Assembly: GCF_030717995.2 (NCBI RefSeq)
Contig: NZ_CP157744.1
Coordinates: 62,001-126,000 of the forward strand
Length of the DNA: 64,000 bases
Source: Methylomarinum sp. Ch1-1
GTDB lineage: Bacteria; Pseudomonadota; Gammaproteobacteria; Methylococcales; Methylomonadaceae
Direction: 5' to 3'
In this document: in pieces, positions 1-64,000 of the stretch
Position numbering within the stretch: position 1 is the first letter of the stretch
Layout: every line of letters starts with the position of its first letter
The notes under the pieces: generated by a model
What the model was told of the DNA's origin: nothing
Database searches by the model: none
The model's input: the letters and a program-made list of their open reading frames with translations, nothing else
Program-made: the position numbers and the translations under genes

Positions 1-1338
1 ATAGAGCAAGGCGAAATGGCACAAACGATTTGGCGACGCTTGGCAGCCAAATACTTGCTGGACACAGCGGAAAAGAGTATTGCTCAAAAGACAGTGAAAA
101 AGTCAGCCATTGATATTTCAAACGCACTACTTCAGCAAGTTATATCTGAAATGCCGTCTAAGTATCGGTTAACCTATGATCAGGAAGTGGCTACACGAGA
201 CATTATTGATGATATTCGAAGCGCTCGTCCTATGAATCGATTACTCAGCGGCGATGTAGGCACCGGAAAATCAATTCCTATTTCGATAGCCGCCGCTGCC
301 ATAGCTCGGGCAGGCAAAAATGCCGTAATTTTAATGCCGAATGAAAGCTTAGCTGAGCAATTACGCCGCGATATTGCCGAATGGTGGCCAGACACTGATC
401 CCAAGCTGGTTGGCGGCAGCATAAAAGGTTTGCCGGATAGCAGAATTTTGGTTGGAACTACTGCACTAAATCACCGAATAAAAAAAGACTATTTGGTCGA
501 TTTACTAATTATAGATGAACAGCACAAGCATAGCTCTGCGCAACGATTAAAATTGGCTCGGCGTTACACGAATGTTTTAGAAGCATCGGCCACACCAATC
601 CCTATGATAATGGGTAGAGTAAAATTTACCGGTATGGAAATATCAGTACTGCGAGAGGCATATATTGATAAAACGATCCACACTCATCTAACAGAAGGAA
701 ACCCTGAAGATAAGCAAGGTATGTTCATGCATATCCGAGATATTGTCGCTCAAGGCTCCCAAGCCCTGATTATTTATCCGCTAGCGGATACTAAAGATGA
801 GGAAAAGGAAAAGAAATCTGCAGAAAAAGCTTTTTCTGCTTGGGAGAAATTCTTCCCCGGGCGTGTACGATTTATGCACGGCCGACTAAAAACAGAAAAC
901 AAATTAGCCAGCATAGACGCCTTAAAAAAAGGGGATGCTGACATTTTATGTAGCACAACCGCGGTTGAAGTTGGTCTCAATATTCCTAAACTGAGGGCAT
1001 TGGTCATTGTAAATGCGGACCGTCTTGGACTCAATCAAATCCACCAGTTACGCGGACGGTTGGCTCGCAATGGCGGAGAAGGGCATTGCTACCTCTATAC
1101 CCCTGATCCGATCTCAGATAAAGCACGGGATCGCCTTAAGTTTCTTGAGCAATGTAATGATGGTTTTGAGATTGCGGAGCAAGATATGCGTATGCGAGGT
1201 TTTGGGGAATTACATAAAAATTCAGATACTCAGACCGGCTGGGATGAAACTTTTTTGCCCAACCAATCCATTACGATTGAAGATGTAGATTGGTTCTTGT
1301 CTCAAAATCCAACTGATGAGCCTGCAATGACGTATTGA
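1..1338 (+). CDS. RecG/Mfd-like superfamily 2 DNA helicase (5' end outside window)
   Basis: ATP-dependent DNA translocase related to RecG, which remodels stalled forks and recombination intermediates. The frame is open to the left edge, so the ATG at 16 is probably internal: the residues around it resemble the segment just before the helicase core in RecG. Counting from that ATG, motif I is GDVGTGKS (79-86), the DEAH-type box is DEQH (167-170), motif III is SATPIP (191-196), and motif VI is QLRGRLAR (~346-353). RecG has the close equivalents GDVGSGKT, DEQH and TATPIP. Only about 440 residues are visible, so the RecG wedge domain, if present, lies upstream. The next gene is RecJ on the same strand after an AT-rich gap of ~130 bp. 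The helicase class is certain; the RecG subgroup is likely. Confidence 0.85.
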   Translation: MEQGEMAQTIWRRLAAKYLLDTAEKSIAQKTVKKSAIDISNALLQQVISEMPSKYRLTYDQEVATRDIIDDIRSARPMNRLLSGDVGTGKSIPISIAAAAIARAGKNAVILMPNESLAEQLRRDIAEWWPDTDPKLVGGSIKGLPDSRILVGTTALNHRIKKDYLVDLLIIDEQHKHSSAQRLKLARRYTNVLEASATPIPMIMGRVKFTGMEISVLREAYIDKTIHTHLTEGNPEDKQGMFMHIRDIVAQGSQALIIYPLADTKDEEKEKKSAEKAFSAWEKFFPGRVRFMHGRLKTENKLASIDALKKGDADILCSTTAVEVGLNIPKLRALVIVNADRLGLNQIHQLRGRLARNGGEGHCYLYTPDPISDKARDRLKFLEQCNDGFEIAEQDMRMRGFGELHKNSDTQTGWDETFLPNQSITIEDVDWFLSQNPTDEPAMTY

Positions 1339-1470
1339 GCATCCACTAGTCGAGTATGGTGGCGACAATTTTGCAGCCGATTAATATAGAAATATTTTAT
1401 TTAACATATATAGTTAACAACATATATATATTAACTTATAATTTTAATTAATTATAAAGGAAATACTGTT

Positions 1471-3225
1471 ATGTTAAAGAAAAAATGGCGTCGTCGCCCA
1501 CTCTCAAAGACTTGTAATGCCTGGTCAAAACAACAAGGCTTCAATGACTTGCTTTCAGTATTGATTGCCGGCCGCTTTTCCGACCCTGAAATTCTTGAAA
1601 AAGCATTGCTCTCAACGAACAAAGATTTGGATCTACCTGATTCTCTGCCGGATATTAGCAAGGCGGCCGAACGAGTAGCCGACGCGATTGAACAGGGCGA
1701 AATTATTGCGCTCGAAACTGATCATGATGCCGATGGCATTACCTCTCACGCGGTATTGCATGAGGTAATAACAACCTATTTTAATTACCCTTCTGAAAAT
1801 CTGCTGTCATTTATTGGCCATCGTCTTAAAGAAGGTTATGGCTTGTCCGATTCATTAGCTCAACGAATTTTAGTCAATCCAATCAAGCCGGCTCTGATTA
1901 TTACAGCTGACAATGGTTCATCTGATGAGCCGCGTATTGCCCTATTAAAGCGACACGGGATCGATACAATCGTTACCGACCATCATGAAATTCCTGATGA
2001 AGGCATACCTAAAAGCGCTTATGCCGTTGTTAGCCCGGCCCGGGCAGACAGCCAATATCCGGACAAAATGATCGCGGGCTGTATGGTTGCCTGCTTGTTA
2101 ATGGCAATGACTCGCAAAATATTAATGCATCGCGGATATTTTACTGAGACACCACCTTCAGTAAGCGGCGTTTTTGATTATGTTGCCTTAGGCACCGTGG
2201 CAGATTGTGTAAGCATGGCAAAAAGCAAAAACAATCGGTTAATTGTTAAGCACGGATTAAGACTGATTAATCAGGCTAATCGCCCATGCTGGCAAGCACT
2301 AAAAGAAAACGGCAAAGAAATAACATCCACTGATCTAGCCTTCGGTATCGCTCCTAAGCTAAATGCATCTGGACGTCTTGATGATGCTATGGTTGGTGTA
2401 GAATTCTTATTGAGTCAAGATGCTTCACAAGCCGTAGAAATAAATGCCTTGCTAGACGGAGAAAACCAAAAGCGGAAAGAAATTGAGAAAAATCTCAAAG
2501 ATGAAGCGATGATCCTTGCCGAGGAATCAGTCAAGGATGGGTTTACAGCGATCGTCACATACCTAAAGAATGGGCATGCAGGTGTTCATGGCATCGTGGC
2601 ATCCAGGTTGACCGAGGCATTTGGTAGACCTTCAATTGTCATTTCCCCGAAACTCGGAGAAGAGGGCGTTGCATCAGCTTCTGCTCGTGGCGTCGAAGGC
2701 TTGCATGTCCGCGATGCCCTGCAGTATGTAGCTAACAAAGATCCTAACATATTAATTAAGTTTGGCGGACACGAGGGGGCTGCAGGCCTCACCTTACGTG
2801 TTGAAGATATTCCGCGATTTCGCAAATTATTTGATGAGGCGGTAAATCAACAAATTAATGAATCCAACATTGGCCCAGTAATTCTGACAGACGGGGAAAT
2901 TGCGCCATATTACATAACGCTTAATACGGTTGACTCTTTCAATCAATTACAACCATTTGGCAGAGGAATGGATGCACCCGTATTCGAAGCTGAATTGGTT
3001 GTCGACAGAATACGACGGATAGGGAATGGCGCCCACCTAAGCATTCAGTTCAACGTCAATGGATCGAATGTAAAAGGTGTCTGGTTTAATGCGCTCGATG
3101 CTGAAGCAGAAGACAGTGAAATTCCTATTAGCCCATCAGAGACATGCCGAGTCTTGTTTTCAATGGATAAAAATTTTTTTAGAGGACAGACGTCTTTGCA
3201 ACTAATGATTAAAGACATCGCTTGA
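1471..3225 (+). CDS. recJ: RecJ-like single-strand DNA exonuclease (DHH/DHHA1)
   Basis: 5'-3' single-strand DNA exonuclease of the DHH phosphoesterase family, used in recombination and repair. The 584 residues are close to the usual RecJ length. Metal-binding motifs are present in order: DHDADG (84-89), TADNGSSD (145-152) and VTDHHEIP (168-175). The DHHA1 substrate-binding motif GGHEGAAG follows near residue 430, and a C-terminal OB-fold-like segment ends the protein. AAGGA lies a few bases before the ATG at 1471, supporting that start. The 5' leader is very AT-rich. RecJ next to a RecG-like helicase suggests an element-borne repair module. All key residues I looked for are present. Confidence 0.92.
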   Translation: MLKKKWRRRPLSKTCNAWSKQQGFNDLLSVLIAGRFSDPEILEKALLSTNKDLDLPDSLPDISKAAERVADAIEQGEIIALETDHDADGITSHAVLHEVITTYFNYPSENLLSFIGHRLKEGYGLSDSLAQRILVNPIKPALIITADNGSSDEPRIALLKRHGIDTIVTDHHEIPDEGIPKSAYAVVSPARADSQYPDKMIAGCMVACLLMAMTRKILMHRGYFTETPPSVSGVFDYVALGTVADCVSMAKSKNNRLIVKHGLRLINQANRPCWQALKENGKEITSTDLAFGIAPKLNASGRLDDAMVGVEFLLSQDASQAVEINALLDGENQKRKEIEKNLKDEAMILAEESVKDGFTAIVTYLKNGHAGVHGIVASRLTEAFGRPSIVISPKLGEEGVASASARGVEGLHVRDALQYVANKDPNILIKFGGHEGAAGLTLRVEDIPRFRKLFDEAVNQQINESNIGPVILTDGEIAPYYITLNTVDSFNQLQPFGRGMDAPVFEAELVVDRIRRIGNGAHLSIQFNVNGSNVKGVWFNALDAEAEDSEIPISPSETCRVLFSMDKNFFRGQTSLQLMIKDIA

Positions 3226-3400
3226 CGACAACTTAGCATCCATCAGAACCACCGTCGGCCATGTCTTGTCACGCTTCATGCGTGAAGTCGAGATCGAGCG
3301 GCATTGCTTCCTGTGATGCCGCGCCGTCGTCGAGCCTGTTGTCAGGCTTGCAAGCGTTCTTTCAGGCCGGTCTCCGTCAGCCGTGGCGTGTCGATGACTA

Positions 3401-3573
3401 GCGCGCCACTATTTTTGCGAAAGCTTGTTTTGGGCATCCCAGCCCAATCAAGCGGCAAAAAAATTACGTGGCAACTATTGCCTTCGACAGACCCGATTCG
3501 TCTTGCGTCCGCGCCACTCCACCACATCATCGTAAACTCGATGCGGGCTCCGTCGCACTTCCACAAATGACTT
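3401..3573. repeat. ~170 bp direct repeat, copy 1
   Basis: About 170 bp here recurs at 4257-4427 in the same orientation with scattered substitutions. Both copies open with GCGCGCCACTATTTTTGCG, or nearly so, and close at ACAAATGACTT. They flank the istA remnant. The repeat has no convincing coding frame. It is far too long and diverged for a target duplication, so it may be a non-autonomous repeat family or an old duplication. Confidence 0.8.
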
Positions 3574-3716
3574 GACGCCGTGTCGGGAAGCCGATTATTT
3601 TGCCTCCACTTTCGCCCTCGCTTCGATTCCGACAAAATAATCGGCCCTACGCCTATCGGGGGACTAAAAATCTTCACTTCGTTGGCGCTCCGTTTCCAAG
3701 ATTTTCAGCAGCCGCA

Positions 3717-4104
3717 TCAGGACCTCTTATGGTCTTTGATGTGTTCGCTCAACACCTGCTTGGCGCCGGCCAGTTGATCTTTGTGGATTTTCGGCGACGA
3801 GGTTTTCAACAAGGCACATAAGGCCGTCGCCAGCGTCGCTTATCCCAACAACTTACCCAAGTCGTTTTCCAATCTTTCGACGAGCAGGCTTGGATCTCGG
3901 TTCTTGATGATATGGCGGACAGCATGCTCGGCGATCACGTCACCGCTGCCGAGATCGCTGATGCGCAGGATGCCTTGGTCTTCAAGAACCGTGACCCGAG
4001 CGCTTTGATAGACCAACGGCACCGAGTATTTATTCGAGCGCCAGGCGATCAGACCGGTTTTATCCGCTTTGCGGGTCAGTTGAAATGCCTGTGTCGAGGA
4101 CTTA
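3717..4104 (-). pseudogene. istA: IS21-family istA transposase, C-terminal remnant
   Basis: Read on the minus strand this gives ADKTGLIAWRSNKYSVP followed by VPLVYQSARVTVLEDQG. It matches the conserved IstA stretch with the SNRYSVP-type motif and the start of the C-terminal beta barrel. The N-terminal HTH and the DDE catalytic core are missing. A TAA at 3840-3842 interrupts the frame. Reading through it continues in the same frame for about 40 codons to a TGA at 3717-3719, overlapping a possible ATG as in istA/istB junctions. No istB is recognisable downstream. It is a dead fragment between two ~170 bp direct repeats. The family assignment rests on one conserved stretch. Confidence 0.65.
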
Positions 4105-4127
4105 ATTTTGGGAGCGATTCTTTAAGT

Positions 4128-4192
4128 GCAGCCAAAAGTGCCGCACTTTTTGATATTGCCGCAGAAAGCGCAGCCAAAAGTGCCGCACTTTT
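4128..4192. repeat. two 23 bp palindromic direct repeats, 42 bp apart
   Basis: The same 23 bp occurs at 4128-4150 and 4170-4192. Each contains the palindrome AAAAGTGC-C-GCACTTTT (4134-4150 and 4176-4192), an 8 bp stem with a single-base centre. The two lie exactly 42 bp apart, about four helical turns, next to the broken end of the istA remnant. IS21 ends carry repeated transposase sites, but these repeats are not at a visible IS end. They could instead be an operator pair. Confidence 0.75.
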
Positions 4193-4256
4193 AGCCGCAC
4201 CACTGAAAATGTAGTCTGATGCCCAGCTATTTATTAGCTCGACCAAAAGCTCACAA

Positions 4257-4427
4257 GCGCGCCACTATTTTTGCGAAAGCTTGTTTTGGGCATCCTAGCC
4301 CAATCAAGCGACAAAAATTACGTGGCAACTATTGCCTTCGGCGGCCTCGATTCGTCCTGTGTTCGTACCACTCCGCCACATCATCGTAAACTCGATGCGG
4401 GCTCCGTCGCACTCCCACAAATGACTT
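4257..4427. repeat. ~170 bp direct repeat, copy 2
   Basis: Partner of the repeat at 3401-3573, same orientation, with a few substitutions and small indels (for example a shorter A-run near 4315). Together the copies bracket about 680 bp holding the istA fragment and the palindromic pair. Confidence 0.8.
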
Positions 4428-4551
4428 TAGGGAAATGCTTTGGTTTAGTGCTTTTTTGAGATGAATGGAGAGATTTTTAGCGGATAGATTCATTAGTTTG
4501 TAAGCTAATGAAAGAGCATGAAATGAGATATTTATCTGATAACTAAGAATG

Positions 4552-4585
4552 TGTTAATCAAGCAAAAAAAAATGCTTGATTAACA
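4552..4585. terminator. 12 bp perfect inverted repeat with A-rich loop, 3' of the HDOD gene
   Basis: TGTTAATCAAGC (4552-4563) and GCTTGATTAACA (4574-4585) are exact reverse complements around an A-rich loop. It lies about 40 bp beyond the stop of the minus-strand HDOD gene. On that strand the loop is a T-run rather than the tail, so it is not a textbook intrinsic terminator. A transcript-end hairpin or a protein site are both possible. Confidence 0.5.
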
Positions 4586-4625
4586 TAGGTAGTGAGTAAA
4601 ACCAGGAATTTATGCCTCTTGCAAA

Positions 4626-5498
4626 TCATGTGTTGTTGCAGCAGGAGTTGTTAGGCATAATAACCTCAAAAACCTTGGCGAACTCTTCAGTAAATCTAGC
4701 GACAACCTCAGCAACTTGAGCAGTAGTGAGCATCATAATATTTAGACTTTTGATGTTGATTTGAGGGATCCCTTGTTCTGGAGGAGTTCCTTGTTCAGCG
4801 AGATAAATTAGCTCTGTAGCAATCGATAAAATGTTTGCCTCTAAAAGAAACTCTTTGGCTTTTTCCGGCGTTGGATAGCAACTTATTGCTTCGGAAAGCG
4901 AATCAGGTAATCTCCAAAACCTCATTAACTCGCCTCCAACTTCAGCATGAGTAAAGCCAAACTCTTTATTCTCTAAAAATAATATGCACGAATCATTGCG
5001 ACCAGCCTTTTCTAAAATCTTTAGGGACTCCTTGGGTTTTGTATGATAAAGAACAAGAGAGCCCAATTTATGCAAAAGCCCAGCCAAAAATAAGCGCTCA
5101 CAATGTAATACGCCACTAGCTTCAGCTAAGAGTTTGCACATTACTCCGCACTGGATGCTTCGCACCCAGAACGCATGCATATCAATTAATTCATAAGGGA
5201 TTTGATCAAACACCTCAAGAACAGATGTCGACAAAATCATATTACGTATCTCTTCTATTCCTACAAGAACAGATGCTCTAGAAATAGTGTCGACTTTTGT
5301 TCTAAATCCATAAAGTGGCGAATTAACAAGTTTTAATAATTTCGTACTCAACCCAGGATCTTTTCGGATTAGTGCGGCAATCGCATCAAGCGAAGAATCA
5401 GGGCTTTCAATTAGATTTGATACTTTGTAATAAATATCGGGTAAAGCGAATAGCTCAAAGGGATGGTTAATTATTGATATTGCAGTTCTTGTGCTCAT
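4626..5498 (-). CDS. HDOD-domain signalling protein
   Basis: The 290-residue protein matches the HDOD family, a metal-independent relative of the HD phosphohydrolases found in bacterial signalling proteins. Visible hallmarks are a phenylalanine/proline-rich opening (HPFELFALPDIYYKV), a repeated-helix region with DPGLSTKLLKLVNSPLYGF (~46-64), and the SISRASVLVG-like segment TISRASVLVGIEEIRN. A degenerate HD region follows (FLAGLLHKLGSLVLY), in which D is replaced by K. No receiver, GGDEF or EAL domain is attached, so its output is not predictable. It stands alone on the minus strand between IS debris, which suggests it may be a passenger. Family assignment is confident; its role is not. Confidence 0.8.
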   Translation of the reverse strand: MSTRTAISIINHPFELFALPDIYYKVSNLIESPDSSLDAIAALIRKDPGLSTKLLKLVNSPLYGFRTKVDTISRASVLVGIEEIRNMILSTSVLEVFDQIPYELIDMHAFWVRSIQCGVMCKLLAEASGVLHCERLFLAGLLHKLGSLVLYHTKPKESLKILEKAGRNDSCILFLENKEFGFTHAEVGGELMRFWRLPDSLSEAISCYPTPEKAKEFLLEANILSIATELIYLAEQGTPPEQGIPQINIKSLNIMMLTTAQVAEVVARFTEEFAKVFEVIMPNNSCCNNT

Positions 5499-5969
5499 AA
5501 AATTTCAATGCGGCAACGCACTTTATTTTGCAGTGGCATTGCATAAATAAGCCAGAAATTAGTAAAGCCCGTATCTTTTCAATATTGTCGCGTAAAGATG
5601 TGCCGGGCAGGAATTACTAGAGGCTTAGTAAAGCCTGATGCGGAAATAATTTCTCTGTTGAACAAAAAAGATAGGGATGTTTGTGCTTGCCTCCAAGTAG
5701 TACTTTGGCTTGAAGCTACGGTTTTGGCTAGATTGCGAGCAATACCGTTTAACAAAAAAAATGATAATAAGTTTGATTTGTCTTTCAATTTCTGATCTGT
5801 AATATTATATTTTTGAGTGGTTATTAAGTAATTATATAACATAAAGTGTAATACTTATAATTGACTCCTCTGTACACGACAAAAAAATATAACTAATTGA
5901 TTTTCAAGGAAGGAAGATAAAGGCCTTGAAAGGCTATCGCTAATCGGTTTCACTCTCTGCGACCAAACA
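5499..5969. other. ~470 bp without a recognisable gene
   Basis: AT-rich spacer between the HDOD gene and the first TnpB remnant. Short open frames exist on both strands (for example 5598-5795 plus), but none has a ribosome-binding site or a recognisable motif. I see no structured element here. Confidence 0.5.
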
Positions 5970-5975
5970 GGAGGT

Positions 5976-6409
5976 TAAGCGGTGGGGATCGATGTCGGCA
6001 TCAAGGATGTGGCGGTGACCAGCGACGGGTTTTTCACCGGCGCACCGAGGTACAGCTACCGCTATCACCGCAAGCTCAAGCGAGCCCAGCGGCAGTTGGC
6101 ACGTATGCAAAAAGGCTCAAGCCATTGGCGCCGGCAACAGCTCAAGGTGGCGAGGTTGCATAAAAAAATCGCCAATAGCCGCCAGGACTTAATGTGGCCG
6201 GGATGCTGAAAAACCGCCGGCTGGCCCGGTCCATCACCGATGTCGGGATGTGGGCGACAAACTGCTCCTGCGTTTGCTGCATTCGCGGCGTCCTGCCGCT
6301 TAGCGACACACCCACAGGCAGCTTAACCGAACGGTTCCTGCCTGGTCACAATGAAGCATGCAGACACTGATGAAGGATAAGTGCCGACACTTATTCGCTG
6401 GGTGCATTC
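5976..6409 (+). pseudogene. TnpB (OrfB_IS605) remnant, type C
   Basis: The frame from the GTG at 5982 encodes GIDVGIKDVAVTSDGFF, the RuvC-I segment of TnpB with its catalytic Asp, followed by the lysine/arginine-rich helix (KLKRAQRQLARMQKGSSHW). The frame breaks at about 6190. A neighbouring frame resumes with NVAGMLKNRRLARSITDVG, a typical later TnpB segment, then decays. The N-terminal half and the zinc ribbon are gone. The tail (AGCTTAACCGAACGG, then TGCCTGGTC) matches the right end of the remnants at ~6600 and ~45160, so all three are the same element type. Non-functional. Confidence 0.75.
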
Positions 6410-6449
6410 CATAGTTATCAACAGATCCTGTAGATAACTATGTTGATAA
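6410..6449. repeat. inverted repeat with two opposed TTATCAACA boxes
   Basis: CATAGTTATC (6410-6419) and GATAACTATG (6433-6442) are exact reverse complements. Overlapping them are TTATCAACA (6415-6423, plus) and its complement TGTTGATAA (6441-6449). These resemble DnaA boxes (TTATCCACA) with one mismatch, and a T9 run follows. A DnaA site, an IS-associated hairpin or a terminator are all possible. Confidence 0.4.
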
Positions 6450-6519
6450 CTTGTATTTTTTTTTAAGGAACAGGCTAAATAAAAGGCCTGGGATCAAATT
6501 GACTAAAAATTAGACAGGC

Positions 6520-6716
6520 AAATGTGGGTGACAAACTGTCCCTGTGCTTGCTGCATTTGCGGTGTTCTGACGCTTGGCGACACTGTCACAGACAGCTTAG
6601 CCGAACGGTTTCTGCCTAGTCGCGAGCTGCATGCAGACATTTGAGCGCGAGCCTGAGTCGGTTGAATGGATCGATCTACTCAAGGCCCAAAGTGTTTGCT
6701 CCAGAGCTACTCTGAA
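6520..6716 (+). mobile_element. TnpB element type C, 3'-end remnant
   Basis: About 190 bp resembling both the tail of the remnant at 6230-6360 and the element end at ~45130-45290. It ends with a GCCTGAGT...ACTCA(A)GGC hairpin (6651-6685) and then AAGTGTTTGCTCC. Two such tails lie back to back at 6.2-6.7 kb, so the locus received or duplicated this element twice. No open transposon frame survives. Confidence 0.65.
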
Positions 6717-6722
6717 ACAGGC

Positions 6723-6995
6723 TTACTTGAAATTTGGCTTTAAAATATTAGCTGAGCTTTTACTAACTTGTTTTTTTGCTTCAAAAACAGCGCGACCGTC
6801 GCGCACACCTCTGTACTGGTGATACCGAGGATGCGACTTGTCTGGGCATGAATCTAAAATCTCATTAAGCTCTTGCAAACTCTTATTAAATAGTAAGGGT
6901 GTAACAGCCTTTATCCATGTCTTGATATCATCAAACTTGGGTTTGTTCTCGGCAAACCGATCGCTTAAATTGATGATTTTTTCTTTATCGCTCAT
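6723..6995 (-). CDS. small hypothetical protein, paralogue of the 7931 gene
   Basis: 90 residues, unknown function. Its middle (LNEILDSCPDKSHPRYHQYRG) lines up with LREILNECPDRTLEQYHWLGG in the protein encoded at 7931-8212, so the two are paralogues on either side of the secreted nuclease gene. No signal peptide or membrane segment. The last residues run up to the IS remnant at ~6716, so the C-terminus may have been changed by it. The start is preceded by a weak GAAGAA. Confidence 0.6.
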   Translation of the reverse strand: MSDKEKIINLSDRFAENKPKFDDIKTWIKAVTPLLFNKSLQELNEILDSCPDKSHPRYHQYRGVRDGRAVFEAKKQVSKSSANILKPNFK

Positions 6996-7137
6996 AATTT
7001 CTTCGCTTAAATGATAAAGGAATTGTTTTTATGTTTAAAAAATATTCTATTTTTGAAAAAAATTAAGTCAAACAAAAAGTGCATTTTTTTTTAACAATGC
7101 TAACTGTTTAATAGTTTAACGCGTCAAAAAAATTTCT

Positions 7138-7884
7138 CTAGCTTTTGTTGCAATTTCTCGGGACCGGCCAACTAGTTTTAAGCTTGTCGTGCTTTAAATA
7201 ATCTGCTACGGGCATCACTTCTCCGGTAATTTTTTCAATGTCGGCAACAGAAACTAAGTATTTGTCAAGACGGCTCTTTTTTGCTTGATGGTTGTTAGGT
7301 AGAACCCATGCGATTACACGGTCCTGACGAACAATAACTTTCCAAAAATAATCAGGCGTTCTAACCCCATGACTCTGAACAAAATAATCATTGCTTTTAT
7401 CGTCGCCCCAAATGACGCCACCCAACACCAGCAATTCATCGATGTCACGATAACATTCGGCTATCAACTCAGTCTGATAAAACGCTCCTCGGTTTAGCTC
7501 TGCTGTTTGCGGCAAAATATTTGTCATGTAGTTGGTTTGCATGATTGATACACGATTATTGTCTTGTGAATTCGCATTAACCATGTGCCCTCTATCCCAT
7601 CGCTCACCTTTTTTCTTGTAGGTTCCGGTACTTTTTTGCTGACATAGCTTTGAAACGTTAGGGTCTGAAGAAAATTTTTTTGATCGAGGAATATTGCCAT
7701 TGTCATGCTGAACATTAAATCGGTACTTGACGGCGGCTCGTTCTTTACAATCAACCCAAACGGTGAAGCCTTCATAATTCAGTCGCAACAAGCCGCTCGC
7801 TTCTTTTTGAATATCAAAGGCATGAGATATGGAAAGGCATGTTGTAAAATAGAGGCTGGCAAACAGTGATATTCTAAATTTCAT
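7138..7884 (-). CDS. secreted DNA/RNA non-specific endonuclease (NucA/NUC1 family)
   Basis: Sugar-non-specific nuclease of the beta-beta-alpha-metal class, cutting DNA and RNA with a single bound metal ion. Residues 1-22 form a signal peptide (hydrophobic core FASLYFTTCLSIS, cleavage after SHA), so the enzyme is exported. The catalytic motif is DRGHM at 97-101, with His100 as general base. The metal-binding Asn lies in the family block TNYMTNILPQTAELNRGAF. Cysteines at ~46, 81 and near the C-terminus could form disulfides. At 248 residues it is normal length for the family. It lies between two paralogous small genes on the same strand. I see no immunity protein, and none is needed for an exported or periplasmic enzyme with a signal peptide. 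Confidence 0.9.
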   Translation of the reverse strand: MKFRISLFASLYFTTCLSISHAFDIQKEASGLLRLNYEGFTVWVDCKERAAVKYRFNVQHDNGNIPRSKKFSSDPNVSKLCQQKSTGTYKKKGERWDRGHMVNANSQDNNRVSIMQTNYMTNILPQTAELNRGAFYQTELIAECYRDIDELLVLGGVIWGDDKSNDYFVQSHGVRTPDYFWKVIVRQDRVIAWVLPNNHQAKKSRLDKYLVSVADIEKITGEVMPVADYLKHDKLKTSWPVPRNCNKS

Positions 7885-7930
7885 AAGAACGGGGACAATT
7901 AGAAGATGTTTTACATAGATTGTATTTTAA

Positions 7931-8212
7931 TCATGTATTGGTAGCGTATGGATCATCGCCCATGCAAGCAATTTCTTCGTTAACGGACCTTCCCATTATC
8001 AATCCGCCTAACCAATGATATTGCTCCAATGTTCGGTCCGGACATTCATTTAAGATTTCGCGAAGAGCGTCAAGATCATCAAATGGAGAAATGCTATCCA
8101 TTTGAGCAATCCACTGATCGGCGGCGGTTTCCTCATCGGCCATACCCTCTAATTCCTTGCTGGCACGAAACTGTTGAATATGAGTGATGTTGTTTTTCGA
8201 GGCCCTGTTCAT
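7931..8212 (-). CDS. small hypothetical protein, paralogue of the 6723 gene
   Basis: 93 residues from the ATG at 8212, chosen because TTAGGAGA lies just upstream; a longer frame from 8242 would place that site inside the gene. The segment LREILNECPDRTLEQYHWLGGL resembles the 6723-6995 product. Acidic and soluble, no known motif. Divergent from dnaB, with an operator-like site in the gap. Confidence 0.65.
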   Translation of the reverse strand: MNRASKNNITHIQQFRASKELEGMADEETAADQWIAQMDSISPFDDLDALREILNECPDRTLEQYHWLGGLIMGRSVNEEIACMGDDPYATNT

Positions 8213-8366
8213 TGTTAACTGATCTCCTAAGTAAGAACGCAATGTCTTTCTGTTGTAATGCTCTTGCTACGTAATATCTAACAAAACATAATTACACAAA
8301 AAACAGTTAAAAACTAATAAAAAAACGTTAAATAGTTATCACAATCAACTTATTAATTAATCGTAG

Positions 8367-8380
8367 ATGTGGTAATATAT
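8367..8380. promoter_or_regulatory. shared palindromic site, upstream of dnaB
   Basis: ATGTGGTAATATAT, a member of the ATATGRTAYCATAT-like set. It lies 28-41 nt before the dnaB ATG, in the gap between divergent genes. The identical 14-mer occurs at 54756-54769. Confidence 0.5.
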
Positions 8381-8407
8381 TAATGTTAAGAATTAAAGCG
8401 AACAATA

Positions 8408-9820
8408 ATGAAAAAAACTGTTATTTCAGATCCTATCTATCAAGATAATGCTCTTCGCGCTGATGACCCAGATTCCTTCGTCAAGATGGATAATGACCCC
8501 TTAATTTTTAATCTTCAAGCAGAAAAATCTGTTATCGGTGGCCTGATAATCAAGCCAGGGTCCTGGGATGATATAGCTAGTATCGTTCAGTCAGATGATT
8601 TTTATGTGTCTGAGCATAAGGCTGTATTCACAGTGATTAGCCGCATGGTCGACGAATCAAAAGAAGTGGATATCCTGACGGTTTCCAATGAGCTTGAAGG
8701 CAGCAATATCAGCTTCAATTTTCTAGGAGAGTTGGCAAAAGACACTCCTTCAGCAGCAAATATCAAGGCATACGCGAAAATAGTCAAGGATCAGTCGGAC
8801 TACCGTAAGCTAATGCAGGCGGTAGGCAAAATCAAACAAAACGCATCCTTAAAAACACCTGACTACAATATCGATCATCATCTAAATGATGCAGAGAGGC
8901 TAATCAATCAAATCATTGATGGCAGGAGCAACGGTAAGAATAAATTTTCGGGGTTAACTAATGTCCTACCAAAAGTTCTCGATAAAATTGAGGAAATGTT
9001 TGAGTCTGAAGGTGGCTTGGTTGGATATTCAAGCGGGTTTACCGATTTGGATGACATTACGTCTGGTATTGTGCCATCAGACTTAATTATTGTGGCGGCT
9101 CGTCCTTCCATGGGAAAAACAAGTTTCTCCATGAATATTGGTGAAAACATTGCTCAATCAACCGGTCTTCCTATTGCGGTATTTTCAATGGAGATGCCGG
9201 AAGAGCAACTAGGTTTAAGAATGCTTGCGTCCCAAGGACGCATTCCACTAAACCATTTGAGAAGCGGAAAGATGACGGACTCAGATTGGCCAAAGTTAAC
9301 GGCCGGCATAACACGCCTAAAGACAATGGATATCAATATTGATGATACCCCTGCGCTAAGCCCGAATGAAATGAAGGCAAAAGTAAAACAGTTGGTGCGT
9401 GAAAAAGGAAAACTAGGAGCAGTTATTGTCGATTATATACAGCTGATGCGCGGCAATAATGAAAAAGAATCACGAATCAATCAATTGTCTGAAATTTCTC
9501 GAAGTTTAAAAAGCATAGCAAAAGAATTTGATGTTCCGGTCATCGCTCTTTCTCAGTTAAACCGTAATTTAGAACAACGCCCAAACAAACGCCCGGTCAT
9601 GTCAGATTTGCGTGAATCCGGTGCTATTGAACAGGATGCTGATGTCATCATGTTCGTTTATCGCGATGAAGTTTATAACGAAGACTCGCCTGATAAAGGC
9701 ACATCTGAAATTATTATTGGAAAACAGAGAAATGGGCCCTTGGGAACAGCCAGGCTGACTTTTGCAGGAGAATACACACGGTTTGGAAATTTTATTAACC
9801 AATCCTATGATGTTGACTGA
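8408..9820 (+). CDS. dnaB: replicative DNA helicase DnaB
   Basis: Hexameric 5'-3' helicase that unwinds DNA at the replication fork. The N-terminal DnaB domain (~32-135) starts at the usual FNLQAEKSVIGGLI. The RecA-like C-terminal domain has Walker A ARPSMGKTS (231-239), Walker B VIVDYIQLM (~338-346), ALSQLNR and DLRESGAIEQDADVIMFVYR. At 470 residues it is full length. The start at 8408 follows AAAGCGAAC, a poor ribosome-binding site. No loader (DnaC/DciA-like) gene is adjacent. A private DnaB is typical of large plasmids and phages. The promoter gap holds one of the shared palindromic sites. Confidence 0.95.
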   Translation: MKKTVISDPIYQDNALRADDPDSFVKMDNDPLIFNLQAEKSVIGGLIIKPGSWDDIASIVQSDDFYVSEHKAVFTVISRMVDESKEVDILTVSNELEGSNISFNFLGELAKDTPSAANIKAYAKIVKDQSDYRKLMQAVGKIKQNASLKTPDYNIDHHLNDAERLINQIIDGRSNGKNKFSGLTNVLPKVLDKIEEMFESEGGLVGYSSGFTDLDDITSGIVPSDLIIVAARPSMGKTSFSMNIGENIAQSTGLPIAVFSMEMPEEQLGLRMLASQGRIPLNHLRSGKMTDSDWPKLTAGITRLKTMDINIDDTPALSPNEMKAKVKQLVREKGKLGAVIVDYIQLMRGNNEKESRINQLSEISRSLKSIAKEFDVPVIALSQLNRNLEQRPNKRPVMSDLRESGAIEQDADVIMFVYRDEVYNEDSPDKGTSEIIIGKQRNGPLGTARLTFAGEYTRFGNFINQSYDVD

Positions 9821-9937
9821 TGTGCTAAGTGCGCATAATTTGCTGAAGATAAAATATATTGTAATATATATATTTTAAGTATTATTTAAATCAAAGGTCA
9901 TTTTTTTATAACAGAACAGATAACAAGTAAAGTTTTG

Positions 9938-10381
9938 ATGACAGAAGAATTAAAAGATCAAAGACCTTCATTGCTCGAGAATTTTATTGCAGATCAGCCG
10001 ACGCTTGATAAAGAACGTCATTTTTTATTGAAAAAAATGCGCAAAACCGGTCTTCGCCTGGTGTTAGGTGTTGTGCTATTGATAGGCATTTCAATGATGC
10101 CCCCGTCGCTCGGCCCAGGCCAAGGGCATACGCATATTTTTGTCACAATAATCTTTTTGTTAGCGCTAATTGCCATTTTCGAAAGTCATTCAAGCATTGC
10201 TTTGAAGAGAATGGTGGTTGAATTTGATCCTTTAACTGATACTCAAAAACACATACTTCAGTCGTGGTGTGACGAGCATGAAGAAATCAGTAAGTTTGTC
10301 GCTTGTATCGAACGAAAAGGTCGCGAACCCGTTCAATTTGAATTTCATGATATGCGCCAATGGCTCTCCACTTACAGTTAA
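9938..10381 (+). CDS. two-helix membrane protein of unknown function
   Basis: 147 residues from the ATG at 9938 (an in-frame TTG at 9935 directly precedes it). Two hydrophobic helices lie at about 39-55 (LRLVLGVVLLIGISMM) and 67-82 (IFVTIIFLLALIAIF), joined by a short glycine/histidine loop. A soluble C-terminal part follows, with WCDEHEEISKFVACIERKGR. No family recognised. It sits 24 bp before the Pif1-like helicase on the same strand, so the two may share a transcript. Confidence 0.7.
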   Translation: MTEELKDQRPSLLENFIADQPTLDKERHFLLKKMRKTGLRLVLGVVLLIGISMMPPSLGPGQGHTHIFVTIIFLLALIAIFESHSSIALKRMVVEFDPLTDTQKHILQSWCDEHEEISKFVACIERKGREPVQFEFHDMRQWLSTYS

Positions 10382-10405
10382 TCACATTGTTGCGAGGCAC
10401 TTCAT

Positions 10406-11848
10406 ATGGATAAATTATCACCTGATCAATTAAATGTTTTGGACTTGATCGCTTCTGGTAAAAATATCTTTTTGACAGGAAAGGCGGGATCCGGAAAATC
10501 AGAGATTCTAAAAGCATTGCGAAAAAAACGGACCGATGGCGATACAGTCTTTTTGTCGACTACAGGAATGGCGGCAATGAATATTAATGGCTGTACGGCC
10601 CATCGTTTTTTTAGGTTCGGCCTTAGCTTGCTGGATCCGGACAAAATCCAAAAAGAACCGGTAAAACGGGAATTCGAGGAGATGATTAAATACATCAAGA
10701 CCATCGTAATTGATGAGATCTCGATGTGTCGCGCCGATGTTCTTGAAGCTATCGATCGACGATTGAAAAAAGCGTGTCGGTCGGAATTGCCATTCGGCGG
10801 CAAGCAAATGGTTTTGGTAGGGGATCCTTTTCAATTAGCGCCTGTCGTCCAAACATCCGAAAAAGCCTACTTTAGTAAAAGTGATTTATTTAATGGGGAA
10901 TATTTTTTCGATGCGCCAGCTTGGAGAAAAGGACGATTTACCTGCGTTAATTTATCAGAAGTCTTTCGTCGCGATCCTGATAGCGACCAATTTATTGATG
11001 CGCTTAACGACATTCGTGTTGGTGTTAACAAACAAGGGGCGTTGTCTGTTATTAATCAACGAATAAACGCTTCCATTGACAGTGAAACGCCGCCGGTTTT
11101 TTTATGCGCGATGAACAAACAAGCACACGAAGCCAACGTAACAGCATTAAAGTCGATTTCAGGCAAGGGTGCGAGATATAAAGGTAGGACCGCCGGCGAA
11201 GTAGATGAGGCAGAACTTCCTGTTCCGAAGGAATTATTGGTAAAAATTGGCGCCCGGGTCATTGCTGCAGCCAATCATGAAGAGGGCTTGTATGTGAATG
11301 GCAGTACTGGCACCGTTCTAGACTTCAACCGAGAAAAGATTATCATCAAATTTGATCACTCGGAATCACCTGTAGAGGTTGTTCGTAAAACATGGCCGAT
11401 CAATGATTACATCTACGATGAGGACAAGAACCAGGTTGAAACAAAGACGATTGGAGCCTTTGAACAATTTCCATTAAAACTAGCCTGGGCTCTAACGATT
11501 CACAAATCTCAAGGTCAGACACTTGATAATGTCCATTTAGACCTAGGAGAGGGTGCTTTTGCCTATGGCCAAATTTATGTCGCGTTGTCTCGGGTTCGCT
11601 CGTTAAACGCCTTGTCTACAAGCAAATTCATCAAGCCGCGAGATATTGCTGTTGACCCTCGAGTTAAACAATTTGCCGAAGAGTATATTCATAAAAATGA
11701 AAAACTAAAGCTTAAGAATATTGCGATTCCGGAACAATATGAACTTGATGTCAGACGATTAATTGAAGAATTAAAAGAGAAAGATCGCTTGGCCAGTGAA
11801 GAAATCCGAACTCAAAATATAGCCTCGATGCGCCAAGCATTAAATTAG
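10406..11848 (+). CDS. Pif1/RecD-like superfamily 1 DNA helicase
   Basis: 5'-3' DNA helicase of the Pif1-RecD group, likely acting in replication or recombination. Walker A is GKAGSGKS (25-32), and motif Ia follows as STTGMAA (51-57). Walker B is VIDEIS (101-106), and motif III lies in LVGDPFQLAPV (~132-142). The C-terminal motifs are TIHKSQGQTLD and YVALSRVRS (~370-405). The 480-residue length suits a minimal Pif1-like protein with a charged C-terminal tail. No RecB/RecC partners are present, which argues against RecD proper. The start at 10406 has GAGGCAC upstream. Confidence 0.9.
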   Translation: MDKLSPDQLNVLDLIASGKNIFLTGKAGSGKSEILKALRKKRTDGDTVFLSTTGMAAMNINGCTAHRFFRFGLSLLDPDKIQKEPVKREFEEMIKYIKTIVIDEISMCRADVLEAIDRRLKKACRSELPFGGKQMVLVGDPFQLAPVVQTSEKAYFSKSDLFNGEYFFDAPAWRKGRFTCVNLSEVFRRDPDSDQFIDALNDIRVGVNKQGALSVINQRINASIDSETPPVFLCAMNKQAHEANVTALKSISGKGARYKGRTAGEVDEAELPVPKELLVKIGARVIAAANHEEGLYVNGSTGTVLDFNREKIIIKFDHSESPVEVVRKTWPINDYIYDEDKNQVETKTIGAFEQFPLKLAWALTIHKSQGQTLDNVHLDLGEGAFAYGQIYVALSRVRSLNALSTSKFIKPRDIAVDPRVKQFAEEYIHKNEKLKLKNIAIPEQYELDVRRLIEELKEKDRLASEEIRTQNIASMRQALN

Positions 11849-11931
11849 TCATCAACTACCTTTCTGCAAAAAATTGTGATTCCCTCGCAATTTAATATCT
11901 AGAAGGTGCATCTTATTTTAATGGAGTAATA

Positions 11932-12258
11932 ATGAATAATAGAGAAACCATGACTCAAATGAGTGAGCAGGAGCTTAATCAAATGATTCTGGACGCGCAA
12001 GACATATTGAAAGACAAGCGTTGCGCAAAAAAAAATAGAGCACTGGAACAGATTCATCTCTTGGCTGATGCGGCCGGCGTTCATGTGGAAATCACCGAAA
12101 AAGGTAAGCGATCACACTTAAAGGGCAAGAAGGTGCCAGTCAAGTATCAAAATCCTGAGAACACAAGTGAAAAGTGGTCTGGGCGGGGCCTTTACCCAAA
12201 ATGGCTGCAGAAGTTACTGGATAGCGGCCGCTCTTTAGAGGAATTTAAGGTGGAATAA
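11932..12258 (+). CDS. H-NS-family nucleoid protein
   Basis: 108 residues with the H-NS layout: an N-terminal helical oligomerisation part (~8-50, with QELNQMILDAQDILKDK) and a C-terminal DNA-binding domain. The latter is seen as VKYQNPENTSEKWSGRG followed by LYPKWLQKLLDSGRSLEEF. The usual core is the (W)(T/S)GRG(R)xPxW pattern, here SGRGLYPKW, so the AT-hook-like loop carries L in place of R. Plasmid-borne H-NS proteins silence AT-rich incoming DNA and reduce the fitness cost of the replicon. GGAG lies 6 nt before the ATG. Confidence 0.88.
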   Translation: MNNRETMTQMSEQELNQMILDAQDILKDKRCAKKNRALEQIHLLADAAGVHVEITEKGKRSHLKGKKVPVKYQNPENTSEKWSGRGLYPKWLQKLLDSGRSLEEFKVE

Positions 12259-12372
12259 TCTATTAAAAATACCAAGAACGCTGATCGGTCCGGAATTTGA
12301 AATCGACAGGCTTGAAGAATAAGACGACAACCATAAGTCCGGCCCATATTAATATTAAATTGAGATACAATC

Positions 12373-13146
12373 ATGAAGGCTTTCAAAAAAATCCCACAAA
12401 ATAAAGCTGGCAAAGACTATGTAATTGGTGATCTGCATGGCGCCTTCGACACTCTCGAATTAGCGTTAGAGCAACTCGGTTTTAACGAATCATGTGATCG
12501 TCTTTTTTCGGTCGGGGACCTCATCGATCGCGGTCCTGATTCCTGGAAAGCTACCGAGTTTCTTGAGCGTGATTATGTTTATGCAGTCCGAGGAAATCAT
12601 GAGCAAGGGCTGATTGATTTGTTTGCGGATGACAAAGTTCATCAGGACGTCTTGGTTTTCGCCATTAGGCAATACAAAATGAATTGGTTACTGGAAGCCA
12701 CCGATGACCAGGTTGTTGCAGTCGTTAATGCGGCGAAAAAGCTGCCACTCGCATTAGAAATTGAAACTGAAGGCGGAAATATTGGGATTGTTCATGCCGA
12801 TGTACCTGAGGGCATTACCTGGCAATTTTTTACCGAGTGCCTTGAAATCCCTGACTCGCCATATCGAGACCACGCATTGTGGAATCGCACCCGTGTCGAG
12901 TTTGATTTGAACATCCCGGTGCCGGGTATCGATAAAGTTTTCGTAGGTCATACACCAATAGAGAAAGTTACTCGATTCGGTAATATTTGCGCGATCGATA
13001 CAGGAGCCATTTTCGGTGAACTTAACCAAGTGGTTGATGGACGACTCTCTGTCATTGATATGTCATTAACGCTTGATCAAATCCAGGCAGGAGAGGTCTA
13101 CGAATACAGCTTACCTGCCTCTGAAAATATTAAAGCTTTAGGCTAA
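12373..13146 (+). CDS. calcineurin-like metallophosphoesterase (PrpA/lambda-phosphatase type)
   Basis: Two-metal phosphatase of the PPP-like superfamily. Metal-binding motifs are in order: GDLHG (19-23), GDLIDRGPDS (48-57) and RGNHEQ (73-78), with later histidines in VHADV and VGHTPI. These match lambda-type serine/threonine phosphatases such as PrpA/PrpB and also ApaH-like enzymes, so the substrate could be a phosphoprotein or a small phosphorylated molecule. At 257 residues it is slightly longer than the ~220 typical of PrpA. No partner kinase is close by. Confidence 0.85.
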   Translation: MKAFKKIPQNKAGKDYVIGDLHGAFDTLELALEQLGFNESCDRLFSVGDLIDRGPDSWKATEFLERDYVYAVRGNHEQGLIDLFADDKVHQDVLVFAIRQYKMNWLLEATDDQVVAVVNAAKKLPLALEIETEGGNIGIVHADVPEGITWQFFTECLEIPDSPYRDHALWNRTRVEFDLNIPVPGIDKVFVGHTPIEKVTRFGNICAIDTGAIFGELNQVVDGRLSVIDMSLTLDQIQAGEVYEYSLPASENIKALG

Positions 13147-13199
13147 TTTATAGCCTGACAGCAGGCCACTAAAACCCCGTTCAACTCTGAAGACATGTT

Positions 13200-13556
13200 A
13201 TGAATAGTGACAATCAACAAAAATTATTCGGCAAACTCATTAAGGAATTTGTCGACACCGAATTGCTGCCGAATAAAGATAGCAGCAATTTGAATCAGCA
13301 GAACTTTTCTCAATCAGCTATTCACGCGATACTGGAAAAAGCCTATTTAGTTGGCTTGTCTGAACAGCCGCCAAAAAAAATTCAGACAGAGGATGGTTAT
13401 GTTTTTTTTCGTAATGAAGCAGGTCAATACGTAGATCATTTAGATCCCGAATCATGTGACATGAGTTATGAATCTTTAGCTGATTTCGATGTTAATTTTG
13501 TTGAAATACAGGAAGATGACGATCGCGAGTCCCCAACCCAGAGGCCAAGTCTATAA
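13200..13556 (+). CDS. acidic hypothetical protein
   Basis: 118 residues, acidic C-terminus (EIQEDDDRESP). No recognised domain, signal or membrane segment. It lies on the same strand between the phosphatase and the aspartic protease with short gaps. Moderately confident it is a gene, because the codon use and spacing look normal. Confidence 0.6.
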   Translation: MNSDNQQKLFGKLIKEFVDTELLPNKDSSNLNQQNFSQSAIHAILEKAYLVGLSEQPPKKIQTEDGYVFFRNEAGQYVDHLDPESCDMSYESLADFDVNFVEIQEDDDRESPTQRPSL

Positions 13557-13588
13557 AAGCTCATCTATGTAAAAACGAAAACTAAAAA

Positions 13589-14125
13589 ATGAAGCATCCG
13601 GTACTTCTGGTATTTCTTACTTTTGTCATTCTGTATGTAGCTGCCGATTATTTTTTGCGGCAGAAAGCCCCTTCTTTTGCTATTGATCATCAAATTGACG
13701 GTGTACATGGTATGCTTGAGACTTCAATCGAGGAAACATCGGATGGTATTGTCATTACTGCCGATAGAAGAGGTCATTATTCTGGCAGCGGATTGATCAA
13801 TGGTCGCCCCATGAACTTTATAATCGACACCGGTGCAACCTGGGTAGCTGTGCCAAGGAGATTTGCTGAACTCGCGGGCTTAAAGAGGGGGGCTCGGGTC
13901 AAAGTTTATACTGCAGCCGGAGAGACGGCGGGCTATCAAACCACGGTGGATAGCTTGCAGATTGGCGTATTAACCATTCGAAATGCTCGCGCAGTAATTC
14001 AAGACGGACTTGATACGGTGTTAGTTGGTATGTCGGTTCTGAAGCAATTTAAGATTACTCAGGACCAAGGAAAGATGTCCATTGAAATAAATCCTGGCAA
14101 CTTAAACTCTAACAGTGTTAGTTGA
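13589..14125 (+). CDS. membrane-anchored retropepsin-like aspartic protease
   Basis: Clan AA single-domain aspartic protease of the bacterial type that works as a dimer. One N-terminal membrane anchor (residues 3-20, VLLVFLTFVILYVAA) would place the enzyme in the periplasm. The catalytic motif is IIDTGATWVAV with Asp80. The flap region and a hydrophobic-glycine pair (VLVGMSVL) follow, as in the family. At 178 residues it is of usual size. Its substrate is unknown. About 130 bp of non-coding DNA separate it from qatA. Confidence 0.85.
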   Translation: MKHPVLLVFLTFVILYVAADYFLRQKAPSFAIDHQIDGVHGMLETSIEETSDGIVITADRRGHYSGSGLINGRPMNFIIDTGATWVAVPRRFAELAGLKRGARVKVYTAAGETAGYQTTVDSLQIGVLTIRNARAVIQDGLDTVLVGMSVLKQFKITQDQGKMSIEINPGNLNSNSVS

Positions 14126-14259
14126 GAATCGGTTATACCGCATAGAGCATCAAAGACTAAAGGGTTATTCTTGACAGGCAACCAAGAACAGATGTACTTT
14201 TCCCGGATTATTTAATATCTTATAAGGAACATTAAGAATTTTCCGGGGGAGGAATCAAT

Positions 14260-16044
14260 TTGTGGTCAGATACGGAATCTGAGGATGACTACCTAAATTT
14301 TGGTGAAGTTTCGCAGCTGGCAGTCGACATACTTACTTCAGATGGTATGTTGCCAGTTTCCATTGGCGTGTTCGGCAACTGGGGTGCCGGCAAGTCTTCT
14401 CTTTTAAAACTGATTGAGCAGCACCTCAATGCAGACGAAAGGGATTGGATTGTCATTAAATTCGATGCTTGGTTATACCAGGGATACGACGATGCCCGGG
14501 CTGCACTCCTTGAGGTAATTGCGACCGCATTAACGAAAGCCGCGGATGGAAATGAAGGTCTGACCCAAAAGACAAAAAAACTCCTCGCTCGGGTGAACTT
14601 TTTTAGGGCTCTGGGTTACATGGCCGAAGGGACGGCACTGTTGGCGGGCATTCCTACCGGTGGGCTCCTTGCTCGCGGCGCAGGTGCTCTGGAAAATGCC
14701 AGCGATGGTATTCAGGATGAAGATGAGTACGAGAATCTGAGCAAGACAGCCAAAGAGGCCAAGGAACATGCAGGTAGCTTATTAAAGTCCGAGGCGAAAA
14801 AGAGCCCGCCTCAACAGATAGATGCCTTCCGGAAAGAATACAGTGAAATCCTAGAAGAGCTCGACATGCCTCTAGTGGTGGTCATCGACAACCTTGATCG
14901 CTGCCTGCCTACCAATGCAATACATACCCTCGAAGCTATACGGCTGTTTCTGTTCCTGACTAATACTGCGTTCATCATTGCGGCCGACGAAGAGATGATT
15001 CGCTTTGCGGTGGCCGACTACTTCAAAGGAGCTTCGGACCGCCATCAAATCGACTACCTAGATAAGCTGATTCAGGTCCCTATACGCGTGCCCAAGGCTG
15101 GGGTGCGGGAAGTCCGCTCCTACTTGTTCATGCTGTTCGCCATTGACCATGGTCTATCCAAGGACAAGCTCGCCACTCTCCGAGACGGTCTCGAGAAAGC
15201 CCTACAGCAGTCCTGGAAGGCTGACCCCATTTCCCGGCAGGACGCATTGGCTCTTACTGAAGAGTCAGAAGATAGCACGCTAGCCCAGGCATTTGAGCGT
15301 GCTGACCGTATCGCGCCGGTACTGGCAAACTCACCCATTATCCACGGAAACCCAAGGATCGTGAAACGGCTATTAAACGTCGTTAAAATGCGCTCACAGA
15401 TTGCACGGCGCCGCTCAATGTCTCTGGATGAGGCCATTATCACCAAGCTGGTCATATTCGAGCGGTGCGTGGGCGTGAAGGCAACGACTGACTTTTACCG
15501 CCTAGTGGATGCCGAACAGGGAGTTCCCGCCCTGCTCAAGCAGTTGGAAGAAGGGCAGGGCGAGATACCCGACAACGCCCCCAAGACATGGACGGATAAT
15601 CCAACAACGAAATCCTTTATCAGCAAGTGGGCCCAGCTCGAACCCAAGTTAAGTGAAGTCGACCTAAGAGCTGCGATTTATCTTTCACGAGAAACCATGC
15701 CGGTTGGCGCCTATGTAGTAGGATTGTCCCCGGGCGGTCGCGAAGTGCTGGACGTGCTGGTGGCCACGAAAAATACCAGCTCACCCACGGCGGAAAAGTT
15801 TCTGGATACTCTGCCGCTGGAAGAGCAGATCCCTGTGATGGAAGGGGTGATAAGCCATTTAAGGCAGGTGTCCGATTGGTCGCGTAAACCCAAAGGATTT
15901 ACAGGGGCCTGCCTACTGGCTCGCCACTCAGATGATGCAGCCAAGATTCTGATTCGGTACCTGCAGGAACTGGTTTTGACTGATAAGCCCCCTGCATGGA
16001 TGACCACCCTGTTAAAAGAAGAGCGATGGCATAAGGACGCTTAA
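14260..16044 (+). CDS. qatA: QatA, KAP-family P-loop NTPase of the Qat defence system
   Basis: First gene of a four-gene anti-phage operon. KAP NTPase: Walker A GNWGAGKS (39-46), the family FDAWLYQG (68-75), and Walker B with the KAP signature VIDNLDRC (208-215). The hydrophobic insert at ~116-146 (GTALLAGIPTGGLLARG) occupies the position where KAP proteins carry membrane helices, though here it is weak. Start is TTG at 14260, chosen because GGGGGAGG lies 8 nt upstream. It is one base short of touching qatB. The GC-richer codon use from here to ~18.5 kb differs from both flanks and points to separate acquisition. Known of the family: QatA is an essential component of Qat; its mechanism is not shown by sequence. 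Confidence 0.93.
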   Translation: MWSDTESEDDYLNFGEVSQLAVDILTSDGMLPVSIGVFGNWGAGKSSLLKLIEQHLNADERDWIVIKFDAWLYQGYDDARAALLEVIATALTKAADGNEGLTQKTKKLLARVNFFRALGYMAEGTALLAGIPTGGLLARGAGALENASDGIQDEDEYENLSKTAKEAKEHAGSLLKSEAKKSPPQQIDAFRKEYSEILEELDMPLVVVIDNLDRCLPTNAIHTLEAIRLFLFLTNTAFIIAADEEMIRFAVADYFKGASDRHQIDYLDKLIQVPIRVPKAGVREVRSYLFMLFAIDHGLSKDKLATLRDGLEKALQQSWKADPISRQDALALTEESEDSTLAQAFERADRIAPVLANSPIIHGNPRIVKRLLNVVKMRSQIARRRSMSLDEAIITKLVIFERCVGVKATTDFYRLVDAEQGVPALLKQLEEGQGEIPDNAPKTWTDNPTTKSFISKWAQLEPKLSEVDLRAAIYLSRETMPVGAYVVGLSPGGREVLDVLVATKNTSSPTAEKFLDTLPLEEQIPVMEGVISHLRQVSDWSRKPKGFTGACLLARHSDDAAKILIRYLQELVLTDKPPAWMTTLLKEERWHKDA

Positions 16045-16045
16045 A

Positions 16046-16798
16046 ATGGGAACATCGCAATCAAGTACCGGGCCGGGAGGCGGTTCACCTTTAGTACCGC
16101 CATGGGCGGATGATCAACCTCAACAACCTCAAGTAGCACCACAACCAGCTAGGTTTATGGCCTTCCGGCAGTCACTAGGTCGCTTTGTGTCCGGTGGCGA
16201 CAGGAGTGACCTGAAGAGCGCTGTAGGCCACTATGCCCGCAAAGCCAGTGGAGGAAGTGGTAGCGCAGCTCGGCGTATGGGTAGCGTTACACAGGCTGGC
16301 GGAGGGCTATTTGGGATCCTGAGTGGCGCACCAGCCGGCCCGGGTGAGCTCACCGTCGATCTGGGAGGCTTGGCAGGCCTCCCCTGTGAATTGGCGATAT
16401 CAGAAATCGCTCAGGCATTAACCTCTGAGGACGGAGACTCCGACAAGATCCGTGCAGCAATGAACCACGCTTTGGTCGAAGCCCTGGACGGTGTGGAAAC
16501 CTTCGACCCTGATCGCATCACCGATGACGTCATTGTCGACACCATGATTGGATACCTGTCGGAAAGTATTTTCCTGCAGATGGTGATGGACTCAGGCAGG
16601 GCCTGGAACAAGGCTGATACCCCGGCGCAGGCAATGCGTGCGGAAACGGAATTACGTGAATTGATCAAAGTGATTGTCGATAAGCATATGGCCCCCAAGC
16701 TCGCTGGCAATGTCCGAACCTTTACCCGGCAGCAAATGGTTCAGATTGAGCGCCAGGCCATTATTGATTCATGGAAGGAATGGGAGCTCTACCAGTGA
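16046..16798 (+). CDS. qatB: QatB, Qat defence system component
   Basis: 250 residues. Opens with MGTSQSSTGPGGGSPLVPPW, a flexible Gly/Ser/Pro-rich leader typical of QatB. A helical C-terminal region (~100-250) follows, with no known catalytic motif. Assigned mainly by position between the KAP NTPase and the QueC-like gene, plus this leader. AAGGA 9 nt upstream sets the start. Its TGA overlaps the GTG start of qatC, which implies translational coupling. I recall that QueC-like proteins in defence operons are reported to modify the N-terminus of a partner protein; the exposed Met-Gly start would suit that, but this is inference. Confidence 0.88.
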   Translation: MGTSQSSTGPGGGSPLVPPWADDQPQQPQVAPQPARFMAFRQSLGRFVSGGDRSDLKSAVGHYARKASGGSGSAARRMGSVTQAGGGLFGILSGAPAGPGELTVDLGGLAGLPCELAISEIAQALTSEDGDSDKIRAAMNHALVEALDGVETFDPDRITDDVIVDTMIGYLSESIFLQMVMDSGRAWNKADTPAQAMRAETELRELIKVIVDKHMAPKLAGNVRTFTRQQMVQIERQAIIDSWKEWELYQ

Positions 16799-18099
16799 CA
16801 CGTTTAGTATTTCATCACAATCATCAGCTACTGCCACCGGCAAGTGATGACCTGCTGCCAGTGCAACTCTATAGTCTGAGCGGGCAAACTCGGGGGGACA
16901 TATCCGTTATCGGGAATCCGGTTGTGGACAAAATAAAGCGTTTGGGGGTGCGCCTTTCGGCTCAGGTTATGGACTTTCTGACTATAGCGCTCGCGGTAAC
17001 AGCCGCGGATTCGTTTGTTCGGCGCGCGGATGCATCGGATGGCTGGACCCGGCAGTTTTCGATTCAGTTACCACTTCACGACCCCGGGCGATGGCAAGTG
17101 TTGAAGAAGGATCTTCATAAAACTCTGCATTTCCTCAGCGGCGATATCTGGGACTTTGACTTTCAGGAAGGAGGTTATCCACCACCCGCTCCTTATCGCC
17201 AACGTGACCGGTTCCATCTGGTGCGGCTAAGAGGCATTGATTGTGTATGTTTATTTTCTGGCGGGTTAGATTCGGCTATTGGGGCAATTGACTTGCTCGA
17301 GCAAAGCAAGTCCCCATTGTTGGTGAGCCATGCCTACAAGGGGGACAAAAGCCACCAGGATGAAATCGCCAAAGCATTGAAAGGCCGATACGCCAGATTC
17401 GAGGTAAATGCCGATCCACACCTTTTTAATGGTGAAACTGACATCACCATGCGGACACGCAGCATAAATTTTCTCGCATTTGCCGCGGTTGGGGCCTGCG
17501 CGGTACAAGCCCTCACTCAGGAAAACTTTGTTGACCTGATTGTTCCTGAAAATGGTTTCATTTCGCTGAATGCTCCTCTGACATCGAGACGCATTGGGAC
17601 GTTGAGCACACGTACAACTCACCCCCACTTCATCAAAAGCATCCAGGAACTTTTTGACGCTGCAGATATCTCTTGCCGCATAAGCAATCCTTACCAATTC
17701 AAAACTAAAGGCCAGATGGCAACTGAATGTCTGAATAGGGAGTTGCTAAAGAATGTCGTCAGCAGTACGATATCTTGCAGTCATTGGAAGCGAACGAATC
17801 AGCAATGCGGCGTGTGTGTGCCTTGCATCATCCGGCGAGCCGCGCTCCATGCTGGCGGATTTAACGAAGAAACTGAATATACCTACGATAAAGTGGCGGA
17901 CATTCTGAATGAAACTGATCGCAGAGATGATCTCTTGGCATTATCCATTGCCATAGCGCAAAGAACAACACGAAAACCTGTCCCCTGGATTACAGACGGG
18001 GGGCCTCTTCCTCCTGCGCAGTTAATGGATTTTCAAAAGGTCTTTTTAGAAGGGCTGGATGAGGTTCACTCTTTCCTTAAGGCCGAGGGTGCGATGTGA
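16795..18099 (+). CDS. qatC: QatC, QueC-like PP-loop ATPase of the Qat system
   Basis: QueC-like protein in a defence operon. The PP-loop ATP pyrophosphatase motif is FSGGLDS (154-160). The zinc-type cysteine cluster CGVCVPCIIRR (~338-348) is preceded by SCSHWKR. QueC makes 7-cyano-7-deazaguanine in queuosine synthesis, but no queD, queE or queF lies here, and the long N-terminal extension (~150 residues before the PP-loop) marks the defence subgroup. I chose GTG at 16795: it overlaps the qatB stop as GTGA with GGGAG 8 nt upstream. An ATG at 16771 would also be in frame. It ends overlapping the GTG of qatD. Confidence 0.92.
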   Translation: MTRLVFHHNHQLLPPASDDLLPVQLYSLSGQTRGDISVIGNPVVDKIKRLGVRLSAQVMDFLTIALAVTAADSFVRRADASDGWTRQFSIQLPLHDPGRWQVLKKDLHKTLHFLSGDIWDFDFQEGGYPPPAPYRQRDRFHLVRLRGIDCVCLFSGGLDSAIGAIDLLEQSKSPLLVSHAYKGDKSHQDEIAKALKGRYARFEVNADPHLFNGETDITMRTRSINFLAFAAVGACAVQALTQENFVDLIVPENGFISLNAPLTSRRIGTLSTRTTHPHFIKSIQELFDAADISCRISNPYQFKTKGQMATECLNRELLKNVVSSTISCSHWKRTNQQCGVCVPCIIRRAALHAGGFNEETEYTYDKVADILNETDRRDDLLALSIAIAQRTTRKPVPWITDGGPLPPAQLMDFQKVFLEGLDEVHSFLKAEGAM

Positions 18100-18833
18100 G
18101 TATCGATATGCACTGCCACCTGGATTTGTATCCGGATCCATTCAAGATTATCGAAGGATGTAGAGCAAGAGGCACCTATGTCCTGTCTGTCACAACAACG
18201 CCAAAAGCATGGCAAGGTACAAGCCAGCTCGCTGAGGGCTGCCAACGGATCCGAACCGCATTAGGCCTGCATCCGCAACTGGCTCATCAGCGCGCTCATG
18301 AGATTGAGCTTTTTGACGCCCTACTTCCCGGGACTAAGTACGTGGGAGAAATAGGTCTTGACGCGAGTAAAGGATTCAAAGATCACTGGGACGTTCAGCT
18401 CAAAGTGTTTCGCCACATTCTCAAGAGTGTGGACCGTGCTGGCGGGAGAATCATGAGTGTGCATAGTCGCGGCAGTGCAGCAGCTGTGTTGGACGAGTTG
18501 AAGGGTATTTCTGGTTTGCCCATTCTGCATTGGTTTACTGGAACGCCAACTCAGCTAAAGAGAGCTATCGATATGGGATGCTGGTTTTCTGTAGGGCCAG
18601 CCATGTTGGCCACAAAAAAAGGCCGTGACCTTGTTTCAATAATACCCAAAGAGCGTATTGTCACGGAGAGCGATGGGCCATTCGCAAAAGTATCGGGTAA
18701 ATCATTGTTTCCGTGGGATGTTGACTTATCGATTAAACAAATTTCAGATATTTGGAAGTGTGATGAACGTAAATCAGAAGAAATTTTAACTAACAATTTC
18801 AAACAGCTTTGCATCAAAAATAATAGTTGCTAA
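18096..18833 (+). CDS. qatD: QatD, TatD-like metal-dependent nuclease of the Qat system
   Basis: TatD-family amidohydrolase-fold DNase. Metal-binding motifs are MHCHLD (5-10), GEIGLDASKG (~82-91), the His in VHSRGS (~125), HWF (~148) and the Asp in ESDGPF (~191). All expected ligands are visible. At 245 residues it is near the TatD norm of ~260. Start GTG at 18096 overlaps the qatC stop (GTGA), as in the preceding gene pair. The last part of the gene is AT-richer, like the flank. The operon ends here, and no fifth gene follows on this strand. Confidence 0.92.
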   Translation: MSIDMHCHLDLYPDPFKIIEGCRARGTYVLSVTTTPKAWQGTSQLAEGCQRIRTALGLHPQLAHQRAHEIELFDALLPGTKYVGEIGLDASKGFKDHWDVQLKVFRHILKSVDRAGGRIMSVHSRGSAAAVLDELKGISGLPILHWFTGTPTQLKRAIDMGCWFSVGPAMLATKKGRDLVSIIPKERIVTESDGPFAKVSGKSLFPWDVDLSIKQISDIWKCDERKSEEILTNNFKQLCIKNNSC

Positions 18834-19083
18834 CAAAACACTGCAGCGGGTTTTTTTGGTGAATGAACCAGTGACTTCATTCATCGAAAATGGAGATTGT
18901 TCACTGATGAATACGGTCTTGCTTGTGAGACGCTTTGCAATCTTTGCCGTTTCTTGGTCAACAATTTTTTTCATTAACCAATTCGCCGACAATGGTCTCT
19001 AAGGTGCGATTCATTTTCAAGCCAGAAATCTCAACAGGTGGGAGAGTTTTAATCCACGACTCGACCTTATTGCCGCCTATTGC
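18834..19083. other. 250 bp spacer with hairpin and possible decayed minus-strand frame
   Basis: TGAATGAA (18860-18867) and TTCATTCA (18876-18883) form an exact inverted repeat just downstream of qatD, perhaps ending its transcript. On the minus strand two adjoining frames read VESWIKTLPPVEISGLKMN and VDQETAKIAKRLTSK, joined by a frameshift near 18975. This looks like a degraded gene end, but I do not recognise the family. Confidence 0.35.
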
Positions 19084-19500
19084 TCAAGGTTTTAAGTCTA
19101 GGACTAGATGTTCGTCTGCCTCAATCCGGTGATGCACCCAATCGTTATATCCTAGGTGAGTATCTTCATTAATGACTTCGTAGCGCCAGTCGTCCAATGG
19201 GTGATCAGGATGCTCGTTAGACATAGAATATTCATTACGAGTATCGATGTGAACAAAATCTGACGCGGCTTTTGTTGATAGAGCTCCTTCCGGTAACACA
19301 AAAATTAAGGATGAAGAAGGCAATTGTTGATTTTGGATGATCTCGTTGCGCCGTTGCAATGCTTCATCGCTAAACTGGTAATCCAAAATCGCTTGAAACT
19401 CGTGTTTCTGCGATTCAATCCATGCCTGATGTTGATCCATCTCTTCGATCGAAGAAAAACCAAGGGCTTCAGCTCGATCCAATTCACTATTATCAGTCAT
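19084..19500 (-). CDS. hypothetical acidic protein
   Basis: 138 residues, no recognised domain. Helical start (ALGFSSIEEMDQHQAWIESQ). The C-terminus ends LVLDLKP, a tail resembling those of the products at 42512 (YDLRP) and 43136 (LNLKP). GAGAG precedes the ATG at 19500. It lies 39 bp downstream of the dNMP kinase gene on the same strand, so likely co-transcribed. Confidence 0.7.
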   Translation of the reverse strand: MTDNSELDRAEALGFSSIEEMDQHQAWIESQKHEFQAILDYQFSDEALQRRNEIIQNQQLPSSSLIFVLPEGALSTKAASDFVHIDTRNEYSMSNEHPDHPLDDWRYEVINEDTHLGYNDWVHHRIEADEHLVLDLKP

Positions 19501-19539
19501 TGTAAATCTCTCTTACTCAAAAATTTTGTTAAAGAATCG

Positions 19540-20430
19540 TCAGCAAGAACAGGCGTTCTCGAAATGGCTTGGGCGTTCCAAAGAAAGCTTGGAACTTAAT
19601 AAATAATTGATGCTCTCGTAAAGCTCGTCATAGTCACCGTTATTCTCCAAAATTTCATCGCCGGCATGCAGCTCAACTCCCGCCTCCGTTTTATGCTTGT
19701 TGGGCAAACGAAGATCGATTTGTTGATTCAAAAAATGACTAGGCTCAGTCAGCTCAACTAAATTTGCAATCAGAAGGTCAAAACCGAATTGAGTACCGAG
19801 TATCTTGATAAGTTGAAATGGAGACTTGCCGATCCACGGAATTACAAGATCGATGTTGGCAGGAGAAAAATGTTGCTCTTCTAGGTCAAAAGCAGCGATT
19901 AATCCGTTCTTTAAAGCATGACGCAATGATGGTTTTTCTTTTCTGGTTGACTGAATCGGAGGCAATACTCCTTTCGAAATTCCCAGGCCGGCGCCGGGAC
20001 AGCGCTTATCTCGTTTAATATGAAAGACCTTCCCATCTGGGTAATGCCGGATCATTGCAGCTTCGTTTTCCGTTCTAACATCAGAAATGACAATGCGGTC
20101 TACACCATGATGTTTTTGTAATGAACTGATCCTTTGGCGGGCAACATCTGTCCAAATAGATTCTCCCAGCATTGCACAGCCAAATGATGTACCAAAGCGC
20201 TGTAGCAAATGGCGAGTCGATTGACCAATTGATGGAATGATTTTGTCTTTATTACCGGTTTTAAAATAGCTCTCCGGCAGCCCGAAAAGCGCTTTTACGC
20301 CGGCACGCATTGGGTCAGCAAAAGCAATCTGATGAAATCTATACTCTTCAGCCATGTAAATTGCTGCGGTATCTTTGCCGCTCCCCGCGAGACCGGATAA
20401 GCCAATGACTACTACATTTGAATCCATCAT
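19540..20430 (-). CDS. deoxynucleoside monophosphate kinase-like P-loop protein
   Basis: P-loop kinase resembling phage-type dNMP kinases, which phosphorylate dNMPs for DNA synthesis. Motif I is LSGLAGSGKDT (11-21). The nucleotide-binding follow-up FADPMRAGVKALFGLP (~37-52) and the VISDVRTENEA segment (~113-123) are in the expected order. At 296 residues it is longer than the ~240 of T4 gp1; the extra ~80 C-terminal residues have no known motif. Start ATG at 20430 with AGAG upstream. The promoter gap holds one of the shared palindromic sites, linking its expression to dnaB and the topoisomerase. Confidence 0.75.
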   Translation of the reverse strand: MMDSNVVVIGLSGLAGSGKDTAAIYMAEEYRFHQIAFADPMRAGVKALFGLPESYFKTGNKDKIIPSIGQSTRHLLQRFGTSFGCAMLGESIWTDVARQRISSLQKHHGVDRIVISDVRTENEAAMIRHYPDGKVFHIKRDKRCPGAGLGISKGVLPPIQSTRKEKPSLRHALKNGLIAAFDLEEQHFSPANIDLVIPWIGKSPFQLIKILGTQFGFDLLIANLVELTEPSHFLNQQIDLRLPNKHKTEAGVELHAGDEILENNGDYDELYESINYLLSSKLSLERPSHFENACSC

Positions 20431-20455
20431 GTTAATCTCTATTCATTAATTAACA

Positions 20456-20469
20456 ATATATTACCACAA
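20456..20469. promoter_or_regulatory. shared palindromic site, upstream of dNMP kinase
   Basis: Minus-strand reading TTGTGGTAATATAT, 26-39 nt before the ATG at 20430. One base differs from the sites at 8367 and 54756. Confidence 0.5.
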
Positions 20470-20543
20470 TAAAACTAAGCAATAACGTAACTAACCTCAA
20501 TACGTGATTCTTTTTTCATAAAACTTTATTTGATATATAATAT

Positions 20544-20575
20544 TTCACATATATAATATACCATATATATGTGAA
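20544..20575. repeat. 11 bp perfect inverted repeat in an AT-rich gap
   Basis: TTCACATATAT (20544-20554) and ATATATGTGAA (20565-20575) are exact reverse complements around a 10-nt loop containing TACCAT. It abuts the TnpB type B remnant. It could be a second operator, or a hairpin at the junction. Confidence 0.55.
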
Positions 20576-20580
20576 TGCTA

Positions 20581-20876
20581 TGTCCGCGCTGTGGTCATGC
20601 CGCCAGGGAAAACCGTCGAACCCAAGCTGATTTCCAATGCGCCAGCTGCGGTTACCGGTATCATGCCGATGTCGTTGGCGCAAAAAACGTATTAACCCGA
20701 GGGCACAGGGTGTTAGCCGGCTTAGCGCCGACAATACCCGTCGGGGCTAGTCTGTGAAGTGAACGGTGCAGTCAAGGCCGTCAGCAGCAGAAACCGGCCG
20801 AACGCGGTGACGCAAGTAGGCTCCTGAGTGTCAACACACGGGAATCCTCGTCTCTTTAGGGCGAGGAGGATGTCAA
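20581..20876 (+). mobile_element. TnpB element type B, 3'-end remnant
   Basis: The last ~300 bp of the element seen complete at 54774-56170. It encodes the zinc ribbon (CPRCGHAARENRRTQ, then CASCGYRYHADVVGAKN) and the C-terminus VLTRGHRVLAGLAP of TnpB. The right-end hairpin and terminal GATGTCAA follow. It differs from the complete copy by scattered bases and a 4-nt indel near 20832. The left end, the start codon and the RuvC core are missing, so it is inert as a nuclease source. The macro-domain gene begins 32 bp downstream. Confidence 0.88.
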
Positions 20877-20907
20877 AAAACAGAAACTACAGCCAAAAAG
20901 GTAGGTT

Positions 20908-21375
20908 ATGAAAAAGGTTTATGGTGATTTAATACAGTTGGCTAAAGTAGGACAGTTTGATGTGATCGTACATGGATGCAACTGTTTTTGCACTATGGGA
21001 GCTGGCATTGCATTGGACATTAAGCAACAGTTTCCAGAGGCTTATAAAGCAGATCTCAGAACAAATAAAGGGGAACGAAAAAAACTAGGTGGCTTTAGTC
21101 ATTCCGTGGTCGCCAATGAATATGGCAAGCCGTTGATTGTCGTTAATGCTTATACGCAATATCATTATGGTCGTCGCTTTACAAAAGGGAATGAGGCGAC
21201 CGATTATCGGGCGATCAAAAAAGTGTTTGGCAAAATCAGAGAACAGTTTGGCGACCTGAAAATTGGCTACCCAAAAATTGGCGCCGGTCTAGCCGGGGGT
21301 GACTGGAGTAAAATCGAACCGATAATTGATGAGGCAATGATAGATTGTGATCACACATTGGTTCTGCTTAGCTGA
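20908..21375 (+). CDS. macro-domain (ADP-ribose-binding) protein
   Basis: 155-residue single macro domain. Hallmarks: IVHGCNCFCTMGAGIALDIK (24-43), where N in GCNC is the ribose-binding Asn of catalytically active macro domains; VVNAYTQ; and GYPKIGAGLAGGDW (~119-132), the phosphate-binding loop. Such proteins remove or bind ADP-ribose derivatives (ADP-ribose-1''-phosphate, thymine-linked or protein-linked). No ADP-ribosyltransferase (DarT-like) is adjacent, which argues against a DarTG pair. AAGGTAGG upstream sets the start. It sits directly after an IS remnant. Confidence 0.9.
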   Translation: MKKVYGDLIQLAKVGQFDVIVHGCNCFCTMGAGIALDIKQQFPEAYKADLRTNKGERKKLGGFSHSVVANEYGKPLIVVNAYTQYHYGRRFTKGNEATDYRAIKKVFGKIREQFGDLKIGYPKIGAGLAGGDWSKIEPIIDEAMIDCDHTLVLLS

Positions 21376-21462
21376 TTACGGCCTAATTAGCTATAACTGG
21401 TTATCGCAATCCATGGGTCGGGAACAATGCGCTTGATGGCGCCATATACAGGATATTGAAAA

Positions 21463-21822
21463 ATGCACACAAAGATCAAAGAAAATACTCCAAGTGAAGA
21501 CACCAAGCCACAAACCGCATCAGAAGAGCAAAAGCAATTCGAAGCAAAAGCTATCTTAGCCAGAATTGTTTCCGAATTGGGTGGTACCATTAGCAGCTGG
21601 GAAAGGTCCGCCGCGGTGGTTGGCTTATGGGATTATGCCGATATTACCTTAAACGATAAAACAGAGCGGGTAGGCGTCTCTGGCGGCGGCGTTGTGTCAA
21701 TCAACGGTAAACCGCACGACCCGGAAGGAAATGTGAACGACAGCGAGACGTCAGTGGGAGCGTCAATTGCCGCGGCGTTTCCAGCGCCGGAAACAGATCT
21801 CGACATGCATATCGTCAGATGA
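21463..21822 (+). CDS. hypothetical protein
   Basis: 119 residues. Charged N-terminus, then a beta-rich part (VGVSGGGVVSINGKPHD). No recognised family. Start with GGATA upstream. The reverse strand holds a shadow frame only. Confidence 0.55.
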   Translation: MHTKIKENTPSEDTKPQTASEEQKQFEAKAILARIVSELGGTISSWERSAAVVGLWDYADITLNDKTERVGVSGGGVVSINGKPHDPEGNVNDSETSVGASIAAAFPAPETDLDMHIVR

Positions 21823-21894
21823 ATTGCTGTAGAGTAAGGTAGCATCGATAACGCATTTTTCGTACACCTAAAAATCAAATGCGAATATCCCATG

Positions 21895-22479
21895 CTATGC
21901 CATTCGTGTTCCAAGCGCCTCATCTTCATCTTCTTTCACGGGGTTATTAATAGGGCATAGCGGGGGAGGGGCGATATCCTCGGTCATAATATCGTCGGCG
22001 GCAACACCTTTGCTCCTAAGATAAGCAACTTTGTACCGAGAAAACAAAGGCAAATCGAAGAAATTATCGACACCCTCCGGACATTCAGCGTCATAATGGC
22101 GCTTATTATGCACGATCCAGACGTGTGTGCTGCCATCAATACCAAGTTGATTCAGGTCATCCCAGGTCATTTTTTTTGGAGGAGTTATTCTCCAGTGGTT
22201 TTCCAATAACTGTCTGTCGAAATTATTATCTTCCATGAAATTTCCTGCTTGCACATCGAAAAAATTCTCAGTGCTACCGCCAGCCGCCGCAATGACATCT
22301 AAGCTAAAATCATCACACAGGCCGTTGTTAATCTGGTAAAAAGACCTAGCTAAGCCGGACTCAATATATTGAGTCCAGATATCTAGAATCAATTGAGAAA
22401 TATCAATAGAGTCGGTCAATTCGGTATATTCCAGGTTAAACAATGAAGATTGTAGAATTTTCTTAAGGCCCAAAATCAA
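21895..22479 (-). CDS. hypothetical protein, last gene of a minus-strand cluster
   Basis: 194 residues, acidic C-terminus (NNPVKEDEDEALGTRMA). Unknown family. The only good start is TTG at 22479, overlapping the end of the upstream gene by 17 nt with AAGG immediately before it, which suggests coupled translation. It contains a tryptophan- and histidine-rich stretch (STHVWIVHNKRHYDAE). Confidence 0.6.
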   Translation of the reverse strand: MILGLKKILQSSLFNLEYTELTDSIDISQLILDIWTQYIESGLARSFYQINNGLCDDFSLDVIAAAGGSTENFFDVQAGNFMEDNNFDRQLLENHWRITPPKKMTWDDLNQLGIDGSTHVWIVHNKRHYDAECPEGVDNFFDLPLFSRYKVAYLRSKGVAADDIMTEDIAPPPLCPINNPVKEDEDEALGTRMA

Positions 22480-22843
22480 CCCTTGATGGCATAGCCTCTT
22501 CAGCCGTCACCTCATCCCAGTCAGATCGCTTCGTGATTTTACTAAACGCCTCAATAAATTCGTCCAGACTGACTTCAGTGGTCGGTTCTTGATTAGTTTT
22601 CTCAATCGAACAGAGTTCGTGCCAAGGATGATCCGACTCGGTTGGAAACCGATATCCGTGCGAAACAATCTGTTCGAACGCGGTATTTAAACCGACCTGT
22701 TCTGGAAGAAAATACAGTCCATTATCCAATTTTTCAAAGATAGTCGCCTTGTCATCTTTGCTAATTTCGCCTTTTAGAACCACGGATTCAGTGAATTTGT
22801 AATTGTCGGCATCCCGATAAAGATAGCTGATTAAGGTATTCAT
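22463..22843 (-). CDS. hypothetical protein separated from its leader by an IS
   Basis: 127 residues from the ATG at 22843 (MNTLISYLYRDADNYKF). TnpB element copy 1 is inserted directly against this start codon: the TTCAT target is the complement of ATGAA. A longer frame reading out of the element also exists (to 22912), so the gene may now use an element-derived start or promoter. Its original ribosome-binding site is 1.3 kb away, so expression is doubtful. No recognised domain. Confidence 0.65.
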   Translation of the reverse strand: MNTLISYLYRDADNYKFTESVVLKGEISKDDKATIFEKLDNGLYFLPEQVGLNTAFEQIVSHGYRFPTESDHPWHELCSIEKTNQEPTTEVSLDEFIEAFSKITKRSDWDEVTAEEAMPSRVDFGP

Positions 22844-24168
22844 CAAAATCGAGCGAGAAACCCGGTTCTTTAGGGCCGGGAGGGATAGCGCAAGATTGAA
22901 TTGTCTCACCAAAAAACATAATGATGTTGTAGGGGGTTGCTATTAACAGTTTTATTATTTTCTATTAAACTCATAATATGACAGTGAAACGCGCGTATAA
23001 ATATCGATTTTACCCTGATGCTGAACAAGAAGTTTTGTTGACTAAAACGTTTGGTTGCGTGCGCTTTGTCTATAATGCCATCCTTCGGTACCGAATGGAT
23101 GTTTACCAGCAAGACCAGGTTAAAATCAATTATTCTGGCGCCAGTGCAAAATTAACCGAACTGAAAGTGACGCCGGACCTGTCGTTTCTCAAAGAAGTCT
23201 CCAGCGTACCGTTGCAACAATGTCTTCGACATCAGCAAAGGGCGTTTACGAATTTTTTCGAAGGCCGAGCAAAATACCCGGTGTTTAAATCGAGAAAACA
23301 CAAGCAATCTGCAGAATTTACTTATCGAGCATTTACTTACAAGAACGGCCAGCTGACTTTGGCCAAATGCAAGAGCCCGTTGGACATCCGCTGGAGTCGG
23401 AAGCTGCCTTGCGCGCCATCAACCATTACCGTGTCCAAGGATCGGGCTGGCCGCTATTTCGTTTCCTGCCTGTGTGAATTCGAACCGTTGTTACTGCCGG
23501 TAACCGATAAGAAAGTTGGCATCGATGTCGGCATTAAAGACCTGTTTGTGTCCTCGGACGAATTTCGATCCGGGAATCCTCGCCATACCGCGAAATACGA
23601 AGTGAAACTGGCAATCCTTCAGCGTCGCTTAGCGAAAAAGACGTTAGGCGGCCGAAACCGGGCAAAAGCAAAGCGCAAGGTCGCCCGCCTTCATGCAAAG
23701 ATCGCCGATTGTAGACAGGATCATTTGCACAAGCTGTCACGCAAACTCATTAACGAGAACCAAGTGGTTTGCGCGGAAAACCTTGCAGTAAAAAACCTGA
23801 TCAAACATCCCACGCTCGCCAAATCGATTGCCGACGCCAGCTGGGGCGAACTGACGCGCCAGATCGAATATAAAGCGAATTGGGCTGGCAGAGTCTATGT
23901 TGAAATTGATCGGTTTTTTCCGTCCACCAAACGCTGTCATTGCTGCGGTTTAGTTACCCAATCCATGCCGCTGAACGTCCGGTCCTGGGAGTGCCCGCAA
24001 TGCGGGACGAATCACGATCGCGACCTGAATGCAGCGAAAAACGTTTTAGCCGCCGGGCTGGCGGTGTTAGCCTTTGGAGAGAATGTAAGTGATGGCGATA
24101 TTCCGATATCACCATCCGATTCTCGATGAATTAGGAATCCCCTTCCTTTAGGTGGGGAAGGAAGTCAA
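22844..24168 (+). mobile_element. TnpB element type A, copy 1 (IS200/IS605 family, no tnpA)
   Basis: A 1325 bp element inserted 3' of TTCAT. The left end has a stem-loop (CCCGGTTCTTTAGGGCCGGG, 22861-22880). The right end has another (CCCCTTCCTTTAGGTGGGG) and ends GGAAGTCAA. No direct target duplication, as expected for IS200/IS605 single-strand transposition. Only tnpB is carried, so movement needs a TnpA from elsewhere. Nearly identical copies lie at 34659 and 50192. The 3' end of tnpB plus the right end would form the guide RNA in such elements, with guide bases taken from the right flank. Confidence 0.9.
22978..24129 (+). CDS. tnpB: TnpB RNA-guided nuclease (type A, copy 1)
   Basis: 383 residues, the normal TnpB length. 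N-terminal wedge/REC part starts KRAYKYRFYPDAEQ. The RuvC catalytic triad is intact: Asp183 in GIDVGIKDL, Glu267 in VCAENLAVKNL and Asp349 in HDRDLNAAKN. The zinc ribbon has Cys320, Cys323, Cys339 and Cys342 (KRCHCCG, then CPQCG). Known of the family: such proteins cut DNA next to a target-adjacent motif using the element's own right-end RNA, promoting element retention. Start ATG at 22978 lacks a strong ribosome-binding site. Intact and likely active. Confidence 0.93.
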   Translation: MTVKRAYKYRFYPDAEQEVLLTKTFGCVRFVYNAILRYRMDVYQQDQVKINYSGASAKLTELKVTPDLSFLKEVSSVPLQQCLRHQQRAFTNFFEGRAKYPVFKSRKHKQSAEFTYRAFTYKNGQLTLAKCKSPLDIRWSRKLPCAPSTITVSKDRAGRYFVSCLCEFEPLLLPVTDKKVGIDVGIKDLFVSSDEFRSGNPRHTAKYEVKLAILQRRLAKKTLGGRNRAKAKRKVARLHAKIADCRQDHLHKLSRKLINENQVVCAENLAVKNLIKHPTLAKSIADASWGELTRQIEYKANWAGRVYVEIDRFFPSTKRCHCCGLVTQSMPLNVRSWECPQCGTNHDRDLNAAKNVLAAGLAVLAFGENVSDGDIPISPSDSR

Positions 24169-24178
24169 AAATACTCTC

Positions 24179-24820
24179 TTATGCTGGGCTTATAGATCTA
24201 GCCAAATCGTCGCTTGCTTCACGAGCGGCAGCCTCATAAATTTCAGCACCAACCATTTCATAAAGTTTTTTCAGTGATTCTTTAACAGTTTCTTCTCTGC
24301 CTTCTTCGCTATATGCATTGAATTTATCAGTTAGCTCACTTAACTTTTCCGTAATATACTTATCCTTCCTTTCTAGAAAAGTATTGTGTGCGCCCGCAAT
24401 AGCTTGCTTGTGATTTTTATCGGTAAATTGGATAAATGTTATATCGATTGCGGCATCACATTCATCATCGCAATATTCGCCAACCGAAATATCCTCTTCA
24501 ATGACGGCTAAATTGTTTTCAGTTTGAAGGATTTGTCTTGTTACAACCGCGCCATTCGAGACGCTATCAGAATCGACATAGTTTTGTCCATTATGTTTTA
24601 TTGATAGCTCTTCAATTAGGCCTTGTCTGGGGCCGCAGGAAATATTGGCATAAACCTCGATACGATCATCATCAATTGTGACAAGCAACTCTTCAACTTC
24701 GCAATCATTGTCGTCAAAAAGTTTGTAAAATCGCCCTTCAATAATTTCTTTCGAAGTGTCATCATTCTTCGATGCGATATTTAATTCTGTCAGGTTCAGG
24801 ATTTCGTTTTTTGCACTCAT
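24179..24820 (-). CDS. hypothetical acidic protein
   Basis: 213 residues from the ATG at 24820 (MSAKNEILNLTEL); a longer frame to 24898 overlaps the upstream gene. Acidic, with a cysteine pair in SVGEYCDDECDAAIDI. The C-terminal half is helical and charged. No recognised family. Same strand as, and 8 bp after, the TIM-barrel gene. Confidence 0.65.
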   Translation of the reverse strand: MSAKNEILNLTELNIASKNDDTSKEIIEGRFYKLFDDNDCEVEELLVTIDDDRIEVYANISCGPRQGLIEELSIKHNGQNYVDSDSVSNGAVVTRQILQTENNLAVIEEDISVGEYCDDECDAAIDITFIQFTDKNHKQAIAGAHNTFLERKDKYITEKLSELTDKFNAYSEEGREETVKESLKKLYEMVGAEIYEAAAREASDDLARSISPA

Positions 24821-24828
24821 GGATAATC

Positions 24829-25590
24829 TCAATATTTTTTGTGTATTTGATTGCCTTCTGTGAACAGAATAGCGTTTGAATCTGGATAGGCCGAGCAAAG
24901 TGTTTCATACCACCAGGGTGTTTCTTCGAGTAGGGCGTGATGGTCTTTCAATCCATTATTGCCAGAGACATGAATTTCCAGGCACTTGTCTGAGTGAATG
25001 AGTTCGGACAACAAGCTCAATTCTTGTTTTTTCTCCCTGTGCACAACAATGTTTAAGTGCGACAAGTCCAGGGCATAATAAGCGCCGCTATTCAGCAACC
25101 ACAGATAATCCGCCCATGCACCTATCGCATACCCGGGATACATTCCTTCAATACCGACCGGAACACCAAACAGATCTGTTAATCGGTTACTGTTCTCGAG
25201 CAATTGTAATAATGAATCTTTTCGACCGGGATGTAGTGTATAGGGTTGGCCACACAAACTATGGTTAATGCGTGAGAGGGCTTGATAATAGAGTAGGGCG
25301 TCACCCTCGATATCGCCCAGAGTTCGCCCTGAACGCTTATGCCCTGGAATTCTGACATTCGCATGCAGTCGAAATCGGGTGTTTGGAAATGTCGTTCTAA
25401 GCTGGTCGATAACTTCATCGGTTAGTACACCAAAATTTTGAGGACAAAGCTGACAATGGTCTAGCTTAATTTCTCCCCATAGAGGCTCCGATGTCGACGC
25501 TAATTGTTCCACTGCTTGTAGGAATCGCATTCCGGGGTAACTGGCCGAGGAACCATTCGGATACAGCTTAATTTGTTGGGTTGTTCGCAT
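24829..25590 (-). CDS. xylose-isomerase-like TIM-barrel protein
   Basis: 253 residues resembling the sugar phosphate isomerase/AP endonuclease TIM-barrel superfamily. The pattern of strand ends with metal-type residues is visible: HANVRIPGHKR, YTLHPGRKDS, VGIEGMYPGY, YALDLSHLNIVVHR, EIHVSGNNGLKDHH and ILFTEGN. A His/Glu/Asp/His/Glu set spread over strand ends suits this fold. The substrate is unknown. It could act on a sugar, a nucleotide or damaged DNA. It belongs to a minus-strand cluster of unknown genes. Confidence 0.55.
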   Translation of the reverse strand: MRTTQQIKLYPNGSSASYPGMRFLQAVEQLASTSEPLWGEIKLDHCQLCPQNFGVLTDEVIDQLRTTFPNTRFRLHANVRIPGHKRSGRTLGDIEGDALLYYQALSRINHSLCGQPYTLHPGRKDSLLQLLENSNRLTDLFGVPVGIEGMYPGYAIGAWADYLWLLNSGAYYALDLSHLNIVVHREKKQELSLLSELIHSDKCLEIHVSGNNGLKDHHALLEETPWWYETLCSAYPDSNAILFTEGNQIHKKY

Positions 25591-25647
25591 GATAAGTTTA
25601 GCCCACCCTTCAAGCCTTCAATTTCTCTGAATTCATATGCCTTCTCG

Positions 25648-27142
25648 CTAAATAGCCATTTCAAGCGAATCCTCCGGTTCATCATCGGCTGGCCCCGGTC
25701 GCATTTTGCAGTTTTCTGGATTCGCGCCAGCAGCAATTAACATGTCTGCAATTTCTTGGTTTTTCCTTACGTAAGCAGTATCGAGTGGTGTTATCGGGGG
25801 GGCGTATGGAACAAGGTGAGTTGATTCCAGGTTCGGGGATCGCTTCAGCAATCTTTTTACTGCTTTGCTGTTATCTTTTTCTATGCTATCGACCAACTTG
25901 GCTTCGAGTACCGAGCATCTCTTTAACTGAGTTTGTTTAACGCCTTTGTACTCGGTGTGACGATCAATAGTGCCCGAAAGATGAATAAGGACATCTTTTT
26001 CTACTAACAAAGGATTTCCGGAACAAAACCAAGTCAGCTGATTGTGTTTCTGGTCTTCGAACTGATACAGTATTTTGTCGCCGTACTCGTCTCCTGGAAC
26101 AATTCGTGTTCCTATTATTTTGACCGGGTAATCCGATAGTTTTTCACCATCTTTTCCAATAAATTCAGATTTACCGCCATGCTTTTCTCTATTTACTTTT
26201 TCAAGATAGCGGTCGTAAATAATAATGCCGGCGGCCACGACCCCGATATTTTTATGATTTACATGCCCCGATTCGGCAAAATTCAGGAGATTGTGCATAA
26301 ATGTAGTATTGCCTGATCGAACATAATCTGATGTCCTTAGCCATTCCAATACCGTTTCCGCCCTCTCAATATCCTGTTCAATCGGGATGATTTTCCGAAG
26401 TGGATTTCTACTAAATTGTGATTTTATGATCAGTGACGTGCTCGGCAGGGGAGGGTAGTATTCCTCAGCCTGGACCACCGACATGTAGCCATTTTCGCGG
26501 ATCTCTGCCGCGGCCAGCGCAAGCACCGTCGAAATGCGAATCAATGCACACTCATCATCGCCTGACATGCTGCTTGGCATTTCTTCAAGATCTTCAAGCT
26601 CGTCTCGAACAAAATAGAGTAATTCACTATATGCTGCGATCGATGCTGGACTGCTATTTGGAAAAAAATCAGCAAGACAGGATGAGCCAATCTGCAGAAT
26701 TCGGCCATCCTCCAAATTTTCAATTAAGAATGTTTTTTTTCTGTTACGTTGAGTATTGCAATGTTCGCACTCATCTGGGCAATCCTCACTTTTAAATTTT
26801 TCTGAAATCTCTTTCCTGTCATGAGCATGAATGATTGGCCGGCCAATGCCTTCAATACGTTCCAGGATGGCGATAAATCCCCAGCCTTCAATGCGGGGCG
26901 CTTCGCCTGTTACTGTTACGAGATGCACTTCCACGCTTATTTTTTTTGAATACGCAAAACTACCAGTCTGGAGGCCTATTAACTTTGACTGTTGTCGTCC
27001 CGTTATCTTTCCATTCAATATTAGGACAATTCAAACGCTTAGCCTTTTTTTGAATGGCCGCCATACGCCGTTTAAACGCTTCAAAATTAGTCGACGGAAT
27101 TTTAAATTGAGTACGAACTTTCCAATCATTTTCTTCGGTCAT
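25648..27142 (-). pseudogene. zinc-finger/ankyrin hypothetical protein with a frameshift near its 5' end
   Basis: Two frames make up one gene. The first starts at 27142 (AGGTAA upstream, 6 nt after the previous stop) and encodes WKVRTQFKIPSTNFEAFKRR, ending at a TAG near 26963. The second runs to 25648 and has no start codon with a ribosome-binding site. It carries a four-cysteine motif (CPDECEHCNTQRNRKK, then GSSCLADFF ~110-117), an OB-like middle with FCSG, and a C-terminal ankyrin repeat (ITPLDTAYVRKNQEIADMLI). Small-phage and plasmid proteins of this kind start with the first block. A one-base change between 26963 and 27018 would reunite them. Sequencing error, pseudogene and recoding cannot be distinguished. 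Confidence 0.6.
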
Positions 27143-27148
27143 AACTTA

Positions 27149-27784
27149 TTACCTTAAACAGAAGCTTGTTTCGTCGTCCTTGCCGTCATCATTGGTAATT
27201 TCAATGGATTTAGACCTGTTATGCTGGCTTGCTATTTCAAATTCTGGTGTCCAGCGCCATGTGGGATCAAGACCTCGCACACTACTGATTTCCAGCATGC
27301 GACGAGCAGCAATATCGTAAGTTGATATCGATGCCTCAGGAGAAGCAAGACGGTCCATGCCGATCATAACCGGATTGCCAAAATAAACTTCCCGGGTTAA
27401 TAACGCCCAGGCACTAGGCCGCGTTTTATTATCCTCACTCGTTCTAAGCGAGCAATTGCTCAAGCAATTCCCGACATAATCACGCAATCTCTGATTAGAC
27501 AAACGAATAACATCGACATCTAAACGCTCATTTTGCGTAAACTTATTCGCGCCTAGCCTCTTAGCAACCTCGGGCGCCACATTGGTAACCAAGGCGATAT
27601 CGTAATTCATAATGCGTAAATCAAAGCGCTCCGGCTGATCGGTCCTCGCTTGCCGGCAGAGGCGCAATATTTCTTGCGCTAACCAGCGATCGGGTAGGGC
27701 AAAGATACGGATCATTTCTGCCTGGCTCCACTTCCTTCGTTCCTTTGCTTTAGGGGAAAGGGGCCATAGCTGCTTGAATGTCAT
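27149..27784 (-). CDS. hypothetical protein
   Basis: 211 residues, basic N-terminus (SPKAKERRKWSQAEMIRI). Unknown family. AGGA upstream of the ATG at 27784. Its stop is 6 bp before the start of the next gene, so these are co-transcribed. No membrane segment or signal. Confidence 0.68.
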   Translation of the reverse strand: MTFKQLWPLSPKAKERRKWSQAEMIRIFALPDRWLAQEILRLCRQARTDQPERFDLRIMNYDIALVTNVAPEVAKRLGANKFTQNERLDVDVIRLSNQRLRDYVGNCLSNCSLRTSEDNKTRPSAWALLTREVYFGNPVMIGMDRLASPEASISTYDIAARRMLEISSVRGLDPTWRWTPEFEIASQHNRSKSIEITNDDGKDDETSFCLR

Positions 27785-27808
27785 TTAATATCCTCGAGAA
27801 TCCACTAT

Positions 27809-28222
27809 TTATGGCGCAAGCTTTTCGAGCTTGTCCAAAGTTAGGTCTTCATGAAAATTGCGGATTGTAATGTCCAAATCTATAGCCGCTTGACTAACCG
27901 ATTCGCAATGAATACTGGCTTCAGAAATGGAGCCGTCGCCTTGTGGGATTTCATAGAGTTCATTATCGTCTGCCGTTTCACTGTCGTAGTCCACCACATA
28001 AACATCGATAGGATGATCGTCATGTGAAACCACCGCGGTCACCAGCCCACCTTCTAGGGTTATTGCGACTTGTTTGGGAATTGAAGCATTTTCCAGCGCA
28101 GAAAGAAGCTCTAAAGTATTTTTATAACGATTGTCTTGTAAGGCTGTATTAGGCAGTTCCTTTAAAGCCTTAATAACATCAGGCAATAACTCGAGAATAG
28201 ACCGGGTATCTTTTGAGCTCAT
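27809..28222 (-). CDS. hypothetical acidic protein
   Basis: 137 residues, strongly acidic (VDYDSETADDNELYEIPQGD). GGAGA precedes the ATG. Operon member, 24 bp before the next gene. Unknown function. Confidence 0.65.
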   Translation of the reverse strand: MSSKDTRSILELLPDVIKALKELPNTALQDNRYKNTLELLSALENASIPKQVAITLEGGLVTAVVSHDDHPIDVYVVDYDSETADDNELYEIPQGDGSISEASIHCESVSQAAIDLDITIRNFHEDLTLDKLEKLAP

Positions 28223-28380
28223 TAATAGGTCTCCAAAATATTATTTATAAATATGTTACAACACAATTTGTTATACAAACAAAAACTAGAGGTTAGGCTC
28301 AAAAACGTCGCCGGCGGATCAATAAGAATCCGTGCTTATCTTCAATGCATACTGGAAATTGAAGAGTTCATATCTCTTCA

Positions 28381-28713
28381 TTACGATGCAGAATCTTGCG
28401 CTGATTTAAGACTTGGAACTGAAAAGTCAGCTCTCGAAAACCAGCATTTTCCATCGCCACTATCAACTGTGATTAACTCAAGTGTTTCTAGCGCCCTTAC
28501 ATGAACTTCATGCAAACGCACCTCCCAGGTAAGAACACCAGGCGGCTTTAGCCAATATGCCGGTGTCGGACCTTCAATATGCGTTTTGTTGAACCCTATT
28601 TGCTTAATTTCACAACCAGCTTTTAAGTACGCGATAATTTCCTTTGGTGACTCTATATATCCGTATTTTGTATTTGGTTTAGCTAATTTCCCTTCACAAT
28701 CTGTAGTGTTCAT
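28381..28713 (-). CDS. hypothetical protein
   Basis: 110 residues from the ATG at 28713, chosen because GAGG lies 6 nt upstream; an ATG at 28737 is less well placed. The sequence YWLKPPGVLTWEVRLHEVHV looks like a folded beta domain. Unknown family. Confidence 0.62.
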   Translation of the reverse strand: MNTTDCEGKLAKPNTKYGYIESPKEIIAYLKAGCEIKQIGFNKTHIEGPTPAYWLKPPGVLTWEVRLHEVHVRALETLELITVDSGDGKCWFSRADFSVPSLKSAQDSAS

Positions 28714-28814
28714 TTTCAACCTCAAATTGCGTTTCATGCACTGAAAAACTTCAGGTCAAAAAACAGTGTTTCTACCGTAAATTACGGATACCCCTAAAAT
28801 TTAGTGGAACCGGG

Positions 28815-30260
28815 CTAGCTGACTGCTTGCGACACCGATTGTTTTGCAACATCGATATCTAATTGGCCGGCTGTTTCAAATAAATATTCGCGCAACCTAG
28901 ATAAAACGTCATGATCTTTACCGGATGCCGACACCAAGTGCTCATCGATCTTGTCAATCAACTGATGAATCGACAGGTCATCATTCAGTGGTTTTATCGC
29001 CCGATTTCGACAATGCTCGCGCCAACGGTTTTGTTCCTGATCGGTTAGGCTCTCTGGATGGTTTCTGGCTTTAAACCGGAACCACAACTCATCTAACCTA
29101 GGATCATTAAAGACAGGGGATTCCTTGGCAATGTCTGCCCCCGACAGATCACGTAAATTGTTCATGGTGCACCGGTCTTCATTGTCAAAAAAGTTGCCGC
29201 CATAAAGCATCCCATCAACATCGCCGACCTCTGTTGGATCAGAAAGGAAGGCGTCACGCAACACTGCCAAATCCAGGCTTTGCACAATCGCTTGTTGGGC
29301 TTTGAGTTGAGCAAGCTCTGACCTTAAATTAAGCCGGTCAATATCTTCTCCCCTTAATGCTGGCGCGGAAAATAGAGCAGGGCACTTATTGGTTTGAATA
29401 AGCATAACAGGCAAGCGTCCGTCGCCTTTTTTATTAAAAACTCGCTGACTTATTGACTCAGAATCTAACCCTTGTAGCGCCGAAACGTCTTCACTCATAT
29501 TGATCGCTATGACTGCGTTTTTATTGGTTGGATGACGCGCCACTGGCATTATTAAAGCGGCATTATAATTTTCCTTGCCATAATAAGGTGAGATATGAAG
29601 AACGACTTGGTTTAATTTGAGTCGGTTCTGCACAGCTGATTTATTACGTAGCGACCAGACATATTCATATAGCTTAGGATTGGTGTTCTTAAAAAGCCTT
29701 GCTAGCTCGATCAAGGCGCGAACGTCAGCTAATGCGTCATGAGCATCCAAATGCTGAATGCCATTGGCTGGCGCCAACCGATCAAGTTTAACAGTGACCC
29801 GGCCTTCCTCATCTACCGGCCAATTGATGCCTTCGGGTCTCATCGCTGCGAATGCCCGGGTTACATTAATGAAATCCCAGCGTGAATTGCCATTTCGCCA
29901 TTCGCGCTCATAGGGATCGAAGAAATTACGATAAAAGCCGTGCCGGCTCAATTCATCATCGAAAGCCAGGTTATTATAACCAACCGATGTTGTACCGGGC
30001 TCCATCATTTCATGATGAATACCCCTGAAAAATTCAACTTCCGTCAGACCTTCCTTTTTGGCAAGTTGCGGAGATATCCCGGTAATTAAACAAGCCTCCA
30101 TGCTAGGCAATCGGTCAATATTCGGCTTGCAATAAACGCTAACAGGGTCACCAATAATATTGAGATCCAGGTCAGTCCGGATCGCGGCAAATTGAGAGGG
30201 GCGGTCAAAGCGAGTATTAGAGCCGAAAGTCTCGTAGTCGTGCCAAAGAATTGAATTCAT
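28815..30260 (-). CDS. sbcB: exonuclease I (SbcB)
   Basis: 3'-5' single-strand DNA exonuclease of the DEDD superfamily, used in recombination and mismatch repair. ExoI motif WHDYETFG (6-13) holds the first acidic pair Asp8 and Glu10. ExoII is in SVGYNNLAFDDEL (~95-107) and ExoIII is HLDAHDALADVRALI (~171-185). The exonuclease I C-terminal domain follows. The 481-residue length matches the E. coli protein (475). I chose the ATG at 30260, 7 nt after GGAA, rather than the TTG at 30272. A chromosomal-type exonuclease on an element is unusual but fits its other repair genes. Confidence 0.93.
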   Translation of the reverse strand: MNSILWHDYETFGSNTRFDRPSQFAAIRTDLDLNIIGDPVSVYCKPNIDRLPSMEACLITGISPQLAKKEGLTEVEFFRGIHHEMMEPGTTSVGYNNLAFDDELSRHGFYRNFFDPYEREWRNGNSRWDFINVTRAFAAMRPEGINWPVDEEGRVTVKLDRLAPANGIQHLDAHDALADVRALIELARLFKNTNPKLYEYVWSLRNKSAVQNRLKLNQVVLHISPYYGKENYNAALIMPVARHPTNKNAVIAINMSEDVSALQGLDSESISQRVFNKKGDGRLPVMLIQTNKCPALFSAPALRGEDIDRLNLRSELAQLKAQQAIVQSLDLAVLRDAFLSDPTEVGDVDGMLYGGNFFDNEDRCTMNNLRDLSGADIAKESPVFNDPRLDELWFRFKARNHPESLTDQEQNRWREHCRNRAIKPLNDDLSIHQLIDKIDEHLVSASGKDHDVLSRLREYLFETAGQLDIDVAKQSVSQAVS

Positions 30261-30340
30261 ATTTATTTCCAAAAAGGGTTACTCGAAAAGCCAATTAAGC
30301 TACTGTTGTCATGTTCGCTCTCCGAGAGAAAGAGACCAGT

Positions 30341-30736
30341 CTATCTGAGCGAACTGTTGCGCTCAAAATCAATCAAGTCTTGTTCGCCGCCATGATCCGA
30401 GTAGGCCTGGGACCCATATTCGGGAGAAACAGGCGTCCACTCTTCAGGAGTAATTTCTCGCCCCCCATTTTTAAAGTCATTCAAAGTGGTCTGCGCAGCT
30501 CTTCGGGCTTCCTCTCTGACATCCTCGAACCAAATTGAAGGGGCGCCAGGATCATCAACAGAAGTAGGGGAGCAACCATGAAAAACCTCATGGTAGGCAA
30601 ATCTATTGCCCGAAGAATCGGTAATAATTAACAAATACATTTCGCCTATGTAAGTCTCGCCATCCTCAGTTTTACCGTATTCATGGAGATTGCACGCGAT
30701 TCCAAAGGAATAATTTGAAATGGGTCCAGAAAGCAT
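30341..30736 (-). CDS. hypothetical protein
   Basis: 131 residues, unknown family. Beta-rich first half (GEMYLLIITDSSGNRFAYHEV), helical middle (WFEDVREEARRAAQTTL). AAGGA precedes the ATG. Divergent from the 30799 gene, with a palindromic site between. Confidence 0.65.
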   Translation of the reverse strand: MLSGPISNYSFGIACNLHEYGKTEDGETYIGEMYLLIITDSSGNRFAYHEVFHGCSPTSVDDPGAPSIWFEDVREEARRAAQTTLNDFKNGGREITPEEWTPVSPEYGSQAYSDHGGEQDLIDFERNSSLR

Positions 30737-30767
30737 ATTATTGGTGTTCCTTAATAGTATTTTAATT

Positions 30768-30781
30768 ATATGATACCATAT
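30768..30781. promoter_or_regulatory. shared palindromic site between divergent genes
   Basis: ATATGATACCATAT, 32-45 nt before the minus-strand gene start at 30736 and 17-30 nt before the plus-strand start at 30799. One of the two best copies of the set, near-perfectly symmetric. Confidence 0.55.
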
Positions 30782-30798
30782 ATTTTATTTACACTTAA

Positions 30799-31080
30799 AT
30801 GATTGTCATGACACTATTTGTTGTAACTGTTTATGTGGTATTTGGTTTGTTTGTAACACTGACTATTGCTGCTTATCTGTATCGAAATAAGTGTCGATAC
30901 TGTGATAGGCCTGTATGGCGATTTCAGAGAGTCTATAGTTTGTCATGGAGCCCAGACAATCTAATTGTGATAAACAAAGGTCTCGGTACCCACAACTGCT
31001 GTCATGCTGATTGTTGTGAGTTTAGAGAGATTAGCTTTCACGAAAAACCTTTTAACGATGACGGCATTAAAGTTCTATGA
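30799..31080 (+). CDS. small membrane protein with cysteine cluster
   Basis: 93 residues. One N-terminal membrane helix (TLFVVTVYVVFGLFVTLTIA, ~5-24), then CRYCDRPVW and a later HNCCHADCCEF. The cysteines could bind a metal on the cytoplasmic side. Unknown family. An ATG at 30808 is an alternative start. Confidence 0.6.
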   Translation: MIVMTLFVVTVYVVFGLFVTLTIAAYLYRNKCRYCDRPVWRFQRVYSLSWSPDNLIVINKGLGTHNCCHADCCEFREISFHEKPFNDDGIKVL

Positions 31081-31092
31081 TCAACAAAAATG

Positions 31093-31140
31093 ACTGTGCT
31101 TTGTTATCCGGGCGACAAAAACTCTCCGGATAGTCACAGT
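31093..31140. other. two-part hairpin after the small membrane protein gene
   Basis: ACTGTG...TATCCGG pairs with CCGGATA...CACAGT (outer stem 31093-31098 with 31135-31140, inner stem 31105-31111 with 31126-31132). No T-run follows, so a classic terminator is unlikely. It may be an RNA structure at the transcript end. Confidence 0.45.
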
Positions 31141-32261
31141 GTTAAAATGTGATTGAAGCATGTGAGAGATCCGTTTTAACAATAGAAAATATTATTTTAA
31201 CCAACATAATATAGCACATATAAAAACTATTTAGTAAAGATAAGTGTAATTATCTTTACTAAATTTAACCCCGTGTTAGCCTTTAAAAACACACATACCT
31301 GGCCTGAATCAATTAGCAATGCAGACCAACTAAAGTCGGAGTGATCCCAGATGAAAGATGTGTTAAAGCACTCGCATGAAAGCTCGATAGAAACTGAAAC
31401 CAAGCAGATCAAGGTTGGGCAATGGTGTTGGTGCCTGAACAACGACAAACGATATAACAAAGACGATGAATGGCTAGGATGCATTATGCATATCGGGTCA
31501 AACTATGTTTTAGTTGAAGAACCAAGTAATGGATTTTCCAATCGCTACGAACGCATACATTTTGATAAAATCCATAAGATGCTGCGTTTTGAAGCAGATG
31601 CGGCCGCGGTTATTCGAAAAAACATTGATGAATCCCAAGAAAAGATTGCTTCTTACCTAAAAGAAATTCAAGCCATCACTGCGCGTCTTGGTGTGGATAA
31701 CCACAATAAAATCGGTTTCACCCAAAACTACGATCAGAATAATCAACAGGCCTTAGCTGTATTATCATCGACGCAGGATATTAATGCCTACAAGCAAGAC
31801 TTAATTAAAGCAAAGCGAGAAAGTTTGCCTAATTTATTTGAGAAAATCGAAGCGGAAAATAAAAACTTAGCCAAGTGGATGTCGGCTGAAACTTTGCCTT
31901 TGAAGGCCATGAGAAAAAGCTTCGATCACGCTTTAACTGATATTGATCATCGCATATTCAACGTTAGTCTCTATGCAGGATTAACCGAAACAGTGGTTCA
32001 ATGCATGGATGGTCCCGGGGCCGCCCTGAGCGATAAACTGCATGTTATGCAACGAAAGCTGTATATGGATGAGGAATGCTTACTCAATTATTCACTTGGC
32101 GGCATGCAATTTAATGATATCGATATGTTTGATCAATGGTTGTGCCAGCCCGAAAATCGCAACCGCATCCTGCCCTTCCCTCGGACCATTGTTGCAATGC
32201 AGGTCCGTAGGCACCGGAAAGAACGCGATAGTAAAGGCGTTTTCATGAATGAATTTATTAA

Positions 32262-33825
32262 CTGAAGTTTCCTAAAAACGCCTCAAGCCACCATGCGTAA
32301 CAACACCGCGACCAGCGAATTTTTCATGGGATTGGTGGGTTTATGGCAAAGCCTATCAAAATCTTCACTCAGTGAGGCTTCGGCGATGAGGCGCCGGACA
32401 TCGGAAAAGGCGAAACTCGTCCGCCCCTTGACCTTGTGCCGACGTTGCGGATCCGCTTTGATGCGATCGGCGTACATCCAGGTGACCGTGGTGGCCATCA
32501 TACAGAAATGCAGGTGGTTTATCACGGCCTGGGCATTCCGGCTCTGGCATTTTTGACTGCCAATGTCTTGCTTGAGTTCTTTAAAGCCGGACTCGATCTT
32601 CCAGCGAGCGCCATAATATTCGATGACCTGGGTGACCGACAAGTCGAGATCGGTCGTAAACAAGGCGACCCACTGGGTTTTACGAAACACCCACACGACC
32701 TTGATGGGGCATTTTAAGGTCTTCAGCATGACGGTTTTCTCAACCGCCAGTACTTCGCGTACTTTGCCATACAGGTTAACCTGATAGGCAGCAGTTTGCT
32801 GCCGGAGCGCGTGCGCTCGGTCGGTCACGGTCCCCAGACGCTGGCCGTATTTACGGGGCGTCCGCGTGTCTTGGCATCGGCGGACCGGGCGTCGGGAGCG
32901 CATAGAGCACCTGGTTGCTGCGCAATCGGGATAACAGGTGAAAACGTTCGCCTACCGTTTGGCGCACCGGCTTCCATAACCCCTGATTCCCAAACCAGCT
33001 GTCGGTGACCGCCAGCATTGGTGTCGAAGCAAAGTGACCGGCGACGGCGATTAGCAATTCCGCCGCTTGCGTGAGTTTGCTTTGAAACGGCGCGACTTGG
33101 CCTTTGATTTTGGCGGTTTCCTTTTGTTCGGCGATCATGTGACGGGGTAAGTAAAAAACGAAAGCCCAAAAACAAACAGGCCCAACGACCTTTGACCTGC
33201 TTCAGTAAGCCGATCGACACCACATTTTGCGCCCAGGGGTAACGGCTTTGATTCGCTTTGGCGGCATGATCGAAAATCGACGCGCAGCCGAAAATGTGTT
33301 GACCCACTTTGAGGTTGATAAAATCGTCCAAGCCAATCAATAAGCGGCCATCGGTCGTGGGGGACGGAATCAATCCCCACAGCGTCGTCCAAAGCCTTTC
33401 CCAGGGCAGTGTCGACGAAGCCATGAAGGTATAGAACCGCTTTTGCTTAATCTCGATCCCGAACAAAGTCTCCAAGGCCCGCCATAAATTAGACGACATC
33501 GATGAGGTAAACGGAACAATCACGGCGAGCAGCGTGTAGACAAACAAAGAAGCTCGCTCCCGTCCCAGATCAGTCTCGGAAAAATGGGCTTGGAGAGGGC
33601 GGAGAAGATCGCGTAAAATGAACATGAATGAGGCCCTTTTGTTTGTGTAATCAATGATTTAGAAACCAATATTATACTACAAAAGGCGACCTCATTCACC
33701 CATAAGCTATTGTTTTTAATGAGATTCGGCATAGCCTAACAATCAATATTAGAGCCGGCTAATGTTTAAGCTGAATATTAGCATTATCTGATATTCCTTG
33801 CCCTCAAAAAATTGGGAAACTTCAG
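32262..33825 (-). mobile_element. IS4-family insertion sequence with 8 bp target duplication
   Basis: The element is 1564 bp. Ends are inverted: CTGAAGTTTCC at 32262-32272 and GGAAACTTCAG at 33815-33825. TTTATTAA is duplicated at 32254-32261 and 33826-33833. This exact anatomy and the YREK transposase place it in IS4. Boundaries are firm because removing it restores the host reading frame. Confidence 0.92.
32283..33625 (-). pseudogene. IS4-family transposase, frameshifted
   Basis: DDE transposase of the IS4 family. The N-terminal frame (from 33625) has the first catalytic Asp in LLIGLDDFINLKVG. A second frame (to ~32851) has the second in MLAVTDSWFGNQG. A third frame (to 32283) has the YREK signature Y-x2-R-x3-E-x6-K in YYGARWKIESGFKELK. 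The frames break near 33140 and near 32890, so a full-length transposase is not read. Two breaks suggest it is a genuine defective copy rather than one sequencing slip, although programmed frameshifting is not known for IS4. All catalytic residues survive. Confidence 0.88.
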
Positions 33826-34658
33826 TTTATTAATTTTAAGCTTGAAAATCTTGATAAATTAACATTTTTGTATATCCGTAACGGGGAGCAAACTTATCGA
33901 ATTAATTGTGATCTTAGTTTTGACGATCTGATTTTTCCGGATAAAAATCGGCTAAACCTGACCGAAGCCATGATGATGAAAAAAAATCATTATTACAGCA
34001 AGGCAGACACTATGTCGGTTCACGAATACGATGAATTGGTCAAACAATATAGGCAGAACGAAGAAAAATTAAAGCAATGGAAAGCCGAAAATCCTGGGGT
34101 TCATGAATATCAGAGCCCTTATAGAAAATTGGCGGGCTCAAGCTTTTGTCCGGAAAACTGGGTGCCTTTGAACCCGGAGCATCTCTATTTTGATGACTAT
34201 CAGGCTGACCTTGCCGATCAAGTCCGTAAATACAATCGCATTGCGCTCATTATTCAGGGTTTATTCGATCGATCGCCGGCCTTACACCCTCACCTGCCCG
34301 TGCAAACGTGGGTGCATGAAAGCTTCATGCAGATGGTTGAATTAGTTTACGACGCCTCAGATGTATTGCACCATGGTGAAACTCCAGACTTTGAGGCGTA
34401 TAAAGCAAAGTGCAATGAGACAATTAATGAGGGCTCAGTATTAATTGGCCAGCATCTTTTCTGGATGAAAAAAGAGGCAGAAAAAGAATCGAGGAGAATG
34501 GATCGAGATCGACGCATTCATTCCGACTGGCGCCCTGAATTATATGAGCCGTATGGCAATCCGGGCCCAGGACTATTGGCAAAGCCTTTCAAATGGCAGT
34601 CTCGCGCACGAAATGCCATCTTTTCCTGGTATAGAGAACGCCTAGTCAGAAAGTTCAT

Positions 34659-35984
34659 CAAAATCGAGCGAGAAACCCGGTTCTTTAGGGCCGGGAGGGA
34701 TAGCGCAAGATTGAATTGTCTCACCAAAAAACATAATGATGTTGTAGGGGGGTTGCTATTAACAGTTTTATTATTTTCTATTAAACTCATAATATGACAG
34801 TGAAACGCGCGTATAAATATCGATTTTACCCTGATGCTGAACAAGAAGTTTTGTTGACTAAAACGTTTGGTTGCGTGCGCTTTGTCTATAATGCCATCCT
34901 TCGGTACCGAATGGATGTTTACCAGCAAAACCAGGTTAAAATCAATTATTCTGGCGCCAGTGCAAAATTAACCGAACTGAAAGTGACGCCGGACCTGTCG
35001 TTTCTCAAAGAAGTCTCCAGCGTACCGTTGCAACAATGTCTTCGACACCAGCAAAGGGCGTTTACGAATTTTTTCGAAGGCCGAGCAAAATACCCGGTGT
35101 TTAAATCGAGAAAACACAAGCAATCTGCAGAATTTACTTATCGAGCATTTACTTACAAGAACGGCCAGCTGACTTTGGCCAAATGCAAGAGCCCGTTGGA
35201 CATCCGCTGGAGTCGGAAGCTGCCTTGCGCGCCATCAACCATTACCGTGTCCAAGGATCGGGCTGGCCGCTATTTCGTTTCCTGCCTGTGTGAATTCGAA
35301 CCGTTGTTACTGCCGGTAACCGATAAGAAAGTTGGCATCGATGTCGGCATTAAAGACCTGTTTGTGTCCTCGGACGAATTTCGATCCGGGAATCCTCGCC
35401 ATACCGCGAAATACGAAGTGAAACTGGCAATCCTTCAGCGTCGCTTAGCGAAAAAGACGTTAGGCGGCCGAAACCGGGCAAAAGCAAAGCGCAAGGTCGC
35501 CCGCCTTCATGCAAAGATCGCCGATTGTAGACAGGATCATTTGCACAAGCTGTCACGCAAACTCATTAACGAGAACCAAGTGGTTTGCGCGGAAAACCTT
35601 GCAGTAAAAAACCTGATCAAACATCCTACGCTCGCCAAATCGATTGCCGACGCCAGCTGGGGCGAACTGACGCGCCAGATCGAATATAAAGCGAATTGGG
35701 CTGGCAGAGTCTATGTTGAAATTGATCGGTTTTTTCCGTCCACCAAACGCTGTCATTGCTGCGGTTTAGTTACCCAATCCATGCCGCTGAACGTCCGGTC
35801 CTGGGAGTGCCCGCAATGCGGGACGAATCACGATCGCGACCTGAATGCAGCGAAAAACGTTTTAGCCGCCGGGCTGGCGGTGTTAGCCTTTGGAGAGAAT
35901 GTAAGTGATGGCGATATTCCGATATCACCATCCGATTCTCGATGAATTAGGAATCCCCTTCCTTTAGGTGGGGGAGGAAGTCAA
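34659..35984 (+). mobile_element. TnpB element type A, copy 2
   Basis: A 1326 bp element, almost identical to copy 1 (one extra G in the leader G-run, a few substitutions). Inserted 3' of TTCAT inside the large interrupted gene; excising from after TTCAT through TCAA rejoins the gene in frame. Left and right stem-loops as in copy 1. The low divergence between copies means recent movement. Confidence 0.92.
34794..35945 (+). CDS. tnpB: TnpB RNA-guided nuclease (type A, copy 2)
   Basis: 383 residues, identical to copy 1 except Asn for Asp at position 46 (QQNQ) as far as I can see. Asp183, Glu267, Asp349 and the four zinc cysteines are intact, so this copy should be functional. Its guide RNA would read into ACTACTGTGAAG-type flank at 35985, different from the guides of copies 1 and 3. 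Confidence 0.93.
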   Translation: MTVKRAYKYRFYPDAEQEVLLTKTFGCVRFVYNAILRYRMDVYQQNQVKINYSGASAKLTELKVTPDLSFLKEVSSVPLQQCLRHQQRAFTNFFEGRAKYPVFKSRKHKQSAEFTYRAFTYKNGQLTLAKCKSPLDIRWSRKLPCAPSTITVSKDRAGRYFVSCLCEFEPLLLPVTDKKVGIDVGIKDLFVSSDEFRSGNPRHTAKYEVKLAILQRRLAKKTLGGRNRAKAKRKVARLHAKIADCRQDHLHKLSRKLINENQVVCAENLAVKNLIKHPTLAKSIADASWGELTRQIEYKANWAGRVYVEIDRFFPSTKRCHCCGLVTQSMPLNVRSWECPQCGTNHDRDLNAAKNVLAAGLAVLAFGENVSDGDIPISPSDSR

Positions 35985-36224
35985 CTACTGTGAAGACGAT
36001 ACTATTCGGGTCACGATCACTGTCCCTGCATCAGAGCTATTCAATATTAGTGCGTATCGCCCGGGCGACTACAAGCAATTTTTCCAGGACCCAAGAACTC
36101 GAGAGCGCTATTTGGATTGGGCGCCCGTGTTGTTGGCGGCCGAGGAATACATTGCCGGCAGAATGATGGTCAAAGAACCAGTTTAATCTTGTAGAATGCT
36201 GCCTTGTCAGCCAAAATATAGCTC

Positions 36225-37418
36225 ATGAATGCACAAGGCAACATCATTAAGCTTTGCTCGTTAGAATCGATCGCCCTTCCCCACGCTCTAAATGGGGAGA
36301 CTGGGGATAACCGGTCTCAAATGACGCCGAAGATACCGGTCAATCATGATCTGGATGCGATTTACTGCTGGCTTTCCAGAGTAAACAAAGAGCAGTCGCC
36401 ACACACCTATCGCGCTTACAAACGTGAAGCGGAGCGTTTGTTATTATGGTCGCTTGCCAAAAAAGGAAAAGCGCTATCATCACTTAACACGGTTGATTTG
36501 AATGAATATCGTGAATTTTTGCTTGATCCTCAGCCAGAGAGTTTCTGGATAGGCCCCAAAAGACCAAAAAGTGCAATCGACTGGAAACCGTTCACCGGCC
36601 CCTTGTCGACGCGAAGCGTAAAACACACCGACACCATTATTCGAAACCTTTTTGGGTTTCTAACAGATCAACATTATCTATCGCATAACCCCTGCTCTGC
36701 TCAGGCAAAAGTCAAGGATGGTCGTAAAAGCGGATCTATCGATGTTAACCGATCTTTATCACATTCAGAATGGGAATTTATCAAGAGCTTCCTGACACGC
36801 AAAACGGAGAAATATAAAAACAAGGAAGACCAAAAAAAATGGTGTCGGACGCAGCTCATCGTTTTGTTTCTGTACGCGACCGGCCTCCGAATTCACGAAA
36901 TCGCGAAAGCTAAACTCGGCGATATTGTCAAAAAAGAGCGAAAGAATAAAGTTCAATTCTGGCTTTCGGTCGTTGGCAAAGGCGGTATTATTCGTGAAGT
37001 TCCCTTGCCAAAGACGACTTATCAACTTCTGGGTGAAAGTTATTTGTTGATCACTGGCTTAAGTTTTGGACAAGTCGGAGATGAGGCCCCGATTATCCCC
37101 TCTTTGCGCGGCAACAAACATGGCGCCAATTGCATTAAGCCTTTAGCCATCCATAAAATCCTTAAAGAATGTTTCGATCTAGCGGCTGCCGAACTCATTG
37201 ATGTCGATCCGGAAGCTGCCAAAAAAATTGTACAAGCCAGTACTCATTGGCTGCGTCATACGCATGGAACGCATGCGGTTGATATGGATATCCCTTTGCC
37301 TGTAATTCGAGACAATTTAGGCCATAGTCATATTGCAGTAACCTCCCAGTATGTGCATGCCGACAAGGACTTGCAGCACGATGCTTTCGAAAAGCTATCT
37401 AGCTCAGGCGACACTTAA
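36225..37418 (+). CDS. tyrosine recombinase/integrase (Xer-like)
   Basis: Site-specific recombinase, 397 residues. The core-binding SAM-like domain lies at ~40-155 (SPHTYRAYKREAERLLLW). The catalytic domain has Arg222 (ATGLRIHE), Lys252 (VVGKGG), His341 and Arg344 (HWLRHTHGTH), His367 (LGHS) and nucleophile Tyr376 (SQYVHA). All active-site residues are present. Longer than XerC/D (~300), mostly in an N-terminal leader and an inserted loop at ~100-130. A role in element integration or plasmid dimer resolution is plausible. I found no att or dif-like core beside it. It starts 38 bp after the interrupted gene. Confidence 0.92.
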   Translation: MNAQGNIIKLCSLESIALPHALNGETGDNRSQMTPKIPVNHDLDAIYCWLSRVNKEQSPHTYRAYKREAERLLLWSLAKKGKALSSLNTVDLNEYREFLLDPQPESFWIGPKRPKSAIDWKPFTGPLSTRSVKHTDTIIRNLFGFLTDQHYLSHNPCSAQAKVKDGRKSGSIDVNRSLSHSEWEFIKSFLTRKTEKYKNKEDQKKWCRTQLIVLFLYATGLRIHEIAKAKLGDIVKKERKNKVQFWLSVVGKGGIIREVPLPKTTYQLLGESYLLITGLSFGQVGDEAPIIPSLRGNKHGANCIKPLAIHKILKECFDLAAAELIDVDPEAAKKIVQASTHWLRHTHGTHAVDMDIPLPVIRDNLGHSHIAVTSQYVHADKDLQHDAFEKLSSSGDT

Positions 37419-37505
37419 ACGACAACAATAACGCTTGAATGCTGCGCTTACTTTGATAATCTTGATTTTCGACGATTAACAAAAGATAGTTCTATCTCGG
37501 ATTTT

Positions 37506-37940
37506 TTAATCGGCCAAAATAGCGGTCATATTATAAGCGCGACCTATATCTGTATATCCATAAACAACTCCGTTTGACGGAGCTCTAATAATTAAATTTG
37601 CAGACTGAGGCGCATTTCCGTCATGCCAATTTATGTAGGCCGATCCTGTTGCCCCTATAACTCTTCCCCAGGAATCTTTGATTTGAACGGGCCTTAAAGT
37701 TGCGCCGCTCTTGCCTCTATTTGCCGTCAGGCCATAAACACTAACAAGATATCTCCTTCCTGGAATTAAGTTATTAATATAATAACTGCCAGACGATATG
37801 GTCACTCCTACATTTAAATTATTTTTAGAAACCCCTAATGGAGCTACAGAAGCTGAATCACTTGATATTGCATATTTTTGCCCATGCAAGACCAGAAATA
37901 AGGTTAAAAGTATTTTAAATAAATGGTTAAAATATTTCAT
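37506..37940 (-). CDS. secreted hypothetical protein
   Basis: 144 residues with an N-terminal signal peptide (KILLTLFLVLHG core). The mature part is beta-rich with a repeated glycine/serine pattern (VGVTISSGSYYINNLIPGRRYLVSVYG). It resembles a fibronectin-like or pre-peptidase C-terminal beta sandwich, but I cannot name the family. Lone gene between the recombinase and the Fic locus. Confidence 0.65.
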   Translation of the reverse strand: MKYFNHLFKILLTLFLVLHGQKYAISSDSASVAPLGVSKNNLNVGVTISSGSYYINNLIPGRRYLVSVYGLTANRGKSGATLRPVQIKDSWGRVIGATGSAYINWHDGNAPQSANLIIRAPSNGVVYGYTDIGRAYNMTAILAD

Positions 37941-38224
37941 ATGTTATTTTAATTAAGTATATTTGGATAAGGTGATATTATTGCCGTCTGAGTTCGGTCT
38001 GCATGTGCGCTGCTATCAATTCATTAGTCTTTTAACTTTTTGAATCTTAAAAAAATAATAAAAACATATAATACAACATATATTGATAATTTTTTTGCTA
38101 ACTGGATCGCACAGCATCCAAAAGTAGAAGACTAAACTGATTGGTCTACCAGCTAAAAACGGTTTGAACGTTGTGATGGTACCAGTTTCATTCGAATACT
38201 GATCGATCAAGTTCGTAATGAAAC
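37941..38224. other. ~280 bp AT-rich spacer, no gene seen
   Basis: No ribosome-binding site or conserved frame on either strand. Poly-A/T tracts dominate. Confidence 0.5.
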
Positions 38225-38410
38225 CTACTTATCGATATCCACTTTAGAGTTTTTAGCATGACCAATCACTAACCGCGCATATTCTTCTCGGGAGATCTCT
38301 CCTGACTCTCTTTTTTTCATCAATTGTCGAGCATACTCAGACACATCTTCTCCGGCGCCTCTGACAATATTAATCGCTTCGTCAACAAATGATTTTTTAG
38401 TTTCAGACAT
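38225..38410 (-). CDS. small protein next to the Fic gene, possible antitoxin
   Basis: 61 residues, helical and charged (SEYARQLMKKRESGEISREE). AAGAGAA precedes the ATG. The segment ESGEISREEYARLVIG loosely resembles the end of VbhA-type antitoxins (GEIS-x-EE), but the Fic-inhibitory S/T-xxx-E-G/N motif is not evident. Divergent from, and ~170 bp away from, the Fic gene. A separate unknown small gene is equally possible. Confidence 0.5.
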   Translation of the reverse strand: MSETKKSFVDEAINIVRGAGEDVSEYARQLMKKRESGEISREEYARLVIGHAKNSKVDIDK

Positions 38411-38451
38411 ACAACATTCTCTTTTTAGGGTACGAATCTTATTCGTAAAAT

Positions 38452-38478
38452 TTGACTTCCTCCCCCCACCTAAAGGAA
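38452..38478 (-). mobile_element. TnpB element type A, right-end scrap
   Basis: 27 bp matching, on the minus strand, the terminal stem-loop and GTCAA end of type A elements. The rest of the element is gone. It lies in the leader between the small gene and the Fic gene. Confidence 0.7.
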
Positions 38479-38581
38479 CAGGTAAGTTTAAAAATTACTT
38501 CAATCTATTTTATTGTGGATCAATTCTATAAAATGTGTCAACATGTTATCGTATATAAATTACCGCATAAGTAAAAATTAT

Positions 38582-39352
38582 ATGATTGACGATTATCTTT
38601 ATTCTGGCACGCAAACACTGATCAATCGATTTGGTATTCAAGATAAAGCGGTTCTCGATCAGATTGAAAGCGATATCACCGCCGATCGAGTTCGCGAGTT
38701 ATTAGCGGGCGACCCTGACTTTAATGTCTTCTCAGATAATCTTGATGAAAAATTACTGAGAGGCATTCACAAGCATTTGTTTGTCGATCTCTATGAATGG
38801 GCCGGCGATTATCGTCATTGCGACGTCGCCAAAGCAGAACCATTGCTAAACCGAAAAAGCGTTGACTACCCTCCTCCTTATTCGTTTTTTGAAGGAGAAA
38901 AATTAATGGAGGACGCGATCAAAGAATCATTGAGCCAATTAGGCGACTCATCCTTTAAAACAGCAAATAAAGAGGAATACATCGACAAGTTGGCTCGATT
39001 TGCTACTGATCTCTGGGTAGCCCACCCTTTTCGAGAAGGAAACACTAGAACGGTGACGATTTTTCTGCGGGCGGTCGCCAAATTCCATGGTAAAAGTCTA
39101 TCTGGGAACTTGAATAATGAAGAGGACGGATTGCGTTTTCGAGATATGCTTGTAATGGCCTCTGTAGGTGACGCTGACCCGTTAAAACAAAGCTTAAGGC
39201 GATCCCTTAAGTTTCCAAAAAATGTAGCCAACAATGATATTTCGTTCGAAAATATGTCTCAAAAGTTACAGGGTTTTCGAAGAAAAAAAGCTTCTGAGTT
39301 TGGGCATGTTGAAGACGATTTGGAGTCGAATTTTTCAGCAAAGATGAACTAA
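38582..39352 (+). CDS. Fic-domain AMP-transferase-like protein
   Basis: Fic proteins transfer AMP or other groups to hydroxyls of target proteins. The catalytic motif is HPFREGNTRT (148-157), with His148 as general base and the anion-loop GNxR. It lacks the second Arg of the full HxFx(D/E)GNxRxxR signature (T-V-T follows). The N-terminus (DDYLYSGTQTLINRFGI) is the usual Fic start, supporting ATG 38582 over the longer frame from 38513. No inhibitory S/T-xxx-E-G/N helix is visible in the protein itself. If regulated, this needs a separate antitoxin, possibly the divergent 61-residue gene. Confidence 0.88.
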   Translation: MIDDYLYSGTQTLINRFGIQDKAVLDQIESDITADRVRELLAGDPDFNVFSDNLDEKLLRGIHKHLFVDLYEWAGDYRHCDVAKAEPLLNRKSVDYPPPYSFFEGEKLMEDAIKESLSQLGDSSFKTANKEEYIDKLARFATDLWVAHPFREGNTRTVTIFLRAVAKFHGKSLSGNLNNEEDGLRFRDMLVMASVGDADPLKQSLRRSLKFPKNVANNDISFENMSQKLQGFRRKKASEFGHVEDDLESNFSAKMN

Positions 39353-39446
39353 ATGTAGTAGCTCAAAGCGAGCAGCCAAGAGACTGGGAGGTATCACTAA
39401 AGCTCAATTGGTCAGCGAGTTTATCCGTCGTTGAAGATAAGCACGG

Positions 39447-39944
39447 ATGCTTATCGACCCACCGGGGACACTGCGTGTTCTGGTTGAAATATTTCAAATA
39501 GGCCGATTCCGATTCTGCCCGACCTGCGATCAAATCAAGCTGTTGAATCGTGAGTTTGACCATGCGCGCTTTGTGTGGAATCATTGCCTGGAGCTGAGAG
39601 GAAAAGCTTACCGACGCCGAGGCGAAAGCATAAATTATGTCGGCTTAGGAAAGCGACGCATCTCAAACAGACCTCTCGGTTCAACTTTTTGAAAAACGCC
39701 ACAGCGGCTTATTTGACACAAAAGTTGATTGATCTGGACAAAGCCTTTAAAGACTTTTTCAAGGTAAAGCCGATTATCCACGCTTCAAGAAAAAACAGCA
39801 CCGGCAAGCTGTGAGCTACCAGCTGGACCAACGCATTGAGGCGTCCAACTATCGGGCCGGGAAGTTTCTGAAGCTACCCAAGCTGGGAGCCTTGGCTATT
39901 AAATGGAGTCAGGTGCCGACCGGCACCCCGAAATCCGCTTGAGA
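39447..39944 (+). pseudogene. TnpB N-terminal remnant
   Basis: Broken frames give REFDHARFVWNHCLELRGKA, then TAYLTQKLIDLDKAFKDFFK, a shifted KKKQHRQAVSYQLDQRIEA and KFLKLPKLGALAIKWSQ. In that order these match the first ~170 residues of TnpB. At least two frame breaks occur. The sequence differs from types A and B and could be the missing front of type C. It stops abruptly at the end of the TPR gene. Confidence 0.72.
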
Positions 39945-39948
39945 TAGG

Positions 39949-41226
39949 CTATGGCTTTTCATGCAACCTCAGCTCTTTCCAGGCTTCAGCCAGGTTATTA
40001 CGAATTATCGTGACGTCGGTGTGGTCTTCTTGATAAGTTTTCAGGTTGCCGGCCAGAGCCTTCTCGAAATACTCGCGGGCTTGCTCATGCAATCCCTTCT
40101 TGTACAACGCTCCGCCCAGGTTATTGCGCGCTAATGCTACACTGGGATGTTCTTCGCCATAGGCTTTCAGGTTGGCGGCCAGGACTTTTTCTAGATAGTC
40201 GATGGCTACTCCGTATCGGCCCAGCTCCAACCAGAGATTAGCCAGATTATTACGATTTAATGCTACTTTTGGATGGTCTTCGCCATAGATTTTCAGGTTG
40301 CCGGCCAGAGCCTTCTCGAAATACTCGCGGGCTTGCTTATACTGTCCATTTTCGAAAAACGCTATGCCCAGGTTATTGCGCAGTGTTGCCACATGGGGGT
40401 GGTCCTCGCCATAAATGTTCAGACCGCTGGCCAGGGCCTGCTCGAAACACCCGATGGCTTTATCATATTGGCCCAACTTATTCCAGGCCAGACCCTGGTT
40501 ATTACGCACTTTTGCCACTTCGGAATGGTCCTCACCATAGGTTTTCAGGTTGCTGACCAGAGCTTTATCGAGATTTTCGATGGCTTTTTTGTACTGTCCA
40601 AGCTTGTACCAAGCTAAACCTAGGTTGTTGTGTTCTCTTGCTACACTGGGATGGTCCTCACCATAAGTATTCAGGTCGCTGGCTAGAGCCTGCTCGAAAT
40701 ACCCGATGGCTTTATCGTACCGACCAAGCGTGTACCAAAATGCACCCAGGTTATTGCGACGTATTGCGCTGGCGGGATGGTCTTCACCATAGGATTTTAG
40801 GTCGCTGGCCAAAGCCTGCTCTAAATACTCATGGGCTTGCTTATACTGTCCCTTTTCGAAAAACGCTATGCCCAGGTTATTGCGCAGTGTTGCTACATAG
40901 GGGTGGTCCTCGCCATAAATGTTCAGACCGCTGGCCAGGGCCTGCTCGAGATAACCGATAGATTTTTTGTGATGTCCCAGTTCCCTCCAGGCTTCAGCCA
41001 GGTTAGCGAGACCTGTTATTACGTTAGGATGGTCTTCACCATAGGTTTTTAGGATGTTGACCATAGAATTCTCCAGATAGCCGATGGCTTTTTCGTACTG
41101 TCCGAGCATGTACCAAGCTAAGCCGAGATTGTTGCGATCTATGGCTATAATGGAATCGTCCTCGCCATAGGTTTCCAAGTCGTTGACAAGGATTTGTTCC
41201 TCATAATCCTTGGCTTTTTCATGCAA
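39949..41226 (-). CDS. tetratricopeptide-repeat protein, N-terminus probably cut by an IS
   Basis: About 425 residues composed almost wholly of ten 42-residue TPR units of the kinesin-light-chain type, each with a Y-G-E-D-H-P-like signature (for example TYGEDHPNV, IYGEDHPYV). The 126 bp DNA unit is also repeated. Such repeats bind proteins and often sit C-terminal to an NTPase or effector domain, which is not present here. The only start is a TTG at 41226, and the open frame runs upstream into the TnpB scrap before hitting a stop, so the front of the gene is probably missing. Flanked on both sides by TnpB remnants. Confidence 0.8.
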   Translation of the reverse strand: MHEKAKDYEEQILVNDLETYGEDDSIIAIDRNNLGLAWYMLGQYEKAIGYLENSMVNILKTYGEDHPNVITGLANLAEAWRELGHHKKSIGYLEQALASGLNIYGEDHPYVATLRNNLGIAFFEKGQYKQAHEYLEQALASDLKSYGEDHPASAIRRNNLGAFWYTLGRYDKAIGYFEQALASDLNTYGEDHPSVAREHNNLGLAWYKLGQYKKAIENLDKALVSNLKTYGEDHSEVAKVRNNQGLAWNKLGQYDKAIGCFEQALASGLNIYGEDHPHVATLRNNLGIAFFENGQYKQAREYFEKALAGNLKIYGEDHPKVALNRNNLANLWLELGRYGVAIDYLEKVLAANLKAYGEEHPSVALARNNLGGALYKKGLHEQAREYFEKALAGNLKTYQEDHTDVTIIRNNLAEAWKELRLHEKP

Positions 41227-41238
41227 AGATCGCTGATT

Positions 41239-41527
41239 TTGGGCTGGCAGAGTCTATGTTGAAATCGATCGGTTTTTCCGTCCACCAAACGCTGTCATTG
41301 CTGCGGTTTAGTTGCCCAATCCATGCCGCTGAACGTCCGGTCCTGGGAGGGCCCGCAATGCGGTGCGAATCACGATCGCTATGAATGCAGCGAAAAACAT
41401 TTTAGCCGCCGGGCTGGCGGTGTTAGCCTTTGGAGAGAATGTAAGTGATGGCGATATTCCGATATCGCCACCCGATTCTCGATGAATTAGGAATCCCCTT
41501 CCTTTAGGTGGGGCGGGAGGAAGTCAA
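41239..41527 (+). mobile_element. TnpB element type A, 3'-end remnant
   Basis: Last ~290 bp of a type A element with the zinc ribbon region (CHCCG present; the second pair reads EGPQCG, one Cys lost to Gly), a frame break near GATCGCTATGAATG, and the right-end stem-loop and GTCAA. More diverged from copies 1-3 than they are from each other, so older. Inert. Confidence 0.88.
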
Positions 41528-41540
41528 ATTGCTTACCCCA

Positions 41541-41882
41541 CTACATCATTCCGATTGATAGACCTTCGTCCTCGCCTTCGTCCAGCGCTTTGTCTAGCAC
41601 AAATGTGCCAAGAGGAATTCGACTTGGCTCAACCAATGGCTCGATCTCTTCATTGTCTTCTGCAACCGGATAAATACAGACTTCAAGATTGCCTTCAGCT
41701 TGAAAGAAAAGCGCGTCAACATCTTCATTGATAGAAACCCACGAATCACCACCAATCAAAGCCTCAGTGACAGCATTTCTAATAGCACCCTCTTCTTTCG
41801 CGACATCTTCTTGTGTCACACCAACTGTAGGAAGCACATTTTTAGCAACCCATTGGAAATATTTTTCAGTATCTTCTTTCAT
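41541..41882 (-). CDS. hypothetical acidic protein
   Basis: 113 residues, strongly acidic, unknown family. GGAGGGTGG upstream of the ATG at 41882 is a strong ribosome-binding site. Last gene of a minus-strand run of four acidic unknown genes (43759 to 41541). Confidence 0.68.
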   Translation of the reverse strand: MKEDTEKYFQWVAKNVLPTVGVTQEDVAKEEGAIRNAVTEALIGGDSWVSINEDVDALFFQAEGNLEVCIYPVAEDNEEIEPLVEPSRIPLGTFVLDKALDEGEDEGLSIGMM

Positions 41883-41925
41883 GGGTCCACCCTCCCAAAT
41901 ACAAAATTGATCGATTGATAAATAA

Positions 41926-42429
41926 TTAACGCATAGAAGGCGAACGAGAATCTATGATATTAACCAGGCGCTCTTGGTCTTCTTCACTGAGGCGTTTGCT
42001 TAAATCATGAAAAGCACGTTCTGACGACTCTTCTGCGCCGGCCTGTTCGAGATAGGAAATTGCATCTGAAAAAGTGCCATTTATAAAAGCATCATGCGCC
42101 AAAGCAATGTAATCTTCATAACGGGCCTCATCCGTTTCATAGCGTGCCACATGCTCGGACAATGTACGGTCTTCCTTCATTAGTTCGCGCCATTCCTCGT
42201 ATTCCAATCCGAAATGTTCGGCAATTTCCCGTTTGTTGTCTTTGGCTGAAAAGTCGACAAAAAGATAGCTGCGCTTATCCAGCAAATATTTAATCATTCC
42301 CTCCATATCAGGGTTGCAACCCGTATTTTCGATTTCAACGTCATGCCGTTCTTTAATAAGCTCGCCAAGGTCTTCTTCGGAAACGCCGTTATCTCTTAAA
42401 AAATTTTCAAATACCATTACTTTTCTCAT
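41926..42429 (-). CDS. hypothetical acidic protein
   Basis: 167 residues, acidic and helical. No recognised domain. Two close starts (42429 and 42417); the second has GAGAAA just upstream. Leader contains GGTAATGATATAATAC, a weaker relative of the shared site. Confidence 0.65.
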   Translation of the reverse strand: MRKVMVFENFLRDNGVSEEDLGELIKERHDVEIENTGCNPDMEGMIKYLLDKRSYLFVDFSAKDNKREIAEHFGLEYEEWRELMKEDRTLSEHVARYETDEARYEDYIALAHDAFINGTFSDAISYLEQAGAEESSERAFHDLSKRLSEEDQERLVNIIDSRSPSMR

Positions 42430-42511
42430 TTATTAATTTTTGTATTATATCATTACCCGCTTGGTCTTCAGGCTAGCAAAAGAGGCTGCCACTTACTCTC
42501 TTGACTTCCTA

Positions 42512-43123
42512 TTAAGGCCTTAAATCGTACTCTGTCTCGTCCTCAAATCCTTCTCTTTCCCATATTGGGTGTTGATTGTCCAATATAAGCACTTTTTCAC
42601 CGCTCTGAATACTCTTGATGCTTTCTAGGCTAATCTCATCACTAATTAACGGAATATCAGAATGTTTAATATCGCCGAGCGCACGAATATATCCGTCAGG
42701 ATCGATCGACAGCCGGTCGTTTTCTACTGCAAAGACCCCGTTTCGATCATGCGACCTAAAGTTAACCATTGACGTTTCAATTTCAATGGCATGCAAATCA
42801 TGTGTTGAGCAAAGCGAATGCAATTGCTCAATGTGTTTAATATCCGCTGGCGAAATGACAAACAACATCTTGTCAGGGTCGGAGGAGACCAATGCCATAT
42901 TGTCCCCTCTGTCTCTGAATGAGATCTCGTAAATCAGTGTGCCATTCGATAAAACGACATGCCGTAATTCCAAATAACTTGTATCACCCTGGATTTCGCC
43001 TGTATAAGGGCATAATGGAATAATGCCTCGCGAACCTTCTTGATCCAGATAAGCGCTCAACTCTCTTGAAACGCTAATTTCTTGGGTATCTCGCAAGTGA
43101 TCATTGAGCTGTAATGTGTCCAT
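42512..43123 (-). CDS. hypothetical protein ending in EYDLRP
   Basis: 203 residues. Mixed alpha/beta with a middle FVISPADIKHIEQLHSLCST. The C-terminal tail DLRP resembles tails of other unknown proteins here. Starts 12 bp after the preceding stop, so co-transcribed with it. Unknown family. Confidence 0.68.
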   Translation of the reverse strand: MDTLQLNDHLRDTQEISVSRELSAYLDQEGSRGIIPLCPYTGEIQGDTSYLELRHVVLSNGTLIYEISFRDRGDNMALVSSDPDKMLFVISPADIKHIEQLHSLCSTHDLHAIEIETSMVNFRSHDRNGVFAVENDRLSIDPDGYIRALGDIKHSDIPLISDEISLESIKSIQSGEKVLILDNQHPIWEREGFEDETEYDLRP

Positions 43124-43135
43124 TTTTGATCTCGA

Positions 43136-43759
43136 TTAAGGCTTTAAATTTAGGTCGTCATCGCACCTAATAACATAGCCCTGATCACCATAGGTAAATG
43201 GACCTTTTGCCACTTCCATGGCGCCAGGCTGGTCAGAGGCAATAAAAAGCCCTTCATTAGTGGAATACACATGTAAATCCATGTCATCGTACAATGCGCC
43301 ACCCACATGAACAGCTGGCACCCCTTTGTTGACTTCAACTAGCACTTCCAGCTCTGGGCGGTCATCATCCGAGTTACCAACCGAAATTGCGATATTATGG
43401 GGTGACATTGAGTTATGAGTAACCTCAACCGCATAAGGCTCATCATCCTTACGGACTTCTTTGTCCCAATCCTCAAACTCAAAAGTCATTTTAAACTCTT
43501 CGATAGAGGTATTGGTATTGATTTTATCGTAAAGCAAATCCTCTATATCGCTCCAGGACCAGTCTTCCGTCAAGGAGGATGCATCGACTTCGTACTCAAA
43601 CATTGGAACTTCAAATTGTTCGGCTAGAGTTTCAGGAAGTCTTTCAACAGCGTTAATCAAAGAAATGCTGTCCTGATTTTCTGCGGTTTGAATGATCGTC
43701 TCGCCGAGTAAAACTCCCATGTCACCGTTACTAACCTTAACTAAGCCTACATGAGTCAT
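43136..43759 (-). CDS. hypothetical acidic protein ending in LNLKP
   Basis: 207 residues, acidic, unknown family. TAGGAGA 7 nt before the ATG. First gene of the four-gene run, with a shared-type palindromic site 23-36 nt upstream. The C-terminal tail is DDLNLKP. Confidence 0.7.
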   Translation of the reverse strand: MTHVGLVKVSNGDMGVLLGETIIQTAENQDSISLINAVERLPETLAEQFEVPMFEYEVDASSLTEDWSWSDIEDLLYDKINTNTSIEEFKMTFEFEDWDKEVRKDDEPYAVEVTHNSMSPHNIAISVGNSDDDRPELEVLVEVNKGVPAVHVGGALYDDMDLHVYSTNEGLFIASDQPGAMEVAKGPFTYGDQGYVIRCDDDLNLKP

Positions 43760-43781
43760 TAGGCTATCTCCTAAAATATTG

Positions 43782-43795
43782 ATATGGTAGGATAT
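43782..43795. promoter_or_regulatory. shared palindromic site, degenerate copy
   Basis: ATATGGTAGGATAT between the divergent genes starting at 43759 and 43870. Two centre-right bases differ from the consensus. Confidence 0.4.
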
Positions 43796-43869
43796 ATTAT
43801 ATAAATATTTTTTTATTTACAAATTGCACCTATTTTTTGAGCTTACCCAGGTTATTTGAGGATCTTTTT

Positions 43870-45039
43870 ATGACTGTCGACGTAGAGCAACCAACACAAG
43901 CAATTAATATGTTTCACAAATGCATTGAAACATTGGACCGGACATCGCGTGAGATAATAATGTCAAAGGCCAATCGAAGGTTATTTAATGAAATTCCAGT
44001 TAAAAATACCTCGCAAAAGACAATTGACAGGCTTTCTCAATTTATTATTGATTCAACCCTTGATCAGTGGGTTGTGCAATTTTATAAGATACACGGCCTA
44101 GCCAATGATCTGTTGCCGGTAGATCTGGATAAGCATGAAGATAATGTTGCAGAAAAAATTGCTTGGGATATCGCCTGCGATCAAATGGGTGACTCGATCA
44201 ACATTCACGAGGCCGCGGTTTTATTTTCAGCCATCGACAAGGCAAATGTTTTAGATAAACTTAAAGAAACAGTGTCGCGAGGCACTGATTTTATACATGA
44301 CACCATTGTTGCCGATATACAGACCGCTCTATTAAAGGGTCAGTCACCACTGGGAAAAAGCTTTTTTAATAATGACTTTTCATTGGTGCATGACCATCAA
44401 AAAAAGGCCTATTTCGCCTGTGATTTTAACGCAATTGCTGCACTAAATTGTTATGTTAACAGCTTAGATAAAAACGATAAAAGCGATAAACTAAAGGCTG
44501 AGGCAATTTTAGCCATTGAAGAAGGCCTGGTCTTTGACAGACCGGTAATTGAACAATGTGTAACAGACTTATTTCGTGATTCTGATGAACTTATTTTTGG
44601 CGATAATTGGAACAACCCTGAGTTTTTAACGGCGGCAAACATTTTAAAAATGCCTGCGTTTCACGCCAAAATAAAGATGTTCTACAAGAAAAGCCTAATG
44701 GATGAGGTGCATGCTGTACTTAATGAATTGCAGGAGACTACAAGTATCAAATTAGGGGCAAATTACAGTGAAACGCCGAAAGACACGCCAATTCCTTATC
44801 GGGACATGATTTATCTAACATTTAATGAATCACGGCAATATGAAGTTTGGGGATTTCAATTTACTAACATAGACGAGCTCAAGAATAAAATAGGTGTGAT
44901 GGCAGCAAATGAGATCGAAGAAATTGAAAAATGCAGGGGTGTTGCCCATTCAAATCCGCCGGAAAGACCCTTTAAAGCAGATTCTTCAGATTTGCATGAA
45001 TTTGAAGATGGAAGCGAGCCAACCTTTTCTCCGAGCTGA
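43870..45039 (+). CDS. hypothetical protein
   Basis: 389 residues from the ATG at 43870, chosen because TGAGGATC lies upstream; the longer frame from a TTG at 43837 lacks this. Mainly helical, soluble, no recognised domain. The first ~60 residues (TQAINMFHKCIETLDRTSRE) look like a helical bundle. The C-terminal part (IKLGANYSETPKDTPIPYRD, MIYLTFNESRQYEVWGFQF) is beta-like. Unknown function. Confidence 0.7.
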   Translation: MTVDVEQPTQAINMFHKCIETLDRTSREIIMSKANRRLFNEIPVKNTSQKTIDRLSQFIIDSTLDQWVVQFYKIHGLANDLLPVDLDKHEDNVAEKIAWDIACDQMGDSINIHEAAVLFSAIDKANVLDKLKETVSRGTDFIHDTIVADIQTALLKGQSPLGKSFFNNDFSLVHDHQKKAYFACDFNAIAALNCYVNSLDKNDKSDKLKAEAILAIEEGLVFDRPVIEQCVTDLFRDSDELIFGDNWNNPEFLTAANILKMPAFHAKIKMFYKKSLMDEVHAVLNELQETTSIKLGANYSETPKDTPIPYRDMIYLTFNESRQYEVWGFQFTNIDELKNKIGVMAANEIEEIEKCRGVAHSNPPERPFKADSSDLHEFEDGSEPTFSPS

Positions 45040-45073
45040 TCAATAGCCCAATCCAACAACTCAAATTATTTTA

Positions 45074-45293
45074 TGAAATGTGATTGCGGCCTCGAAATGG
45101 ATCGAGACCAGAATGCTGCCATCAACATTTTGACGGCTGGGTTAGCCGGATGTGGAGCGACATACCCACAGGCAGCTTAACCGAACGGTTCCTGCCTGGT
45201 CGCGACGAAGCATGCAGACACTTAAGTGAGAGCCTGAGTGGGTTGAATGGATCAATCTACTCAGGCGTTAAGTGTTTATTCCAATTGTAACAG
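45074..45293 (+). mobile_element. TnpB element type C, 3'-end remnant
   Basis: Reads MKCDCGLEMDRDQNAAINIL and then TAGLAGCGATYPQAA before a stop at 45180: the last zinc cysteines and RuvC-III Asp of a TnpB. The right end has a hairpin GCCTGAGT...ACTCAGGC (45231-45265) and TTAAGTGTTTATTCC. This is the best preserved tail of the type C element also seen at 6.2 and 6.6 kb. Confidence 0.8.
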
Positions 45294-45300
45294 GTTAGAG

Positions 45301-45633
45301 TCAACAATGCCTTACACTCAAATGATCTTCTTCGGAATCACAAGTCTCTTGACCGAATTTAGCCTTCATTTGAGTCTTTTTTTCAATCTGAATATCATCT
45401 AGGGTTTTTGGCGCCGGCTTCTCTGCAATATGTAATTCAAGGCCGGCAAGCTTCAAAGCAGTTAGGACACTAAAAAAAGAAGCGGAGCCGAGAGATTCGC
45501 CATTAACTTCCATCATTGCGTATTTAGTGCGGCTCATATTTAAAATTTCCGCAGCCTGCTCTTGCGTGATATTTTGGGCTTTACGCCCTTCTCTCATTGC
45601 GTCCGATACGCTTTTAAGGCTTTTAATCTTCAT
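45301..45633 (-). CDS. hipB: HipB-like XRE-family antitoxin
   Basis: 110 residues with an N-terminal helix-turn-helix of the XRE class (QEQAAEILNMSRTKYAMMEV, ~23-42). It is the likely antitoxin and autorepressor of HipA. Its ATG overlaps the hipA stop (ATGA), so it is translated after hipA. A second start within hipA could keep antitoxin in excess. The C-terminal tail is charged, as in HipB proteins where it is exposed to proteolysis. Confidence 0.85.
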   Translation of the reverse strand: MKIKSLKSVSDAMREGRKAQNITQEQAAEILNMSRTKYAMMEVNGESLGSASFFSVLTALKLAGLELHIAEKPAPKTLDDIQIEKKTQMKAKFGQETCDSEEDHLSVRHC

Positions 45634-46907
45634 AGTTTCATTCCAGGCGATTCTTCTTCATCCTGATCTAAACCAAGATCATGAATGGATGATTGCCAAA
45701 TATCGATCATTTTTTGACCTATCTCAGTAAATTCTTCGTGACCAGCGATATATTGCCGAATCTCATCTAAAGTGGAGGTCATTGCGTCGACAACCTCTGC
45801 ATAAACCTGCTCAACTTCTTTTTTCTTTATGTAACAGTGTCTCGCACCAAAAGCAGCGAGCTCTTCTTTTGACCACCATCTTTTTGTGTAATTTTCATAT
45901 TCTAGGGCAAGTGCCGGAATATCGTTATTGATATAAGCCTGTGTGCAAACCAAATCGTATGCGGGCGATAAAAACACTTTGCCCTGGCCATAAAGCAGCC
46001 CATAATTTTTTAGGTGTGCATCACCATTGCGAATCAATGTGTTGAATACCGTCTGTTTAAATATCGATTTCAACGCAGGAAGTGACTCAGTAATATCAAT
46101 ATGATCATCAATGCAATTAATAATCTCTTCGATCGTCCCGTTATATTTAGTGGACGACTTTCCCCCTAGCAAAGCAACGATTTCTTCAAAACCATAGCGG
46201 TAGCAGTGGGACTCTGCTTCATTATCTGTTTGATCAAATCGCTTTACTCCCAATAAAGTTCCGTCCTCTGACAGTATAAAATCAGGCACATCGATACCAG
46301 CTTTTTTAGCCGCTTTCAAACAAAAATATTCATTCACCGTGAGCCATGGGAATTCATCCGGGTCAAAACTTTTAATAATATGGGTCGCGGTGGTGAGTGT
46401 CCGGTGTTGCTGCTCACAGCTCGTTTTTGAGGCTAAAGCCTTTGGCTGAACACCCGATATCCCAGATCGAAAGCCGGATTTAATCAATAACTCTTCAAAT
46501 AATTGGAAGCCATTTTCACAGGTTTCCAGATCATCTAAATTGATTTTTGGGATAGAGCCAATATTTTCACCTGAACAGATCTGTACTCGGCCAATTGTGT
46601 TGTGACCAACAAGCGACAATAACCCCATGTCATCCACTCGTGTAATTTTGGCCATCTGCAGTATCGAGGCTCTTCGTTGCCCTTCAGGCAAAATCATATC
46701 AAAAACCGGTGGGAGCTCATGATATATATACTGCTTTTGAGAAACTGGCATCAGTAGCGAGATCTGCTCATTTATGTCAACATTTTCCAGATACTCGAAT
46801 TGAATCCTGGGGATTGGATTCTTGCTACCGGGATCTGGCTCAATCTCTTTCAGCAAGCCTATTTTTTTATTATTTACGAAAACATTTAGCTGCATAATGC
46901 TCGGCAT
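45630..46907 (-). CDS. hipA: HipA-like serine/threonine kinase toxin
   Basis: 425-residue HipA-family kinase, near the E. coli 440. In order: N-terminal subdomain, the conserved SGVQPKALA block (~150-158), ATP-binding IIKSFDPDEFPWLTVNEYF, the VKRFD lysine strand, the catalytic-loop RNGDAHLKNYGLL (~298-310) and the Mg-binding SPAYDLV (~319-325). HipA of E. coli phosphorylates glutamyl-tRNA synthetase and induces dormancy; the target here is unknown. The gene precedes its antitoxin, opposite to the hipBA order of E. coli. A 17 bp run near 45630 overlaps hipB. Start could be 46907 or 46895. Confidence 0.92.
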   Translation of the reverse strand: MPSIMQLNVFVNNKKIGLLKEIEPDPGSKNPIPRIQFEYLENVDINEQISLLMPVSQKQYIYHELPPVFDMILPEGQRRASILQMAKITRVDDMGLLSLVGHNTIGRVQICSGENIGSIPKINLDDLETCENGFQLFEELLIKSGFRSGISGVQPKALASKTSCEQQHRTLTTATHIIKSFDPDEFPWLTVNEYFCLKAAKKAGIDVPDFILSEDGTLLGVKRFDQTDNEAESHCYRYGFEEIVALLGGKSSTKYNGTIEEIINCIDDHIDITESLPALKSIFKQTVFNTLIRNGDAHLKNYGLLYGQGKVFLSPAYDLVCTQAYINNDIPALALEYENYTKRWWSKEELAAFGARHCYIKKKEVEQVYAEVVDAMTSTLDEIRQYIAGHEEFTEIGQKMIDIWQSSIHDLGLDQDEEESPGMKL

Positions 46908-47003
46908 TGTTCAATATTTTAAACATCATAGTTCAATTATCAGTGTTCTGCAGTTAAAATTTATCTATTTTGTTCATTTTTTTTAACAAAATAGTGCGAG
47001 CGG

Positions 47004-47468
47004 TTAAATTTCTGGTCCGGCTATTGTTTCATTGCTCTCAACCAGGAGCGACATCTCGCTCGCTTCTTCTTCACTTACAATTTGAATACAAAACGGACCA
47101 TCAGGCCATTCACGCTCTTCGGCATGGAAGTCATGGTAAGCCTCAACAGACGCCTCAATTTTCCGCACCTTGCCACTGTAATGACATCCGTCACAATCAT
47201 TGCCAGAAATAGCTAAATAAACATACCCATCTACAGCATGTTCTGCAATGCGTTCAGCTAACTCTTCATCCTTTGTTAGCCCGTTAACCAATGGTTGCAC
47301 CCTAATCCCTTCAACCTCAAGTAGGCGATCTTCAATCGATTTCAGTTCTCTCTCATCGATCGATCTGGACAAAAAGCCCTCCATTTTTTTTAGTGAGTTC
47401 TCGCCAAACGCACGAGCATAAGCCATGCGGTAAGACATTTTTGTATCTCCAATTAGAACATCGTTCAT
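47004..47468 (-). CDS. hypothetical protein
   Basis: 154 residues, unknown family. Strong AGGAGG before the ATG at 47468. A histidine/cysteine stretch (SGNDCDGCHYSGKV) might bind metal. The acidic C-terminus resembles neighbouring unknown proteins. Confidence 0.68.
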   Translation of the reverse strand: MNDVLIGDTKMSYRMAYARAFGENSLKKMEGFLSRSIDERELKSIEDRLLEVEGIRVQPLVNGLTKDEELAERIAEHAVDGYVYLAISGNDCDGCHYSGKVRKIEASVEAYHDFHAEEREWPDGPFCIQIVSEEEASEMSLLVESNETIAGPEI

Positions 47469-47600
47469 GTTGCCTCCTGAAATGACACTCCCGTTGCATA
47501 CTGTTTCAGTGCGACTTATAGGGGATGGTTAATACGCTAGTTTTAAAATGACTACCGGCGAATACTCCGCCGGTTTATGCCAAATTTTAATACCGTTAAA

Positions 47601-48539
47601 TTAACTTATCTCTGGAAGTGTACGGTCTTTCTCATAGAGAAATTGCTCCCAGCTAACTTCTTCATCAACAAGGTCATCGTTTGTTGTAACTTGATAACCT
47701 TCTTCACTGGCCTCAATACTCACATCGGCCGGTCCGGCGGAAATAATAACAGGGCGATTTTCGATTGCCGTCAACTCATAATGATCTTCGCCGTGGTGAA
47801 TAAGATATGGCATTTTTTCGGTTGGCGCGTGCAAAATTGAAATTATTTTGCCGTCCATGTTGCGGTAAGCTTTGTACAGTTTTTCAATGGCGTCTGAATA
47901 ATTTTCCGCCATAAATTTAGTAGTATGGAGAGTTGTTTCTCCAGACGCTGACAGTACGTGGTAAGTGATGGCTGTCTCGGCCAGCTCTTTCATGGATGAC
48001 AATTTTTGTTCAACCTTTAAAAGCGATTCAACTTCATCCCATTCCCAGTGCTCACGATCAGGAGTGGTAAAAATCTCATCGACCTTAACCCCGAGAGATT
48101 TTGCCAAAAAATGCGCAATATTAATCAGTCTCCCTTGTTCTTCATCGCCCATTGATTCTACAGAGTCAACGTAATCCCCATTCATATAAACGGCCATGCC
48201 GGACCAATTTTTTAGTCGAACTAGGGCAACTTGTTGCCTGTTATCATGTTCGAATTTGAAAAAACGTTTGCGGGCTCTCTCATAGGCTAGCCTATTCATG
48301 TTCACAGCAAAAGCCTCGGACAAGTTTTCTTTTTCGATGTACTGCTCAAATAACGAAACCTTATCGGCGACACCTAAGCTTTCGTAATCGGGTGACTTTT
48401 CAAATGATGCCAGGTAATGCGAGCGATGATGCCATATAAAGCTAGTCAATACAGACAATTCTTCTTCCAAGTTCCAGCGAGTTGCTTCATTAATTTCAAG
48501 AAGTACTTTATGAGGATTTTGATTGACGAATAGTTTCAT
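47601..48539 (-). CDS. hypothetical protein
   Basis: 312 residues. Helical first half, beta-rich second half (RPVIISAGPADVSIEASEEG). No recognised domain. AGGG before the ATG at 48539. The leader holds a shared palindromic site. Confidence 0.7.
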   Translation of the reverse strand: MKLFVNQNPHKVLLEINEATRWNLEEELSVLTSFIWHHRSHYLASFEKSPDYESLGVADKVSLFEQYIEKENLSEAFAVNMNRLAYERARKRFFKFEHDNRQQVALVRLKNWSGMAVYMNGDYVDSVESMGDEEQGRLINIAHFLAKSLGVKVDEIFTTPDREHWEWDEVESLLKVEQKLSSMKELAETAITYHVLSASGETTLHTTKFMAENYSDAIEKLYKAYRNMDGKIISILHAPTEKMPYLIHHGEDHYELTAIENRPVIISAGPADVSIEASEEGYQVTTNDDLVDEEVSWEQFLYEKDRTLPEIS

Positions 48540-48568
48540 GAGTTGCCCTATGTAATTATTTAATAATT

Positions 48569-48582
48569 ACATGATACCATAT
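48569..48582. promoter_or_regulatory. shared palindromic site between divergent genes
   Basis: ACATGATACCATAT, 30-43 nt before the minus gene start at 48539 and 32-45 nt before the plus gene start at 48614. Confidence 0.52.
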
Positions 48583-48613
48583 TGTTTTTAACAATTAGCA
48601 CACTAGGAAAAAC

Positions 48614-49045
48614 ATGACTTATGCAGGTTATTTGGTACTTCACCATCACAAAGAAGGCGTCTCCACTTATGTAGCTGTCACCGAAAAAAACATAGAGCTT
48701 GATTTGGAGGATTTTATCCAAAAAAATCATATCGATTTTGAAGAAGACAAAGAGGAATCTATTAGCATAGAGCCTATTTTTTTGCCTGAAGGGTTCGAAA
48801 TACACAAAACTAACCCTGTATCGGCTGAGCTTGTCGATAAACTTGTTGCTCTTATTGATTCTTCCAGTGAAGATGTGGTTTCTGAACTAGATGATCAGGT
48901 AACATCTCTTTATGAAGGCAAAGCTTCTGATCTGAACAATGCCGGCGTACACAGTCAAGTTGAATGTTTAATTAAGGAATTAGGCGAGAAAAATGTTCGT
49001 CAATTGCTGGCGTCATTCAGTAGCTCGGCATGCCCAAAGCAATAG
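48614..49045 (+). CDS. hypothetical acidic protein
   Basis: 143 residues, acidic, helical C-terminal half (VECLIKELGEKNVRQLLASF). Unknown family. AGGAA before the ATG. Confidence 0.65.
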   Translation: MTYAGYLVLHHHKEGVSTYVAVTEKNIELDLEDFIQKNHIDFEEDKEESISIEPIFLPEGFEIHKTNPVSAELVDKLVALIDSSSEDVVSELDDQVTSLYEGKASDLNNAGVHSQVECLIKELGEKNVRQLLASFSSSACPKQ

Positions 49046-49190
49046 TTGGGCAAAAGAATCTCTATCCTGTTGACAGTATCACGAAGTTTTTTTAATATGG
49101 CAATTGATCACCCTGTGAGGTCTTTCTTCATAGCGCCCCTTGGCTCTGGTCTTGGGGCATTACCTTTGCTTCTTAATCTATTCTAAATTC

Positions 49191-49379
49191 ATGGATAGCG
49201 TCAAAATTGATCTGGAACTACCCGAAGACCAAGCTCTCGCATTAGCGCAATTTGTTAAGCGTGTCGGTTGGGCTGAATTCCGGCAGAATGCGGTTGATGA
49301 CAAAGAAGCCTATCTTATCAGTGATGCTGTAGCAAAGCTTCAGAGAGCGATTGCCGATGCCGGCTACGCCCCCAGATAA
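49191..49379 (+). CDS. small hypothetical protein
   Basis: 62 residues from the ATG at 49191 (MDSVKIDLELPEDQALALAQ); a longer frame from 49140 has a poor start. Looks like a short beta-helix protein (VKRVGWAEFRQNAVDD). Possibly a DNA-binding or antitoxin-like small protein, but without a named family. Confidence 0.55.
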   Translation: MDSVKIDLELPEDQALALAQFVKRVGWAEFRQNAVDDKEAYLISDAVAKLQRAIADAGYAPR

Positions 49380-49539
49380 CGTTTTTCCCGTCTCCTTCTC
49401 TTCGCACTACCTGATAGTTAGACCCGCATCGAATCAAAATAAAATGTGGTTACATAATTCTATTAAATAATTTTATTTATTAACTACTGGAAAAATAATG
49501 TTATGATGTTTTAAATATTATTTAAAAATTGTTGGCCCC

Positions 49540-50247
49540 ATGAAAAAACGCGCTGTTATTTTTGTGGACGGTTTTAACTTGCATCACGCCATTTCCGATC
49601 TTGGCAAAGAGCATTATAAATGGCTTGACCTAACAAAACTGTCAGAAGAATTTTTGCCTCGATCCCATTTTTCGATTGCCAAAGTTTTTTATTTCTCAGC
49701 CTATGCCGCCTGGATACCGTCCGAGCATAAGCGGCATAAACGTTATATAGAAGCACTGAAAGCAACTGGTGTTACACCAATTCTCGGCCACTTTAAAAAG
49801 AAAGAAAATTCATGCAAATGTTGCGACCATACATGGACGCGTCATGAAGAAAAAGAGACAGACGTTAATATCGCGCTTCATATTCTCAATGAAGGCTACC
49901 AAGACAGTTATGATACTGCGATGATTATATCGGCCGATTCAGATTTGGCGCCGGCGATAACAATGACCAAGCAAGCCTTTCCGGATAAAAAATTCAAGGT
50001 AATCACCCCGCCCGGGAAAAATCACTGCTTTAATTTGGAAGCCGCGACCGGCGTGCCTCCTAAAAGAATCCGCGAGTGCCACCTGGCTAGATCATTATTA
50101 CCTGAGCAGCTGATTTCAGCGCAGGGAAACCTTATCATACGGCCTGAACGATATGAGCCGCCAGAAATAGAAGATGGTGCCTCACCTTCATCAAAATCGA
50201 GCGAGAAACCCGGTTCTTTAGGGCCGGGAGGGATAGCGCAAGATTGA
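49540..50247 (+). CDS. NYN-domain (LabA/DUF88-like) ribonuclease, C-terminus altered by an IS
   Basis: PIN-like nuclease fold of the NYN family. Acidic residues: Asp10 in FVDGFNLHH, Asp in KETDVNIALHIL (~103), and Asp-Ser-Asp in IISADSDLAPAI (~127-129), as in LabA-type proteins. A small cysteine motif CKCCDHTW (~90-97) precedes the second Asp. TnpB element copy 3 inserted at 50191, only a few residues from the original stop. The current frame ends in a tail read from the element (KSSEKPGSLGPGGIAQD). Without the element it would end SFNLAGTTAK or nearby, so the catalytic domain is untouched. Confidence 0.86.
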   Translation: MKKRAVIFVDGFNLHHAISDLGKEHYKWLDLTKLSEEFLPRSHFSIAKVFYFSAYAAWIPSEHKRHKRYIEALKATGVTPILGHFKKKENSCKCCDHTWTRHEEKETDVNIALHILNEGYQDSYDTAMIISADSDLAPAITMTKQAFPDKKFKVITPPGKNHCFNLEAATGVPPKRIRECHLARSLLPEQLISAQGNLIIRPERYEPPEIEDGASPSSKSSEKPGSLGPGGIAQD

Positions 50248-51514
50248 ATTGTCTCACCAAAAAACATAATGATGTTGTAGGGGGTTGCTATTAACAGTTT
50301 TATTATTTTCTATTAAACTCATAATATGACAGTGAAACGCGCGTATAAATATCGATTTTACCCTGATGCTGAACAAGAAGTTTTGTTGACTAAAACGTTT
50401 GGTTGCGTGCGCTTTGTCTATAATGCCATCCTTCGGTACCGAATGGATGTTTACCAGCAAGACCAGGTTAAAATCAATTATTCTGGCGCCAGTGCAAAAT
50501 TAACCGAACTGAAAGTGACGCCGGACCTGTCGTTTCTCAAAGAAGTCTCCAGCGTACCGTTGCAACAATGTCTTCGACATCAGCAAAGGGCGTTTACGAA
50601 TTTTTTCGAAGGCCGAGCAAAATACCCGGTGTTTAAATCGAGAAAACACAAGCAATCTGCAGAATTTACTTATCGAGCATTTACTTACAAGAACGGCCAG
50701 CTGACTTTGGCCAAATGCAAGAGCCCGTTGGACATCCGCTGGAGTCGGAAGCTGCCTTGCGCGCCATCAACCATTACCGTGTCCAAGGATCGGGCTGGCC
50801 GCTATTTCGTTTCCTGCCTGTGAATTCGAACCGTTGTTACTGCCGGTAACCGATAAGAAAGTTGGCATCGATGTCGGCATTAAAGACCTGTTTGTGTCCT
50901 CGGACGAATTTCGATCCGGGAATCCTCGCCATACCGCGAAATACGAAGTGAAACTGGCAATCCTTCAGCGTCGCTTAGCGAAAAAGACGTTAGGCGGCCG
51001 AAACCGGGCAAAAGCAAAGCGCAAGGTCGCCCGCCTTCATGCAAAGATCGCCGATTGTAGACAGGATCATTTGCACAAGCTGTCACGCAAACTCATTAAC
51101 GAGAACCAAGTGGTTTGCGCGGAAAACCTTGCAGTAAAAAACCTGATCAAACATCCCACGCTCGCCAAATCGATTGCCGACGCCAGCTGGGGCGAACTGA
51201 CGCGCCAGATCGAATATAAAGCGAATTGGGCTGGCAGAGTCTATGTTGAAATTGATCGGTTTTTTCCGTCCACCAAACGCTGTCATTGCTGCGGTTTAGT
51301 TACCCAATCCATGCCGCTGAACGTCCGGTCCTGGGAGTGCCCGCAATGCGGGACGAATCACGATCGCGACCTGAATGCAGCGAAAAACGTTTTAGCCGCC
51401 GGGCTGGCGGTGTTAGCCTTTGGAGAGAATGTAAGTGATGGCGATATTCCGATATCACCATCCGATTCTCGATGAATTAGGAATCCCCTTCCTTTAGGTG
51501 GGGGAGGAAGTCAA
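50192..51514 (+). mobile_element. TnpB element type A, copy 3
   Basis: A 1323 bp copy, 3' of TTCAT at the end of the NYN gene. Ends as in copies 1 and 2. It differs from copy 1 mainly by a 2-nt deletion inside tnpB. Confidence 0.92.
50326..51475 (+). pseudogene. tnpB: TnpB (type A, copy 3), frameshifted
   Basis: Identical to copy 1 up to residue ~164, where GTGTGAATTC in the intact copies is GTGAATTC here (50818-50826). This TG loss creates a stop at 50821. The RuvC and zinc parts remain open from 50834 (LLPVTDKKVGIDVGI). No full TnpB can be made unless translation reinitiates; an N-terminally cut product would lack the wedge/REC part. The right-end RNA is unaffected, so this copy could still supply guide RNA to TnpB from copies 1 and 2. 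Confidence 0.92.
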
Positions 51515-51622
51515 TTTAACCTTGCTGGAACGACAGCAAAATAATTGTGATTACCGGCGCCGAATAACCGATTGTCAAACCAACAAGTTCTATCGCGTTT
51601 TCCTTTATCTAGTTTTTTTCTG

Positions 51623-52438
51623 TCAGACCAATCTCAGCCCCGAATCAGTATCTTCCTGCTCATAATTGTCTGAAGCGTTAACGTTCTGCTTATCCTCCCT
51701 ATTCAGCTGTTCATCTGCCATCTTGATAGTTTCTTGAAACGCCTTTTCTATTTCAAAAGCAGTTGGAAATTCACCTTCCCGATAACGACCGGTTAACCCG
51801 AAGCCTTTTCCATCTATTCGGCTCGCAAAGGCTTCGCATGTAGCCCAAACAGTTTTTTCCCTAAGAAAATCTACTCTAGGCATAATCATATGCCTTAAGG
51901 CATACCAACTTTCTTCGGTCGGATGCTCCTTAAAATTTAAATATCCCTGCCATAAATCCGGTCGGTCGAAACGCTGCACATATTGATAAATCTTTGAGTT
52001 TGGAAGTTTCGGCAAATCTTCAAATGTAAGTACAGGTACATGGACCAATCTGCCGTCAATAATGGCATCACCATCAATATCCATGTCCAGCTCATCAATA
52101 GCATCCTGCAGCCCGGTAATCGATTTGAATAATAATCGGTGATCCAATAGCCACTGAACCTGCTCGCGATAACGATAATATTGTTCATCATATTCCTCGC
52201 TGAGGAAAAACAGCTGGCCACAGTTTTCTGCATGCACTGGAACAAGCCGATTCCAGTCCTCGACTGTATCCAGCTGACTGGCCAAATACTGTTGCCGCGG
52301 ATCTCCCCTAACAAACTCAATTTGCTGCTGTATTAGTTCTGCAGTGTAAATTATGGGAAGCTCGAATTGATGGAGCCACAATTCGTTAATTTGTTCGGAG
52401 CAACCATCCTTGGCGATAATATTGACATATTTGCTCAT
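51623..52438 (-). CDS. hypothetical protein
   Basis: 271 residues. Helical and tyrosine/glutamine rich (YDEQYYRYREQVQWLLDHRL). No recognised domain, no signal. A shared-type palindromic site lies 37-50 nt upstream of the ATG at 52438. Confidence 0.7.
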   Translation of the reverse strand: MSKYVNIIAKDGCSEQINELWLHQFELPIIYTAELIQQQIEFVRGDPRQQYLASQLDTVEDWNRLVPVHAENCGQLFFLSEEYDEQYYRYREQVQWLLDHRLLFKSITGLQDAIDELDMDIDGDAIIDGRLVHVPVLTFEDLPKLPNSKIYQYVQRFDRPDLWQGYLNFKEHPTEESWYALRHMIMPRVDFLREKTVWATCEAFASRIDGKGFGLTGRYREGEFPTAFEIEKAFQETIKMADEQLNREDKQNVNASDNYEQEDTDSGLRLV

Positions 52439-52474
52439 GCGAATTCTTTATATAAGTCGTGAGAAATTTAAAAT

Positions 52475-52488
52475 ATATTGTATCATAT
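52475..52488. promoter_or_regulatory. shared palindromic site between divergent genes
   Basis: ATATTGTATCATAT: one base from the consensus. Lies between gene starts at 52438 (minus) and 52541 (plus). Confidence 0.48.
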
Positions 52489-52540
52489 GCATAATATACA
52501 AAATTTAGACTAACCCAATTTAAGAGCCAAAGAGAACAAA

Positions 52541-53077
52541 ATGTCATTTTTTAATCTACAGCAAATCGATCAGGATGGAATAAAGAATCACCACCCTTTT
52601 GGTAAAGACCTGCAAGCATTTTGCGCCCAAGATAAAAACATCGAGCTGTTTCCTTCTCACGGTTTCATGGATGGAGGTTGTTATGCGTTGGCGATAGCGT
52701 TAAAACAATACCTTTCCGGAGTCCGAACAGCTTTTTATAGCCTGAGCCGGCCGGGCATTATTGATCATATTGTTCTGCAAGTAAAAACGCCTAGCGGTGA
52801 ATTCTATTTGGATGCTGATGGGATCGCGACAAAAGATGACCTATTGACCAAAGCGGAACGAATGGAGAACTTTTGTCAGCCCGAGCTTAACCCTTTTGAT
52901 CCGGCCAGCTACGATGAGGAAGATCTTGGAATTACCGGTTATTACATCGATGGTATCCCGTTCGAGCTTACGGCACGCTTGAGATCGGCATTAGGTGAAT
53001 TTGATCCTGACATGCTGGATGTGCAATGGATTGATGCAGAAGACGACCTTGAAGATCAAGGAGCTACGCCAGGTTGA
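52541..53077 (+). CDS. hypothetical protein with a papain-like Cys-His-Asp pattern
   Basis: 178 residues. Reads HGFMDGGCYALAIALKQYL (~39-57), later DHIVLQVKTPSGEFYLDADG (~75-94). The order Cys at the start of a helix, then His on a strand, then Asp is that of small papain-like or transglutaminase-like folds found in phage and plasmid proteins. Whether it is catalytic is unknown. No export signal, so intracellular. Acidic C-terminus. Confidence 0.6.
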   Translation: MSFFNLQQIDQDGIKNHHPFGKDLQAFCAQDKNIELFPSHGFMDGGCYALAIALKQYLSGVRTAFYSLSRPGIIDHIVLQVKTPSGEFYLDADGIATKDDLLTKAERMENFCQPELNPFDPASYDEEDLGITGYYIDGIPFELTARLRSALGEFDPDMLDVQWIDAEDDLEDQGATPG

Positions 53078-53136
53078 CACTGAAACAAGGTCATTGTTAA
53101 TCGGATTAGAATAATGTACACTTTTCAAAGTTAATC

Positions 53137-53280
53137 TTGATCAGGCCTTTTTTTAATGCGCCCCAATTATTAGCTCTTGTAGACTGCAATAGCTTCTATG
53201 CCAATGTAACGACATATCTGCCACGCTCTTCAGTAAAACCCACAAAAATACTGTCAACGGAAAGATATTTACCCCATGCC
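53137..53280 (+). pseudogene. umuC/DNA polymerase V-like N-terminal scrap
   Basis: One frame reads LLALVDCNSFYANV, a near match to the conserved start of UmuC-family Y-polymerases (ALVDCNSFYAS). The following residues (TTYLPRSSVKP) lose the match within ~15 codons. No catalytic palm follows. A remnant at most; a chance match is not fully excluded. Confidence 0.4.
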
Positions 53281-53646
53281 GAGCCCCTGTTCTGGCTCCA
53301 ACTCTTCGCCTGGCGCTGTCAAATAAAGAACCCAGTCGTCATCTTCGCCTATTTCGCACTCTATCTGTCCGCCTTGATATTTTTTAGGAATAATCTCAGG
53401 TAGAGCCTCTATAAGTTTTTTTGATTGTCGGACATCCCATTTTTTGATTTCGTCAAGCGCCTTTTCCATAAATTCATCAGAAACCGCTTCATCAAAATCG
53501 AGCGAGAAACCCGGTTCTTTAGGGCCGGGAGGGATAGCGCAAGATTGAATTGTCTCACCAAAAAACATAATGATGTTGTAGGGGGTTGCTATTAACAGTT
53601 TTATACGAGCCTCGCAGTGCTTTCTAAGTTGCAACGATGTTAACAA
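53269..53646 (-). pseudogene. hypothetical acidic gene disrupted by a type A left-end scrap
   Basis: The 3' part (53269-53492) reads SDEFMEKALDEIKKWDVRQS and ends in an acidic tail (PGEELEPEQGLGMG). The possible 5' part (53605-53646) reads MLTSLQLRKHCEARI. Between them lie 112 bp of element left end. The frame happens to stay open through it, so a hybrid protein could be made, but the original is broken. Function unknown. Confidence 0.6.
53493..53604 (+). mobile_element. TnpB element type A, left-end remnant (copy 4)
   Basis: First ~112 bp of the element, identical to copies 1 and 3 including the left stem-loop, then a sharp break at GTTTTAT. Preceded by TTCAT as in the complete copies. The remainder, including tnpB, was deleted. 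Confidence 0.9.
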
Positions 53647-53780
53647 TATATTTCCTCTTTTTCAATATAGGTAACCTTATTTTTTATTAACTAAAGTAAT
53701 GATTTAGGATATCCTAACTGTATCGCATAACACATTGTTTTTACGTATTTAAATGTCTTTTTTTAACAGCAGGAGTCTCA

Positions 53781-53978
53781 ATGTCTTTAGATGACAGTCG
53801 ACCAACAAAATTAATTTATTCCTTTTTAGGGATTTCAGTCATTGGCCTTGGAGGATTGATTTCGGTAACCTCTGATGAGCTATCCGCGATTATAGAAGGC
53901 CTGATTTTTATCGGATTCGGTGGAGCTATTATATATTCCGGGATTAAAGAAAAATCCTTTACAGCCAACAACGCATAG
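53781..53978 (+). CDS. small two-helix membrane protein
   Basis: 65 residues with hydrophobic segments at ~12-28 (IYSFLGISVIGLGGLI) and ~37-53 (IIEGLIFIGFGGAIIYS). AGGAG precedes the ATG. No family. Possibly a small membrane toxin or accessory protein. Confidence 0.65.
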   Translation: MSLDDSRPTKLIYSFLGISVIGLGGLISVTSDELSAIIEGLIFIGFGGAIIYSGIKEKSFTANNA

Positions 53979-54041
53979 CCTTTTCTTTACAAAAGTCTGC
54001 CAGGTTATAATGCCGGCAGTTTTCTTCAAATTTAAGCAATC

Positions 54042-54722
54042 ATGTTGACTCACAACCAAATCATCACAGACTGGAACAAGCATTTAACACCAGAGTTCCA
54101 AAAAGACTATTTTCAAAAACTGAGCACTTTCTTGCTCAATGAGGCCAAACAAGGAAAAACCATTTTTCCGGAAAACAATAAAGTGTTTGCCGCGATGAAT
54201 GAAACGCCGCTGGAACTGGTGAAAGTGGTAATTTTGGGGCAAGACCCCTACCCTACACCCGGCCACGCACACGGTTTATCTTTTTCTGTCGAGCCGGATG
54301 TGACGCCATTGCCAAGATCGCTAACGAATATTTACAAAGAATTGACGGATGATCTCGGCATTATGAATGAAACCGGCAATTTAATGTCTTGGGCGCAACA
54401 AGGCGTTTTATTGCTGAACACCACACTTACTGTGGAGTCAGGCGCGGCCGGCAGTCACGCTAAAAAAGGCTGGGAAACTTTTACTGACCGCATCATTGAA
54501 CTAATCAATCAAGAAAAAGAGCATGTCGTGTTTGTCTTGTGGGGTGGTCACGCCCAGAAAAAAGGCAAAAAAATCGATCGCAATAAGCATTATGTGATCG
54601 AGACGGCCCACCCTTCTCCTTTATCGGTTTACCGCGGATTTTGGGGAAGCAAACCATTTTCAAAAATCAATAATTATTTGCAATCCACCGGCCAGACGCC
54701 GATCAACTGGAAAATTAAATAG
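54042..54722 (+). CDS. ung: uracil-DNA glycosylase, family 1
   Basis: Removes uracil from DNA to start base excision repair. The water-activating loop is GQDPYPTPG (66-74) with Asp68. The HGLSFSV segment (77-83) and the DNA-intercalation loop AHPSPLSVYRGF (~189-200) are present, so all three family-1 signatures are seen. The 226 residues match the E. coli protein (229). Lone gene on the plus strand, followed by a shared palindromic site and the type B element. Confidence 0.95.
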   Translation: MLTHNQIITDWNKHLTPEFQKDYFQKLSTFLLNEAKQGKTIFPENNKVFAAMNETPLELVKVVILGQDPYPTPGHAHGLSFSVEPDVTPLPRSLTNIYKELTDDLGIMNETGNLMSWAQQGVLLLNTTLTVESGAAGSHAKKGWETFTDRIIELINQEKEHVVFVLWGGHAQKKGKKIDRNKHYVIETAHPSPLSVYRGFWGSKPFSKINNYLQSTGQTPINWKIK

Positions 54723-54755
54723 TTAACAATACTAGTTTTTCCGTGAATTAATATA

Positions 54756-54769
54756 ATGTGGTAATATAT
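54756..54769. promoter_or_regulatory. shared palindromic site beside the type B element
   Basis: ATGTGGTAATATAT, identical to the dnaB-upstream site. It lies 5 bp from the left end of the type B element, which probably separated it from its gene at 56202. Confidence 0.5.
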
Positions 54770-54773
54770 TTAT

Positions 54774-56170
54774 AAAATCAAGCGTAAAACCCTGTCGCTT
54801 TAGGACGGGGATGTAAGCGATTTTGTAGAATGAGTATATTAACAAAGAAATCATGAAACAAACGGTTCGCAAAGCCTATCAATTCCGCCTAACGCTCAAG
54901 CCTGAGCAAATCTCGCAATTGGTTGCGTACACAGGCAGTTTACGTTTTGTCTGGAACAAGGCGTTGGCGATGAACCTGCATCGGCTGGAGGCGAAACAAC
55001 CGGTGCTTTGGTACCAGGAACTGAATTTTTTCGCCAACCTGTGGAAGCAGTCGGCTGAGTATGGATTTTTGAAAGCGTTACCATCCCAATCATTGCAGCA
55101 ACGACTAAAAGATCTGGACCGGGCGATTAAGGATGCGTTCGATAAAACCCAGTCGGGTAAACGGATCCCGGTCTTCAAGAAAAAAGGCCGGAACGTGGAT
55201 TCGATTCGCTTTCCTCAAGGGTTCAAAATCGATCCCGGCAGCAACCGGCTGTCTTTACCGAAACTGGGCTGGATCCATTATCGCAACAGCCGCAAGATCG
55301 ATGGCTTGGCGAAAAACATCACGGTTTCCCGAGTCGGCCGGCACTGGTATGCCTCTATTCAGGTCGAAAAAACGATTGAAATAACACCTCACCCCGCCGC
55401 CTCGATCATTGGCGTCGACCTGGGGGTTAAACGATTAATCACACTGTCCAACGGCCGGTTTTACCCGGGGCAAGCCACCGGAAAGCGCCTCGCCGGGAAA
55501 CTGGCGAAACTGCAACGACAGCTAAAACATAAAACCAAATTTTCCAACAATTGGCGTAAACTCCAAGCGAAAATCGCCCGACTGCATGAGCATATCGCCC
55601 ATGCCCGGAAGGACACCCTGCATAAAGTCTCGACCGAACTGAGCAAAAACCACGCAGTAATCGTCGTCGAAGACTTAAAGATTAAAAACCTGTCCAAATC
55701 TGCCAAAGGGACGCGGGAGAAACCCGGGCGCCAAGTGAAAGCGAAATCAGGCCTAAACAAAGCGATTCTCGAGCAAGGCTGGGGCACCCTGGTCAATTTC
55801 CTGGACTACAAACAGGCTTGGCGAGGCGGTCAGGTGATTAAGGTCGACCCGCGGCACACCAGCCAGCAATGTCCGCGCTGTGGTCATGCCGCCCGGGAAA
55901 ACCGTCGAACCCAGGCTGATTTCCAATGCGCCAGCTGCGGTTACCGGAATAACGCCGATGTCGTCGGCGCAAAAAACGTATTAACCCGAGGACACAGGGT
56001 ATTAGCCGGCTTAGCGCCCGCCATACCCGTCGGGGGCTAGTCTGTGAAGTGAACGGTGCAGTCAAGGCCATCAGCAGCAGAAACCTGCCGAACGCGGTGA
56101 CGCAAGTAGGCTCCTGAGTGTCACTGAACACACGGGAATCCTCGTCTCTTTAGGGCGGGGAGGATGTCAA
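54774..56170 (+). mobile_element. TnpB element type B, complete (IS200/IS605 family, no tnpA)
   Basis: About 1.4 kb. The left end has a hairpin (CCCTGTCGCTTTAGGACGGGG, shown here only in part: CCCTGTCGC...GGACGGGG, 54790-54810). The right end has CCTCGTCTCTTTAGGGCGGGG and ends GATGTCAA. By analogy with type A the insertion site would be TTTAT. Only tnpB is carried. A 296 bp tail of the same element lies at 20581. Confidence 0.85.
54853..56040 (+). CDS. tnpB: TnpB RNA-guided nuclease (type B)
   Basis: 395 residues, complete. Starts RKAYQFRLTLKPEQISQL, as TnpB does. RuvC residues: Asp in IGVDLGVKRL (~190), Glu in VVEDLKIKNL (~275) and Asp in NNADVVGAKN (~372). The zinc ribbon is CPRCGHAARENRRTQ then CASCGY. 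The third RuvC motif has VVG where most TnpBs have xNAA, an unusual but conservative variant also seen in the 20.6 kb remnant. Distant from type A (different wedge and linker). Likely active. Confidence 0.92.
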   Translation: MKQTVRKAYQFRLTLKPEQISQLVAYTGSLRFVWNKALAMNLHRLEAKQPVLWYQELNFFANLWKQSAEYGFLKALPSQSLQQRLKDLDRAIKDAFDKTQSGKRIPVFKKKGRNVDSIRFPQGFKIDPGSNRLSLPKLGWIHYRNSRKIDGLAKNITVSRVGRHWYASIQVEKTIEITPHPAASIIGVDLGVKRLITLSNGRFYPGQATGKRLAGKLAKLQRQLKHKTKFSNNWRKLQAKIARLHEHIAHARKDTLHKVSTELSKNHAVIVVEDLKIKNLSKSAKGTREKPGRQVKAKSGLNKAILEQGWGTLVNFLDYKQAWRGGQVIKVDPRHTSQQCPRCGHAARENRRTQADFQCASCGYRNNADVVGAKNVLTRGHRVLAGLAPAIPVGG

Positions 56171-56201
56171 TAAATCAAATCATTCTACAGGTAATCTTTA
56201 T

Positions 56202-56462
56202 ATGTTTCATCATCAAGTTAGGACCCCGGAACATGCGTTGCTTTATTTGGTTGACTGCACTCTGGCCACAGTTTCTTCAATGGCTATGCTTAAGAGCCGG
56301 AAGAAAAATGAATTCAATCGTCAAATAGGAATAGCTCAAAAAGGAATTAACTGGATTCAAGATATGAAGATAGATCCGTTTCAGACTCGCGCTGAGGACG
56401 TTATTAATCAGTTTGACAGTTCGGTCGAAAAGTGGTCTGCACAATACCTACCAAAAAACTAA
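56202..56462 (+). CDS. small hypothetical protein
   Basis: 86 residues, unknown family; ATLSS-type helix then basic stretch (SMAMLKSRKKNEFNRQ). AGGTAA before the ATG. The type B element sits in its leader, cutting it from the upstream palindromic site. Confidence 0.6.
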   Translation: MFHHQVRTPEHALLYLVDCTLATVSSMAMLKSRKKNEFNRQIGIAQKGINWIQDMKIDPFQTRAEDVINQFDSSVEKWSAQYLPKN

Positions 56463-56548
56463 TATATCCGGAGTAAGTATCATTTAATCCATAAAAAATA
56501 AAGTCATTTACTGCCTATTACGATCGTTTAAATTTTTCAAGGTTCTCC

Positions 56549-56800
56549 ATGCGCGACTACGGCTATTACATCAACTTAGATGAACGCGGCGAATTCTTTG
56601 CCGATGTTCGGGATGCAAATGAACAAACCATTTTTGAAATACATGGTTTTGATGTCTTCGAGGATGGATTTATGAAGGACAAAAATGATATTGCAGGCCT
56701 GCAAAAAATGCTCATTGATCAACAAGTGATTAAGCCAAGCGATGAAATCCTGCCCATGGTCGAGTTTGAAGAGCGATTAACAAGCTGCCCTATTCCTTAA
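56549..56800 (+). CDS. small hypothetical protein
   Basis: 83 residues, YYINLDERGEFFADVRD start, acidic. AAGG upstream. Unknown family. 44 bp before the PAPS-reductase-like gene; possibly co-transcribed. Confidence 0.6.
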   Translation: MRDYGYYINLDERGEFFADVRDANEQTIFEIHGFDVFEDGFMKDKNDIAGLQKMLIDQQVIKPSDEILPMVEFEERLTSCPIP

Positions 56801-56844
56801 GCGTTTTTCTTATTTTCACCCTTGGACGAATCCCAGCTATCACA

Positions 56845-57942
56845 ATGAGTCTGCACAGTTACGACGACACCGTAGTGATTCCTGCTTTAAAAAGACAGGT
56901 TTCAGTTTGCCATAATCAGAGCGAAGTAGCGCCCGACACTTTTTTCTTTGCAGAAAACATCGACCTCGATCTATACGAGCATATTATTGTCTGTATGTCC
57001 GGCGGAAAAGATTCAATCGCCAGTTTACTTCATATCCAGGAAATGGGTGTCGATATGAGCAAAGTGGAGCTTTGGCATCACGATGTCGATGGCCGGGAAG
57101 GCAGTCAACTCATGGACTGGATTTTTATGGCTGACTATAACCGTAAGCTGTCTGATGCTTTTAATGTTCCCCTTTATTTCAGCTGGCTTGATGGCGGATT
57201 TGAAGGCGAAATGCTCAAGGAAAAAAGTTATAGTCGCCCCCACCAAATTGAGACGCCGGAAGGACAGATAACCCTGGCGCGCAATACGAAACGCGGCAAG
57301 CCGGGCACCCGGTTAATGTTTCCTCAACAGGGCGCCAGCTTAGCTTCGCGTTGGTGCAGTTCCGCCCTGAAAATCGATGTAGGCCGCAGGTCTTTAAACA
57401 ATCAACATCGATTTGAAGGCAAAAAGGTATTGTTTATCACCGGCGAACGCCGAGAAGAAAGCGCTAATAGAGCAAAGTATAATCAACTAGAGCGCCATGC
57501 CTGCGATCGTCGCCGCGGCCGCAAAGGCCGTCATGTTGATGCCTGGCGCCCAGTGCTGAATTGGAGTGAAGAGCAAATTTGGGATATTTTGCGTCGGCAC
57601 CGGGTTGTTGCGCCTATCCCATACAGACTGGGTTGGGCGCGTTCTTCCTGTATGACTTGTATTTTTAATGGAGCAAGAATATGGGCCACTATAGTCAAAT
57701 ATTTTCCAGAAAGAGCGCGAAAAATTGCTGAATATGAAGAGTTGTTCGGCAAAACAATTAGCCGCAATAAAGTCAACGTTCTTGAATTGGCCTCAAAAGC
57801 TCATCCTTTTGAGATTGAGGATTTAGTAGCGCTCGAACAATCTCTATCGGACACTTACTCTCTACCCATTTTTCTTAAGTCAGGCGAGCGATGGATAATG
57901 CCGCCGGGCGCTTTTAGTAAAGAAGGTTGCGGATCCTTATAA
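56845..57942 (+). CDS. phosphoadenosine phosphosulfate reductase-family protein (PP-loop ATPase)
   Basis: PP-loop nucleotide-binding protein. The motif CMSGGKDSIASL (~50-61) is the pyrophosphatase loop. RWCSSALKIDVGRR (~170-183), ITGERREESANRAKYNQLER (~195-214) and SSCMTCIFNG (~265-274) are hallmarks of the PAPS-reductase and DndC group. The nucleotide-modifying chemistry is not shown by sequence. No dndB/D/E, cysteine desulfurase or sulfite reductase genes lie nearby, so neither phosphorothioation nor sulfate assimilation is supported. Phages and plasmids often carry such proteins. 365 residues. Confidence 0.82.
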   Translation: MSLHSYDDTVVIPALKRQVSVCHNQSEVAPDTFFFAENIDLDLYEHIIVCMSGGKDSIASLLHIQEMGVDMSKVELWHHDVDGREGSQLMDWIFMADYNRKLSDAFNVPLYFSWLDGGFEGEMLKEKSYSRPHQIETPEGQITLARNTKRGKPGTRLMFPQQGASLASRWCSSALKIDVGRRSLNNQHRFEGKKVLFITGERREESANRAKYNQLERHACDRRRGRKGRHVDAWRPVLNWSEEQIWDILRRHRVVAPIPYRLGWARSSCMTCIFNGARIWATIVKYFPERARKIAEYEELFGKTISRNKVNVLELASKAHPFEIEDLVALEQSLSDTYSLPIFLKSGERWIMPPGAFSKEGCGSL

Positions 57943-57966
57943 GTCAACACAGCAAATTATATAATA

Positions 57967-57980
57967 ATATGATACCATAT
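57967..57980. promoter_or_regulatory. shared palindromic site, upstream of topoisomerase
   Basis: ATATGATACCATAT, identical to the 30768 site. Lies 44-57 nt before the topoisomerase ATG and 25 bp after the preceding stop. Confidence 0.55.
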
Positions 57981-58023
57981 TTATTATTTGTATTTTTCCA
58001 TTACTTCTATAATAAAAAAGCCC

Positions 58024-59835
58024 ATGAATCTATTGATTGTTGAGTCTCCAACCAAAGCCAAGCACATCAGTCACCTTTTAGGAAATGACTGGGTGGTGAG
58101 GGCAAGCATGGGGCATATTCGCGACCTACCGGTTAATGGTGAAGCAGCCTATGTCCGCCCACCTCAATTTAAGATGAACTATGTGGTCATGAACGGAAAA
58201 GAAGATACGGTGAAAGCCTTAAAATCTTATGCCAAAAAAGCAGACGCCGTTTATCTCGCCACCGACCCGGATAGGGAAGGAGAATCAATCGCATGGCATC
58301 TGTGCCGAGTATTAGGGATCAAGGTTTCTGATTCTCAACGTGTTACTTATCAAGAGGTCACTGAAGCAGCAATTCGCAAAGCCATAGCTTCGCCTACCCA
58401 AGTTAATATGCACTTGGTTGCCGCCCAGGAAAGTCGACGCGGCCTTGATCGTATGGTGGGCTGGGAAGTTTCGGGACCTCTATCCCGGTCACTTGACACC
58501 AAGGCATCTGCCGGCCGCGTCCAGTCCCCGGCTTTACGATTAATTGTCGAACGCGAACGAAAGATAAGAAATTTTAAGCCGACCGATTACTATCAAGTGT
58601 TGGCCCATATGCCTGATGACTGGCGCGCCACCTGGCAAGACGGCACGAAAGAAGGCGAATATTTTCAAGATAAAGCCTTTGCCGACGCTCTGGCAGCCGC
58701 CCTACCCGGGATGACACTTAATGTCGTTAACGCGGGTTCAAAACCGGTTAAGCGGTCACCTCCTCCCCCGTTTACAACATCTGCATTACAACAAGACGGA
58801 AGCCGTGCCCTCAAGATTGGTACGGAAGATGTTATGCGAGCCGCCCAAGCCCTTTTTGAGGCTGGCGCCATTACTTACCATCGAACAGACTCCCCAAATC
58901 TTTCCGAAGAAGGTGAAAGCTCGTTAAGAGCGGAAGCCGAACAACAGGGATATCCATTATCTGAGAAACCTCGACGCTGGAAAGCAAAAGGAGATGCACA
59001 AGAGGCTCATGAAGCCATCAGGCCAACCGACCCGTCTATGGTCCAGGCCGGTAATAATGACATTCAACGGGCCTTATACTCATTAATCCGGAATCGTGCT
59101 ATAGCCAGCCAATTGGCCGACGCGATATATCAGCAAACTAGTGCAACCTTGGACGGCGGTGAATTCCAAGGTCGTCAAGCAATATTTAAAGCTTCTGGCC
59201 GAACATTGGTGTCTCCAGGCTGGCTTACCCTTTACCAAGAAAGCAAAGATGAACATGATGAAACGGAGTCGAGTAACCCGGTACCACTTCTTGAAAAGGG
59301 TGCTTCAGTAAGCGCTGATCGTGGTGAATCCCGTGCACTTCAAACTAAACCCCCCGGCCGCTATACCGAAGCAACGTTAGTCGCCGACTTAGAACGCCAC
59401 GGCGTCGGTCGACCATCAACCTACGCATCGATCATTAAAGTTCTGTTTTTTCGCAAATACATTGAAAAGAAAAAGCAAAACTTATTACCCACATCCCTGG
59501 GGGAGCGCGTAATCGACGCGCTTGATCCATTTGCCTTTTCAGGCCTTGAATACACGAGAGGTATCGAGGAAACCTTGGATCAAATTGCACAAGGCAAAAT
59601 GCAATCTCGGGTCCTGCTGGATCGAGCGTATGCCGACCTTAAAGAGACACTTAAAACAATGCCTGGCGGACAGGAAGCCCCCAGGACACCCTGCCCTGTT
59701 TCTGAATGCGACGGACATGTGCGGCGCTTAGAAAGCAGAAAGAAAAAAGGAGTCTTTTTCTGGGCCTGCTCAAACCGGGATCACGCCTTGTTATCCGATA
59801 ATAATGGAAAACCAGGCGAGCCCTTCGGAAATTGA
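58024..59835 (+). CDS. topA: type IA DNA topoisomerase
   Basis: Relaxes negative supercoils by passing single strands. The TOPRIM domain begins LLIVESPTKAKHISHLLG with the catalytic Glu7, then DPDREGESIAWHL (~80-92). The active-site Tyr285 lies in ITYHRTDS, where the usual Met is His. TOPRIM and domain II/III blocks are all present (QEAHEAIRPTD, GVGRPSTYASI). The C-terminus has one zinc-ribbon-like motif (CPVSECDGHVRR, then FWACSNRDH). The 603-residue length is shorter than chromosomal TopA (865) and typical of plasmid or phage versions. I chose ATG 58024 because MNLLIVESP is the usual start; the longer frame from 57988 has no ribosome-binding site. Confidence 0.92.
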   Translation: MNLLIVESPTKAKHISHLLGNDWVVRASMGHIRDLPVNGEAAYVRPPQFKMNYVVMNGKEDTVKALKSYAKKADAVYLATDPDREGESIAWHLCRVLGIKVSDSQRVTYQEVTEAAIRKAIASPTQVNMHLVAAQESRRGLDRMVGWEVSGPLSRSLDTKASAGRVQSPALRLIVERERKIRNFKPTDYYQVLAHMPDDWRATWQDGTKEGEYFQDKAFADALAAALPGMTLNVVNAGSKPVKRSPPPPFTTSALQQDGSRALKIGTEDVMRAAQALFEAGAITYHRTDSPNLSEEGESSLRAEAEQQGYPLSEKPRRWKAKGDAQEAHEAIRPTDPSMVQAGNNDIQRALYSLIRNRAIASQLADAIYQQTSATLDGGEFQGRQAIFKASGRTLVSPGWLTLYQESKDEHDETESSNPVPLLEKGASVSADRGESRALQTKPPGRYTEATLVADLERHGVGRPSTYASIIKVLFFRKYIEKKKQNLLPTSLGERVIDALDPFAFSGLEYTRGIEETLDQIAQGKMQSRVLLDRAYADLKETLKTMPGGQEAPRTPCPVSECDGHVRRLESRKKKGVFFWACSNRDHALLSDNNGKPGEPFGN

Positions 59836-59860
59836 TTGCTCGTTAGGTTAAGGGCATACC

Positions 59861-60058
59861 GTGAATAAAATCGTGTTACATAATTTCGCGATCGAAGTGC
59901 GCGAAGAAAGCGGCAGATTGATCGCCATTATGCCTTCACTAAATCAGGCCAGACGCGTAGCCAATTACGCGTCGTCACCACATGGAGGATATAACAACGT
60001 ATTTATGCGTCCATCTTGCCGAAATGCAACGCATCAGCGTTTTGAGGAGTGGATGTAA
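59861..60058 (+). CDS. small hypothetical protein
   Basis: 65 residues from a GTG at 59861, 25 bp after topA. Reads NKIVLHNFAIEVREESGRLI. The gene is plausible because it follows topA closely, but it is small and has no family. Tentative. Confidence 0.45.
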   Translation: MNKIVLHNFAIEVREESGRLIAIMPSLNQARRVANYASSPHGGYNNVFMRPSCRNATHQRFEEWM

Positions 60059-60109
60059 AAAATTATTTGAAAACTGGCTTTAATTTATTTCGATTAGCGA
60101 TTCTTTGAA

Positions 60110-60445
60110 TCAACAGAACCTAATAGCATTTTTCTCCCTGTCATATTTTGACCGTATATAATCCGACGCATCATAAAGACCTAGACGGTTAGCAATCGCA
60201 CGAATAACAAGGGCCTCATTTCCAACCAACCTTTCGAAGTCCATCTTTGGTATCTGATTGATTGAGTCTGCGAGCGGGCTATTATCATCACAATCTTGAA
60301 AATCTATCCTCTCGAATATCGAGCTAAGCGTAGCTTCATCGAACCCCAGGCGCTCAAGTACCTTTTTCAAATCAAAAAGCTGATCCATGAGACTGTCTTG
60401 TCTTTGCCGCATTAATGGCAAAAATGCTAAAAAATTTTCTGACAT
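60110..60445 (-). CDS. hypothetical protein
   Basis: 111 residues, mixed charge, unknown family. Helical. It lies 43 bp downstream of the next gene on the minus strand, so likely the third member of that set. Confidence 0.6.
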   Translation of the reverse strand: MSENFLAFLPLMRQRQDSLMDQLFDLKKVLERLGFDEATLSSIFERIDFQDCDDNSPLADSINQIPKMDFERLVGNEALVIRAIANRLGLYDASDYIRSKYDREKNAIRFC

Positions 60446-60488
60446 ATCTGGTTTATCCTAATTGCTGCTTTAACTGGTATTGCTCGTG

Positions 60489-60911
60489 TTAAGCGGTTCC
60501 CTGATCAATCAATTGTTTGATTTTGCTTCGTTCTAAGCCTTTCACCAATCCTAATTTTATAGCGGTTGCGTCATTGGTTGGGTGTGTTATGCCTATTGAA
60601 TCAGCGTGAAAAAATGCCAAATTGTCTGCTTCTTCAGCTCGAATGTTTTGATGCTTATTCAGCCAGGCAGTCCAAATGCTCTGATAAGCGCAAGGCATTC
60701 TTTGAAGGAGAATCTTAATGAGATATAGAGCCCTAACCAGATAGGGTTTTTCGAAGCGATCAAGCTCCTCGACAAAATTCTCATAATAGTTCTCTGGCGG
60801 GGTGTGCAACAGAAAATGAATGCAATACCCTAGATCAGGGTACATATCCCTTGATCGAGCAAAGCATTCGTTATGACATACTTTGTAGAATTTATCTTGG
60901 AATTGAGTCAT
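60489..60911 (-). CDS. hypothetical partner of the nucleotidyltransferase-like gene
   Basis: 140 residues from the ATG at 60911; the gene overlaps the end of the upstream gene by 20 nt, with GAAGG just before the start, so translation is coupled. Aromatic, cysteine-containing N-terminus (KVCHNECFARSRDMYPDLGY). No recognised family. The two-gene arrangement resembles a toxin-antitoxin or defence pair, as inference only. Confidence 0.62.
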   Translation of the reverse strand: MTQFQDKFYKVCHNECFARSRDMYPDLGYCIHFLLHTPPENYYENFVEELDRFEKPYLVRALYLIKILLQRMPCAYQSIWTAWLNKHQNIRAEEADNLAFFHADSIGITHPTNDATAIKLGLVKGLERSKIKQLIDQGTA

Positions 60912-61497
60912 TGCCTTCGTCAAGATCTTCTTGGATTTCTCCAACACGCTTTACAGCATCCTGGATATTCATTAAAACCATATTGGTTGCCCCTATATAG
61001 CCAGTTAATGCGTGTTCTGCCCTTTGCTTCAATTCTTCCGCGGTAAATAGTTTCTCCTTGGCCAGAGCTTCAATGTCCGCTTTATCATTGTCTGAGTAGC
61101 GAGATAATTTACTAACAGCTAAGTCAACGGGGCTTAAAACATAAATTTTAAGCTTTTTGTTTTCGCCTGGGGAGTACACATAAACAGCGTCTTGAATGTA
61201 GTCCTCATGGATCAAGCCAAGAACTGGCGTATAATTTACATCGAAAACCAGTTCTTTTTCTTGTTGATCCTGCTCATCCTGGTAGATAACAACCAAGTCT
61301 TGCGGCAAAATGATTCGGTGGGTAAATTCAGCGTCAAGATCATGCGAAGTCCTAGCGCCGGTGTAAAAATGTACGGCGGCACCGCCTGCGACAATCGCAT
61401 GAACAGATTTGTTAAATTCATCAGGAATCATTTCTGATATCCGGGTGAATATTTCTTGAATTGCCTTGGCAAAACTGGTTTCTGTATGTAATTTCAT
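60892..61497 (-). CDS. nucleotidyltransferase-like protein (AbiEii/DUF6036-like)
   Basis: 201 residues. The signature AIVAGGAAVHFYTGARTSHD (~33-52), followed by LDAEF, has the GG-x(9-12)-R-T-x-D-L-D pattern of minimal nucleotidyltransferases related to AbiEii and MenT. A later DLAVSKLSRYSDNDKADIEAL (~127-147) is the helix-and-lysine motif of this group. Such proteins serve as toxins, or as antitoxin-type kinases, in paired systems. ATG at 61497. The downstream partner overlaps it. Function inferred from family only. Confidence 0.75.
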   Translation of the reverse strand: MKLHTETSFAKAIQEIFTRISEMIPDEFNKSVHAIVAGGAAVHFYTGARTSHDLDAEFTHRIILPQDLVVIYQDEQDQQEKELVFDVNYTPVLGLIHEDYIQDAVYVYSPGENKKLKIYVLSPVDLAVSKLSRYSDNDKADIEALAKEKLFTAEELKQRAEHALTGYIGATNMVLMNIQDAVKRVGEIQEDLDEGNDSIPR

Positions 61498-61652
61498 GAA
61501 AACAAATTCAACTAAAATCCATCAAATATTTTAAAAGAATCATAATCTAGTTGTACAAACATATAGCTGTATCGGTTTCTAGATTATCATCGCGCCAATC
61601 AATGATTTCCAGTATCGCATCATCAATCACAATTGATCATAATGAATTTCCT

Positions 61653-62168
61653 TCAAGAATGACACGCCAAACAATCTTCGCTTTGAACTCGTTCTTCTAA
61701 AGATTTTTTTGCGACACTCAAACATTCATTGAGATCACGGCTCACAATGGCTACACATTCATCGAAATCGATTTTTTTATAAAAATCCAGTCGATCGCGG
61801 AATTCGGCCGGCTCTTTATCAATATAGCTTTCCATTTTGCAGATCAAACCTTCAGTCACGATCGGAGATACATCTTCAATCCAGGACTCAGCATCATGAT
61901 CAACAGGATTGTTTGCTTTAGTAAAATGACTCTGTATCAGGTCAACGAAGCAGCAGCTAAAAACTTCCATTTCCGCTTGTTCGATATCCTCGAGGCCACT
62001 CAGAAACTCATTTTGATTGATTAAATGGCCGACCCTGTTTTGAATGAGGTGTGATTCCCATCGAGAAAAGGCGGAAAAAACCTCGATGATTTTTTCAGGA
62101 TCAGCATCTTTTAACTTAAACCCTTCACGCATTTCTGAAAATACATTTAATGCTTGATTGTAGTTCAT
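61653..62168 (-). CDS. hypothetical protein
   Basis: 171 residues from the ATG at 62168, chosen because TTGGAGA lies just upstream. Helical, acidic, cysteine pair near CCFVDLIQSH. Unknown family. It is 24 bp after RNase HI and probably co-transcribed. Confidence 0.66.
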   Translation of the reverse strand: MNYNQALNVFSEMREGFKLKDADPEKIIEVFSAFSRWESHLIQNRVGHLINQNEFLSGLEDIEQAEMEVFSCCFVDLIQSHFTKANNPVDHDAESWIEDVSPIVTEGLICKMESYIDKEPAEFRDRLDFYKKIDFDECVAIVSRDLNECLSVAKKSLEERVQSEDCLACHS

Positions 62169-62192
62169 TAGATTCTCCAATTTTTCGAAATT

Positions 62193-62816
62193 TTAGGCTA
62201 GCTTACAAAGAGAACCGTCCTCGTAAACAATGACGCCTACGCTATTCATTGCAGTTATAGAATGAGCGCCATGCTCTTCAAGACCGGTAATGTGCCTCAA
62301 TAAGCTTTGAGTATTGCCATGAATGACTTCAGACTGCTGAAGCCTATCGGTGCCAACATATAAAACCTCATAGCTTTCAGGGTTGCCGATTGAGTTAAGC
62401 CCCCTATTGGCCAGCATGTCTGCCCGTTCATTACCGGGATGACCAGAATGGCCTTTGACCCAGCGCCAGTCGGCCTTATGAGGCTGCAGCAACTCGTTAA
62501 GCTTTCGCCAAAGATCCGCGTTTTTAACAGGCTTATTGGAAGCGGTTCGCCAACCATTACGCTTCCAGCAAGGCATCCATTCAGTAATGCCCTGGAGCAC
62601 ATACTTGGAATCAGTATAGATCTGAATCGTACAGGGTCTTTTTAATGCCTCAAGGCCTTTGATGACAGCAGTAATCTCCATACGATTATTGGTTGTTCCG
62701 TCTTCTCCGCCACAAATATCTTTGACAAAATCACGGCAATGAATCGATGCTCCCCAACCACCTGGGCCAGGGTTGCCTTTGCATGCGCCGTCTGTGTAAA
62801 TAGTTAAAGTATGCAT
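62193..62816 (-). CDS. rnhA: ribonuclease HI with C-terminal extension
   Basis: Cuts the RNA strand of RNA-DNA hybrids. The catalytic set is complete: Asp9 ([12 protein letters not shown]), Glu47 (NNRMEITAV), Asp69 (IYTDSKYV) and Asp133 (NERADMLAN). The basic handle ([20 protein letters not shown]) is present. 207 residues: the core is ~147, so about 60 residues are added at the C-terminus, in a region with [19 protein letters not shown] and no known motif. The element-borne copy may serve the replicon's own primer removal. Divergent from the edge ATPase. Confidence 0.93.
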
Positions 62817-62944
62817 GATGGGTGCCTATAATTAGTTTATATAGTTTACAACATTTATGAAGAAGTTAGCAGTAGGTTAGCCTCTTTTTCGAAATAAACT
62901 TCTGCATCCGACTGACGTAACGTCCTTAATAATATTTAACTTAA

Positions 62945-62958
62945 ATATGATACCAAAT
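62945..62958. promoter_or_regulatory. shared palindromic site between RNase HI and the edge ATPase
   Basis: ATATGATACCAAAT, 43-56 nt before the ATG at 63001. One base from the exact 14-mer at 30768 and 57967. Confidence 0.5.
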
Positions 62959-63000
62959 AATGATAGAATATAATTTTAATAATATTTAAGTGTGATTTCT

Positions 63001-64000
63001 ATGGAACTACAGCTAGGCATTGATGATTATGCTTTTCGCCAGAAAGGGGTTTCTGAACCCATCGTTTGGAATAGTGCTGAGGTGGTCAACGGTCACATTC
63101 TATTAGTGGGCAAATCCGGTACCGGTAAAACATATACTTTGCGTAAGCTGATACACAGCGGATTAAAAACCGGAGGGGGAAGAGTCAGATTCCATATTAT
63201 GGATGTGCATGGTGATATTGAAGTGGCCGGCGCCTCTTCGGTAATTTTTTCTGAAGGGACCGACTATGGATTAAATCCATTAAAGATCAATCCAGATCGT
63301 AACTTTGGAGGGATTCGAAAGCGCGTACAAAGCTTTTTGTCCACACTGAATCGAACGCAATCCAGGGCGCTTGGGCCAAAGCAAGAAGCGGTGTTACGCA
63401 ACATTATTCTTGATTTGTATGCGGCCAATGGTTTTTATCCAGACAAGCCAGAAAGTTGGCACCTTGACGACGGAATAAATCGCCGATACCCCAAAAAATT
63501 CCCTAACATTGAAGATGCTTATCGATTTTCGTATGCCAAATTAAAGCAAATGTATATTGGTGCCGACACAAAAACGGTAAAGCATTTGGAGGACGTCAAC
63601 CGAAAGACCTCATTGCTACAACGAAAACTGAAAAAATCCCACAACAGTCTTGATGCTGACGCGGATAAATTGGAACAGGAAATCAAAAACGCCTCTGAAG
63701 CAGCAATCGAATCCTTTGGTGATTACATAACTCATATCCAAACCGGTCAAGAGTTAGACAGCCTGATCAAATACGATTCCCTTGACGTCTTAAAATCGAC
63801 TGTTGATCGACTAGAAAATATGAAGGCGACCGGTATCTTCAAAAACCGGCTTCCTCCTTTTGAGAATCACAATCCTATTTGGCGCTACGACTTATGCGCA
63901 CTAAGCGAAGAAGAAAAGAGAATGTTTGTTGAATTCTCCTTACAAGAGCTATTTGCCCAGGCAATTCAACGAGGACCCGTTGACGATATTCACGATGTCA
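63001..64000 (+). CDS. HerA/VirB4-like P-loop ATPase (3' end outside window)
   Basis: Open from the ATG at 63001 to the right edge, with no stop. Walker A is LLVGKSGTGKTYTLRKLI (~36-53) and a Walker B-like FHIMDVHGDIEV follows (~67-78), as in the DUF87/HerA and VirB4/TraG ATPases, where DPHGE is the usual form. The central part is charged and helical, with a coiled region (KTSLLQRKLKKSHNSLDADA). Such pumps move DNA in conjugation, packaging or end resection. The missing C-terminus would decide between them. Confidence 0.8.
   Translation, partial: MELQLGIDDYAFRQKGVSEPIVWNSAEVVNGHILLVGKSGTGKTYTLRKLIHSGLKTGGGRVRFHIMDVHGDIEVAGASSVIFSEGTDYGLNPLKINPDRNFGGIRKRVQSFLSTLNRTQSRALGPKQEAVLRNIILDLYAANGFYPDKPESWHLDDGINRRYPKKFPNIEDAYRFSYAKLKQMYIGADTKTVKHLEDVNRKTSLLQRKLKKSHNSLDADADKLEQEIKNASEAAIESFGDYITHIQTGQELDSLIKYDSLDVLKSTVDRLENMKATGIFKNRLPPFENHNPIWRYDLCALSEEEKRMFVEFSLQELFAQAIQRGPVDDIHDV

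Follow-up and report, generated by a model that had tools for sequence, protein, structure and literature searches.

A complete plasmid-borne qatABCD defence operon in Methylomarinum sp. Ch1-1

Background

Qat is an already known defence system with solved structures, and the operon described here is one more plasmid-borne example. Experiments on other Qat operons showed that QatB and QatC form a complex, that Gly2 of QatB and the active site of QatC are needed, and that QatA binds DNA (PMC13279940). The SGGxDS motif and T278/T280 of P. aeruginosa QatC were needed for defence (PMC13279940); structure 9zee was taken to be this protein, as its numbering fits that of the paper.

Type IV CBASS is similar in that a QueC-family enzyme (Cap9) is paired with a protein bearing a free N-terminal glycine (PMC13279940). 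However, type IV CBASS modifies a CD-NTase, whereas the qat operon has none, nor was a CD-NTase family found among the scanned neighbours in the window, a subset of its open frames. QatC also differs from Cap9 in having extra terminal domains and two threonines at the sites where a Tyr/Asp pair would read 7-carboxy-7-deazaguanine (CDG) (PMC13279940). Canonical QueC shares the PP-loop SGGxDS motif and zinc cysteines with QatC, but the QatC described here scored only 31 bits against the QueC model TIGR00364 (cut-off 150.3), and a QueC of the host itself is encoded on another contig (C2), separate from the plasmid.

The closest qatABCD operons were found on a plasmid of Shewanella sp. ANA-3 (NC_008573.1), on plasmid II of Xenorhabdus nematophila AN6/1 (NZ_LN681228.1) and in the Halioglobus sp. 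MAG NAT121 (PABK01000005.1). All three have the same four genes, gene order and MGTS tail, with identities of 78-85% for QatA, 76-83% for QatB, 70-78% for QatC and 64-69% for QatD, but their flanking DNA has nothing in common with that described here. The Shewanella and Xenorhabdus operons are likewise on large plasmids, which were typed as conjugative (MOBH/MPF_F) and carry other cargo beside qat.

Organization of the operon

The DNA analysed, referred to as the window, was a stretch of 64,000 nucleotides (NZ_CP157744.1, positions 62,001 to 126,000). The four genes occupy positions 14260-18833 in the order qatA, qatB, qatC, qatD on one strand and are tightly coupled:

14245..14252, + strand: ribosome-binding site GGGGGAGG, 7 bases upstream of the qatA TTG, read in the sequence
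14260..16044, + strand: qatA, 594-residue KAP-family P-loop NTPase, TTG start (PADLOC QatA, Pfam KAP_NTPase)
16046..16798, + strand: qatB, 250 residues, ATG start, MGTS N-terminus and LVPPW tail motif (PADLOC QatB, phmmer)
16046..16057, + strand: Met-Gly-Thr-Ser codons of qatB, Gly2 being the proposed acceptor (alignment rows)
16795..18099, + strand: qatC, 434-residue QueC-like PP-loop protein, GTG start (PADLOC, NCBIfam, solved QatC chains)
18096..18833, + strand: qatD, 245-residue TatD-family metal nuclease, GTG start (PADLOC, NCBIfam)

A single base pair separates the qatA stop from the qatB start, while the qatB stop and qatC start, and again the qatC stop and qatD start, share a GTGA overlap. 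One relative (L002) has ATG where qatA in the window has its TTG start. Of 45 loci from genome contigs, 43 gave matches to all four genes in this order, including some truncated by a contig end or broken into two frames (qatC in L038, qatA in L054). No promoter-like site was flagged from 13900 to the qatA start, and the six in 13900-19200 were no commoner than in shuffled sequences (mean 5.3). Nothing further came of the promoter, terminator and Rfam scans.

Family assignment and conserved motifs

The PADLOC profiles matched all four proteins, with 1023 bits for QatA (residues 1-593 aligned with profile positions 1-593), 395 for QatB, 446 for QatC and 319 for QatD, and QatA matched Pfam KAP_NTPase with 184 bits. 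The NCBIfam models placed QatC (411 bits, cut-off 280) and QatD (338 bits, cut-off 230) over their thresholds, while QatA (402 bits, cut-off 600) and QatB (95.4 bits, cut-off 100) fell under the curated cut-offs with a Qat model still as the top match, so the subtype in the window has diverged from those whose structures are solved. The HMM check of QatB that the earlier note had proposed thus gave a strong PADLOC match but a sub-threshold NCBIfam score, and of the two outcomes by which that note would have been refuted, a QatB outside the family and an absent composition shift, neither occurred. QatB matched QatB profiles only and has no Pfam family; the records of three relatives label qatA as 'P-loop NTPase fold protein' and qatB as 'hypothetical protein'.

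The solved QatBC operons (9zee; 9vlk/9vll) share with the window the gene set, the SGGxDS motif, the threonines equivalent to T278/T280 and the zinc cysteines, and 9zee also shares the MGTS of QatB. They nonetheless belong to another subtype, with QatC at only 195-220 bits (9zee, 4e-64; 9vlk, 2e-56) and QatB weakly similar by phmmer (9vll, 5e-14; 9zee, 1e-5). A search for a solved relative of QatA at E values up to 0.001 found none.

The P-loop and acidic Walker B of QatA are present, the P-loop lysine occurring in 46 of 48 aligned rows with gaps in the remaining two. All 48 rows having QatB (47 distinct records) showed GTS preceded by M or V. The MGTS and LVPPW motifs of QatB correspond to the MGTS known to be essential and to the Pro16/Trp18 region; MGTS and the tail length were read from the sequence, and disorder of the tail, which is unstructured in the Qat type, is presumed here. 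Alignment of QatC to 9zee showed the SGGxDS motif, four zinc cysteines and T272/T274, the counterparts of T278/T280, while the basic patch R407/R410/R414 was kept in part (gap, R, K; alignment read by eye). In QatD, six putative metal-site residues, which we take to be the TatD metal-binding residues, were kept. The earlier note had called this a complete qatABCD operon of an established defence system, with the one-base gap, two overlaps and intact catalytic motifs, and all of this was borne out.

Proposed mechanism

Taken as a whole, the locus is very probably a complete qatABCD operon of one subtype that forms a mobile plasmid cassette and works through the action of QatC on QatB, its putative substrate. 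The start methionine of QatB would be removed, and its flexible tail (GTS...LVPPW) would enter the active site of QatC, which would activate a carboxylate with ATP and join it to the glycine amine of QatB. The defence would be centred on the QatB-QatC complex, with QatA, a DNA-binding NTPase, and QatD, a nuclease, perhaps widening or regulating it. We infer both that the operon in the window protects its host and what the chemical nature of the QatB modification is.

Does QatC require CDG?

One version of this chemistry, which we consider doubtful, is that QatC conjugates host CDG to Gly2 of QatB, in the manner of Cap9 in type IV CBASS, and would serve only CDG-making hosts. Contig C2 of the same genome does encode both QueC (270 bits) and QueE (86 bits), about 160 bases apart, each of the 10 genomes searched from the Qat clade of the window gave a QueE-type match, and the first set of Qat genomes had QueD in 34/43, QueC in 34/44 and QueE in 35/44. 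However, QatC has threonines instead of the Tyr/Asp reading pair, and CDG was not seen in QatC crystals grown with it (PMC13279940). Moreover, in a sample of one order, 9 of 17 Qat genomes, none with the window's own Qat subtype, lacked QueE by two models, and six of these nine also lacked QueD and any QueC over the cut-off, while the QatB and QatC motifs were intact in all 17. Nor was QueC associated with Qat in this sample, being as common in Qat genomes (9/17) as in the others (182/379; Fisher p = 0.81). Since Qat is intact in genomes where CDG pathway genes (QueC over the cut-off, QueD, QueE) were not found, QatC may not need CDG, and on this gene census CDG may not have to be its donor. 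An assembly gap was considered as the reason for the lack of QueD and QueE in one genome (G014) and was dropped, as a queC at the contig end was not borne out.

Carrier plasmid, composition and mobility

The carrier is a 245,923-bp Rep3/ParAB plasmid, the contig having Rep3, ParA and ParB. The earlier note had placed the operon in an otherwise unknown-gene element, a description that does not hold, as the window proteins scanned include DnaB, PIF1, RecJ, exodeoxyribonuclease I, topoisomerase, RNase H, UDG, H-NS, HipA, Fic and TnpB families.

The GC content of the qat block was 0.513 versus 0.431 for the whole contig. None of the 483 equally long windows taken in steps of 500 reached the value of the block, making it the most GC-rich stretch of that length on the replicon; the earlier note had described it as more GC-rich than both flanks. 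GC contents of 0.474-0.517 were measured in five stretches sampled from contig C2, which bears the rRNA genes. With chromosome stretches at 0.47-0.52, the operon stands out against the plasmid only. The block might therefore not be foreign in composition but come from the organism's own chromosome, or from a relative of like composition, with the GC step reflecting an AT-rich plasmid. This origin is unlikely, since 1) a second copy of QatC was sought in the organism's own genome and none was found, 2) the five other genomes listed for the genus gave no QatC, 3) in two other family members QatC scored about 690 bits against the PDLC02214 model versus 446 for the window, so that these are probably of another subtype, and 4) close Qat relatives, with GC contents of 0.52-0.53, show in other genera an equal GC and the same fall in GC from qatB to qatD.

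The mobile cassette reading is consistent with the DNA comparisons. Among 23 loci compared, 15 matches to 14 distinct other records, starting at 14247-14261 and ending at 18646-18767, spanned the four genes with no similarity outside 14247-18767; the other eight gave broken pieces within the block. Among 296 related genomes, no more than five, the organism's own included, had a QatC-profile match at E values up to 1e-20. Because similarity stops at the block and QatC is this sparse, the operon is a mobile accessory. The closest relative found had 75% DNA identity, an empty site was sought and none was found, and near-identical DNA for window positions 8001-30000 was absent from the plasmid collection. 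As judged from these comparisons, the mobility of the operon is supported and its recent arrival is not, so that the recent acquisition proposed earlier is only half borne out, given the distance of the nearest relative, the lack of an empty site and a GC content near that of the sampled chromosome stretches and of close Qat relatives.

Matches to the flanking dNMP-kinase-like gene (19540-20430) were all weak; they occurred in 3 of 150 other related genomes, 3 plasmid records and 250 phage records, with 33-40% identity over about half of the protein in the eight matches listed. The search for phage-borne relatives gave weak matches in two Listeria phage records, at 24.7% identity, and a relative on one IMG/VR contig (L002/L017) with 70% identity in QatC and 76% in QatB.

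The pairwise distances of the four Qat proteins correlated at 0.95-0.99 (43 sequences, 42 loci plus the window), indicating that the qat genes travel together, and the gene trees agreed in part only, with 19 to 26 of 40 splits common to any two genes. Within the close clade, correlations with QatD were 0.86-0.92, and QatD was the least conserved protein (63-73% identity). Separate exchange of qatD was considered, the cyanobacterial locus L029 being nearest by identity (73%) among those compared, and was dropped with a tree support of 0.264.

It is most improbable that the plasmid carries the operon as a passenger, decayed or silent and giving no protection to the host, as the missing upstream promoter-like site and the low conservation of QatD are set against four open frames, kept catalytic motifs and tightly coupled genes with a good ribosome-binding site.

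Implications

The operon in the window documents a Qat subtype whose qatA and qatB miss the NCBI naming cut-offs. The identity of the donor that QatC attaches to QatB is a question posed in the 2026 literature, on which the census of QueC, QueD and QueE bears.

Structure and conservation of the operon

The operon at window positions 14260-18833 had the layout described in the earlier note, with four genes in the order qatABCD, a 1 bp gap between qatA and qatB and two GTGA overlaps that contained the GTG start codons of qatC and qatD. The qatA start was a TTG at 14260, 7 bases downstream of GGGGGAGG, while the related locus on an IMG/VR contig, L002, had an ATG at the corresponding position. 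The profile search that the note proposed matched all four proteins to the PADLOC Qat profiles (QatA, 1023 bits; QatB, 395; QatC, 446; QatD, 319). Pfam assigned KAP_NTPase to QatA (184 bits), QueC to QatC (43 bits) and TatD_DNase to QatD (153 bits), and the Pfam scan gave no family for QatB. Only QatC and QatD passed the NCBIfam cut-offs; for QatA (402 bits, cut-off 600) and QatB (95.4 bits, cut-off 100) the Qat model was the best match at a score insufficient for naming. Plasmid records of Shewanella, Xenorhabdus and Teredinibacter annotate the counterparts of qatA and qatB as a P-loop NTPase fold protein and a hypothetical protein, respectively.

The motifs of QatA, QatC and QatD had been described as intact, and the P-loop lysine, the QatC residues and the putative metal-site residues were indeed present. 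The window protein was aligned with the solved QatC structure 9zee, whose numbering agrees with that of the P. aeruginosa QatC in PMC13279940. It keeps the SGGxDS motif, both threonines (T278 and T280) and all four zinc cysteines (positions counted by hand). The QatC set had 50 rows: the window, 45 loci, L002, L006, L007 and L008, with L025 and L006 being one record. The S156 position was serine in 49 rows and a gap in one, and the T278 and T280 positions were each threonine in 49/50. In all 48 rows having QatB, GTS was preceded by M or V; the five valines presumably reflect GTG starts. Five of the six putative metal-site residues of QatD were invariant in 49 rows and the sixth was kept in 48, with one gap, while the QatA P-loop lysine was kept in 46 of 48 rows, the other two being gaps. 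The window operon is a genuine Qat system, complete and in a good state of preservation, of a kind already known. Elsewhere, qatC of Yokenella regensburgei ATCC 49455 (L038 7992-9333) and qatA of Pseudomonas sp. Irchel 3E20 (L054 5061-7084) were each split over two reading frames.

Carrier plasmid and base composition

The genome assembly comprised 4,771,325 bases in three contigs, C1 (81,342 bp), C2 (4,444,060 bp) and C3 (245,923 bp), and the window corresponds to C3:62001-126000. Three rRNA genes were found, all on C2. C3 encodes ParB, ParA and a Rep3 initiator adjoining an array of GTGAAAAAAATTGATAA-like repeats:

4094-4703 of L009 (on C3): iteron-like repeat array, directly preceding the Rep3 initiator gene (4986-6269) and flanked on the opposite side by the genes for ParA and ParB

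The ends of C3 were alike over about 384 bp (95%, ungapped). These features are what a circular iteron plasmid would show.

The description of the surroundings as an otherwise unknown-gene element was incorrect. Several of the scanned window proteins had no family, but many families were recognisable: DnaB and PIF1-like helicases, RecJ, exodeoxyribonuclease I, a topoisomerase of type I, RNase H, uracil-DNA glycosylase, and H-NS-like, HipA, Fic and TnpB-like proteins. Individual window genes were:

20908-21375: macrodomain protein resembling the N-terminal part of the DarG antitoxin (44-48 bits)
22978-24129, 34794-35945, 50834-51475 (short) and 54853-56040: four TnpB/OrfB-type genes of the IS605 family
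56845-57942: PAPS-reductase-like protein, weakly matching BrxP, DndC and SspD, immediately ahead of a type I topoisomerase gene (57988-59835)

The GC content was 0.524 in qatA, 0.559 in qatB, 0.499 in qatC and 0.467 in qatD. The composition shift was real against the plasmid, the block having a GC of 0.513 and C3 as a whole 0.431, and none of 483 equal-length windows on C3 reached the value of the block. However, five stretches of C2 had a GC of 0.474-0.517, so there was no step relative to the host. The fall from qatB to qatD also occurred in five other loci (L021, L022, L023, L024 and L030) at a GC of 0.52-0.53, regardless of flanks that varied from 0.45 to 0.56, and is consequently a property of the operon lineage.

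Mobility

DNA similarity in 15 matches (14 distinct records) began at 14247-14261 and ended at 18646-18767, and no match beyond 14247-18767 was found in 23 loci compared over window positions 12001-21000. Across 43 sequences, the pairwise distances of the four proteins correlated at 0.95-0.99, and inside the close clade at 0.86-0.96, after seven loci (duplicate, cut, gene-lacking or frame-shifted) had been dropped. Going by record titles, members of the window operon's clade were Halioglobus, Thalassobium, Oceanobacter, Reinekea and Shewanella, together with several enterobacteria and a cyanobacterium, Nodosilinea (L029). The Nodosilinea operon was a close relative (78% in QatA, 73% in QatD) in an otherwise mostly gammaproteobacterial clade. 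Among 296 related genomes, the QatC profile (E up to 1e-20) matched five, the window's own included and one, G723, at only 112 bits; the other genus members (five listed) had no match. The confinement of similarity to the operon supports its being mobile. The recency of the proposed acquisition is not supported, since the nearest relative was 75% identical in DNA.

Mode of action

According to PMC13279940, QatB binds QatC in a 1:1 complex, which by itself protects against lambda vir; QatB Gly2, QatC SGGxDS and QatC T278/T280 are essential; QatA binds DNA, and the range of phages is influenced by QatA and QatD. The same paper reports that the QatC reaction resisted reconstitution and leaves the substrate open. 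PMC13329287 regards QatC as a likely deazaguanylating enzyme, shows that it fails to substitute for QueC in vivo, and notes that no proximity to queD and queE is observed in clusters apart from those of canonical QueC. PMC10889362 describes collapse of QatABCD cultures under a high phage dose. The checkable required features of the published operons were all present in the window, except that the basic patch was partly kept, and with these features in place the best inference is that the window operon would act in the same way.

Queuosine pathway genes in Qat genomes

If QatC required 7-carboxy-7-deazaguanine (CDG), Qat genomes would be expected to keep QueD and QueE. The first set comprised the genomes carrying 43 of these 45 loci, with the window's own genome added for QueC and QueE and not for QueD. 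QueD (PF01242) was found in 34/43 genomes, canonical QueC (PF06508 above 200 bits, our threshold) in 34/44, and a QueE-type match (TIGR03365 beginning at profile position 7 or earlier, above 39 bits, also our threshold) in 35/44; later-starting TIGR03365 matches of 20-34 bits were counted as other radical-SAM proteins. The pathway was therefore present in most of these genomes, and all ten searched members of the window's own clade had a QueE-type match. Six of the 43 had none of QueD, QueC and QueE, although genome completeness was not given and some absences may be gaps. TIGR04508 likewise found no QueE in these six, except for one 20-bit match. Five carried a four-gene Qat locus (L043, L048, L053, L058 and L062) and were, by title, three MAGs and two isolates (Mesopusillimonas faecipullorum and Devosia sp. 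Root413D1); the sixth, G043, had a weak QatC only. Mixed patterns were seen in genomes G014 and G029, with QueC and no QueD or QueE found, and in G002, which lacked only QueD.

The second set comprised 396 genomes from the order of genome G036 (95% completeness requested, not confirmed in the returned data). QatC scored at least 299 bits in 17; 58 matched at a loose threshold, the remainder being weaker or from other families. All 17 had QatB MGTS, QatC SGGxDS and STRT.HP, and adjacent parts of QatA and QatD. Canonical QueC exceeded its cut-off in 191/396 genomes, namely 9/17 Qat genomes versus 182/379 others (Fisher p = 0.81), with three of the nine calls (G249, G119 and G345) judged by E-value rather than bits. 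QueE (TIGR04508 or TIGR03365) was present in 8/17 and was not found with these models in 9/17, apart from a few weak later-starting radical-SAM matches; TIGR03365 was applied to 12 of the 17, including all nine. Six of the nine also had neither PTPS nor QueC over the cut-off, although in one of them (G384) a QueC-like sequence matched at 1.7e-21. The remaining three had a lower-scoring PTPS (68-72 bits), G345 with QueC and G402 and G121 without it. The order-wide search also returned weakly related open frames at L083-L095 (627-683 residues in L083-L086), beside which no QatB was detected where read, on the + strand only.

The substrate of QatC

The QueC counts indicate that Qat occurrence is independent of host QueC in the order of G036, which fits the replacement of the CDG-reading residues by the threonine pair in QatC. 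At the level of gene content and sequence, this argues for a QatC donor other than CDG. Alternatively, Qat hosts that have no CDG pathway may take up CDG. The QueE-less genomes come from outside the window's own clade, and Qat subtypes might differ in their donor. No comparable queuosine-gene census of Qat genomes was found in the open-licence papers searched; the Oh and Bae paper or the preprint of Z. Gao et al. may contain related data. The main value of the window operon is as an entry into the QatC substrate question.
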